From a virus, in IMG/VR virus record IMGVR_UViG_3300032084_000080, positions 1 to 34,135 of that record: a stretch of 34,135 nucleotides of DNA; one strand, written 5' to 3'. The notes beneath the pieces were generated by a model that was not told the origin of the DNA, did not search any database, and saw nothing but the letters and a program-made list of their open reading frames with translations. Of this stretch, positions 1 through 34,135 are shown one piece after another. Position numbers and translations under genes: made by a program. Numbering within the stretch: position 1 is the stretch's first letter; every line of letters begins with the position of its first letter.

Positions 1-91
1 AAGTTGTATATTCAGCCACATCGGCCCATTCGTTAGCAGCACTTGCTACGTCTGCATAAGTTGCGTCATCTCCAGGGCTGTCTGTCCATAG
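1..91. repeat. Terminal direct repeat, left copy (91 bp)
   Basis: Bases 1-91 are identical to 34045-34135. A perfect repeat exactly at both ends of a phage contig usually means that a circular assembly was not trimmed, because the overlap often equals the assembly k-mer. It can also be a short true terminal redundancy. A structural gene reads without interruption through the join, which supports a circular map of 34,044 bp. Confidence 0.95.
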
Positions 92-622
92 AATAGACCC
101 AGAAATACTTAATGATGCCGACGACGACATAACAGTCACGCCACCAGCCGTAATATTGCCAGACATAACCGCCTGGCTTGTTGCTGCAATCACCGACTCG
201 GCAACTACTATCGTAACCGCATTTGCTGTTGCAGACGACGTAGCACTTACTGCCGATATGCCTTGCTGTATCCTGGCGCCTGCAGATGCCACGGAAGAGG
301 CCGCCGATATAGATAGCTCGCCTCCCCGTATCGCAATGCCTGCACCTGCAGTAGATGATGCAGCCGCAATAGATGACCCAGTCTGCAATATAACCTGTGG
401 GTCTGCCTGCGTTGCAGATGTTGCCGAAATCGCAGCCGAGTCTTCTCGTACAGCCTGGCCTGAGCTAGACGTAGACGCCGCTGCAGCTATAACGCAGCTA
501 GCCTCTTTTACAAACCCAGCAGTAGCCGATACGGCAGACGTGGCTGCTATTACAGCCGCGCCATCCTCTAGGTTAGCAGTCGAGTATGCAGCCTGCCCGT
601 ATTTATATACGCCATAGAGCAT
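1..622 (-). CDS. Ala/Ser-rich repeat tail or virion protein (main part, crosses the circular join)
   Basis: The ATG is at 622, two bases after the stop of the upstream gene (TAAT then ATG). The frame stays open to base 1 and continues at 34044 to a TAA at 34030-34028, giving 212 aa in total. The protein begins MLYGVYKYGQAAYS. It then has seven or eight imperfect repeats of about 20 residues with a core like VIAATS, then an A/S/G stretch, then a short I/V-x-x-G turn. It ends with a Trp- and Asp-rich tail finishing EYTTLWEAA. The regular short beta-forming repeats suggest an elongated beta-structured fibre or tip protein. It sits between a tail-type protein and the tail fibre, so a virion role is likely. 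I recognise no named family. Antisense frames across this gene are open but look like shadows. Confidence 0.8.
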   Translation of the reverse strand, partial: MLYGVYKYGQAAYSTANLEDGAAVIAATSAVSATAGFVKEASCVIAAAASTSSSGQAVREDSAAISATSATQADPQVILQTGSSIAAASSTAGAGIAIRGGELSISAASSVASAGARIQQGISAVSATSSATANAVTIVVAESVIAATSQAVMSGNITAGGVTVMSSSASLSISGSILWTDSPGDDATYADVASAANEWADVAEYTT

Positions 623-623
623 A

Positions 624-1004
624 TTAGTCTAGAGTGATATCCAGGTCGCCAGCAGGGATGCGGAACACGTCACCAGTAGCAATAGTCTTGCTTGCAGTCA
701 GTGCGCCATAGGCTAGCAGGTTACCGCTTGTGGCTGCGTCGAATACACCGACGTGAGTAATCGTGCCCCAGTCGCCTGTAGCTGTTGCCCACTCTTCTGC
801 AGATGTGTTGCTAGCAGTGTCACCCGATACAGTAAATGCTGTAGCCTGGCGAGCATAGCCGCTACCTGACAGCTCTGTACCGCCGCCTGTGTCACTAGGT
901 GCTGCAGTGTATAGTCCAGTGTATAAAGTCCCTGGGGCTGTGTAGGCGTTGCCACCAAACACATGGTCCAGGACCTCTGTTTCTAAGAAGTTTGAAAAGC
1001 TCAT
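624..1004 (-). CDS. Small phage structural (tail-type) protein
   Basis: This is 126 aa, starting MSFSNFLETEVLDHVFGG. The ATG overlaps the end of the upstream adaptor gene by four bases (ATGA), which suggests translational coupling. The layout is familiar from many podovirus genomes: an N-terminal helix, then short beta strands with YTGLYTAAP, a WATATGDWGTITHVGVFDA region and an ending like a jelly-roll or tail-associated domain (GDLDITLD). Such proteins are usually found beside head-tail connector genes and tail fibres, as here. There is no catalytic motif. The virion role is inferred from context and overall pattern, and its exact position in the particle is unknown. Confidence 0.75.
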   Translation of the reverse strand: MSFSNFLETEVLDHVFGGNAYTAPGTLYTGLYTAAPSDTGGGTELSGSGYARQATAFTVSGDTASNTSAEEWATATGDWGTITHVGVFDAATSGNLLAYGALTASKTIATGDVFRIPAGDLDITLD

Positions 1005-1624
1005 CCGAGTCCTCGTATTTTAGTTGTCAGGCCAACACCAGAATAAGCTGCCTGTTCAGAAGTTAAGTTTAGTTTGTCTACCGCCTCACCATACAATCGA
1101 GCCCACACCTCAGCCCGGCCATCTTCAGCCAGGTATGGTGCAGAGTTCAGTAGTGAGCCGTACAGGTAGATGTCTGGATATGATGTCAGCAGCCAGTTTG
1201 TAGTCGCGCTGTCGCTGAGAGAAGGTATCTGCTGGATGTATAGCAACTCAGCAGCATATGAGCCGTCAGGGGTAGGGAATACCTCAAACTGGCCCTCAGA
1301 GTGTGCGTAGTATCTTGGCTTGCCTGCTACATTCTCTGCGCCCTGGCGCTTGTCAGCCATTGCCTGAGTGCTTAATAGGTCCATTGCAGAGGTTTTCTGG
1401 CCGGTCAAATGCAGGCGTATAGTCTCAACCCAGTCGCTTGGCTTTGTTAGGTACTGGCCGTCAATTGTAGTCGACGCCCTGTTCTCCATTTGCCAGTGAC
1501 GGATGTCTCTGTTCATCCTGGCCTCGCCCAACGCAATAAATGTCGGGATCACAGAAGTCAGGTCAGACCTGTTCAAGAAGTCTGCCATTGAGGATTGCAG
1601 CTCGCTGTATGTGCTTATTGCCAT
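1001..1624 (-). CDS. Head-tail adaptor/connector protein (SU10 adaptor-like)
   Basis: This is 207 aa, starting MAISTYSELQSSMADFLNRS. The pattern is typical of podovirus head-tail adaptors: an N-terminal helix (SELQSSMADFLNR), then FIALGEARMNRDIR, a central beta part with YLTKPSDWVETIRL, and a late segment PDIYLYGSLLNSAPYL followed by an Arg/Glu-rich helix. In such phages this protein forms the ring below the portal and receives the tail. It lies just downstream of a large virion protein and overlaps the next tail gene. A TATAATCGG promoter-like box lies about 21 bases upstream of the ATG, and a GGAG ribosome site precedes the start. Family assignment is from pattern recognition only. Confidence 0.75.
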   Translation of the reverse strand: MAISTYSELQSSMADFLNRSDLTSVIPTFIALGEARMNRDIRHWQMENRASTTIDGQYLTKPSDWVETIRLHLTGQKTSAMDLLSTQAMADKRQGAENVAGKPRYYAHSEGQFEVFPTPDGSYAAELLYIQQIPSLSDSATTNWLLTSYPDIYLYGSLLNSAPYLAEDGRAEVWARLYGEAVDKLNLTSEQAAYSGVGLTTKIRGLG

Positions 1625-1644
1625 TATGGCCTCCAGTTATTGGG

Positions 1645-1653
1645 CCGATTATA
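1645..1653 (-). promoter_or_regulatory. Repeated TATAATCGG box, copy 1 (putative -10)
   Basis: The minus strand reads TATAATCGGCCC just after the stop of the 918-aa gene and about 20 bases before the adaptor ATG. It contains a perfect -10 hexamer. No TTGACA-like -35 is visible 16-18 bases upstream. The same 9-mer occurs at three other gene starts (4441, 6340, 28047). Confidence 0.5.
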
Positions 1654-1656
1654 CCA

Positions 1657-4413
1657 TTAAATAGGGCTTAATAACCCACCAATCAATCTAGCCTCGTCCC
1701 TGGCCCTTTGGTCCCTCTCATCAACAAAGCTGTAGTCAAGAAGGCCGCCCAGGCGATCACGCAAGGGGGTGCGCTTTGGCATGGTCATAGTGGATATGGC
1801 TGTAGGAAGCTGAGACACAAAGTCTACTGTATCGACAGCCCCCTCAAGGGCTCCCATTCCCATCTCACCAATGGTCGGCAGTATCTGTGAGCGGCGGTAT
1901 GCAGCCAGCTCTGGGGATACCTGGCCAAATGAAGCAGACCCCATGTCACGCAACCTGGCGTCCTCACGCATCAATAAGCCAAACTTCTGGGCTTCTGCTG
2001 CCTGGGCTCTCTGGTTGATGTTGGCATACTCATTAACCATGTCGCCAAATGATTGCTCCTGAACTACAGGGGCTTCGCGGTATTCTCTGGGCTCTGCGGT
2101 TTCTGACGCGGCGAGCAATCCAGCCGCAGGCACAGCATAGGCGCCGTCAAATCCTCGTAGCTTAACCGCATTAGGAGATGGCCTTCCTTCAGGATTCAAA
2201 ATCCCCTCTACGCGCTCATAATTTTCATCGACCATTTTGTCTTGCACTTGCCGAAGCAATTCTGCGTCTCTCGCATTCCACATGTGCGCACCATCCACAG
2301 ATAGATGTGTAGATGGCACCAGCTTGTTGCCGCTTAACTCTTCTGCGGCGTCATATAACTCACGAGCCAAGCCCTGCCTGCGATACTCTGGTGCGATCTC
2401 TGTAAGCTGAGAAGCCATATAGCCTTCATCAAACCCACTGTCAACTGCATAGTCAGTCCTTAAAACGCCAAGGCTTTTAGTGCTATCTGGCTGCGATAAA
2501 AAATACTCTCCAACACGGCTATCTTCTGGATCAATAATATCCGTAACTTCTAAGCCTCTTGCTGCTAACTTGGCCAGCGACGCATCACTCTCTTCGCTCA
2601 TGCCTGCGCCAAGTAAGCCTGTCATTGCGACTGGAGCAGCCTGGCGAATAGTTATATTGTCATATACCGGGTGCTTCTTGCCCCGCATCTCAATCTCGCC
2701 AACCTTCTGACCTAAATTAACGTGGCCTTTCCTGGTGGGCTTCAGCCTGGGCTCACTGGCTTCATTAGGATACCTGGCTAGCTCCACGCCTTCAGGGAAG
2801 TCAGTGTTTAGTGTGTAGTAGTGATCCTTGCCGTCATTCACAGAGACAATTGGGAACCCGCCATCTGGATTGGGGTCGTAACCCTCTGGGGCTTGCGTCC
2901 ACTTCCAGCCAGTCTTTTTCTTTGCCAGGTTGGTTTTGATTTTGCGGCCAGGGCCTTTTGGTTCAGGGATGTTTGTGGCTTGCTCAGGCGCAACCTGAAA
3001 CTTTGGCTTGCCGTCAGGACCAACGCCTAGTGCGGCGCTTGCTGGGTATTCTCCGGTGATATCTTTTGGACCTTCAGGCCCCATCTCCAGATATCTGCCG
3101 CCAGGCGTTTGGCCGAACGACTCAAGGAATGGCTTGTATGCTTTATCTGCCGGATCGAACATTCTCTGAGGGGCTGGGAATACATTGCGCAACAACCCTG
3201 TAGGAGCTGCCTCAGCTTCTTGGGTTGCCATTGTGGCAGGAAGCCCGACAGCAGCAATCAATGCCGCATTAGATGCGCCCTTGTTGTCTTCTAGCCATTT
3301 AGAAGCAGTATCTACCCACCTGGCATCCGCAACCTGGAATAAGTCTTGGCGCTTTGCAATAGCATCAATTTTTTCAGCGTCATACAGTAAGCGCGGAGGC
3401 TTGTCGCTTTTCGGCTTTGTCATAACGCCTTCTAACTGCTTGTAGGCGTCAGGATACATAATCTGCGGTGGCACGCTTTGCTCAAACCCACCAATGTATT
3501 CACCCCCAATACCAGTGTTATATGACGGGTGATTGGTATTTCTGTTTAAGTCGAATCCTTTGCCGACACGGCCCATCGTAAATCCGGCCTCGCCTAAAGC
3601 TGTACCGGCAAGGTCAGGATCAATGAAGGCTTTTTCTATATCAACAATAGTCGGGAAGCCCAAATCGCGATATGCAGACTTGCTCATCGTCTTGGTAAAG
3701 GCGCTTCTAAACTTGCCTGCCCCTTCTGGCTTAAAGTTGCCCATACCTAAAAGCTGATCTCGCGCCTCAGGGCTATTTAGTCCAACCCAATCAGGCTTGC
3801 TCTTGCGCAAGTCGTCATCAAACTTCTTAATTGCCTCTTTAGGCAGCTTCATAGACTGCGCCCACTGCAGCATACCGTCAGCAAACGCCTGGTTGAAGTA
3901 GTTAGCCTCTCTACCCATCGCTGTATAAACGCCAGTGGCGTCCATTTTTAGGGACTCCATTAAGCCTTCAGCTTTATTCTGGAATGGAACTGCGCCAGTT
4001 TTCATTGAGGCCCAGTAGTTGCCCTCTGGAGTTAGTGGGCTGTTTGGATATCTAGCGCCACCTCTACTGGTGACTGGGACAGGCAGTTCAAAACCGCCTA
4101 TGTTGGTGAGCGTAACATCTGTGCCGGATATGTCTCCTTTGTGTGGAACCAGTACAGTATTCTCAATATCTTCCGGCATTATGATGCGGCGGTCATCTAA
4201 CAAGCCGCGCTGCACGACTTGCGGATTGAGCATAGTCTGCTCTTCTCTGGACCTAAATTGGTCATTGCCTTCGTACAGCTTTTTGTACTTAGTCTGCGCC
4301 GTCTTAACTGCGGCTGGGTTCTGAGCTGACTCATCTGTCAACATCCCAATACGCTTTAAGTTTTCAGGGCTCATCCCTTCTGCCAGCAAAGACAGTAAAC
4401 CTTTAACAGCCAT
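1657..4413 (-). CDS. Large polyvalent-like virion protein with GNAT-type motif (probably ejected)
   Basis: This is 918 aa from the ATG at 4413 (MAVKGLLSLL). A TTG two codons earlier is possible but less likely. Residues about 40-350 form a mixed alpha/beta part with LVPHKGDISGTDVTL, a YWASMKTGAVPFQNKAEG segment and a FNQAFADGMLQWAQ helix. An Ala-rich hydrophobic stretch lies near 385-405. Residues about 510-575 hold a beta-rich unit (FPIVSVNDGKDHYYTLNTDF). Residues about 630-720 look like a GNAT acetyltransferase core, with the CoA-loop motif RRQGLARELYDAAEEL near 677. The C-terminus is helical and charged. No intact protease or nuclease motif is visible. The modular build recalls phage polyvalent proteins injected with DNA. 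It lies between TerL and the adaptor and has its own TATAATCGG box upstream. The acetyltransferase activity and the injection are inferences. Confidence 0.75.
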   Translation of the reverse strand: MAVKGLLSLLAEGMSPENLKRIGMLTDESAQNPAAVKTAQTKYKKLYEGNDQFRSREEQTMLNPQVVQRGLLDDRRIIMPEDIENTVLVPHKGDISGTDVTLTNIGGFELPVPVTSRGGARYPNSPLTPEGNYWASMKTGAVPFQNKAEGLMESLKMDATGVYTAMGREANYFNQAFADGMLQWAQSMKLPKEAIKKFDDDLRKSKPDWVGLNSPEARDQLLGMGNFKPEGAGKFRSAFTKTMSKSAYRDLGFPTIVDIEKAFIDPDLAGTALGEAGFTMGRVGKGFDLNRNTNHPSYNTGIGGEYIGGFEQSVPPQIMYPDAYKQLEGVMTKPKSDKPPRLLYDAEKIDAIAKRQDLFQVADARWVDTASKWLEDNKGASNAALIAAVGLPATMATQEAEAAPTGLLRNVFPAPQRMFDPADKAYKPFLESFGQTPGGRYLEMGPEGPKDITGEYPASAALGVGPDGKPKFQVAPEQATNIPEPKGPGRKIKTNLAKKKTGWKWTQAPEGYDPNPDGGFPIVSVNDGKDHYYTLNTDFPEGVELARYPNEASEPRLKPTRKGHVNLGQKVGEIEMRGKKHPVYDNITIRQAAPVAMTGLLGAGMSEESDASLAKLAARGLEVTDIIDPEDSRVGEYFLSQPDSTKSLGVLRTDYAVDSGFDEGYMASQLTEIAPEYRRQGLARELYDAAEELSGNKLVPSTHLSVDGAHMWNARDAELLRQVQDKMVDENYERVEGILNPEGRPSPNAVKLRGFDGAYAVPAAGLLAASETAEPREYREAPVVQEQSFGDMVNEYANINQRAQAAEAQKFGLLMREDARLRDMGSASFGQVSPELAAYRRSQILPTIGEMGMGALEGAVDTVDFVSQLPTAISTMTMPKRTPLRDRLGGLLDYSFVDERDQRARDEARLIGGLLSPI

Positions 4414-4440
4414 AACCAAATCCAGTCAAGTCACAAAGGC

Positions 4441-4449
4441 CCGATTATA
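4441..4449 (-). promoter_or_regulatory. Repeated TATAATCGG box, copy 2 (putative -10)
   Basis: The minus strand reads ATGATATAATCGGGCC in the short gap between TerL and the 918-aa gene. The upstream context GTCAATATGA resembles that of copy 4 (GTCAATAAATGC). The ATG of the downstream gene is about 28 bases away. Confidence 0.5.
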
Positions 4450-4458
4450 TCATATTGA

Positions 4459-5742
4459 CTACACAATGCCTTGTAGGTTACGACGTAATGGCTCACCCCA
4501 GCTAGATGATGTGGGCTTGTACCCGACAGCCAGGTATCGCAGCGCATCGGCGCAGTGAGAGGTCCAGTCGTGTAGAGGTCGTCCACGCCAGGTCATGCCC
4601 TTGTCGTCATAGTCTCGACGGTACTGCCGGATAGCATCAATGCCTCGCTCGCACTTCTCCTCATCGAACCAGCACCTGGGTAGCATGGAGCGCACAGACT
4701 GTATACCATCATCAACCATTAACTGCGGGGCTATAGTGATTGGCCTCACCCCCAGGGCGCCAAGTGTCTCCAGTCGAGACTTACCTGAGCCTAGCTCTCT
4801 CACCCTGACATCGTGCGGCAGTACATGGCTCTCGTATATGTAGCCCTTTGAGTTTAACAGGGCGACATAATGGTCCAGACCTACACCACTGCTCTCATAG
4901 TAGTCTATAAGGCGCACCTCAGCCCCTACAAACTGCGCAAACCAGATAGAGGTACTATCGCCTACCCCCAAGTCCCAGGCCGTTACAACGCCAAGAGCGC
5001 GGTCGTATGGCACGTTGGTTAGCCTGCCCTCAGCATTGGCCTCTCGCATCTCGAAAGCGTAATAGGCGCCATCAGCGTGGACCTTCATCTCACCGTCCCA
5101 GATATGGCCGTAGTCATCCGGGCGCAGCTTAAAGTCTTCTTTGCGCTCGTTGTCTAGCACCTTTGGGAAGTATGGGTTGTCCTGCCAATTGATCTCGCAG
5201 ATCTTGCTGTCTTGAGGAGGGCTGACGCGGAATCGTCGGTGAGTGGCTGAGTGCTTTGTCTCAGGGTTCCAAGTTACCCAGATCTCTGAGTTATCTTCTC
5301 GGACCGTAGGGATTAGCTTCTGCCAGGCTGCATCAGATACGCCCTCGGCCTCATCGACCCAGGCGATAATGATTCTAGCCTTTGACTTGATAGAGTCCAA
5401 GTTGCGACGCAACCCGGCAAAAACGTAATTAATGCGCCCGTCTTTGGACCTGACAAACTTCTCGCCAATCTCGTAATAAGATAGAAGCCAGGGGACGCTC
5501 TTAATCGCCGACTTGATCTCCTCCAGGGACGACTCGTCAAGCGAGTTGAGATGCTCTCGTGCGCAAAGGATCTGGCCGCTTAGACCTGACATCCCGTGAC
5601 GATACCCGGCGACTGCAGTCATCAGGGCGAATGATCTAGTTTTACCTGAGCCTCGACCGCCGTATGCCCCCCTGTAACGTGCCTCGCCCTCGAAGACATC
5701 AACTATCTTGGGCGGTAATCTGATCTCTGCGGTATCAGTCAT
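4459..5742 (-). CDS. terL: Terminase large subunit
   Basis: This is 427 aa from the ATG at 5742 (MTDTAEIRLPP). The frame is open 46 codons further upstream, but that stretch overlaps TerS and looks like a shadow. The start overlaps the TerS stop by 8 bases. The ATPase part has Walker A GGRGSGKT at residues 28-35 and Walker B IIIAWVDEAE at 124-133. The C-terminal RNase H-like nuclease shows acidic positions in AWDLG and in the end motif DWTSHCADALRYL. The length is normal for a compact phage terminase. The protein drives ATP-dependent DNA packaging at the portal and cuts the concatemer. The packaging type cannot be settled from sequence alone. Confidence 0.95.
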   Translation of the reverse strand: MTDTAEIRLPPKIVDVFEGEARYRGAYGGRGSGKTRSFALMTAVAGYRHGMSGLSGQILCAREHLNSLDESSLEEIKSAIKSVPWLLSYYEIGEKFVRSKDGRINYVFAGLRRNLDSIKSKARIIIAWVDEAEGVSDAAWQKLIPTVREDNSEIWVTWNPETKHSATHRRFRVSPPQDSKICEINWQDNPYFPKVLDNERKEDFKLRPDDYGHIWDGEMKVHADGAYYAFEMREANAEGRLTNVPYDRALGVVTAWDLGVGDSTSIWFAQFVGAEVRLIDYYESSGVGLDHYVALLNSKGYIYESHVLPHDVRVRELGSGKSRLETLGALGVRPITIAPQLMVDDGIQSVRSMLPRCWFDEEKCERGIDAIRQYRRDYDDKGMTWRGRPLHDWTSHCADALRYLAVGYKPTSSSWGEPLRRNLQGIV

Positions 5743-6157
5743 CCGAACCAGGCAGTGGCTCTGCGACCAGCTTAATGATTGTTGGCTTGAACGAGTCATC
5801 AGATGATGTGTGATCGATCTGCTGCTTGTCTCCATACTTCCTGGGCGACATCCTGGCGACCTTCCACTTCCTGCTGTCAATGCGCAGCTTGGCTATGTTA
5901 ACGGCGTTAGAGTCCACCCCCTCACCCAGCTCATCCGCTATGTCAATGATCTCATCAGCGTAGAAGTCAGCCTGGCAATCACGGGCTCTCGCGTACTGCT
6001 CCGAAAATGCGACTTTGTCAGGCTCTGTCAACCATTTCATTAACGTAGACATAACAGGCATGCTGTCATCCCTGCATATCTGCCTGGCGCTCTCACCAAG
6101 GGATAGCCTGCGACATATGTCAGCGGCTAGTTCATCTGTAAATATTGAAGGTCTCAT
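5735..6157 (-). CDS. terS: Terminase small subunit
   Basis: This is 140 aa, starting MRPSIFTDELAADICRR. The N-terminus is a helix-turn-helix (residues about 6-45, with LSLGESARQICRDD and STLMKWL) like the DNA-recognition domain of Sf6-type small terminases. A central helical oligomerisation part (YADEIIDIADEL and RKWKVARMSPRKYGDK) and an acidic tail follow. The WKVARMSPRKYGDK core is very typical of this family. The ATG overlaps the stop of the small upstream gene by four bases, and the C-terminus overlaps TerL by eight. It should recognise the phage pac or cos site and load TerL. Confidence 0.92.
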   Translation of the reverse strand: MRPSIFTDELAADICRRLSLGESARQICRDDSMPVMSTLMKWLTEPDKVAFSEQYARARDCQADFYADEIIDIADELGEGVDSNAVNIAKLRIDSRKWKVARMSPRKYGDKQQIDHTSSDDSFKPTIIKLVAEPLPGSDD

Positions 6158-6339
6158 TTTAGGTCACAAGTGCAGTTAACCTCAAAACACCGGCATATTC
6201 TTTCCATGCGCTGGTGAGTCAGGTACAGCACCTCAATCATCATTTGCTTATCCCGGTCCACTAACGCCTCAGCGTAGTCTCGGACCAGGTCCATATCGGC
6301 CTCATGGACGTCTTCATCTGTCGTCAGTTTAATCATCAT
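6154..6339 (-). CDS. Small acidic hypothetical protein upstream of TerS
   Basis: This is 61 aa, starting MMIKLTTDEDVHEADMDLVR. It is predicted to be helical and ends with a Cys cluster (CRCFEVNCTCDLK), which could bind a metal. It overlaps TerS by four bases, so it is probably translated with TerS. A TATAATCGG box lies only a few bases before the ATG, so a transcript from that box would be leaderless or nearly so, or the box is not the promoter of this gene. I recognise no family. Confidence 0.7.
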   Translation of the reverse strand: MMIKLTTDEDVHEADMDLVRDYAEALVDRDKQMMIEVLYLTHQRMERICRCFEVNCTCDLK

Positions 6340-6348
6340 CCGATTATA
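6340..6348 (-). promoter_or_regulatory. Repeated TATAATCGG box, copy 3 (putative -10)
   Basis: The minus strand reads GGGGGTATAATCGGATGATG. The box abuts the start of the 61-aa gene, so any transcript begins at or very near its ATG. The preceding G-run is not shared with the other copies. Confidence 0.4.
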
Positions 6349-6375
6349 CCCCCAACAGATAATTTACGCACTAGA

Positions 6376-6630
6376 CTAAACCTCAGTCCCAAAAAGCTCT
6401 TCTGCCATAGTGGCAAACTCCCGGAAGCCCTCGTAAGGCTCCAGGGCTGATACCTCATCCACCAGGTTGGCTACGTCGTCTTGCCAGTCAATCAGCTCAT
6501 CGCGGAACTGTGATCGTGGCACGTCAGTGCTCATCAGCGACTCAATTATCGAGTCAAAGCGAATGACCTGATCATTGAGCTCCCACTCAAAGCAGTCTTC
6601 AAGACTTTTTGATAAGTTTAAATTTTCCAT
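6376..6630 (-). CDS. Hypothetical acidic protein at the start of the late region
   Basis: This is 84 aa, starting MENLNLSKSLEDCFEWELND. It is acidic and mostly helical, with no Cys pair and no membrane segment. A ribosome site AGAGGTG lies 5 bases before the ATG. It is one of the first genes after the long promoter-bearing gap at 6631-7029. Its place before TerS suggests a late-region or packaging-associated role, but no family is recognised. A frame opening further upstream (to 6781) overlaps it and is not supported. Confidence 0.7.
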   Translation of the reverse strand: MENLNLSKSLEDCFEWELNDQVIRFDSIIESLMSTDVPRSQFRDELIDWQDDVANLVDEVSALEPYEGFREFATMAEELFGTEV

Positions 6631-6705
6631 AAGACACCTCTATGTCAATAGAATAAAGGCATTGTCCATGTTTTTGCTGCGGATGTAAACCTTTCGGATT
6701 ACAGA

Positions 6706-6774
6706 TTAGACCAGGTCTTCCCTCGCTATTGCCAGAAGACCTATAGTTACTACAATTACTCCGTACAGTACCAC
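6706..6774 (-). CDS. Possible 22-aa hydrophobic microprotein
   Basis: A GTG at 6774 begins VLYGVIVVTIGLLAIA-type sequence and ends at TAA 6708-6706. The product is almost entirely one membrane-spanning segment with a charged end (REDLV). A GAGAGGTG ribosome site lies 4-5 bases upstream and closely matches the site before the next gene (ATAGAGGTG). It is the first possible reading frame after the putative late promoter. The short length and GTG start keep this tentative. Confidence 0.35.
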   Translation of the reverse strand: MVLYGVIVVTIGLLAIAREDLV

Positions 6775-6802
6775 AATACACCTCTCAGTTAATTAGGTGC
6801 GC

Positions 6803-6831
6803 ATTGTATAGATACCCAGATATGATCGGAA
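6803..6831 (-). promoter_or_regulatory. Candidate late promoter with weak -35
   Basis: The minus-strand -10 is TACAAT (6808-6803, inside TATACAAT). The region 17 bases upstream is TTCCGA (6831-6826), a poor -35. Downstream of the -10 comes GCGCACCTAATTAAC, which resembles the CACCTCAATCAA found after the -10 of both strong promoters at 8571 and 15265. A good -10 with a weak -35 suggests an activator-dependent late promoter. It lies between the early terminator and the late genes, the right place to start the head/tail transcript. Confidence 0.45.
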
Positions 6832-6868
6832 ATGACAGTTTATTATTTAGCTTATACCATTAATGATA

Positions 6869-6887
6869 TGCACAGTCTCGGTGTGCA
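6869..6887. promoter_or_regulatory. Inverted repeat TGCACA-7-TGTGCA
   Basis: Perfect 6-bp arms are separated by 7 bases, about 40 bp upstream of the candidate late promoter. It could be an operator or activator site for a dimeric regulator. No binding protein can be assigned. Confidence 0.35.
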
Positions 6888-6935
6888 ATAATGACTAAAA
6901 CTACCTAAATGAATGCTGCAATATACATTGTAATG

Positions 6936-6986
6936 CATAAAAAACCCCCCAGCCAAGTACAAAACGGTCTGAGGGGTGGGGGTAAG
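6936..6986 (-). terminator. Intrinsic terminator ending the early transcript
   Basis: On the minus strand a G/C-rich hairpin (ACCCC/CCCCTCAG arm, loop, CTGGGGGG arm) is followed by TTTTTTAT. It lies after the last small gene (7030-7206) and before the late promoter region. Two stem pairings are possible, so the exact arms are uncertain, but the U-tract direction is clear. Confidence 0.7.
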
Positions 6987-7011
6987 GCTCGCAACGACTT
7001 TTAACGAGCCT
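6985..7011. other. Hairpin AGGCTCG/CGAGCCT before the terminator
   Basis: Perfect 7-bp arms surround a 13-base loop between the stop of the 58-aa gene and the terminator. It probably stabilises the 3' end of the early transcript or assists termination. Confidence 0.45.
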
Positions 7012-7029
7012 AGAAAATTGTGTCGGATA

Positions 7030-7206
7030 CTACTCTTCTAAATCAAACTCAAAGTGTTCGTCAAAGCCATTCATTATGTATTCCTGTATGCATTGCTTTA
7101 TTGTCTCAGGATTAGGCGTATCGGTATGTTTGTGCGCCCTGTTGTAGCCAGCCTCTGCACCCACTTCCACTATTTGCTCGATCAATTGATATATTTTTAC
7201 TCTCAT
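7030..7206 (-). CDS. Conserved-looking small phage protein, 58 aa
   Basis: The frame starts MRVKIYQLIEQIVEVGAEAG and continues YNRAHKHTDTPNPETIKQCI before an acidic end. The middle motif (Y-x4-KHTDTP-x-x-E-x-I-x-x-x-I) resembles a family of very short phage proteins of unknown function. The product looks like two helices with an acidic tail. The ribosome site is weak, so it may be coupled to upstream translation. It is the last gene before the terminator at 6936-6986. The coherent composition and perfect fit between stop and terminator support it as real. Confidence 0.75.
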   Translation of the reverse strand: MRVKIYQLIEQIVEVGAEAGYNRAHKHTDTPNPETIKQCIQEYIMNGFDEHFEFDLEE

Positions 7207-7284
7207 AGCATCACTCGACTTGGTAAATAATAGTCCGTTGCAGCTCCTGGTGGACTAGGCCAGGTCAAAAGGTCAAGGGAGACC

Positions 7285-7485
7285 TCAGCTTAGGGGGTAA
7301 ATCATTAGCTCGTACCCTACAAAAGCGGCTAGCAAAAGGGTCGTGGCAATAAGGTGTATCTTATACACTACTACCGGCTCAGTGACCCACGCTCTAAAAC
7401 TACTGGCTTTTGCCTCGATGTAAGACTGCCTGATGGCTTTGTCAGCGTAAGCGTTAGCCTCATAAATTAGCGTTTTAACGTCCAT
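7285..7485 (-). CDS. Small membrane protein, 66 aa
   Basis: This starts MDVKTLIYEANAYADKAIRQ. One transmembrane segment lies near residues 42-62 (IHLIATTLLLAAFVGYELMI). The N-terminal half is soluble and helical, so the topology is probably a single-pass membrane anchor. The ATG overlaps the upstream stop by one base (TAATG), indicating coupling. It belongs to the cluster of short genes behind the strong promoter at 8571. It could alter the host membrane early in infection, but no family is recognised. Confidence 0.7.
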   Translation of the reverse strand: MDVKTLIYEANAYADKAIRQSYIEAKASSFRAWVTEPVVVYKIHLIATTLLLAAFVGYELMIYPLS

Positions 7486-7940
7486 TAGTGACTCCCCATA
7501 ACTAGTCTGTCTAAATGGTTAAGGTCTTGGAACGAATCCATTACAAGCTCTTCCATACTAGGCTCCAGGTACATGTATAACTGATGCCTGATCTCTTCAA
7601 GAAAATCTGGGGTATCCAGTATTGCCTCAAAGTCGTCCAGAGCCTCCGACAAGTAAGCATCATTGTCAACATCTTTAGCGTTCCTGTCAGCAGCATCGCG
7701 GAACATTGCTGCAGCCATCCTAGAGGTAGCGTCCTCACTGTATATCGCTTCTAATGCCAGCAAGGGCTTATCGCTAACCGTGTGAGGAAATACGTCATCC
7801 ATCCAAGTCGGGTGGGTGATTAACCAGAGAGCGATAAGTCCGTCCTTAGTCTTGTCTGGCAGTTCCTGATAGCTGCCCTCCCACATTGGGGTTTCGTCGC
7901 GTATAAGGCCAACAGCGTCATTCAATACTTTGTAAGACAT
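7485..7940 (-). CDS. Hypothetical acidic protein, 151 aa
   Basis: I use the ATG at 7940 (MSYKVLNDAVGLIRDETPMW); a GTG two codons earlier is less likely. The ATG overlaps the stop of the 55-aa gene by one base (TAATG). The protein is acidic and helical, with LPDKTKDGLIALWLITHP and a SEALDDFEAILDTPDF region. There are no Cys pairs, membrane segments or catalytic motifs. The acidity and early-cluster position fit a host-interacting or DNA-mimic-type protein, but that is speculation. Confidence 0.7.
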   Translation of the reverse strand: MSYKVLNDAVGLIRDETPMWEGSYQELPDKTKDGLIALWLITHPTWMDDVFPHTVSDKPLLALEAIYSEDATSRMAAAMFRDAADRNAKDVDNDAYLSEALDDFEAILDTPDFLEEIRHQLYMYLEPSMEELVMDSFQDLNHLDRLVMGSH

Positions 7941-8107
7941 TAGCACACCCCCAGATTAACGCAGTCATAGTATTCCATGTTAGAGACTATCCCGTACAAA
8001 ATAAGCAGTATAGCCGCGCCTACGAATCCAGCCCTAGATTCAGCCACTTCTTGCAGCTTGGCTTCACGGGCCTTGATATCCTTTAAACAACATTCATTGA
8101 TTCTCAT
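7940..8107 (-). CDS. Small single-pass membrane protein, 55 aa
   Basis: The frame starts MRINECCLKDIKAREAKLQE and carries a transmembrane segment AGFVGAAILLILYGIV (about residues 26-41), then a short tail ending CVNLGVC. An excellent ribosome site (AAGGAG, 7 bases before the ATG) and a TAATG overlap with the next gene support it. An amphipathic helix before the membrane segment and several Cys residues (6, 7, 49, 55) are visible. It is the second small membrane protein of this early cluster. Function unknown. Confidence 0.75.
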   Translation of the reverse strand: MRINECCLKDIKAREAKLQEVAESRAGFVGAAILLILYGIVSNMEYYDCVNLGVC

Positions 8108-8108
8108 A

Positions 8109-8414
8109 TTATTCTCCTTGTATATTTGTTTTGATTACATCTATAGCATCTGCATTGGAATTCTCATAGAGAGTATTAAGCACTTTGCTTCTGACAGATA
8201 ACAACCCTTCTTCAGATACATCCTTGCCAACTAAAATCGAATCATCCGTAGGCTCCGTTAAACTCCAATGCAAAGCAAAATCAGCAAGCTCATGGCTGTA
8301 CTGAGGGTATTTGTCTATTAATTTATGCAACAGTTCGCGTGAAGGAGTTTCTGACGCGTAGAAAAACTGGTCCAATATGTCCTCTAATGATGGAGTCGGT
8401 AGAGTGCGAGTCAT
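8109..8414 (-). CDS. Hypothetical protein, 101 aa
   Basis: This starts MTRTLPTPSLEDILDQFFYA after an ideal AAGGAGAT ribosome site. It is helical and acidic. The central segment LIDKYPQYSHELADFALHWS (about residues 32-51) looks like a compact helical pair of the kind seen at the N-terminus of some small HTH or antitoxin-type proteins. There is no recognition helix that I can defend. It is in the early cluster behind the promoter at 8571 and ends two bases before the next gene. Confidence 0.7.
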   Translation of the reverse strand: MTRTLPTPSLEDILDQFFYASETPSRELLHKLIDKYPQYSHELADFALHWSLTEPTDDSILVGKDVSEEGLLSVRSKVLNTLYENSNADAIDVIKTNIQGE

Positions 8415-8436
8415 TTTGAATCTCCTTTAATTTTTT

Positions 8437-8538
8437 CTAGCGCACTCTTTTTGCGGTTACCCCAGTAACAATTCCAGTCACCCAGCAATCACTGCCAGCG
8501 CACTTTACCCAAACTTTTTGATTGATTTGATATTCCAT
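8437..8538 (-). CDS. Very short protein, 33 aa, perhaps truncated
   Basis: The frame MEYQINQKVWVKCAGSDCWV continues for 13 residues and ends at TAG. It begins 26 bases downstream of the predicted transcription start of the strong promoter at 8571-8599 and follows an AAAGGGCAG ribosome site. The sequence reads like the first beta strands of an SH3-like or KOW-like small phage protein (V-x-V-K-C ... W-V-T-G-I-V), which normally continues for some 20-30 residues. It may therefore be cut short by the amber codon. Identity unknown. Confidence 0.5.
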   Translation of the reverse strand: MEYQINQKVWVKCAGSDCWVTGIVTGVTAKRVR

Positions 8539-8570
8539 TTTGCTGCCCTTTGTTGTTTGATTGAGGTGTA

Positions 8571-8599
8571 ATAATACCCCCCAACAAATAAACTGTCAA
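8571..8599 (-). promoter_or_regulatory. Strong sigma70-type promoter for the small early genes
   Basis: The minus strand has TTGACA (8599-8594), a 17-base spacer and TATTAT (8576-8571). This is a perfect -35 and a 5/6 -10 at ideal spacing. Two bases after the -10 comes CACCTCAATCAA, identical to the sequence after the early promoter at 15265. It drives the genes from 8538 down to 7030. Confidence 0.85.
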
Positions 8600-8624
8600 G
8601 CTTTTCGGTTACAAATAGATGAAA

Positions 8625-9101
8625 TTAATTATATTTTGCGCTTTTAATTAGGTTATCTTTAGCCCACAAAGGTTGCAAATTTGATGGGTGGTTAATTACA
8701 TCAAAATCATTTATACCATTATCTAAAAAATCTTTTATTGGCCTAATGTGATCAATATGCCATTCCTTCCTATTCTCCCAGCTCATCCCCTCACAAAATA
8801 AAGACTCTATCCGACTAACAACAAGATTATCTTTCTTGATCAGGAGCCATCTTAAATGCGCTCTTATCCTGTTAGATACTTTAGTCCTTGCGTCATCTCT
8901 CTTGCAGTTAAAGCAAGTCTGGCATTCCAAAAACCTTTTCTTTGGGCCGACACCTGTAACGCATTCACACCCATCATCTTGCCACAACCCGTCGCTTAAA
9001 TATGATTCCCCGCTACCAAAACATAAATCACACCGGCTGCTAGGACGGTAATAATCAAAATCCAAAAAAGAAAGCATTTTCTGCCCGCAACATATATCCA
9101 T
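8625..9101 (-). CDS. HNH endonuclease (free-standing, homing type)
   Basis: This is 158 aa, starting MDICCGQKMLSFLDFDYYRP. Several Cys pairs (RCDLC at 23-27, CEC at 45-47, CQTCFNC at 60-66) suggest an N-terminal zinc-binding part. The HNH core is WHIDHIRPI at 114-122, then VINHPSNLQPLW with N141 and the final KDNLIKSAKYN. This is the classic D-H ... N ... N/H layout. The gene is visibly richer in A+T than its neighbours and sits directly before a strong promoter, which fits a mobile gene. A packaging-associated HNH is less likely because it is far from the terminase genes. Confidence 0.85.
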   Translation of the reverse strand: MDICCGQKMLSFLDFDYYRPSSRCDLCFGSGESYLSDGLWQDDGCECVTGVGPKKRFLECQTCFNCKRDDARTKVSNRIRAHLRWLLIKKDNLVVSRIESLFCEGMSWENRKEWHIDHIRPIKDFLDNGINDFDVINHPSNLQPLWAKDNLIKSAKYN

Positions 9102-9121
9102 AATATTCCCCGTTATTTAAA

Positions 9122-9511
9122 TTAATTATATGACACTGGCTCATAGCTCTCATCAGCGGTCATTTTCTTATGCTCTTCTCTGTAGTGCTTGGCTATCTCT
9201 GCCCTGAGCTTTTTGTTGGTTGGCATCAGCACCTGCCACTTCTCCCTAAGCATATCCAGGTGGCCCTGGCCTAGATGCGACTCCAGCCATACACTGAAGT
9301 CGAGAGGGTTGGCCGTGAACACTTTATGGCAGTAGTGGCACAGGCATAGTGCGTTATCCATAGACCAGCGCACCGACTTAGCCGCCCTGCCCCAGATATG
9401 TGCGCACTCCATCCTGCCATCTTGCTTGCCGCAGTGCTCGCACTGGAATCCAGCCTTTTGCCTTACTACGTCACTAAACCATTTGTCTGCAGCGTCGCGC
9501 TTAATCGGCAT
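9122..9511 (-). CDS. HNH/zinc-finger recombination-type nuclease
   Basis: This is 129 aa, starting MPIKRDAADKWFSDVVRQKA. It has zinc ligands CEHC (24-27) and CHYCH (58-62). H38 in ECAHIWGR and N53 in MDNALCLC complete an HNH-like fold. This family occurs in phage recombination regions next to DUF3310 and NinB-like genes, as here, and is related in style to NinG/Rap-type proteins. The C-terminal half is a Lys-rich helix. The start overlaps the DUF3310 stop by 11 bases. Nuclease activity is plausible, but substrate specificity is unknown. Confidence 0.75.
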   Translation of the reverse strand: MPIKRDAADKWFSDVVRQKAGFQCEHCGKQDGRMECAHIWGRAAKSVRWSMDNALCLCHYCHKVFTANPLDFSVWLESHLGQGHLDMLREKWQVLMPTNKKLRAEIAKHYREEHKKMTADESYEPVSYN

Positions 9512-9800
9512 CGTCGAATATCTCGCTGCTGATTAGCTTCGCCAGGTACCACTGAGCTTTCTGCAGGTCCTCGACCGGGTTGTTCTTATAGGTATACCTC
9601 CACAGATACTTCATGCAGTTGCCTTTCAGATATCCGCGAAATGCCTCTGGGGTCATAGACTCCTCAATGGCCTCAATGCACTCGATGCCGCCGGTTCTGT
9701 AATGGCTTGGGCTGTTTACCGCATCATCTTCTGGCCAATCTTCGATAGCCGGTATAGATTCCTTTAATCGTCGCCAGTCTTCGCTTGTAGCGTGCTTCAT
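9501..9800 (-). CDS. DUF3310 family protein
   Basis: This is 99 aa. Its signature is HYRTGGIECIEAIEES (around residues 33-48), followed by GYLKGNCMKYLWRYTYKNN and the helix DLQKAQWYLAKLI. This pattern defines the small DUF3310 family, common in the nucleotide/replication region of phages and sometimes called nucleotide kinase-like; its biochemical role is unproven. An AGGAG site precedes the ATG, which overlaps the stop of the zinc-finger microprotein (ATGA). Confidence 0.9.
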   Translation of the reverse strand: MKHATSEDWRRLKESIPAIEDWPEDDAVNSPSHYRTGGIECIEAIEESMTPEAFRGYLKGNCMKYLWRYTYKNNPVEDLQKAQWYLAKLISSEIFDDAD

Positions 9801-9976
9801 TCTGTATTCTCCTCAATTTGGATTTTAATTTCATCAGGCGTATCAAGATCGCAGCGATGACATAAACCATAGCTATCACCGTGATCATCAATCCAATACG
9901 ACAGAGCGATTCCACATTCACAGTAAAGCCTTTTAATGTGGGTCTTCTTTTTATGCAGTGAGATAACATCACCCAT
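9797..9976 (-). CDS. Zinc-finger microprotein, 59 aa
   Basis: The frame starts MGDVISLHKKKTHIKRLYCE and has CEC (19-21) and CHRC (39-42), a likely zinc-ribbon pair. The tail is acidic (DEIKIQIEENTE). The ATG lies inside the end of the phosphoesterase gene and the TGA overlaps the ATG of the DUF3310 gene. It therefore fills the gap exactly, in a coupled array. A longer competing frame on the same strand (9724-9972) is hydrophobic and overlaps DUF3310 by 77 bases; I consider that one spurious. A short zinc protein in this setting could bind DNA or a host protein. Confidence 0.8.
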   Translation of the reverse strand: MGDVISLHKKKTHIKRLYCECGIALSYWIDDHGDSYGLCHRCDLDTPDEIKIQIEENTE

Positions 9977-11147
9977 CCAGAGCCTCCACTGTAATCTTCA
10001 CCCTGGAGTCTTCACCGTATTTTTTATGGTAGACAATAGCCGTCATACTCCGCTCTGATCCAAATCCCGAATCTGAGTGCCATTGGTCTGTAGAAGTAAG
10101 GCTGCCGAACCAGGAGAATTGCATGCTGCCATACTCCCGGCTGACATGGTGGTGGATATGCCCCAGGAGACAGTACCGATTCTTATGCGATGACCACTCG
10201 TTGTCCAGATTCTTGATAACCGTCTGTAGTATTTGCTCTGGCTTTATCCGGTCCCCGTGGTGGTAGACCCACATATTATTTCCCCACTCGTAATGCAAAA
10301 ACTTTGAGTAGTTTTCTAGCACATTTACCCTGGGCTCTTTCTGATACAGAATCTCCAAGCAGCTAGATAGATGACAGGCCATGTCGCTGTCATGGTTGCC
10401 CCTCACATTTACTACGATAACATTCTTGTGAACTGTCAGCATCTTGTCGATTAGCATCTGAAACAACCTACCGGCCAGTTTAAATGTCTTACCAATGCGC
10501 GTATCTACATCTACCCTGGTTCCAGCGGTGGTCTCGTTTTTGCTTGAGTCGGCGTGGAAGAAGTCACCCACGTTTAACAGTATCGCGGTCTCACAGTCAC
10601 CTACTCTGACTAACAGCCTATCAACAGCGTCAATAAGTACCTTGGTCGCTATCTTGATATCCCAGTCGTCGTTGTCCAGCTTGGTAGCAGCGTCCGCGAG
10701 CATCCCGTAGTGGTGGTCACCGATGATATAGGTGGCAAGATAGTCGGCATTAACTTTCTTTGGGGCTTTCACCGGCTTCTTAAATCCAGCCAGGTCATCC
10801 TTCATGCCCTCCATCATCGCCTCAACCTTCTCTTGCAGGCTGCGCTTCAATGGTTCTTGGATTATCCACTGTAGGGCTATATCACCCTCGGAGTTGAAAG
10901 CGGTTGAAACTCGCTTCGCCTCAAAACCCTCCATAGTCTCATTGTCTACACTGCGATGCGGTGCCACCGCCTTACTAGCAGCCCTGCCCTCAATAGCTCT
11001 TAAAGTCCTATCTACGGTGCGCCGATCCAACCCTAGGGCTTTCGCTGCCTTGTTGTTGCTTCCGTGATTTATAACAGCTTGGCATATCTCGGCCTGGCGT
11101 TCAGTTGCTGCAAAGCTAATTAACTTACTGGCGCTTAGTTTGGACAT
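9969..11147 (-). CDS. HTH plus calcineurin-type phosphoesterase
   Basis: This is 392 aa. Residues about 15-60 hold a helix-turn-helix (NNKAAKALGLDRRTVDRTLR). A linker follows, and residues about 135-390 form a metallophosphoesterase with all motifs: GDHH 143-146, GDFFH 194-198, GNHD 250-253, HHGD 296-299 and GHIHH 329-333. Such HTH-phosphoesterase fusions are common in phage replication regions. They resemble SbcD/Mre11-type nucleases in fold, with the HTH likely directing DNA binding. The start follows an AGGAAC site after NinB. The substrate is unknown; DNA end processing is a reasonable guess. Confidence 0.9.
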   Translation of the reverse strand: MSKLSASKLISFAATERQAEICQAVINHGSNNKAAKALGLDRRTVDRTLRAIEGRAASKAVAPHRSVDNETMEGFEAKRVSTAFNSEGDIALQWIIQEPLKRSLQEKVEAMMEGMKDDLAGFKKPVKAPKKVNADYLATYIIGDHHYGMLADAATKLDNDDWDIKIATKVLIDAVDRLLVRVGDCETAILLNVGDFFHADSSKNETTAGTRVDVDTRIGKTFKLAGRLFQMLIDKMLTVHKNVIVVNVRGNHDSDMACHLSSCLEILYQKEPRVNVLENYSKFLHYEWGNNMWVYHHGDRIKPEQILQTVIKNLDNEWSSHKNRYCLLGHIHHHVSREYGSMQFSWFGSLTSTDQWHSDSGFGSERSMTAIVYHKKYGEDSRVKITVEALDG

Positions 11148-11148
11148 T

Positions 11149-11595
11149 CTATTGTTCCTGCTTTCGCTTTAATTCAGTGTACTCATTGTACTCTGGTAAA
11201 GATAAATAAACACCTTTCTCAATCGCCCAGGCATAGACCTGGTCCATGAAAAAACACATCTCTCCTTTCTTCAGGCTTGCGGTGCTTTGTATCTGGTCTT
11301 TGAGGGTAGTCTGCCCAACCTTAATTGTTTTGGTCACCAGAAACTTATGCTTCATCATCCACTTAACGCCATCTGGCGTAGCGTCAGGGATTTTCTCTAT
11401 AAACTTGTCACTCAGCTCCCGGCACCACTTGTGAAATAATGCGTTCTGGTCCAGCGTCCTGGTATCCACCCACGGCTCCAGCTTGATTGATAGAGGGATA
11501 GAGTAATCCCAGTCCTGCAGGCGCTTGATGAGGTGCGGAACCTTCCTTTCCACTTCAGTTGCGTGGGATATTTTAACGTGGTCTCCCTGGCTCAT
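11149..11595 (-). CDS. NinB-like recombination protein
   Basis: This is 148 aa, starting MSQGDHVKISHATEVERKVP. The key pattern is DTRTLDQNALFHKWCRELSD (about residues 44-63), matching the R-S-L-D-Q-N signature of lambda NinB/Orf, and a final segment with KGEMCFFMDQVYAWAIEKGV. NinB (Orf) is a recombination mediator acting with SSB and annealing proteins. The presence of an Erf/exonuclease/SSB-like cassette upstream fits this. The start overlaps the upstream gene by four bases. A ten-residue stretch, IKRLQDWDYS, is nearly repeated in the exonuclease. Confidence 0.75.
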   Translation of the reverse strand: MSQGDHVKISHATEVERKVPHLIKRLQDWDYSIPLSIKLEPWVDTRTLDQNALFHKWCRELSDKFIEKIPDATPDGVKWMMKHKFLVTKTIKVGQTTLKDQIQSTASLKKGEMCFFMDQVYAWAIEKGVYLSLPEYNEYTELKRKQEQ

Positions 11596-11897
11596 AGCTT
11601 CACCCTCAAAAACTTGTCCGACAGCTTCATTGTGCTAGTCTCCAGGCGATCATATAGGCTGGCTTTCGACTTACCAATACCGCCACATGCGTCGTCAACT
11701 TCCCTTACCTGCCTGTCGCCAACCTCAGCCCTGCCTACCATCCTGGAGTGCATTGTCTTGTTCTGAACGCCGGTCAGTATTGATATCTCGCGCAGCGTGT
11801 ACAGCTTGCCAGTCACCAGGTTGTCATGGGTTCCAGTGAACTTGTATCTTCTTGGATGTTTGCCAGACGACCTGGGCTCTAATCGCTTGTCAGGCAT
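11592..11897 (-). CDS. HTH-like hypothetical protein, 101 aa
   Basis: This starts MPDKRLEPRSSGKHPRRYKF. The N-terminus is basic. A segment LYTLREISILTGVQNKTMHS (about residues 32-51) has the shape of a helix-turn-helix, followed by RMVGRAEVGDRQVREVDDAC. It may bind DNA at the replication or control region. It overlaps both neighbours by about four to eight bases. No firm family is assigned. Confidence 0.65.
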   Translation of the reverse strand: MPDKRLEPRSSGKHPRRYKFTGTHDNLVTGKLYTLREISILTGVQNKTMHSRMVGRAEVGDRQVREVDDACGGIGKSKASLYDRLETSTMKLSDKFLRVKL

Positions 11898-12261
11898 TCT
11901 TCAGCTCCCCGTCATAATAAAAGCCAAACTTGTCAAGATAATACTGTTTCATAGACAATTGCGCATCTGTATCCAGCCAACTAATATCAGTCATCTGCAT
12001 GTCTATAGACTTGGCCCTGATGCTTTCATTCTTGCCAGCCTTCTTGGCCATCGGAGAGCCGCCCTGGTTCTGCGCCCTAGCTAGCCAAGAGTTAACAAAG
12101 CGTTTAATACCCTGCTTTGTTTTGCGTTTAGTTGGATTCGCGTCGCACCAGGACTCCATAGCCATGAGCTCTTGGTGAACATTGACAGCAGGATACGCTC
12201 TCTGCCAAGCGATAGTGTCAGCCTCATCTGGCTGCCAGTCTTCTTTAGTATTTAGTAGCAT
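11890..12261 (-). CDS. Replication-protein-like C-terminal domain protein, 123 aa
   Basis: This starts MLLNTKEDWQPDEADTIAWQ after a GGGGGAA ribosome site. The motif WQRAYPAVNVHQELMAMESW, then NPTKRKTKQGIKRFVNSWL (about residues 19-60), is the conserved end of many phage replication initiator or DnaT/lambda-O-like proteins. Here it stands alone without the usual N-terminal DNA-binding domain, so the gene may be a reduced version. It is the best candidate for a replication factor in a genome with no helicase, primase or polymerase. The role is inferred. Confidence 0.65.
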   Translation of the reverse strand: MLLNTKEDWQPDEADTIAWQRAYPAVNVHQELMAMESWCDANPTKRKTKQGIKRFVNSWLARAQNQGGSPMAKKAGKNESIRAKSIDMQMTDISWLDTDAQLSMKQYYLDKFGFYYDGELKNA

Positions 12262-12270
12262 GGTTCCCCC

Positions 12271-12762
12271 TTACCCGTGGTTAGCAAATTTGCCGTGTAA
12301 TTTTTTGCGCATTTCCTTGATGGCCTGCTCCGCATCACTGATATCATTGTGCAGCCCACAATAATAATGTTTTGAATCACAGCGCATCTTAGCTATCCAC
12401 TTACCCGCAGGCTTATGCCAGCATACGCCCTTCACGCCACTTGTGCTGTTTTTATTGATCGACCTGTTGTGCTGGTTTTCCCGCGCAGACACAGCGCGTA
12501 AATTTTCAATCCGGTTATCATGGCGTTCGTTGTTGATGTGGTCCAGGTACTTAGGCATGTACCCGTGGTGATATAAAAAAATAAGTCTGTGTTGATAATA
12601 GCAAACTCTATTTACGGCGCAAATCTTGTATAACCCTTTGCCGCCGCGTATTAGCTTGCCAGACTTTCGGCCATTCCCTTCGCGCCAGTACAAGTTACCA
12701 TCACGGTACTCAAATTTTTCCTTAATTTCCTCTAATAACTGCTTTTCGCTTAGCTCTTTCAT
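12271..12762 (-). CDS. HNH endonuclease with AP2-like DNA-binding region
   Basis: This is 163 aa from the ATG at 12762 (MKELSEKQLL), with a GGGGAAG ribosome site five bases upstream. A longer frame opening at 12837 overlaps another gene. The HNH core is HRL (58-60), YLDHINNERHDNRIENL (72-88) and ENQHNR. Residues about 105-150 (SGVKGVCWHKPAGKWIAKM) are AP2-like and should bind target DNA. This is a typical free-standing phage homing endonuclease. It overlaps the end of the 51-aa gene by 41 bases and is A+T-rich, so it probably inserted here. It is unlikely to be essential. Confidence 0.9.
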   Translation of the reverse strand: MKELSEKQLLEEIKEKFEYRDGNLYWREGNGRKSGKLIRGGKGLYKICAVNRVCYYQHRLIFLYHHGYMPKYLDHINNERHDNRIENLRAVSARENQHNRSINKNSTSGVKGVCWHKPAGKWIAKMRCDSKHYYCGLHNDISDAEQAIKEMRKKLHGKFANHG

Positions 12763-12877
12763 CGCACTTCCCCGTTGGTTTAGAAACCTTAGTATCTTTG
12801 TTTCCGAAAATATTGTCAAAGTTTTTATCAAACTCAACCTTATTGGTCGGTCGCTGTTTACTTCCTTTACCGCTCAT
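12722..12877 (-). CDS. Short basic protein (MSGKGS type), 51 aa
   Basis: The frame starts MSGKGSKQRPTNKVEFDKNF and continues DNIFGNK before a basic tail. The opening and the F-D-x-N-F-D-x-I-F motif are characteristic of a tiny phage protein family of unknown role. A GGGAG ribosome site precedes the ATG. The last 41 bases overlap the HNH gene, so the natural C-terminus may have been replaced when the HNH gene arrived; the residues after FGNK look unlike the family core. Confidence 0.75.
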   Translation of the reverse strand: MSGKGSKQRPTNKVEFDKNFDNIFGNKDTKVSKPTGKCDERAKRKAVIRGN

Positions 12878-12880
12878 CTC

Positions 12881-12976
12881 TCACTCCCATGGCTCGGCAA
12901 GCCTCGCCCAGTATTTAATAAATGTTTCTTTATATTTACTTTTTTTCTTATTATTTGCAAGACGATATAACCCTTT
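12881..12976 (-). pseudogene. Start-less 31-codon frame next to an A7 run
   Basis: The codons between a TAG at 12979-12977 and the TGA at 12883-12881 read smoothly and end KYKETFIKYWARLAEPWE, which looks like a real protein end. There is no ATG, GTG or TTG in this frame. A TTG with an AAGGG site in a neighbouring frame would join it if a run of seven A bases were one base longer. It could be a frameshifted remnant, a slippage-expressed peptide, an assembly error or chance. Confidence 0.3.
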
Positions 12977-13298
12977 CTACTTAGCAAAGTAGATTTTTGA
13001 ATCTGAGGGCAAAGCGACTCAGTGACTAATTTGTGCTCGTATTTAGAATCACGCCATCCTGGCCGTCGTTATTTCCTGCTCGGCAGTCAAACCGATTAGG
13101 AGGTGCTAATAGAGGGGTCACTCTCGATCATGGGTTATTAATTCCCACGCCACACACCCGAACACTTGAGAGAAAAAGAAAGGGAGACCTAGTGTACTGT
13201 ATCGGACAGTATGGTAAACTTGCCTTTCTTCTTCTTCGCACAAGAAGTATAAGCCTTTCCCCGGCTTACTGTAAAGCCCCCGCAATGGGGGTTTTATT
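12977..13298. other. Structured non-coding region (about 320 bp)
   Basis: No credible gene lies on either strand. Visible elements include a hairpin CTACTT-agca-AAGTAG (12977-12992) followed on the plus strand by a short T-run, an inverted repeat at 13195-13211, a hairpin CTTCTT-cgcac-AAGAAG (13231-13247), a hairpin TAAGCC-7-GGCTTA (13250-13268) and a plus-facing terminator. The motif GAGGTGCTAAT near 13099 resembles the sequence beside the promoter at 15265. The stretch could hold a small RNA, an operator region or an origin. Confidence 0.45.
13195..13211. promoter_or_regulatory. Inverted repeat TACTGT-5-ACAGTA
   Basis: Perfect 6-bp arms are separated by five bases (atcgg). The 17-bp size suits a dimeric HTH repressor. 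It lies about 90 bp from the end of the HTH gene, so it may be an operator for that protein. No -35/-10 pair at good spacing is evident around it. Confidence 0.4.
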
Positions 13299-13303
13299 TT
13301 ATT
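13273..13303 (+). terminator. Intrinsic terminator facing the plus strand, at the HTH stop
   Basis: Stem AAAGCCCCC-gcaat-GGGGGTTTT (one G-U pair) is followed by TTTTATTTTATT on the plus strand. On the minus strand only CTTTAC follows the hairpin, so it would be weak there. It overlaps the stop codon of the minus-strand HTH gene. Confidence 0.65.
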
Positions 13304-13502
13304 CTTCTTTTAGCTGGCAAAACTGATCCAGCGTCAAGTCAAATATCTTACATAATCCCTGCACAGTGTGCAGCTTCATGTTTTCCTGCTTACGCCATTG
13401 AAACACTCTCTGGCGGCTTACGTTCATTAAAGTGGCCAGGCGGCTAGAATTGATGTTATTTAGCTCCTGGGCGGTTATTAAGCACTGTCCTGCATTAGTC
13501 AT
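13299..13502 (-). CDS. Small HTH (XRE/Cro-like) transcription regulator
   Basis: This is 67 aa, starting MTNAGQCLITAQELNNINSS. Residues about 19-55 form a helix-turn-helix: SRLATLMNVSRQRVFQWRKQ, then KLHTVQGLCKIFDLTLDQFC, matching the XRE/Cro fold. The size is that of Cro-type regulators with no oligomerisation or cleavage domain. It is the only small repressor-like gene in the genome, and without an integrase it more likely times early/late switching than maintains lysogeny. An AGGAAT site precedes the ATG. Two plus-facing terminators flank it. Possible targets are the palindromes at 13195 and 15268. Confidence 0.8.
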   Translation of the reverse strand: MTNAGQCLITAQELNNINSSRLATLMNVSRQRVFQWRKQENMKLHTVQGLCKIFDLTLDQFCQLKEE

Positions 13503-13573
13503 AATCAGTATTCCTGTGTTATCCTTGGGACGTAGGGCTGTTCCCCCGGTCCTACATTCTCCTATGGTAGTTT

Positions 13574-13611
13574 GCCCCCTGAAAGCACTTGTGCCGTAAG
13601 GGGGCTTTTTT
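13574..13611 (+). terminator. Strong intrinsic terminator facing the plus strand
   Basis: Stem GCCCCCT/AGGGGGC (13574-13580 with 13599-13605) has an inner stem GCAC/GTGC and is followed by TTTTTT on the plus strand. The minus strand has no T-run after it, so minus-strand early transcription should pass. It lies between the SSB-like gene and the HTH gene. What plus-strand transcript it ends is unclear. Confidence 0.75.
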
Positions 13612-13613
13612 AC

Positions 13614-13910
13614 CTAGAACGGGATGTCTTCATCGAGCTGTTCAATGCTCATATCAGCCTGCTTTGCAGGTGCTGCTGCCTGGCCGTCAGTGTAAATCAC
13701 CTTCACATTACCCAAGATTGGCGTCTGGACCTTAGCGTCGCGCTCTTCTTTGGTGACCGATTGAGATATAAATCCATTGTTCTCATATTGGTCTTGCTGA
13801 TCGGTATCCACAAACGTAGTCAGGTCAAGATAAGTACCTTTTGCTCCCTTGTACAGGCGCGACTTGTCGATTTTGGTAACATCAATTCGTACTGATAATC
13901 CTACTTTCAT
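13614..13910 (-). CDS. Small single-stranded DNA-binding-like protein
   Basis: This is 98 aa, starting MKVGLSVRIDVTKIDKSRLY. The body is beta-rich (YLDLTTFVDTDQ, GFISQSVTKEER, LGNVKVIYTDG), followed by a Gln/Ala linker and the tail IEQLDEDIPF. The acidic DEDIPF end is the hallmark of SSB proteins, where it binds recombination and repair partners. The gene sits directly after the exonuclease (ATGA overlap) in the Erf/exonuclease operon, where SSB-like proteins are expected. The OB fold is inferred, because the sequence is shorter than cellular SSB. Confidence 0.75.
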   Translation of the reverse strand: MKVGLSVRIDVTKIDKSRLYKGAKGTYLDLTTFVDTDQQDQYENNGFISQSVTKEERDAKVQTPILGNVKVIYTDGQAAAPAKQADMSIEQLDEDIPF

Positions 13911-14530
13911 TTTAGCTTCTCCACTTGGTTTAAAATTTCCGCCACGGCCTTATCGACCTCGGCAGACAGTTTTGCGATATAGTCATCATCGCGTTCTACG
14001 CGCACTAGAACGTGCGGCATTTCTGGATGGTAGGCAAAGAAGTCCCACCACTCCCGTTTGGTTATCCACATACAGCCTTGGATTTGCTGCCAGTATTTCT
14101 TGACCCCAACTTGCGGGTCTCTGAGATAGCTCACCATAGTCTTAGGCGCAGGACATTTAATCTCCAAGCCTCCCTCATCGCCTATTAGGCCATCAGGCGA
14201 ACATCCGAATTCAAAGCTAGTGTCGAGAATAAAGCCAGTCTCAATTACATCATTACCAGAGTAGTCCCAGTCTTGCATCCGTTTGATAAACGCATAGGCC
14301 TCCCTAGCTTCTGGCTCTAACGCAGTGCCGCGCTCCATCCACTCGGTAACGTGGAACGGCTCAGATTGCCCTGTAAGGCGCTCTGCGATCAATTCATTGA
14401 TGTACCCATCAGCAGAGGTGCTTGGCTTCCCAGTCTGTGTTATTAGCTTGGAAAACATGCTTGCAGAAGGCTTGCCCAGTCTTGCAGCAAGCCACTCTGG
14501 TGAACCCTGCTCATGGTCCAGGATGATCAC
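13907..14530 (-). CDS. YqaJ/lambda-type 5'-3' exonuclease
   Basis: This is 207 aa from a GTG at 14530 that overlaps the Erf stop (GTGA). Motifs of the PD-(D/E)XK exonuclease are clear: QGSPEWLAARLGKPSAS at 8-24, ERGTALEPEA at 66-75, CSPDG with D113, and LEIKCP with E123 and K125. The protein should resect double-stranded ends to give 3' single strands for Erf annealing. The length matches YqaJ-type viral recombinases. It contains IKRMQDWDYS (residues 82-91), almost the same ten residues as in the NinB-like protein. Confidence 0.93.
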   Translation of the reverse strand: MIILDHEQGSPEWLAARLGKPSASMFSKLITQTGKPSTSADGYINELIAERLTGQSEPFHVTEWMERGTALEPEAREAYAFIKRMQDWDYSGNDVIETGFILDTSFEFGCSPDGLIGDEGGLEIKCPAPKTMVSYLRDPQVGVKKYWQQIQGCMWITKREWWDFFAYHPEMPHVLVRVERDDDYIAKLSAEVDKAVAEILNQVEKLK

Positions 14531-15090
14531 TTCTTAGCCTCTAGAGCGGCAACAGCGCGGTCATAATGTACAGCTAGTATCTGATCAACAGATCGCACCT
14601 TGAGCCACTTGCAAAACTTATCGCTGTCGGCACCAGTCTCATCAAGTAATTTCTTGATGGCGATGATCTGGTCATCAGAGACAACCTTCTTGTCATCACC
14701 GCGCAGCATTGCAGATTCTGCATCATCGTCTGCAGTTGGGATGCCAGCGATAGACTGCAGGGCATAGCGTCTTGCGTAGGTTATTGCTGACCCTGAAGCC
14801 TGGGGGTCTTTCTTAACAGTTGGCAGGGTGTATTCCATCTCTAGCCATTGACCAGATATGTGCATCAGGCGCGTAGATACGCCAACACCGTTTTCATTGC
14901 TTACCGGGAACTGGGTATAGCTTAGGCCGTTATCAGCAAAGGGCTGCTTGATCGCCTTAATTACAGACGTTAGATCGGCATAGCTAGACTTAAAGAAAGG
15001 ATTGGCGCTGTCTTTAACAGCACCCCCCATTTGGGATTGTGCAGCACATAGTGCGCTGGCTAACTCGTTAATTGATTCACTTGATTTCAT
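14527..15090 (-). CDS. erf: Erf-family single-strand annealing protein
   Basis: This is 187 aa, starting MKSSESINELASALCAAQSQ. The ERF domain covers about residues 5-130, with FFKSSYADLTSVIKAIKQP, GVGVSTRLMHISGQWLEM and the conserved SGSAITYARRYALQSIAGI. The C-terminal part is a short helical tail. Erf forms rings that anneal complementary strands during recombination or circularisation. It is the second gene behind the early promoter, with a perfect GGAGG site, and overlaps both neighbours by three to four bases. Confidence 0.95.
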   Translation of the reverse strand: MKSSESINELASALCAAQSQMGGAVKDSANPFFKSSYADLTSVIKAIKQPFADNGLSYTQFPVSNENGVGVSTRLMHISGQWLEMEYTLPTVKKDPQASGSAITYARRYALQSIAGIPTADDDAESAMLRGDDKKVVSDDQIIAIKKLLDETGADSDKFCKWLKVRSVDQILAVHYDRAVAALEAKK

Positions 15091-15233
15091 TGTTGACCTC
15101 CTACAGTCTGTTCTTTTGCGTACCGCTCACCATAACCAACATAATAAGCCTCTGATTGCCCTTCCAGGGCCTGATAACCTACAACGCAGTCGTACTCACC
15201 GCGCTCCAGATCGTTTAGATCGTTGATTCCCAT
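15087..15233 (-). CDS. Leading early microprotein, 48 aa
   Basis: The frame starts MGINDLNDLERGEYDCVVGY and continues to GQQ. A GGAGG ribosome site sits six bases before the ATG, and the TGA overlaps the ATG of Erf (ATGA). It is the first gene after the strong early promoter. It is acidic, Tyr-rich (six Tyr) and probably folds as a short helix-strand unit. I recognise no family, but its place and signals are those of a real, highly expressed gene. Confidence 0.75.
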   Translation of the reverse strand: MGINDLNDLERGEYDCVVGYQALEGQSEAYYVGYGERYAKEQTVGGQQ

Positions 15234-15264
15234 AATTGCCTCCTACAGCATTGATTGAGGTGCT

Positions 15265-15293
15265 ATTGTAAAGCTTTACGGCTACTCCGTCAA
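15265..15293 (-). promoter_or_regulatory. Early sigma70-type promoter
   Basis: The minus strand has TTGACG (15293-15288), a 17-base spacer and TACAAT (15270-15265). The next bases are AG then CACCTCAATCAA, identical to those after the promoter at 8571. It starts the Erf operon, about 30 bases before the leading gene. Confidence 0.85.
15268..15279. promoter_or_regulatory. Palindrome GTAAAGCTTTAC in the early promoter spacer
   Basis: A perfect 12-bp palindrome overlaps the -10 and the adjoining spacer. A repressor bound here would block RNA polymerase directly, so it is a good operator candidate. The 67-aa HTH protein is a possible binder. A half-site-like TGTAAAGC occurs near 13270. Confidence 0.55.
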
Positions 15294-15313
15294 CACTTTC
15301 AGTAACAAGCAGG

Positions 15314-15339
15314 CAAAAAAAAGCCCCAATTAAGGGGCT
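15314..15339 (-). terminator. Intrinsic terminator at the end of the late transcript
   Basis: On the minus strand the stem AGCCCC/GGGGCT with a short A/T loop is followed by TTTTTTTT. It lies between the endolysin stop and the early promoter and cleanly separates the two halves of the genome. Confidence 0.9.
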
Positions 15340-15406
15340 GCGGACATAAGTTGGACTTTGTGTCCGTTAATACGACCAGATCGCAGGGCATGTTCTATAT
15401 GGAACC

Positions 15407-15751
15407 TCAGTATGACCAGATGACAGGAATTGAGTCCCTTGTGTCTACATGGATAAACGTCTTGGCGACCCCTATGCCATTAAACCCCATCTCCTGGGCG
15501 TGCTTAATGATCTGGTATGCCTCGTTGCCATTGTTGATCTTGATGTCTGCGGCAATTCCGCGTGCGTGTGTGCCTGGCTTAGACTTCGCTTTTTCAATAC
15601 TGTGGCCTTCTGGATCGCGGTAGCCACTGGTAATGATAAACGGGAACCCGCAAGCATGGCGCAGCGAGTCAAGAGCCCACAGGAACTCATCAGACATCTC
15701 GTTGTTGCCGGTCTCCTGGCAATCAAAGTCTGACAGCTTAAAATAGCGCAT
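15407..15751 (-). CDS. M15A-type peptidase endolysin
   Basis: This is 114 aa from the ATG at 15751 (MRYFKLSDFD), which overlaps the upstream stop by one base. A TTG six codons earlier is less likely. Zinc ligands of the D-Ala-D-Ala/L-Ala-D-Glu peptidase family are present: SGYRDPEGH, then THARGIAADI (H62, D69) and FIHVDT (H101). The protein should cut peptidoglycan crosslinks at lysis. It is short, a catalytic domain only, with no wall-binding part and no signal peptide, so a holin is needed. It is the last gene of the late transcript, far from the holin-like genes at 30-31 kb. Confidence 0.92.
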   Translation of the reverse strand: MRYFKLSDFDCQETGNNEMSDEFLWALDSLRHACGFPFIITSGYRDPEGHSIEKAKSKPGTHARGIAADIKINNGNEAYQIIKHAQEMGFNGIGVAKTFIHVDTRDSIPVIWSY

Positions 15752-16035
15752 CAGTATGTCCCTTTCCAAACCCTAAACTTGTCAAAGTCGCCAGACAGCA
15801 TCTTGCGCTTAATAACGTCCTTTTTAGCCTCGTTATCATCCCAGGATAGCCCAGCTTCTTTCATCCACTCTGCGACAATGTGCATAGGGATAGTGCCTAC
15901 CAGGCGGCTCTCACCGGTCTGTCCTACACCTGCCTCACGTAGCATTCTAGCCTTCTCAATATGGACATCGTTGTCATACGTCTTCTGTACGATGATCCCA
16001 GAGTCGGTAGCTTTTACAGATTCCTTCAGCAACAT
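15751..16035 (-). CDS. Hypothetical capsid-region protein, 94 aa
   Basis: This starts MLLKESVKATDSGIIVQKTY. The second half (LVGTIPMHIVAEWMKEAGLS, then DDNEAKKDVIKRKMLSGDFD) is a pattern I associate with small proteins encoded near the capsid gene in podoviruses. The ending RVWKGTY is also typical. It may be a minor head component or assembly factor. The ATG overlaps the stop of the basic microprotein by one base, and its own stop overlaps the endolysin start. Confidence 0.7.
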   Translation of the reverse strand: MLLKESVKATDSGIIVQKTYDNDVHIEKARMLREAGVGQTGESRLVGTIPMHIVAEWMKEAGLSWDDNEAKKDVIKRKMLSGDFDKFRVWKGTY

Positions 16036-16154
16036 TACTTCTTGCCTCTCTTCTTAGCTGGAGCCTTCTTCTTTTTAGCGGCTGACTTAGCTTTCGCTGC
16101 AGCGGCCATACCTGACTTTGTGTATGCGTACTTTTTACCGTTGACCATTGGCAT
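16035..16154 (-). CDS. Lysine-rich microprotein, 39 aa
   Basis: The frame is MPMVNGKKYAYTKSGMAAAA followed by a Lys/Ala tail rich in KKK. An AGAGGAAAT ribosome site precedes it. It is the third of three consecutive basic small genes after the capsid gene. The opening NGKKYAYTKSG recurs in small head-region proteins of many phages. It probably binds DNA or the inner capsid surface, but this is unproven. Confidence 0.75.
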   Translation of the reverse strand: MPMVNGKKYAYTKSGMAAAAKAKSAAKKKKAPAKKRGKK

Positions 16155-16156
16155 AT

Positions 16157-16312
16157 CTATTTCCTCTTTGCAGTTTTAGCGGCCTTCTTAAAAGCCTTGG
16201 CTGTTGGCGCACCTTTTGTACCAGGCTTGCGCATCTTCTCTACCTTCTTGCCGGCAGCCTTCTGTTTCTTTATGCGAGCTCGCTTCTTATGAATGTTGGC
16301 GTATAAACTCAT
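16157..16312 (-). CDS. Conserved basic microprotein (MSLYANIHKK type), 51 aa
   Basis: The frame is MSLYANIHKKRARIKKQKAA, then GKKVEKMRKPGTKGAPTAKA and a basic tail. This sequence type, with SLYANI and MRKPG-KGAPTAKAF, is very widespread in phage genomes but has no known function. A GAGGAAG site precedes the ATG. It is one of three tandem Lys/Arg-rich genes. Roles in DNA condensation, packaging or host nucleic-acid binding are possible. Confidence 0.85.
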   Translation of the reverse strand: MSLYANIHKKRARIKKQKAAGKKVEKMRKPGTKGAPTAKAFKKAAKTAKRK

Positions 16313-16313
16313 A

Positions 16314-16568
16314 TCACTTCCTCGACTTAGCCCCAGAGCACTTCCATCTCTTGCGGCTTAAATTATTGGGGGTGTTGGGGTCGTTTTGCTTAGATTTGGG
16401 CAGACCTTTTTTGATGCCTAAAGACCTGGCGCAATAACTATCACCCTTGCTGGTTCCAGGCTTTACCCTAGCGCCGCCTGACTTAGCTTTACCTGCCTGG
16501 CCATAGGATACCTTCTTGCCAGATGCGGTTACTTTTACCTTCGCTTTGCCTTTTGCTGGCTTTGCCAT
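16314..16568 (-). CDS. Lysine-rich protein after the capsid gene, 84 aa
   Basis: I use the ATG at 16568 (MAKPAKGKAKVKVTASGKKV). A TTG four codons earlier would lie inside the GGAG ribosome site. It is strongly basic, with SGGARVKPGTSKGDSYCARS in the middle and a Cys near each third of the C-terminal half. The ribosome site begins right after the U-tract of the terminator that follows the capsid gene, so expression depends on readthrough. Function unknown; it may bind DNA. Confidence 0.8.
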   Translation of the reverse strand: MAKPAKGKAKVKVTASGKKVSYGQAGKAKSGGARVKPGTSKGDSYCARSLGIKKGLPKSKQNDPNTPNNLSRKRWKCSGAKSRK

Positions 16569-16578
16569 AAAAATCTCC

Positions 16579-16602
16579 AAAAAAAGGGGGCCGGAGCCCC
16601 CC
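16579..16602 (-). terminator. Intrinsic terminator directly after the capsid gene
   Basis: On the minus strand the hairpin GGGGGC-tccg-GCCCCC-type stem is followed by TTTTTTT, then immediately GGAG and the next start. It should make most transcripts stop after the capsid gene, keeping capsid mRNA in excess over the genes that follow. Confidence 0.85.
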
Positions 16603-16618
16603 TTCTGTACTACATCGA

Positions 16619-17575
16619 TTAGGAAGTCGTGTTATCAGCAATGATACCAGACGCCTTCTCGTTTTTACAAATAAGAGTCAGCTCAGTCAGAACCTGACGA
16701 CGGCTTGAGTCGCCAGTCTTGGCCAGAGCAGTATTCTTAGTAGGACGGAGCATACCAACTGCCCACATGTCGTTCTGCATGATGAACACGTCACGGCTAC
16801 GGTTCTCACGAGTAGGAACAAACTCAACAGTTCCCCAAGGAGTAACGTATACAGCCAGAGACTTAACAACTTTCTCGTCACCGGCCTGGACCTGTGAACG
16901 CTGGTTGTTGTTACCTGCAAAGCCCAGAGCAACATTCATCTGGAAAGCAGACAGGTAAACTGAGTCAGGCTTGCCGCCCTCTGCCCAGATGCTCTGCATA
17001 GTAGCGTCGAAACGCGCCTGAGAGAATGCAACTGGAGTGCCGTCATCGGTACGAGCGTCAGTGCCGTCGCCGGTGGGATCAGCGCCAGAGTTGCCAGTTT
17101 CGTTGGTAGTGTTAGTTACCAACCAAGCTGGAGCACCAGCAAGCTCACGAGCAGTAGTGCTGTTACCAGCAACGCGAGCGTTGTTAGCAAACAGAGCTGC
17201 TTCAATATCGAGCTTCTGCTCTTTAGCAATTTTCAGGGTCTGGTACGCCATTTCTGCTGCGCGGCCTGCCTTCTTAACGCCTTCATCAGTGTCAGGAATA
17301 GACACAGAATTTTTGAAGATTTGGGTGTAGTTACCCAGGCGAGTAGTAGCAGAACGGGCTTCAGAAGTAGTGTCGTCGCCTTCGATGTGCTTGTTGTCAG
17401 CGCTTGAACGGAGAGTATCAGTCTGCCACTCGTGCAGAGTGTTGCTGGCTTTTACTTTCTTACAAGCTGAGTAGAAAGGAGTCTCTTCAGGGCTAATTGA
17501 ATAAATAACGTCCTGCAGGTCTTCCCGGATGCCTACGCTATCGTAGGTGTCAAAAGTGTTTGATGGCTGTGCCAT
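16619..17575 (-). CDS. Major capsid protein (SU10-type, DUF5309-like)
   Basis: This is 318 aa, starting MAQPSNTFDTYDSVGIREDL. The opening segment with QDVIYSISPEETPFYSACKK is the recognisable N-arm/E-loop of the SU10 capsid family. It is followed by HEWQTDTLRSSADNKHIEGD, the spine helix RAAEMAYQTLKIAKEQKLDI, and the P-domain with KVVKSLAVYVTPWGTVEFVP. The HK97 fold is inferred from this family. It forms the icosahedral shell. The scaffold gene lies just upstream, a GAGG site precedes the ATG and a strong terminator follows. Confidence 0.93.
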   Translation of the reverse strand: MAQPSNTFDTYDSVGIREDLQDVIYSISPEETPFYSACKKVKASNTLHEWQTDTLRSSADNKHIEGDDTTSEARSATTRLGNYTQIFKNSVSIPDTDEGVKKAGRAAEMAYQTLKIAKEQKLDIEAALFANNARVAGNSTTARELAGAPAWLVTNTTNETGNSGADPTGDGTDARTDDGTPVAFSQARFDATMQSIWAEGGKPDSVYLSAFQMNVALGFAGNNNQRSQVQAGDEKVVKSLAVYVTPWGTVEFVPTRENRSRDVFIMQNDMWAVGMLRPTKNTALAKTGDSSRRQVLTELTLICKNEKASGIIADNTTS

Positions 17576-17586
17576 GATGTATTACC

Positions 17587-18570
17587 TCAAGTATTTAAGA
17601 TTAATCCAAGAGCATCATCGATACTCCCGGTGGATTTAAGTTTTGTTCGTCGCTTTTCCAACGCCTTCTTCTTGCTCGGTGTAGGTTTAGACCCAGCCTT
17701 CACTGTCCGCGATCTGCGGTTTGCAGGGTTGGCTTTGTCCTCAGCAGCTTTCTTCCCATTCATAATTTCACGGTACTTCATGGCATCATGCAATACTCTG
17801 ATTGCGCGGTGGTCCATGATCTGACCGATCTCTTCCGGCTGATATCCATAAACCTCGGAACCAACAGTAAGCATCTTTTCGCGTACTGCGGATGCCTTCT
17901 TGTCGTCCGAAAACTCTGGAATCTGCTGTTTCAGGGTTTCCATTTCTTGCTGGAGGTAAGCCTGCATAGCGGCCTGCTGCGCCTGGGACTGTTGTTGTGA
18001 CACAGCCTCAAACTGTTGCATCTGACCGTTATATGCGGCCACGTCGTCATCGTATTTCAGCTTGGCATCCATGTACCCAATAGGGTCGGTGTCAAACAAT
18101 TCACGCGATGGCGGCTGTGGCGCTTGCTGAACTCCACCAGCTTGTATCTGCTGATACATCTGAGCAATGTTCTGGCGCTCGTTTAAAAGGGCATTGTAAA
18201 CCTCTTCGGCCTGCTTACGCTGCGCTGCAGCTTCTTGCATACCCCTTTGGACGTACTTCTGACCACTGTATCCTTGCTTGAGCTCATCTAGGGTTACAGC
18301 CACTTCCTGTCCGTCTACCTTAACAGTGAATGACTGGCCCTCCTGGGCGGCATCTTCAGTATCTTCGTCGTCCTCGGAATCTTCCGTTTCCTCATCTGAC
18401 TCATCCTCATCGGATTCATCGTCAGGTTGCTCATCTTCACTCTCACCTTCAGGCTCGCTTTCAAGCAGCTCTTCTTGCTCTTCTGCAGGCTCATCCTGTT
18501 CGATAATGTTAGCAATGGCTCCCTCAATAGAGCCGTCAAATTCTACTACTTCGGTATCAGTCGTTTCCAC
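17587..18570 (-). CDS. Scaffolding protein
   Basis: This is 327 aa from a GTG at 18570 with an AGAGGAA site. Residues about 20-80 are extremely acidic (Glu/Asp runs), then a short folded part (SFTVKVDGQEVAVTLDELKQ) and a long Gln/Ala-rich coiled region. The Lys-rich C-terminus (KAGSKPTPSKKKALEKRRTK) ends in a short helix that could contact the capsid protein. This charge layout and the position between portal and capsid are typical of phage scaffolds that guide procapsid assembly and then leave. No protease motif is seen. Confidence 0.9.
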   Translation of the reverse strand: METTDTEVVEFDGSIEGAIANIIEQDEPAEEQEELLESEPEGESEDEQPDDESDEDESDEETEDSEDDEDTEDAAQEGQSFTVKVDGQEVAVTLDELKQGYSGQKYVQRGMQEAAAQRKQAEEVYNALLNERQNIAQMYQQIQAGGVQQAPQPPSRELFDTDPIGYMDAKLKYDDDVAAYNGQMQQFEAVSQQQSQAQQAAMQAYLQQEMETLKQQIPEFSDDKKASAVREKMLTVGSEVYGYQPEEIGQIMDHRAIRVLHDAMKYREIMNGKKAAEDKANPANRRSRTVKAGSKPTPSKKKALEKRRTKLKSTGSIDDALGLILNT

Positions 18571-18809
18571 GGTGCTGTTCCTCTTTCTTTCTTATCGAAT
18601 ATTGCCTCGTCTGCAAATACAGTGTTGAAGTAATCTTCGATCTTGTCTAGCGCCCTGATTATATCATGCGCATCGTTAATAGCCTCTAATTGAGACTGGC
18701 CGTTCAGAAATACACTTACTTGTGCATTCCGAATCTCTTTTATGACTTCCTGATAGGTGTCGTCATTACTCAGCGTCCGTATCTTGGCCGCTTTGTCTTT
18801 TATATTCAA
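18546..18809 (-). CDS. Small hypothetical protein between portal and scaffold, 87 aa
   Basis: This starts at a TTG (18809), which overlaps the portal stop as TTGA. No ATG serves this frame early enough. The helical product (NIKDKAAKIRTLSNDDTYQE, then QLEAINDAHDIIRALDKIED) ends with a basic tail and overlaps the scaffold by 25 bases. Genes of this size after the portal are common in podoviruses. Inside the gene the minus strand has ATGATATAATCAGGG, close to the TATAATCGG box, possibly an internal promoter for scaffold and capsid. Function unknown. Confidence 0.7.
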   Translation of the reverse strand: MNIKDKAAKIRTLSNDDTYQEVIKEIRNAQVSVFLNGQSQLEAINDAHDIIRALDKIEDYFNTVFADEAIFDKKERGTAPWKRLIPK

Positions 18810-20902
18810 AATCTACCGCCAGTTACAGCTTGTGCAGGTGACTCTGCCGGGTATCGTGGCACGTTCTGCATTTGCTTGATTTGGGCAACGTCTACGGCTG
18901 TGCCGTACTTGCCAAGTATCTCCGCAGCGTTAACCAGGAGGTCTTGGTCCATCTTATCACGTTCTCGGTCATCTGCAGCAATAGCCTTTTGCGCATCAAT
19001 CTGCAACTTCGCCATGTCGGTCTGAGACTTAGCCTCGGCCTTCATCTGCTCTGCCTGGAGGTAAGCGGTTGCCTGGTCCATTTGTGGCTGCTGCTCCTGG
19101 CCTTGCTGCTGCTGTGCTAGTAGCGCCTGCTCTTGCTCTGGATTCATCGGCGTAAAGTACCTGTCAGCGTTTCTAACGCCGTTTAGCGCTAGCATGTCTG
19201 CCAGGGTATTGCGTATCTGTGTCATCGTCACAAGGCCATTCCCTGGGCCGTATGCCTGGAATATCTGCATCTGCATCTGCAGGGCTTGAGTCAGGGCAGC
19301 GTTACGCTGATCTTCCCGGCCAGTACCCAGGCCAACATTGACAGAGGTATCCATCTTCTTGTTCCAGGATCGCGGATCGACGGGGATATAGTCCTCGCCA
19401 CTAATGCGCATAATCTTTTCTTCATCGCAGTTCTCGATCACCAGCTTCAGCATCAGCTTAAACATATGCCGAACACCACCTTCTGCCAGGTTACGAGCCA
19501 TGACTTCAATCTGACCTGCCGCTCCCTGCATAGTAGCCTGGACCGCAGTTGCAGTAGTTGCCTGCAGCGCATCTGGATTAAGCCCTAAACTGGCTCTTGA
19601 GATGCCTACTTTCTGCTCAATAGTCGTGTCATAGTATTCGATAGCCGCCAGCGTTTGATTGGCTACAAATGGCACTGAAAGGGGCTGTATTGCCCCTCCC
19701 TGACGTACCCGGACGATACCGCCGATCTCATTGTTCAGCATGTCGTCCATGTTCACCGCGCCATCAATAACCTCGGTGCGGGGGTGGTTAGTCAGCGCCA
19801 CGTTGTCCAGCACGCCACGGATCATCATTGTGGCTGCGTCCTGGTCCTCAAACAGCAGGTCAGCAATAGACTTGCCATAGAACGTATGCGGCTCAGGGTC
19901 TATCTCAAACGCAGCAAAGGGCTGGTCACCCCAGGGCTCATAGCCTAGTAACTGATACTCGCTGCCGCCGAGTACGACTTTTTGCATCTCTGCAACGCCA
20001 GTGCCGTTAGTGTCTATCTTCATGTACAGCTCGGTCAGAGCTACAACACGCATAGATGGGTCCATAGGGTTTTCTGACTGATAGTCCTGCTCATACCCTC
20101 GGCGCTCGTAGTCCTCAACCTCAGAGAACGTGTCAGAGTGGCCCAGGCCGGACATCTCAGATACAACGTCAAAGTCATACCCCATAGCCACCAGGTCACT
20201 TACTCGGACCTCAGTTCTGTGGCCAACAACGTAAGCAGTCTCGATACTCTTTGCGTTACGATCTATAAAAAACTCTTCTGGCGGTACAGCCTCAACACAC
20301 AAGTCACCCATCTCGCTGATCTTGCTGACCTTCAGGTCGTGCCGGGGCATCTCTACCTCTACACCAAACTCATCCAGCTCAATCTCTATCTTTGTGGTGT
20401 GCTCGATAACCTCAACATCCTGCTCGTTAACAATGGTCGAAAATTCCATGTCGTTCAGGTTGTTAAAAGTGTAAGTCTCGCTCTCGTCGTATGTATCCCA
20501 GTAGACCTTAACAATGCCTGTCTTCTTTAGCAGGGCATCATGGAATACATCGTTCAACACGTCGTAACCATTCAGCTCCTGGAACTTGTACTGGATGTAC
20601 TTAGTGGCCTGCTCGGCAAACTTAATGTCCTCTGGTCCGGTAGGGACAAACTCAACCGGGCGATCAGTAGACAGGAATACGCGCAGCAAGCTGGGCTTGA
20701 TAGATCGTATAGCGTCACGCACCTTTGTAGATACGACGCTAGATCGGCCCTCTTCCTCACCGATATCTACCTCGCCGTTGTAGTAGCGCTGGGCCTTAAT
20801 ACGGTCCTCAGCCACTTCACTCTCAACAAAGTCAACAGCGTCCAGGATAGCCTCGCGGGCAATGTTTTCTACGTCATCTGCTTCTAATGGTTTTAGTTCC
20901 AC
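18806..20902 (-). CDS. Portal protein
   Basis: This is 698 aa from a GTG at 20902 with a CAGGAGT site. The N-terminus (EDRIKAQRYYNGEVDIGEEE and GRSSVVSTKVRDAIRSIKPS) is characteristic of large P22-like portals. PEPHTFYGKSIADLLFEDQD and NVALTNHPRTEVIDGAVNMD represent the conserved stem/wing. The C-terminal 120 residues are a Gln-rich coiled coil like the barrel of P22-type portals. It forms the 12-subunit ring through which TerL pumps DNA and to which adaptors bind. The length agrees with the family. Confidence 0.93.
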   Translation of the reverse strand: MELKPLEADDVENIAREAILDAVDFVESEVAEDRIKAQRYYNGEVDIGEEEGRSSVVSTKVRDAIRSIKPSLLRVFLSTDRPVEFVPTGPEDIKFAEQATKYIQYKFQELNGYDVLNDVFHDALLKKTGIVKVYWDTYDESETYTFNNLNDMEFSTIVNEQDVEVIEHTTKIEIELDEFGVEVEMPRHDLKVSKISEMGDLCVEAVPPEEFFIDRNAKSIETAYVVGHRTEVRVSDLVAMGYDFDVVSEMSGLGHSDTFSEVEDYERRGYEQDYQSENPMDPSMRVVALTELYMKIDTNGTGVAEMQKVVLGGSEYQLLGYEPWGDQPFAAFEIDPEPHTFYGKSIADLLFEDQDAATMMIRGVLDNVALTNHPRTEVIDGAVNMDDMLNNEIGGIVRVRQGGAIQPLSVPFVANQTLAAIEYYDTTIEQKVGISRASLGLNPDALQATTATAVQATMQGAAGQIEVMARNLAEGGVRHMFKLMLKLVIENCDEEKIMRISGEDYIPVDPRSWNKKMDTSVNVGLGTGREDQRNAALTQALQMQMQIFQAYGPGNGLVTMTQIRNTLADMLALNGVRNADRYFTPMNPEQEQALLAQQQQGQEQQPQMDQATAYLQAEQMKAEAKSQTDMAKLQIDAQKAIAADDRERDKMDQDLLVNAAEILGKYGTAVDVAQIKQMQNVPRYPAESPAQAVTGGRF

Positions 20903-20905
20903 GTC

Positions 20906-22762
20906 TTACTCCTGTGCGTATTCTACGGCCTGCTGCTCTGCGCCAATTCTAGCACCGCCTGACAATGCCTGGGCCACAGTTTCAGCCTTTTTAAGCAGCG
21001 CGCTTAATTTTGTCTTGTCTTTTAACGCGGCCTCAACTAGCTTGGGGTCATCAGAAAACAAAACTCGTGCAACCTGTGTCATCTGTTGGTCACTAAGCCC
21101 TTGTGCTGACGGAATCGCTGTCTTGATAATTCTAATCAAAGCCATAGGATCAAACTGAGACCCTCTCAACATATCCTCGGCAGAAACTCCAGCGCCCCTA
21201 AGCTCAGATTCTTTCATTAGCGCTTGTGTGGGAGAACCAGCCTGCGGCTGTATAAACTTGTTCATTTCGCCAGCTTCTGCAGCCCTTCCAACTGATTGTA
21301 ACACGCTTTGCGACTGATCTTTTGGCAATACTACTCTCAAAGCTGCACCGAGCTGTCTGTCTTCATTAGCAAGGTCTCTGATCGTTGTTCCAGATCGTCG
21401 CGCCCTGTTGTTAATTGCATCCATCATGCCAGCTCTTAAAGCATCTAGCTTTTCTGGAGGCAAGCTTTCAACCAATACTTGCAGCTCATCCACATTCATG
21501 GTGAGACCGCGCTTTTGGCCAAGCTCAAATAATTCTTGTGCGCCAGCTCTTTGCGCAAAACTTGCACGAACCGCAGCTAAATCTGGAGACTCAACATCAA
21601 TTGCGCCCCTTAAAGTTTTTTCTTTTGCTCCCAGCACCTCGCCCATAGTGCCTTCGCCGGCTCTATACCTAGCTCCAGTCTGTTCTTTAACATTGCGCCG
21701 GAGTATTTCGGCATCCTCTAAAGTTGGCGCTCGCGTAAACTGAATTGAACCGTCGTCCATTTCTCTAAATAACGGAACAATGCTCCTTGCTTCGTAGATT
21801 TCTTTTAATGCCTGGCGGCTTGTAGGCACAGTTTGCAATATATTAAGCATTTCATCAGCAACCTGCGCAGAAACATTTTGCCCTCCTTCAAATGCCTGGC
21901 CGTATGCGGCGCTTTCTTCTGCCTTTAACTGCTCCTGAGTTTGCTGCCTAGCCCTGATTACATTAGGGTCGCCCTGCTGTGGAGTCATGGTTTCGCGCAG
22001 CTCTCCCATTGCCTGCTCTCTGGTCCTAGCAGCTCTTCCTCCGCTTGCCGCTAGTATCTCAGACCGCGTAACACCGCCTTCATTGACCATAGCCTTTATA
22101 GCATTCCCTAACGTCATATTGTCGGCAATAATTCGACCTTCTGCTACGTCAGCAATAACCTCATCTACAGTCTTTCCAGTAGACTCAGATAACCTTAACA
22201 ATTCTTTTTGTACGGCGGTATCTGCGCCACCAAACTTTGCTCGCGTGAAGTCTATTAACTTGCGACCTAACGTTCCAAATTTTCCTAACATTAGCTCTGC
22301 GCCTGTCCCTATAACGGTGCCAGCAGCAGTACCTTTTGTTACGTCACCCACAAACTCTTTGCCTGTCTGCGCCTCAGACTCTCCAATTGAAGATAGTCCT
22401 GACTCTATAGCGCTAGTGGTAGCCGCTCTTCCCAGGTTTCCCATTCCCGACAATTGACCGCCAGGAACCATCATCATCAAAACAGATGGGACAAGAGCCC
22501 CGGCAACTTGCAAGGTTATAGCTTCGCCAGGGTTTGCTGTCTTATATTCTGTCAGCTTGCCCCTTAATTCATCCCTAATGACCTCATAGTCTCTGCCGCC
22601 CATTGACTCAGGAACAAGTGATTTTACTGCGGCTTCGATCTCATCTGCAAAACCAAAAGATGCGCCTTGGGCAACAGTTCTAAGTTTTTGGCTTTCAACA
22701 GGACCTTGTGCTATCGCTTGCGGCTCGTATTTTGCTCGTATCTCTGCTTTAGTTCTAGCCAT
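20906..22762 (-). CDS. Putative ejection protein, 618 aa
   Basis: This starts MARTKAEIRAKYEPQAIAQG; the ATG overlaps the stop of the previous gene (TAATG). Residues about 30-180 contain GASFGFADEIEAAVKSLVP and two Gly/Ala-rich hydrophobic segments (residues about 80-105 and 133-165) that could insert into a membrane. The rest is a long charged helical region. This mix is typical of internal virion proteins injected ahead of the DNA in P22- or T7-like phages. No transglycosylase motif is visible. It lies directly upstream of the portal in a group of three similar genes. Confidence 0.7.
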   Translation of the reverse strand: MARTKAEIRAKYEPQAIAQGPVESQKLRTVAQGASFGFADEIEAAVKSLVPESMGGRDYEVIRDELRGKLTEYKTANPGEAITLQVAGALVPSVLMMMVPGGQLSGMGNLGRAATTSAIESGLSSIGESEAQTGKEFVGDVTKGTAAGTVIGTGAELMLGKFGTLGRKLIDFTRAKFGGADTAVQKELLRLSESTGKTVDEVIADVAEGRIIADNMTLGNAIKAMVNEGGVTRSEILAASGGRAARTREQAMGELRETMTPQQGDPNVIRARQQTQEQLKAEESAAYGQAFEGGQNVSAQVADEMLNILQTVPTSRQALKEIYEARSIVPLFREMDDGSIQFTRAPTLEDAEILRRNVKEQTGARYRAGEGTMGEVLGAKEKTLRGAIDVESPDLAAVRASFAQRAGAQELFELGQKRGLTMNVDELQVLVESLPPEKLDALRAGMMDAINNRARRSGTTIRDLANEDRQLGAALRVVLPKDQSQSVLQSVGRAAEAGEMNKFIQPQAGSPTQALMKESELRGAGVSAEDMLRGSQFDPMALIRIIKTAIPSAQGLSDQQMTQVARVLFSDDPKLVEAALKDKTKLSALLKKAETVAQALSGGARIGAEQQAVEYAQE

Positions 22763-24036
22763 TATTCAGCAGCCTCTAGGTAATCTTTTCTGTCCTGGTT
22801 AGACATTTCACCCCATAAAGCATACGTCATGCCAGGGTCGCCCACTGGATACTGAGCAGTGATAGCTGTTGCAGCATCTATATCGGCCTGCATATCGTTC
22901 ATATATTGCCCAAGACCAATACCGCTCTGCAGCTTCCTGCCCATCTTTGTCATCTCTCTATACAACTTGTTCTGCGCAGCTATCTTGTCGTCTAAATAAT
23001 TAACCAAGTCCTGGCCGCTTAAACTGTTAGGGATGTCCCTGCTCAAAGCTAAGTCTAGCTCTCGCTCGCTTAGTGCACCAAACGTGGCGCTGTTAATTAC
23101 ATCAATACCAAGGGTGGTTCTAAGTGAGTTAAACATTGCAGTGTTTTCGTCAAACGCAGGCAAAAACCGCGCAATGACCCCAGTTCTAACGCCTTCTGGA
23201 GACGCAGCTAAATCCCTGGCTTGCTTCATAATATCGATAGATCGATTAACCTGTTGAGACTGGTCAAATACTTTCTCGCCTCTCTCTCTTGCGGCTTCAA
23301 CGTCAGCAATCTTAAATTGAGATTCACTTTCAAATTGCGCTTTTGCCTGCTCAGTCACTCCTCGCGTGCCTAGCTTAGTAACAGAGTATCCGCCTTCTGC
23401 GTTGGGGTCGTAGGTGATAACGTACTGATCTCCAGCTTTAAGCTCCGTACTGCCGACTATCATATCTTCTTGAGCAACCTGGATTGATCCGATGTTTTTA
23501 GAGGCGTAGCTGGTGCCCATTTTCTTCTTTGTAAACTCAGCAAGAGCATCTTTTGCAAGGGCTGGATTAGCTTCAACCATGGCGGCAAGCTCAGGTTGGC
23601 CCTGTTGTCTTAAATAAGCAGCAGTCTGGTTAGCCTGCGCGGATACTGTGCGCATCTTCTGACGGTCAGCATAAGCCTGCTGTATGCCTGCATCTGGAGC
23701 ATAGCGCATACTGTTAAATGCTGCAGCCAGGTCCATCATGCGGTCCTTGTCCTGCACAAAGTCCTGAACGCCACTGCCGATACGAGACAATAGCCCTGGC
23801 TTCTCCTGGGGAGCTTGTGGGGCTTGTGGCATCTGTAGGGGCTGCGCTGGCTGCATTGCCTGCGGTATTGTGGCAGCAGGCATCATGCTCTGATTTACAG
23901 CGCTCTGTATGTTATTGACAGCGCCTGGCTGATAATTAGCCCCAGGCATCTGTGGCATTTGTGGAAGCTGCTGTGGGCCAAATGTGCCCATTGTCTTCAA
24001 GCGCTCCATCTCAGCCTGCATTTGTTCTGGTGTCAT
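22762..24036 (-). CDS. Putative ejection or internal virion protein, 424 aa
   Basis: This starts MTPEQMQAEMERLKTMGTFG and overlaps the upstream gene as ATGA. Residues about 20-85 are Pro/Gln/Met-rich and probably disordered. A helical body follows, with a small beta unit (TELKAGDQYVITYDPNAEGG near residues 195-215) and a late region GALSERELDLALSRDIPNSL that I associate with internal virion proteins of aquatic phages. There is no membrane segment. It is probably a capsid-internal or injected protein. The assignment rests on context and pattern. Confidence 0.65.
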   Translation of the reverse strand: MTPEQMQAEMERLKTMGTFGPQQLPQMPQMPGANYQPGAVNNIQSAVNQSMMPAATIPQAMQPAQPLQMPQAPQAPQEKPGLLSRIGSGVQDFVQDKDRMMDLAAAFNSMRYAPDAGIQQAYADRQKMRTVSAQANQTAAYLRQQGQPELAAMVEANPALAKDALAEFTKKKMGTSYASKNIGSIQVAQEDMIVGSTELKAGDQYVITYDPNAEGGYSVTKLGTRGVTEQAKAQFESESQFKIADVEAARERGEKVFDQSQQVNRSIDIMKQARDLAASPEGVRTGVIARFLPAFDENTAMFNSLRTTLGIDVINSATFGALSERELDLALSRDIPNSLSGQDLVNYLDDKIAAQNKLYREMTKMGRKLQSGIGLGQYMNDMQADIDAATAITAQYPVGDPGMTYALWGEMSNQDRKDYLEAAE

Positions 24037-24536
24037 GATCCGCTCCCTTTGTTTTTAAACAAGTCTAACAAGCCGCTAAAATCTACTTGCTCTCCTGTTG
24101 CCGGGTTAGTCATTGGAGAAGATGATGCCAAGTTTGGAATCTCAGGAAGCGCCATCATGCCTCCACCGCGCTGCAAGGGAATCATCTCTGGCGGTGTAAC
24201 CTGGTAAGACATAGAAGATGCCATGTCGCCCAGGTTGCTAATCATTTTCTCTCTAGCGATATCTGACTCAGCATTCTGCTGTGCTTGCAGGAACGCAGGG
24301 TCTAACGTCTGAGCCTGGCTTAAAGATTCCATAGCAGCCGCAGTGTTGTCGATTGCGCCGGGTTGAGCCTGCACGCCTAGCATGCTTTCAGATGGAGCCG
24401 CCGGGGCAGCAAAGTTATTGATAGCCCCTTGGTTAGCAGTCATACCCGCCATCATTGACGGGTCTACCATGTTAGAGCTCATAAGAGCCTTGCGCAGCAT
24501 CTCTTCTTGATCGTTCTTTTTTTGGTATCCAAACAT
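24033..24536 (-). CDS. Hypothetical virion protein, 167 aa
   Basis: This starts MFGYQKKNDQEEMLRKALMS. It is Met/Gln/Ala/Pro-rich, with little predicted fold except a short N-terminal helix. The motif ANQGAINNFAAPAAPSESML is followed by a close repeat (QAQPGAIDNTAAAMESLSQA). Similar spacing (PGAVNNIQSAVNQS) appears in the next gene's N-terminus, so the two may share a short binding repeat. It lies among the putative ejection genes and overlaps the next gene by four bases. Function unknown. Confidence 0.6.
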   Translation of the reverse strand: MFGYQKKNDQEEMLRKALMSSNMVDPSMMAGMTANQGAINNFAAPAAPSESMLGVQAQPGAIDNTAAAMESLSQAQTLDPAFLQAQQNAESDIAREKMISNLGDMASSMSYQVTPPEMIPLQRGGGMMALPEIPNLASSSPMTNPATGEQVDFSGLLDLFKNKGSGS

Positions 24537-24537
24537 C

Positions 24538-26829
24538 TTATAATCCCTTGTAAAGCTCGCCGTATTTCACAGCCTTGTATCCAGACGGGGTAGTAACGAC
24601 CATCTCAGGCATTACACTCTCAACTTCCTGGGCCATTACACCCAATGTCATGCTACTGCTTAACCCTTTCTCAACAGCCTCATCACTCCAATCCCAAGTG
24701 TACAAGCCTAATCCGTTTGGAAGATGGCCTACTTGGTTTATATTGGTTTTAAGACGGGCGTCAGACAGTGCAGCCATCTGAGTGGCCATAGTCATGTAAT
24801 CCATCATGCCAAGGTTTTTCTGCGTGGTTTGACTCTGGGGTATTGGAGACGCGCCAAGAGCCTGTGACAGTAATCCGATAGATGTGTATGGAGCCTGCTG
24901 GTAGCCCTGGAACTGCGCCTTAGCTGCTTCAATAAGCTGCTGCTGCATAGCCTGCTGTAGCATACCCTGCTGCTGTAGGTTCTGGTTAACAGTCTGTCCC
25001 ATGCCGAAACCAAGGTTAGACAGTGAGCCAAGTTGACCTGCCGCGCCAAGACGTTGCGATGAACCAGTAAGACCTGCCGCCTGATTAGCAAGCTGCGCCT
25101 GTATTGCCTGTGAGGCGTTAAACTGACCAGCCTGGTTAAGTGCTGCTTGGTTCGCCAAAGAGGCCTGATTGGCTGCGCCTGCGCCGAACTGCGATGCCTG
25201 GTTAAGTGCTGCTTGATTAGCCAGTGCCGCCTGGTTCGCGGCAGATGCCCCAAACTGAGAAGCCGCCTGCTGTTGCGCTGACGCCTGAGCCATAGCCTGG
25301 TTCTGAGCAGCGGCACCAAATTGTCCTGCTTGATTCAATGCTGCCTGGTTAGCTAAGGCTGCCTGGTTGGCTGCTGACGCACCGAACTGAGAGGCTGCTT
25401 GCTGCTGCGCTGACCTCTGTGCTGCGGCCTGATTAGCTGCTGCTGCGCCAAATTGTGATGCTGCCTGCTGTTGTGCAGATGCCTGTGCAGCGGCTTGGTT
25501 CTGAGCCCCTGCGCCAAACTGTGCCGCTTGATTCGCTGCGGCTTGATTAGCAAGAGCAGCCTGATTGGCAGCAGATGCGCCAAATTGACTTGCAGCCTGT
25601 TGTTGAGCAGATGTTTGCGCTCCAGCGACGTTAGCAGCTTGTGCGCTAAACTGTCGAGCCTGGTTCTGAGCAGCCTGGTTGGCTAGAGCCGCCTGGTTAG
25701 CAGCGGATGCACTAAACTCACCTGCACGCATACCAGCCGCCTGATTGGCCAGGGCTGCTTGTTGTGCCAGGTTAGCGCTAGTAGTGCCAGCCTGTAGACC
25801 CGCCTGCTGGTTAGCAAGGCTAGCCTGCATTCTGCCAGCAATGTCTTGTTGCGCCATACCTTGAGCTTGAGTAAATCCAGCCTGACGTAACTGACCTGCA
25901 GATCGTGCGGCCTGTTCGGCAAATGCGCGATTAGTCTCTGCCTCCATCAAAGCCTGTCGAGAGCCACCAAAAGCACCTGCTGCGCTTGCTTGAGCTCCAG
26001 CCTGGCCCATTGATATCTGTCGGGCGCGATCTAGGTCAGACAGCGTAGACTGCACAACCTGGCTTTCATAAGGGTTGTAATACTGACTCAAATCAGTGCC
26101 AGCTAACTGGCCAGCCGTCACATCTCTGGACGTTACTGTCGGTGCTCCGCCTAATCTTTCTGCGCCGAATCCAGTTGCCCCAGTGCGAGCAGCGTCATAA
26201 CCCTGCGCCCCTAGTCCAGCAGCCTGGAATCCAGTAGCGCCTGTACGCTCTGCGCCATAGCCTTGAGCGCCTAGCCCGGCAGCCTGGAAGCCCTGAGAGC
26301 CAACATCTGCGGCACCAAAGCCAGTGGCTCCAGCCTGAGCTGCACCATAGCCTTGAGCGCCTACATCAGCTCCCTGAAACCCTCTAGCGCCAGCCTGTGC
26401 TGCGCCATAACCTTGTGCGCCAGTCTGAGTTGCCTGATAGCCAGGAGCTCGTACATTCATGGGCTGATACTGCATCTCTCTAGCAGCGCCAGCCATGGCG
26501 CCCTGAATACCCCGCGCGGCACTCTGATTAATGTTTGGAGCTTGCTGCACGCGACCGCCAGCTTTACCGCCACCGCCAGAGGATTGATCCAGCACTTGCG
26601 GCATAACGGAAGGCGACAATTTAGGTCCAGACTGTGGCGTAGGAGTCCTTTTGCCAAATAAATGGCTTGGCGGCTCTGCAGGGCCTCCTGCAACATCTCT
26701 TACTAAACCATCTTGCGGTGCTGGTAGCTGTCCTGGCGGTTGCGTTACTGACGGGCCATAGGAGCCAGGCTGCATTCTTTGAGGTCCAGCCATGCCTACT
26801 TGTTGTGGTACACCGTTACCTGAAGCCAT
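24538..26829 (-). CDS. Ala/Gln/Gly repeat virion protein with C-terminal S74 chaperone domain
   Basis: This is 763 aa, starting MASGNGVPQQVGMAGPQRMQ. Residues about 130-235 hold roughly ten Gly-rich units (GAQGYGAAQAG type). Residues about 240-320 are helical (AGAFGGSRQALMEAE). Residues about 340-600 are a long Ala/Gln/Asn repeat region (NQAALANQAA, AQQQAASQFGA). The end, from LSDARLKTNI near residue 690, is a Peptidase S74/intramolecular chaperone domain with the Ser before DARLK as likely catalytic residue and GVMAQEVESVMPEMV. S74 domains normally trimerise fibres and then cut themselves off. The body resembles ejection proteins. The start overlaps the previous stop (TAATG). Confidence 0.75.
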   Translation of the reverse strand: MASGNGVPQQVGMAGPQRMQPGSYGPSVTQPPGQLPAPQDGLVRDVAGGPAEPPSHLFGKRTPTPQSGPKLSPSVMPQVLDQSSGGGGKAGGRVQQAPNINQSAARGIQGAMAGAAREMQYQPMNVRAPGYQATQTGAQGYGAAQAGARGFQGADVGAQGYGAAQAGATGFGAADVGSQGFQAAGLGAQGYGAERTGATGFQAAGLGAQGYDAARTGATGFGAERLGGAPTVTSRDVTAGQLAGTDLSQYYNPYESQVVQSTLSDLDRARQISMGQAGAQASAAGAFGGSRQALMEAETNRAFAEQAARSAGQLRQAGFTQAQGMAQQDIAGRMQASLANQQAGLQAGTTSANLAQQAALANQAAGMRAGEFSASAANQAALANQAAQNQARQFSAQAANVAGAQTSAQQQAASQFGASAANQAALANQAAANQAAQFGAGAQNQAAAQASAQQQAASQFGAAAANQAAAQRSAQQQAASQFGASAANQAALANQAALNQAGQFGAAAQNQAMAQASAQQQAASQFGASAANQAALANQAALNQASQFGAGAANQASLANQAALNQAGQFNASQAIQAQLANQAAGLTGSSQRLGAAGQLGSLSNLGFGMGQTVNQNLQQQGMLQQAMQQQLIEAAKAQFQGYQQAPYTSIGLLSQALGASPIPQSQTTQKNLGMMDYMTMATQMAALSDARLKTNINQVGHLPNGLGLYTWDWSDEAVEKGLSSSMTLGVMAQEVESVMPEMVVTTPSGYKAVKYGELYKGL

Positions 26830-27656
26830 TATCGAGCACCTCTTCCATTTTGCATGTTTTTGTCATTTCTTCCCGCGTTCCGCATTTCCAGCATTAGCGC
26901 GTCAATACCTTTTTTGGGGGCCGCAGGGACATTCATCGCAGGAGCTGTTGGTAGAGGAATATCCATTAATGGTGGTTGCGTAAACTTTGGAGGCAAATTG
27001 CGAGACGCCTCTTTGCGTTCCACTGGACTCACAGGGTCAACAGTAAAAGTAGGAAGCTCGGTGTATGTTGGCCGTGCAGCAGGCTGCATAGGCAACGCCG
27101 TTGGGCTGGCTACCTCAAAAGGCCCTGTAGGCAAATTAAGCGCTGCCTGGGGCGGCATGCTCGGCATTTGCGCAACAGCACCGCCTCTAGTTTCAGGCAT
27201 AGGAATAGACGCCCTTGAGAAGCGATTAGGATCATACGCCATAGGAAAGTTTATAGGGCCTGGGCCAGGAAAAGGGTTGGTGTAAGTATTACCGGCAAAC
27301 AGCTCATTGTATTCTTTTGCGTAGGCAGGCTCTCTTGCCTCAAACTCGGCAACAGCCTGGTCGAACAAATTGCCAGAGCTATAGCCTGATATGCCGCCAC
27401 CAAAGTCTTGAGCTTGCGGCATTCCAGCCATAGCATCGGTAGGTGCGGCCATTCCAAACGCGGAAGCAGCACTCAAGTTGTTCTGCATCGCAGCCTGTTG
27501 ACTAGGCGTAAATCCAGCAACGTCTGGGCCATAGTATGGCATGTAGCCGATCTTCTGGACCTCTTCAGCTCGCGCTAGATTCCGCTTTGTTGCAGACTCT
27601 GCCCACTCTGGTATTTCTGTTTTTGTGGATTGACCACCGCCCTTGCCACCGCTCAT
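26829..27656 (-). CDS. Virion-associated protein, 275 aa
   Basis: This starts MSGGKGGGQSTKTEIPEWAE after an AAGGAT site. Residues about 15-60 are a compact conserved part (ATKRNLARAEEVQKIGYMPY, then YGPDVAGFTPSQQAAMQ). The remainder is Pro-rich and probably extended. This N-terminal part commonly precedes the Ala/Gln repeat protein in similar phages, and the two are translationally coupled here, so they probably act as a pair in the particle. It is likely an internal or tail-linked virion component. Confidence 0.65.
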   Translation of the reverse strand: MSGGKGGGQSTKTEIPEWAESATKRNLARAEEVQKIGYMPYYGPDVAGFTPSQQAAMQNNLSAASAFGMAAPTDAMAGMPQAQDFGGGISGYSSGNLFDQAVAEFEAREPAYAKEYNELFAGNTYTNPFPGPGPINFPMAYDPNRFSRASIPMPETRGGAVAQMPSMPPQAALNLPTGPFEVASPTALPMQPAARPTYTELPTFTVDPVSPVERKEASRNLPPKFTQPPLMDIPLPTAPAMNVPAAPKKGIDALMLEMRNAGRNDKNMQNGRGAR

Positions 27657-27657
27657 A

Positions 27658-28026
27658 TCATATATCCTTGCTAAGTGTCGTGAACGCCTCGGTCCACCCT
27701 TTGCTTAATAAGACCCTTGCCCAACCTCTACGGCCAGCAACAGTCATGCCCGTGCATCCTTGCTGTCTTGCAAACTCTACCGCCGACTCGTCCATGTCAA
27801 CTATCTGATTCTTCTCGCCTCCCGCCAGGAATATATGTAGCACTTTCTTTCTGGGAAACGATATTATTTCCGTAACAGCGCAGCCGTGTTCTGCTGGCCA
27901 AAACTGCATGTATCCGTTCTTTATGGCCTCAACAATGTCCTGGTACTCGTGCGTCCCGCCACTGTACTCCAATGCTGCCTTTATCCACTTCTCACAACGG
28001 TTTAGCTCTTCTTGTAAATCTGCCAT
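27658..28026 (-). CDS. GNAT-like hypothetical protein, 122 aa
   Basis: This starts MADLQEELNRCEKWIKAALE. The order of helices and strands (helices 1-40, strands TEIISFPRKKVLHIFLAGG and QIVDMDE, then helix, strand CTGMTVAG, loop RRGWARVL, and GW-x-x-A-F-T-T-L-S-K-D-I) matches a short GNAT fold seen in many phage proteins of unknown substrate. The AGRRGWARVL segment is the diagnostic end. A TATAATCGG box lies 20 bases upstream. It is possibly a virion-assembly or modifying protein, without confirmed activity. Confidence 0.65.
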   Translation of the reverse strand: MADLQEELNRCEKWIKAALEYSGGTHEYQDIVEAIKNGYMQFWPAEHGCAVTEIISFPRKKVLHIFLAGGEKNQIVDMDESAVEFARQQGCTGMTVAGRRGWARVLLSKGWTEAFTTLSKDI

Positions 28027-28046
28027 ATATCCCCCTAAATAATTGG

Positions 28047-28055
28047 CCGATTATA
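28047..28055 (-). promoter_or_regulatory. Repeated TATAATCGG box, copy 4 (putative -10)
   Basis: The minus strand reads AATGCTATAATCGGCCAA, 20 bases before the ATG of the 122-aa gene. Upstream GTCAATAAATG resembles copy 2. No good -35 lies at standard spacing. Confidence 0.5.
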
Positions 28056-28059
28056 GCAT

Positions 28060-28719
28060 TTATTGACGGCTTCTGGTTATTGTAAGGTCAATTGGCTTAG
28101 ACGCTGGAGCAAAAGCAGTTGCGGCAGACCCATCAAGCCATAAATCGGTATCACTAACCGCAAACCTTGCCTGCATATAAGAGCCTGCAGTTACCTCAAC
28201 TTGATCACTAATAGCCAAGACAATAAATTGATCGTTCGCATGCACCGTAACCCTTTCTGAGTGGTCCAGGTTAGTTCCATTAACAGCCACCCAATAATAT
28301 GCTGTCTTCGTTGATGCGCTTGACGATTTAAGCTGCAGATGTCCCGCAATTGAATAAACGCCAGCCTCAGCAAACCTAATTTTTGTATTATCGCTGGGAT
28401 CAATGCTCAATCCACCATTAGCGCTTACCGACGTAAACGATATATTGTACGCAGTGTCTGCCGACGCCGCAGTAATGCTGCTGGTGGCTGAAAACTCACC
28501 ATAACCGTCAGCTAATACAATCTGCCTAAACTCGCCATTCTTGGACACTACTGGGTAACCAGTTCTGTCCCACAATACGACGCCATCTTCTGCCGCCGTG
28601 TCACCCGCTATGTAGTAGGCCAGCTTGGTTTTAGTTCTGGCTAAAAAGCTAACAAGTCGCTCTCCCCAGGGCTTCCATTCTGGACCTAACGGGGGTGGCG
28701 GGTTCTCAGCCAGGCTCAT
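28060..28719 (-). CDS. Structural protein with jelly-roll (C1q/TNF-like) domain, 219 aa
   Basis: This starts MSLAENPPPPLGPEWKPWGE. The N-terminus is Pro/Trp-rich and probably an attachment peptide, followed by a short helix (VSFLARTKTKLAYY). Residues about 75-215 read as alternating strands (YNISFTSVSANGGLSIDPSD, AGVYSIAGHLQLK, DHSERVTVHANDQFIVLAIS), the pattern of a C1q/TNF-like jelly roll. Such proteins act as head decorations or tail-tip adhesins. Its start overlaps the propeller gene by four bases, which suggests that the two work together. Confidence 0.65.
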   Translation of the reverse strand: MSLAENPPPPLGPEWKPWGERLVSFLARTKTKLAYYIAGDTAAEDGVVLWDRTGYPVVSKNGEFRQIVLADGYGEFSATSSITAASADTAYNISFTSVSANGGLSIDPSDNTKIRFAEAGVYSIAGHLQLKSSSASTKTAYYWVAVNGTNLDHSERVTVHANDQFIVLAISDQVEVTAGSYMQARFAVSDTDLWLDGSAATAFAPASKPIDLTITRSRQ

Positions 28720-30194
28720 CGCTTGCCGCCTGGAATTACATTAAGTCGCATCTTGCCTGCACGCCAATCTTTAAGCTCAGTTCCATTAATACGCATCCTG
28801 ACCTGGCGACCACTAAACCTGGCGCCTGTTGGGTTAGCAAGAGCGAACGGCCCGTGGCTAACTTCTGAGTCATTAGGGTAGAACCTAGTCTTAAAGGTCA
28901 GGGTAACTTCGCCCTGGTTAAGCTCGTCCGGGATAATCTCATTTACTTTGGCGATCTGATCGCCCTGAGCAATTGATATAGGTCCACTCTCCAGGAATGT
29001 CTCACTACCATTATGTGAGTACCCGGTTTCGTGGTTTAGCACGTTACCGGCGGTATCAAACATAATTGGGTTAGAGAATACACCAGCATCAACTGCAGAA
29101 CTGCGAGATAGCTCACCAATGTTCCAGTGGCCTTCCTTGTAGTCGAACACAACGTATCGGTCGTTCTCCAGAGAGTCGGCGCTGGGGTAGAACCACCACA
29201 CCTCACCAAACTGAGAGTTGTTGACTGCAAACGCCTTGCTTTTCTGGGCGTGGTTTATGTCTTTAAAAACGTGATCTGAGACATCGCAGGGCATTTCTTG
29301 TACGGATGATCCGTTGTAGGTGAAAAAGCTCTTGGAGCCCATCCAGAAGGCTCCCTCGTCCACCGCTACTGCAGCCATGCGAGATATGGTGCCGCAAGAT
29401 GTGCCAACCCGCTCAAAGCCGTAAACAGTTGGCGGTCCATTGTATGTGGCGACGTGCGCGTCCAGGGAGGTCAGGATAAGGGTACGGCCTCTCACTCGAA
29501 TGCCACACATAATCTCGCCAGAGGTTTGCAGCTCAAGGTCACCAGCCTGGTTAATCGCTGTAGGCGTCCAATCAGTGTTGTCTTCTCTGTCACACCACTT
29601 AACAAGGCGCGGGTTATTGCCTGCACCTAGAGCAAAGATAAAGCGCTCCTCAGTAACGACAATAGCGCCATTGCCTACAGGGGCATTTGTAATTGCTGCG
29701 GCGGGGGTGCCGGTGCTTAGCTGCCACTCGTATATCTTGCCGTCCTTTGATGAGCAGGCGATCAAATATTGACCCCAGGTATCCATGGACCAGGATGTGG
29801 CCTCTTCTGGCACGCCGTCACTAGGACGCTCTGTGCTGTAGTAAGAGGTGCCATAGAACGAACCGCCGTAGCCAAGATTCTGGTCTGCGTTAAGGTCGCC
29901 AGTGGTAAAGCTGGTAGGGGTAATGTCAGAAACCGTGCCCACTTTATTAACGTGGTACAGCTTTTCATAAGTGCCTGCCGCGATGTGGGCGTCTGCACTG
30001 TTATCAGTCCATGTAATAGCGCCTCTGGGGGCGTAAGTAAACGCACTGGCCTTACGGGTAGTCCAGCCGCCAACAGGCCGCACAGAGCCATTCTGCCACC
30101 TTATGAGGTTAGCATCTCGCCACCGACCCACAGAGTCCAGGTCAGTACCGTGCTTAAAGATACCTGCTGGAATGTCTACGCTAACATATGCCAT
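28716..30194 (-). CDS. Tail/head stabilisation protein (beta-propeller, gp10-like)
   Basis: This is 492 aa, starting MAYVSVDIPAGIFKHGTDLD. The opening with GRWRDANLIRWQNGSVRPVG, then repeated strand blocks (GTYEKLYHVNKVGTVSDITP, SMDTWGQYLIACSSKDGKIY, AAVAVDEGAFWMGSKSFFTY, DRYVVFDYKEGHWNIGELSR), fits the propeller-like packaged-DNA stabilisation proteins of the P22 gp10 type, which cap the portal and join the tail needle. The length (P22 gp10 is about 470 aa) agrees. The C-terminal 100 residues are a separate beta domain (EVTLTFKTRFYPNDSE). A GGAAG ribosome site precedes the ATG. Confidence 0.75.
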   Translation of the reverse strand: MAYVSVDIPAGIFKHGTDLDSVGRWRDANLIRWQNGSVRPVGGWTTRKASAFTYAPRGAITWTDNSADAHIAAGTYEKLYHVNKVGTVSDITPTSFTTGDLNADQNLGYGGSFYGTSYYSTERPSDGVPEEATSWSMDTWGQYLIACSSKDGKIYEWQLSTGTPAAAITNAPVGNGAIVVTEERFIFALGAGNNPRLVKWCDREDNTDWTPTAINQAGDLELQTSGEIMCGIRVRGRTLILTSLDAHVATYNGPPTVYGFERVGTSCGTISRMAAVAVDEGAFWMGSKSFFTYNGSSVQEMPCDVSDHVFKDINHAQKSKAFAVNNSQFGEVWWFYPSADSLENDRYVVFDYKEGHWNIGELSRSSAVDAGVFSNPIMFDTAGNVLNHETGYSHNGSETFLESGPISIAQGDQIAKVNEIIPDELNQGEVTLTFKTRFYPNDSEVSHGPFALANPTGARFSGRQVRMRINGTELKDWRAGKMRLNVIPGGKR

Positions 30195-30225
30195 TTATAC
30201 TTCCTTTGCAGAGCGACGGAGGCGG

Positions 30226-30606
30226 TTACTTACCGCGCATCTCCATAATTTTTCCGGCACCGCGAATGCCAAAACTTGAGCTTATCGCGATGAATAATAA
30301 ATACTGATACCACTCAGGCAGCTTGTCTAGCGCCTCAAATCCCTCAGCCACCCGGTCAATTACCGACACGTCATTGGCGGCTATTGCGTAGCCAACCATA
30401 AACACTGGGATAGCTAACACAATGGTCCAAAATTCATCTTTCCAGGAGCTGCTAGAGGCATCTGCCATCTTGCTCTCCCAGTCAGCACTGTTCTGGATAA
30501 CATTCATCTTGGCGTCATGCTTGGCCTGCTTTTCCGCAGCCTTATTCGCCAGGAACGTCTTGCCAATATCTGCAACCGGGCCGATTAACGCCGTAAATAT
30601 ACTCAC
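30226..30606 (-). CDS. Putative holin-like membrane protein, 126 aa
   Basis: This starts at a GTG that overlaps the previous stop (GTGA) with AAAGG upstream. An amphipathic N-terminal helix (residues 1-45) is followed by two transmembrane segments, FWTIVLAIPVFMVGYAIAA (about 59-77) and YQYLLFIAISSSFGIRGAG (about 100-118). The C-terminus is basic. Size and topology fit phage holins or holin-like proteins. It is the strongest holin candidate in a cluster of four membrane proteins, and the M15 endolysin is encoded elsewhere. Confidence 0.65.
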   Translation of the reverse strand: MSIFTALIGPVADIGKTFLANKAAEKQAKHDAKMNVIQNSADWESKMADASSSSWKDEFWTIVLAIPVFMVGYAIAANDVSVIDRVAEGFEALDKLPEWYQYLLFIAISSSFGIRGAGKIMEMRGK

Positions 30607-30788
30607 TGAATAAGCCTTTCAAGCAAAGGAGATGCAATGACCAGCGGGTAAAGAAACCACAGGCGCTTATCTATATCATCAAATCGCTTGGTTCCAGCGT
30701 CCAGTTGCTTCTCAATGTTTTTGTATCGAGTCAAGCATTCACGCTCGTGAGCGTCCAGGCGCTGGATGGCTTCTTTAACCGTTGGCAT
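30603..30788 (-). CDS. Small coiled-coil protein with C-terminal hydrophobic anchor, 61 aa
   Basis: This starts MPTVKEAIQRLDAHERECLT after GGAGAG. A coiled-coil helix (residues about 1-40, with KNIEKQLDAGTKRFDDIDKR) leads to a C-terminal membrane anchor LWFLYPLVIASPLLERLI. This resembles XhlA-type haemolysin/holin accessory proteins of prophages, or a short spanin-like piece. It overlaps the holin-like gene by four bases, supporting a joint role at lysis. Confidence 0.65.
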   Translation of the reverse strand: MPTVKEAIQRLDAHERECLTRYKNIEKQLDAGTKRFDDIDKRLWFLYPLVIASPLLERLIQ

Positions 30789-30794
30789 GTCTAA

Positions 30795-31010
30795 TTACTC
30801 TCCTGGCTCTTCTTTCTCCAGGTCAGCAACTAGCATGTTGATAAATGCATCTTTGCCTACTGAAAGTTGATCAAGGTTAAACTGAGTGGACCTGATTTTT
30901 CTATCCAGATCATTGCAGTGATTTACCATCACCTGCTGCTGCTCAGTCATGTCTTCAAAAGTGTATTCTTTATCGTTGATCGATATGGGAGTGGTTTTTT
31001 TCTCGCCCAT
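30795..31010 (-). CDS. Small hypothetical protein (DUF6447-like), 71 aa
   Basis: This starts MGEKKTTPISINDKEYTFED. The short N-terminal hairpin (ISINDKEYTFEDMTEQQQVM), then a long helix (NHCNDLDRKIRSTQFNLDQL), resembles small phage proteins grouped as DUF6447, though I cannot confirm this. It is acidic at the C-terminus (LEKEEPGE). It sits in the lysis/membrane cluster with an AGAGGAC site. Function unknown. Confidence 0.65.
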   Translation of the reverse strand: MGEKKTTPISINDKEYTFEDMTEQQQVMVNHCNDLDRKIRSTQFNLDQLSVGKDAFINMLVADLEKEEPGE

Positions 31011-31050
31011 TACAATGTCCTCTTTAGTTGTTTGGCTTTATTGCCAAGGG

Positions 31051-31509
31051 TTAAATTATCCCGTTTGTTACGAGATAGTAGCTGCTAACAAAACATGCTA
31101 GCACCACAATTGTAGCGCCGATATTCTTTACTGCATCACCAACCTGACGTTGCTTCTTGAGCTTTGCCAGCCGTATCTTCTCCAGCTTGTGCTTGTGATC
31201 CATTAAAGACTTATTCTGGATCATCAACATATCTCGCCAGACCTGCTTAGGCGTTATCTTCTTTAGCTCCTTCTCCTGCTCTCGTATGGCGTTCTTAGCC
31301 CATGCAAGCTCCAGAGCCTCTTCCTGTGTTAGTACATGATCGCCTGCTTTAGTGGCCTCCTCAATGCTTTCTACAGCTACCTTGCTGTCAGTGAGGCTAG
31401 TGAACAATCCCGACAGACCTGACAAGTGATCCCCAGACTCTTTTACGGTTTTTATGCCGTCGTTAAGAGCCTTGAGTACACCTACAACTGCTGAGATTTC
31501 CGCAATCAT
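31051..31509 (-). CDS. Helical protein with C-terminal membrane segment, 152 aa
   Basis: This starts MIAEISAVVGVLKALNDGIK after a CGGAGAAG site. Residues 1-60 are a helical bundle, 65-120 a charged coiled coil (EQEKELKKITPKQVWRDMLM, then KLEKIRLAKLKKQRQV), and 128-150 a transmembrane helix (NIGATIVVLACFVSSYYLVT). The protein is probably a single-pass membrane protein with most of its chain in the cytoplasm. It may assist lysis or anchor virion assembly. I recognise no named family. Confidence 0.65.
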   Translation of the reverse strand: MIAEISAVVGVLKALNDGIKTVKESGDHLSGLSGLFTSLTDSKVAVESIEEATKAGDHVLTQEEALELAWAKNAIREQEKELKKITPKQVWRDMLMIQNKSLMDHKHKLEKIRLAKLKKQRQVGDAVKNIGATIVVLACFVSSYYLVTNGII

Positions 31510-31510
31510 T

Positions 31511-31705
31511 TTACTTCTCCGCTATAGGAGCCACAGTTACAAAGCGCAGTACAGTGACACAGCTTGCAATGATACAGCCAACAACAGCCTGGCCTGCTGG
31601 CGACACAGGCAAAAAGCCTACATAGCCTTGCAGTATGCTGAGGATTGCTAGAGCTATAGAGAACTGTACAGTCTTAGACTTGAGGGCTTTGAATATAATG
31701 TCCAT
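31511..31705 (-). CDS. Two-segment membrane protein, possible holin, 64 aa
   Basis: This starts MDIIFKALKSKTVQFSIALA. Two transmembrane segments are visible: VQFSIALAILSILQGYVGFL (about 13-32) and GQAVVGCIIASCVTVLRFVT (about 38-57), with a tight turn between. The basic N-terminus and short size match a class of small phage membrane proteins found near lysis genes, often called holins. The ATG overlaps the 80-aa gene's stop by one base. Confidence 0.65.
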   Translation of the reverse strand: MDIIFKALKSKTVQFSIALAILSILQGYVGFLPVSPAGQAVVGCIIASCVTVLRFVTVAPIAEK

Positions 31706-31947
31706 TACGCGCTATACCCGTTACCTGCACTGATGGCTGCATTGACTGCGGTCATGTCTTCACTGCCCCAGTCCTCTTTAGCTACCATAAGCTCTAGGTG
31801 CTGTACGTTGCGGTCTACACAGTCTTGACGGTCTTCGGCATCTTCTTCTGCCATAGAGTCGCCTGCGATAACTGCGGTAATAAGAGCTACGGAGTCACCC
31901 ATTGCTGAGTAGTCTTGTGCTAGTTGTTCTTCGGTACGTGGTTCCAT
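31705..31947 (-). CDS. Acidic hypothetical protein after the tail fibre, 80 aa
   Basis: This starts MEPRTEEQLAQDYSAMGDSV after an AAGGATAAT site, four bases after the tail-fibre stop. It is helical and acidic (SMAEEDAEDRQDCVDRNVQH, then LELMVAKEDWG) and ends NAAISAGNGYSA. Proteins like this often follow tail-fibre genes in podoviruses and may act as fibre assembly partners. The function is inferred from position. Confidence 0.65.
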   Translation of the reverse strand: MEPRTEEQLAQDYSAMGDSVALITAVIAGDSMAEEDAEDRQDCVDRNVQHLELMVAKEDWGSEDMTAVNAAISAGNGYSA

Positions 31948-31951
31948 TTTA

Positions 31952-34027
31952 TTATCCTTCTAAGGTTTCTATTCTTGCGGTGAGTGCCGTGATAAGGGCT
32001 GTTTGTTCTTGTATAGCTTTTATAAGAGGTAGTACAAACATTTCTCTTGATAGCTTATGGACTCCATCTTCGTCTTGTTGCCAACCACCAAAAGTATCTA
32101 CACCTGCTGTATCCAATGCGGCTTTAACTTCTTGGGCAATAAGGCCGTGCATTGTTACATCGGTAGTCATTAAGTTTTCATCAGCATTATAAAGTTTAGC
32201 TAATTGAGTATCAGTAGGGTCTAAGTCTTGTGAGGCTTTCCAAGAGTAAGTTACAGGCCGCAGGTTATTAATAAAGTCTAAGCCTAAAGTATCGTCTGCA
32301 ATGTTTTCTTTTAAACGCTCATCAGATGTTCTAGTCCAAGTAGCATCAGTATCAAACTCACAAGCGATTACATTAGACGCTTTACCAATAGTAATTTGAT
32401 TACTAGAAGTTCCTGTAATATCGTTACCAATAACATAAGCAAAATCTCTATTATTAGCACCAGTATCTACGTTGTAACCCAGAGCAATATTTTTATCACC
32501 TGTAGTAATTGAATCACCCGCAAGACCACCGATGAGGGTGTTTTGTGTGCCTGTAGTTACTGCCGTACCAGCACTATGACCGACAGCAGTGTTGTTTCCA
32601 TCTCCGCTTCCGCTAAATGCCCTCAAAGCAGAGTCACCGATGGCTATGTTTTTGCTTGCGGTGTTTGAGGTGTACAAAGACCTAAAGCCAATGGCTACGT
32701 TAGAGTCACCAGACGTACATCCAGCGCCAGCTTGACCGCCTAAGAAGCTGTTGTATGAACCCGTGGTTAAGCCGCCTCCTGCTTCATACCCGACAGCAGC
32801 ATTCCAAGGTGCTGTAGTAATTGAATCTAAAGCTGACGTACCCACAGCCGTGTTTTGTTCACCTGTGGTGTTTGCGGCTAAAGCACTTGTACCAACTGCT
32901 GTGTTGTTAGATGCTGTGCTGTTAAAGTTTAAAGCATCAACCCCCACGGCCACATTACTAGCCCCTGTGGTGTTTCTTATAAGAGTTGCATGACCCACCG
33001 AAGTATTGTTAGATGCTGTGGTGTTTGCGGCTAAAGCACCTCCACCAATAGCAGTGTTTTGTGCGCCAGTAGTATTAGCCCCAAGTGCGTTTTGACCACC
33101 AACAGCGGTGTTGTTAGAGCCAGTAGTAATCGCATCACCTGCAAGACCACCGATGAGCGTATTTTGAACGCCTGTGGTGACTGATTCACCTGCGCCAAAG
33201 CCTATCGCTACGTTGTAAGTATTGCTGGCAGAAGCGGGGTTCATTACTTGCAAAGCTGCCCTGCCGATTGCTACGTTCCTGCTTCCTGACACGTTTGCGG
33301 ATAGCGTATCAAAACCCAAAGCAGTGTTATAACTAGCGGTAGTTTGTGCATCACAGGATTGAGTACCTATGGCTACGTTCTCTGTGCCTGTGGTGTTTGC
33401 CTCCATAGCATATCTACCGACAGCCGTATTGTTACTAGCCGTTGTATTTCGGTGAAGTGCCTGTAAGCCCACAGCAGTGTTTGTTTGTCCTGTGGTGTTA
33501 AATCTCAAGGCGTACATACCAATGGCGGTATTCTCAAGCCCCGTAGTGTTAGTCACTCCTGCACTAAAGCCTACAGCCGTATTGTCTCTGCCTGTGGTGT
33601 TTGCGGTTAAAGCACTGTAACCAACCGCTGTGTTGTTATCGGCAGTAGTAATCGCAGCACCTGCTTCATCACCCACGACAGTATTATAATTACCACCGCT
33701 TACAATGCTGTTACCTGCGTTGACACCTGCAATGAAGTTAGATGTTCCTGAAGTATTAGTAGACATACCGTCACTTACGACTGTGCCAGTAACGTCTATG
33801 CCTGTAGCAGTCAGCGTAGTAAACGCGCCTGTGGATGCAGAGGATGCGCCAATGACTGTGCCGTCAATCGTTCCCGAGTTGATGTCAATCCCAGTAACAG
33901 GGGTCGTACCATCGAGGAGATTATCAATCTCATCTAGGTTGGTGTTTATTTTGGTTCCCCAAGTATCTTCTGAAGCGCCGACTTCTGGCTTGGTCAGACC
34001 ATAGGTGGTTGTAGTTGTATCAGCCAT
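31952..34027 (-). CDS. Trimeric tail fibre with YadA-head-like repeats and S74 domain
   Basis: This is 691 aa, starting [20 protein letters not shown], the usual fibre attachment leader ([20 protein letters not shown]). From about residue 95 to 540 come some twenty-five repeats of 12-15 residues (N-T-A-V-G-x-x-A-L type), as in YadA-head/Hia-type left-handed beta rolls, which need trimers. From about 565, [10 protein letters not shown] starts a Peptidase S74 chaperone, with SDERLK containing the probable nucleophile Ser and [11 protein letters not shown] near the end. The fibre should recognise the host surface and self-cleave after folding. A GGGAGG ribosome site ends the upstream gene, whose TAA abuts this ATG. 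It looks richer in A+T than neighbouring late genes. Confidence 0.9.
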
Positions 34028-34135
34028 TTAAGCGGCCTCCCATAAAGTTGTATATTCAGCCACATCGGCCCATTCGTTAGCAGCACTTGCTACGTCTGCA
34101 TAAGTTGCGTCATCTCCAGGGCTGTCTGTCCATAG
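34028..34135 (-). CDS. Ala/Ser-rich repeat protein, 3' end across the join (second copy of the terminal repeat)
   Basis: On the circular map this is the end of the 212-aa gene that starts at 622. The part 34045-34135 duplicates 1-91. The unique part is 34028-34044, coding the final residues LWEAA and a TAA directly before the tail-fibre ATG. It also carries the fibre ribosome site GGGAGG. Confidence 0.85.
   Translation of the reverse strand, partial: LWTDSPGDDATYADVASAANEWADVAEYTTLWEAA
34045..34135. repeat. Terminal direct repeat, right copy (91 bp)
   Basis: Identical to bases 1-91 (see left copy). It should be removed once when the genome is circularised. Confidence 0.95.

Follow-up and report, generated by a model that had tools for sequence, protein, structure and literature searches.

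The promoters at 8571 and 15265 on the minus strand of a 34,135-base IMG/VR contig of a marine phage (the window, by which we mean the whole stretch of DNA that was analysed) probably each open an exchangeable-gene slot, both slots being built to one plan. It looks as though the promoters share 12 bases because both head such slots, in which the cargo is joined to the promoter via an identical short mRNA leader. The parts of a slot would follow each other as a host-type sigma70 promoter, an ACCT discriminator, a leader of the pattern CANTCAA-NN-AA-NN-AAGG and one (here two) small cargo genes. Behind the cargo there would usually be a GC hairpin, its loop of the UNCG or GNRA type, and then conserved genes with their own RBS and sometimes a second copy of the leader.

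The window encodes a terminase, a portal protein, a major head protein, an ERF annealing protein, a YqaJ exonuclease and an endolysin. No integrase was noticed on inspection of its ORF list, no tRNA was found in it and no part of it, including the leader, matched Rfam. Promoter 15265 opens the recombination and replication operon directly after an intrinsic terminator, and promoter 8571 opens a run of small genes which ends at the late promoter at 6803 (Table 1). Three HNH-type endonuclease genes are located in the early region (8625-9101, 9122-9511 and 12271-12837, minus strand), one of them immediately upstream of slot 2. Octadecabacter Antarctic DB virus 2 (major head protein 66%) is among the short-genome relatives identified by terminase and head protein. 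Contigs named Rhodobacteraceae, Porticoccaceae and others were found among the relatives, with no consistent host.

Table 1. Coordinates of the slot elements and neighbouring features in the window
Feature	Position	Strand	Remark
Late promoter -10 (TACAAT, 6808-6803) and leader GCGCACCTAATTAACTGAGAGGTGTATT up to GTG	6772..6808	-	YANTYAA-like start at equal offset
First conserved gene behind slot 2 (MRINECC..., 55 aa)	7940..8107	-	leader-like RBS
Slot-2 cargo gene 2, 101 aa	8109..8414	-	no significant family match
Slot-2 cargo gene 1, 33 aa (MEYQINQKVWVKCAGSDCW...)	8437..8538	-	
Leader CAATCAAACAACAAAGGGCAGCAAA	8539..8563	-	putative transcription start at or near A8562
ACCT discriminator of slot 2	8564..8567	-	promoter-specific half of the 12-mer; identity counts in text
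Slot-2 sigma70-type promoter, TTGACA (8599-8594)-N17-TATTAT (8576-8571)	8571..8599	-	
YqaJ-family exonuclease	13907..14530	-	partner recombinase; Pfam PF09588, E 2.4e-20
ERF-family single-strand annealing protein	14527..15090	-	Pfam PF04404, E 3.8e-24
Conserved 48-aa gene behind slot 1 (MGINDLNDL...)	15087..15233	-	
Empty junction of slot 1, CAATCAA/TGCTGTAGGAGGCAATT	15234..15257	-	leader start fused to RBS of the conserved 48-aa gene
ACCT discriminator of slot 1	15258..15261	-	
Slot-1 sigma70-type promoter, TTGACG (15293-15288)-N17-TACAAT (15270-15265)	15265..15293	-	
Intrinsic terminator upstream of slot 1	15322..15339	-	terminates the late operon at its lysis end

The shared 12 bases and their conservation

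Both promoters follow the minus-strand pattern TTGAC-N18-TANNAT-N2-CACCTCAATCAA (8599-8557 and 15293-15251), where the two bases after the -10 are TA in slot 2 and AG in slot 1 and CACCTCAATCAA itself occupies 8568-8557 and 15262-15251 respectively. They are the top two sigma70-type matches within positions 1-20000 (11/12 and 10/12). The 12 identical bases that the preliminary description noticed behind them are confirmed by these coordinates, and the window has no further exact copy of the 12-mer. By our own estimate, the chance that two of about seven good promoters carry it at an equal offset is of the order of 1e-5 or less. A looser match that had been pointed out near 13099 (ATTAGCACCTCCTAATC, minus strand) is absent from the promoter-scan listing and has no recognisable hexamers, with no -35/-10 pair at the right spacing, and was therefore treated as chance rather than as a third site.

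Relatives were fetched by protein (ERF, head protein and small terminase), which gave 236 loci, all of them metagenomic assemblies; the motif could not bias this sample because retrieval was by protein similarity. For an unbiased test, promoters were picked by hexamers, RBS and ORF without use of the core, and the non-redundant sites (n=29) had a mutual similarity below 80% in the -35 to -10 interval. In 19 of the 29 promoter-RBS-ORF sites exact CANTCAA was observed with its first letter at the eighth base behind the -10 (an offset of 7 nt), and in 22 it was within two mismatches at that offset. In the unbiased set the spacer between -35 and -10 carries almost no information, CA-TCAA, the next AA and AAGG are nearly invariant, and the conservation extends through the Shine-Dalgarno bases, beyond what composition would give. 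The offset was 7 in every match among the ERF-linked promoters, and the consensus in the relatives is CANTCAANNAANNAAGG. Permuted cores (n=24) each found at most 4 promoter sites and at most 1 hairpin site, compared with 77 and 7 for the real core. Furthermore, a scan of whole records returned 1-3 copies of the pattern in 10 of 20 records and zero in a reversed control. The cultured phages of the collection that were tested, Octadecabacter virus 2 and Pq0 among them, do not carry the element. The preliminary description had proposed searching beside the promoters of related phages, and had named relatives with the promoters but not the 12-mer as what would speak against it; promoter and 12-mer were found to be kept together, and the claim survives.

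The 12-mer appears to consist of CACCT, in which ACCT is conserved only at promoters, and the first seven bases of the leader, because ACCT is confined to promoters while CAATCAA also occurs without one. The identity of ACCT is 68% between unrelated promoter sites versus 2% at promoterless hairpin sites. The leader opens with CAATCAA, and CAATCAANAANNAAGG recurs without a promoter immediately behind a GC hairpin. As an example, the hairpin CCGCCCCCTACGGGGGG is followed directly by the leader CAATCAAAAACCAAGGGGAATAAT and an ATG start codon. Promoterless copies in the unbiased set comprise 7 hairpin-flanked ones found by an automatic rule and about 7 more recognised by eye. Both the fixed distance of the leader from the -10 and its promoterless copies behind hairpins can be read directly from the DNA. 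Since the CA is invariant, transcription is likely to start at or next to it (8562 and 15256), at the ninth base after the -10.

These promoterless copies, together with conservation that continues into the Shine-Dalgarno bases, make it unlikely that we are looking at a core-promoter element only. Such an element would treat ACCTCAATCAA as a discriminator and initial transcribed sequence tuned to the host RNA polymerase, with a long distance from -10 to start, fast escape and no later role in the RNA. It would account for the constant 7-nt offset from the -10, for the promoter specificity of ACCT and for the similar YANT which late promoters have at an equal offset. Among the roles that had been offered for the 12 bases (an operator, a regulator site, an RNA tag or a stability element), a leader acting at the RNA level, nearest to the RNA tag, is favoured because CAATCAA...AAGG recurs behind hairpins and ahead of start codons at places with no promoter.

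The operator is disfavoured. A phage DNA-binding regulator, for example the 67-aa Cro/C1-type HTH protein (13299-13502), might be proposed to bind the 12-mer, as the HTH gene is conserved nearby in 40 of the 41 ERF contigs with enough sequence and the element overlaps the start site like many operators. Nevertheless the 12-mer shows no dyad symmetry, is found in one orientation only at a constant 7-nt offset and is also present without a promoter, and for these reasons we regard binding there as very improbable. A better candidate for such a site is the palindrome TTTAC-N3/4/6-GTAAA over the -35, observed in 9 of 47 promoter types versus 0.5 expected. Examples in slot promoters of relatives are L024 (2697), L339 and L359. 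Because its gene is conserved next door, the HTH protein may bind elsewhere on the slot promoters.

A site in the RNA that is read in trans, where a phage or host RNA-binding protein or a small RNA binds the leader and switches the slot genes jointly, would fit the sequence-specific conservation, which exceeds composition and Shine-Dalgarno, and the many unrelated genes which carry an identical leader. We rate this as improbable, given that there is no Rfam match and that no conserved partner was noticed. The leader itself was observed to be more accessible than other gene starts (mean unpaired probability 0.785 versus 0.596) at sites chosen on the core itself, whose core identity is thus by construction; shuffled leaders reach 0.732, so that composition explains most of the low structure.

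Cargo slots and hairpins

Mapping of the relatives revealed two cargo slots per genome, each with a promoter-leader, a small variable gene, usually a hairpin, and conserved genes, and this layout of the gene order explains the repeated promoter-leader. Slot 1 runs from the promoter-leader through usually one variable gene and usually a hairpin to TGCTGTAGGAGGCAAT, the conserved 48-aa gene and ERF. Slot 2 runs from the promoter-leader through a variable gene and a hairpin with or without a leader to conserved genes that continue up to the late promoter. The slot-1 position holds 208-430 nt of cargo and a hairpin in relatives and is empty in the window, L005 and L044. In the window only CAATCAA remains there before a different RBS, which indicates that the whole leader is not obligatory. 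In slot 2 of the window the hairpin is absent ahead of the conserved 55-aa gene, and the 33-aa gene is found in L339 behind another promoter type.

Across all loci there are 154 unique sites (selected on the core, which is therefore identical among them by construction). They fall into 47 promoter types, and their first genes (median about 82 aa) into 53 families; types and families were found to be freely reassorted. Up to 11 first-gene families occur per promoter type, as with the slot-2 promoter type of the window, which precedes 11 different families in relatives, and up to 10 promoter types occur per family. Cargo families also move between slot 1 and slot 2. Slot 2 holds more than 10 different cargos in 21 contigs, and in L108, L326, L109, L115 and L068 its promoter-leader is joined directly to the gene that lies behind the cargo elsewhere. 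The first gene of slot 1 is common to none of 21 contig pairs with 95-98% identical ERF DNA. The sequences directly show slots that are occupied, swapped or empty between flanks that are nearly identical. For example, L091 and L092 are 100% and 99% identical on the two sides of differing cargo, L045 and L108 are 95% and 96% identical around an occupied and an empty slot 2, and in L003-L007 the upstream part is 97-99% identical and the cargo 23-42%.

One of ten cargo families gave a meaningful Pfam match (DUF7249), matches in PHROGs were only to PHROGs of unknown function, and nothing of note was found against the PADLOC defence library. An acidic, DNA-mimic character of the cargo received no support, as the median pI was 5.98 versus 5.34 for the small genes of the window (p 0.42).

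Twenty-one hairpin sites with a leader were found across all loci. The C of CAATCAA closes the stem in nearly all of them, which leaves the leader unpaired. The loops are mostly UNCG or GNRA (UUCG 16, UACG 10, GCAA 5, GCGA 4), and the stems vary with the pairing kept, as in GCCCT-UUCG-AGGGC beside GCCCC-UUCG-GGGGC. None of 57 hairpins is followed by a T-tract. Further hairpins precede the conserved RBS of slot 1 in relatives. GCAGAAG-ATAT-TTTCTGC takes the place of the usual GC hairpin in slot 1 of L003, and its stem sequence also stands before the RBS in slot 1 of L012 and L029, as a different stem at an equal position.

The window itself appears to be a mosaic with the crossover inside the slot-2 promoter-leader, as judged from its alignment with two relatives. 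Upstream of slot 2 it equals L007 (99% over 150 bp) to about 46 nt 5' of CAATCAA, and from the slot-2 RBS onward it equals L045 (99-100%). The switch falls within the approximately 60 nt of promoter-leader common to all three. A metagenome assembly artefact, in which strains were misjoined at a shared repeat of 50-60 bp, deserves consideration because every relative is an assembly, the repeat length is near assembler k-mer sizes and the slot-2 junction of the window was not seen in another contig. Since the identical ordered design is present in more than 40 contigs and several junctions recur across data sets (L017/L063/L064, L007/L010 and L045/L130/L136, for example), we hold an artefact to be highly improbable.

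Imprecise joints within the leader were observed in L031, L025, L044 and L068, and they fit a leader which is kept for expression and acts as a recombination seam. They would also fit a pure seam, identical by descent and retained only because crossovers there yield viable products, as would the joining of cargo swaps and empty slots at the element. A seam with no function should, however, drift along with its neighbours, and the leader persists beside promoter spacers that have diverged to about 47-52% identity; a pure seam is therefore unlikely. Our reading is that the element is a portable 5' leader and at the same time serves as a recombination seam, and we infer its RNA function from the promoterless copies.

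A possible mechanism and known elements

In the portable-leader reading, the transcription start would lie at the invariant CA or beside it, which would place an identical, unstructured, A-rich leader at the 5' end of nearly every slot mRNA. This leader would offer the cargo a ready landing site for ribosomes regardless of its coding sequence, and the hairpin might shield the gene behind it from the cargo. Homology or microhomology for the swap or loss of cargo could come from the conserved promoter-leader and leader-hairpin, probably with help from the ERF/YqaJ recombinase which the phage encodes. The leader sequence would be maintained by selection for expression, and its constancy would turn it into a recombination seam. 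A broader and more tentative proposal is that one standard mRNA leader serves as a universal connector through which an arriving small gene is expressed at once, early and strongly. The two docking slots of each genome might then test new, possibly counter-defence, genes at high turnover, with the annealing recombinase of the phage doing the swapping.

A slot design would account for the rapid exchange of early genes in a small phage with no need to readjust their expression. The promoter-leader at one end and the hairpin at the other could provide a handle on tens of unknown early gene families in marine metagenomes, and early genes of fast turnover are good candidates for interference with host defence or for host takeover. 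The element may also serve as a test case for what maintains a conserved 5' leader: translation, recombination or both.

The moron of lambdoid phages is an additional gene that has been inserted between conserved ones, carries a sigma70 promoter of its own and ends in an intrinsic terminator. The cargo described here likewise has its own promoter and differs in its end, as none of the 57 hairpins has a T-tract and transcription presumably runs on. A transcription operator is a dyad or repeated protein site tied to promoters, unlike the 12-mer, which has no dyad and has promoterless copies.

The element can be likened to the PeSL cassettes of T4 and to the SAS/ESAS of mycobacteriophages, although it falls under neither definition, at least for PeSLs as portrayed in PMC4503421. 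The design works like a cross of the two that lacks defining features of each. By that account, the PeSL (promoter early stem-loop; Arbiol 2010, Comeau 2014, via PMC4503421) is an early promoter with a stem-loop beside exchanged genes, to which a role in modular shuffling among related T4-type phages is ascribed. Within the scope of that account, a host sigma70-type early promoter in an intergenic region of exchanged genes and gene shuffling between close relatives at the motif are shared with our element. PeSLs there combine a stem-loop terminator and a promoter in one motif, whereas here the hairpin lies at the opposite end of the cargo (0/57 with a T-tract) and the conserved part includes the 5' mRNA leader. 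They also belong, by the same account, to T4-like myoviruses, in contrast to an unrelated 34-kb ERF phage and short-genome relatives here.

SAS of Cluster K mycobacteriophages is a 13-bp sequence, GGGATAGGAGCCC, located 3-9 nt before start codons in 11-19 copies per genome, conserved beyond the Shine-Dalgarno and associated with unrelated non-structural genes (PMC3203893, PMC11373665). About half of the SAS copies lie under an upstream element (ESAS) which holds a SigA-like promoter overlapped by 17-bp inverted repeats, for which RNA hairpins were not supported (PMC3203893, PMC11373665). Our element is similarly start-associated and precedes unrelated non-structural genes (53 first-gene families here). 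It differs in sequence (CANTCAANNAANNAAGG versus GGGATAGGAGCCC) and in having, instead of 17-bp inverted repeats over the promoter, a short -35 palindrome in only 9 of 47 promoter types. In addition, SAS/ESAS are not described as bounding swappable single-gene slots, unlike the element here.

The late promoter and nearby observations

The preliminary description read GCG CACCTAATTAAC behind TACAAT at 6808-6803, which is correct, and took this late promoter for a variant of the 12-mer, which stands only in part. The start region is similar, but the promoter belongs to a separate late family, which in relatives reads TATAAT-GCCGCCT-CATTCA and variants and has only the start region YANT in common with the slot promoters. 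The late operon is opened by a probable single-pass membrane protein of 21-35 aa (6774-6706, minus strand, in the window; VVLYGVIVVTIGLLAIAREDLV), conserved at the protein level in about 20 distinct relatives. Its very small size explains why the gene is absent from the ORF list.

A hairpin between CACCT and AGGTG in the late leader is conceivable, the stems slightly exceeding arm-swapped pairs (17 of 3000 shuffles reach the value with all 24 leaders and 35 of 3000 in a thinned set). An anti-Shine-Dalgarno or hairpin role of CACCT in that leader was rejected, as the signal vanishes when only the probably transcribed part is used. At 6229-6240 (plus strand), the minus-strand mRNA of a 61-aa late gene is complementary over 11 nt to CACCUCAAUCA, with which the slot leaders begin on their promoter side; this is probably chance. 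A second promoter-like site is located at 6661-6689 (minus strand), between the late promoter and an 84-aa gene, and both L007 and L068 conserve it, together with a different type of leader, GCCTTTATTCTATTGACAT.
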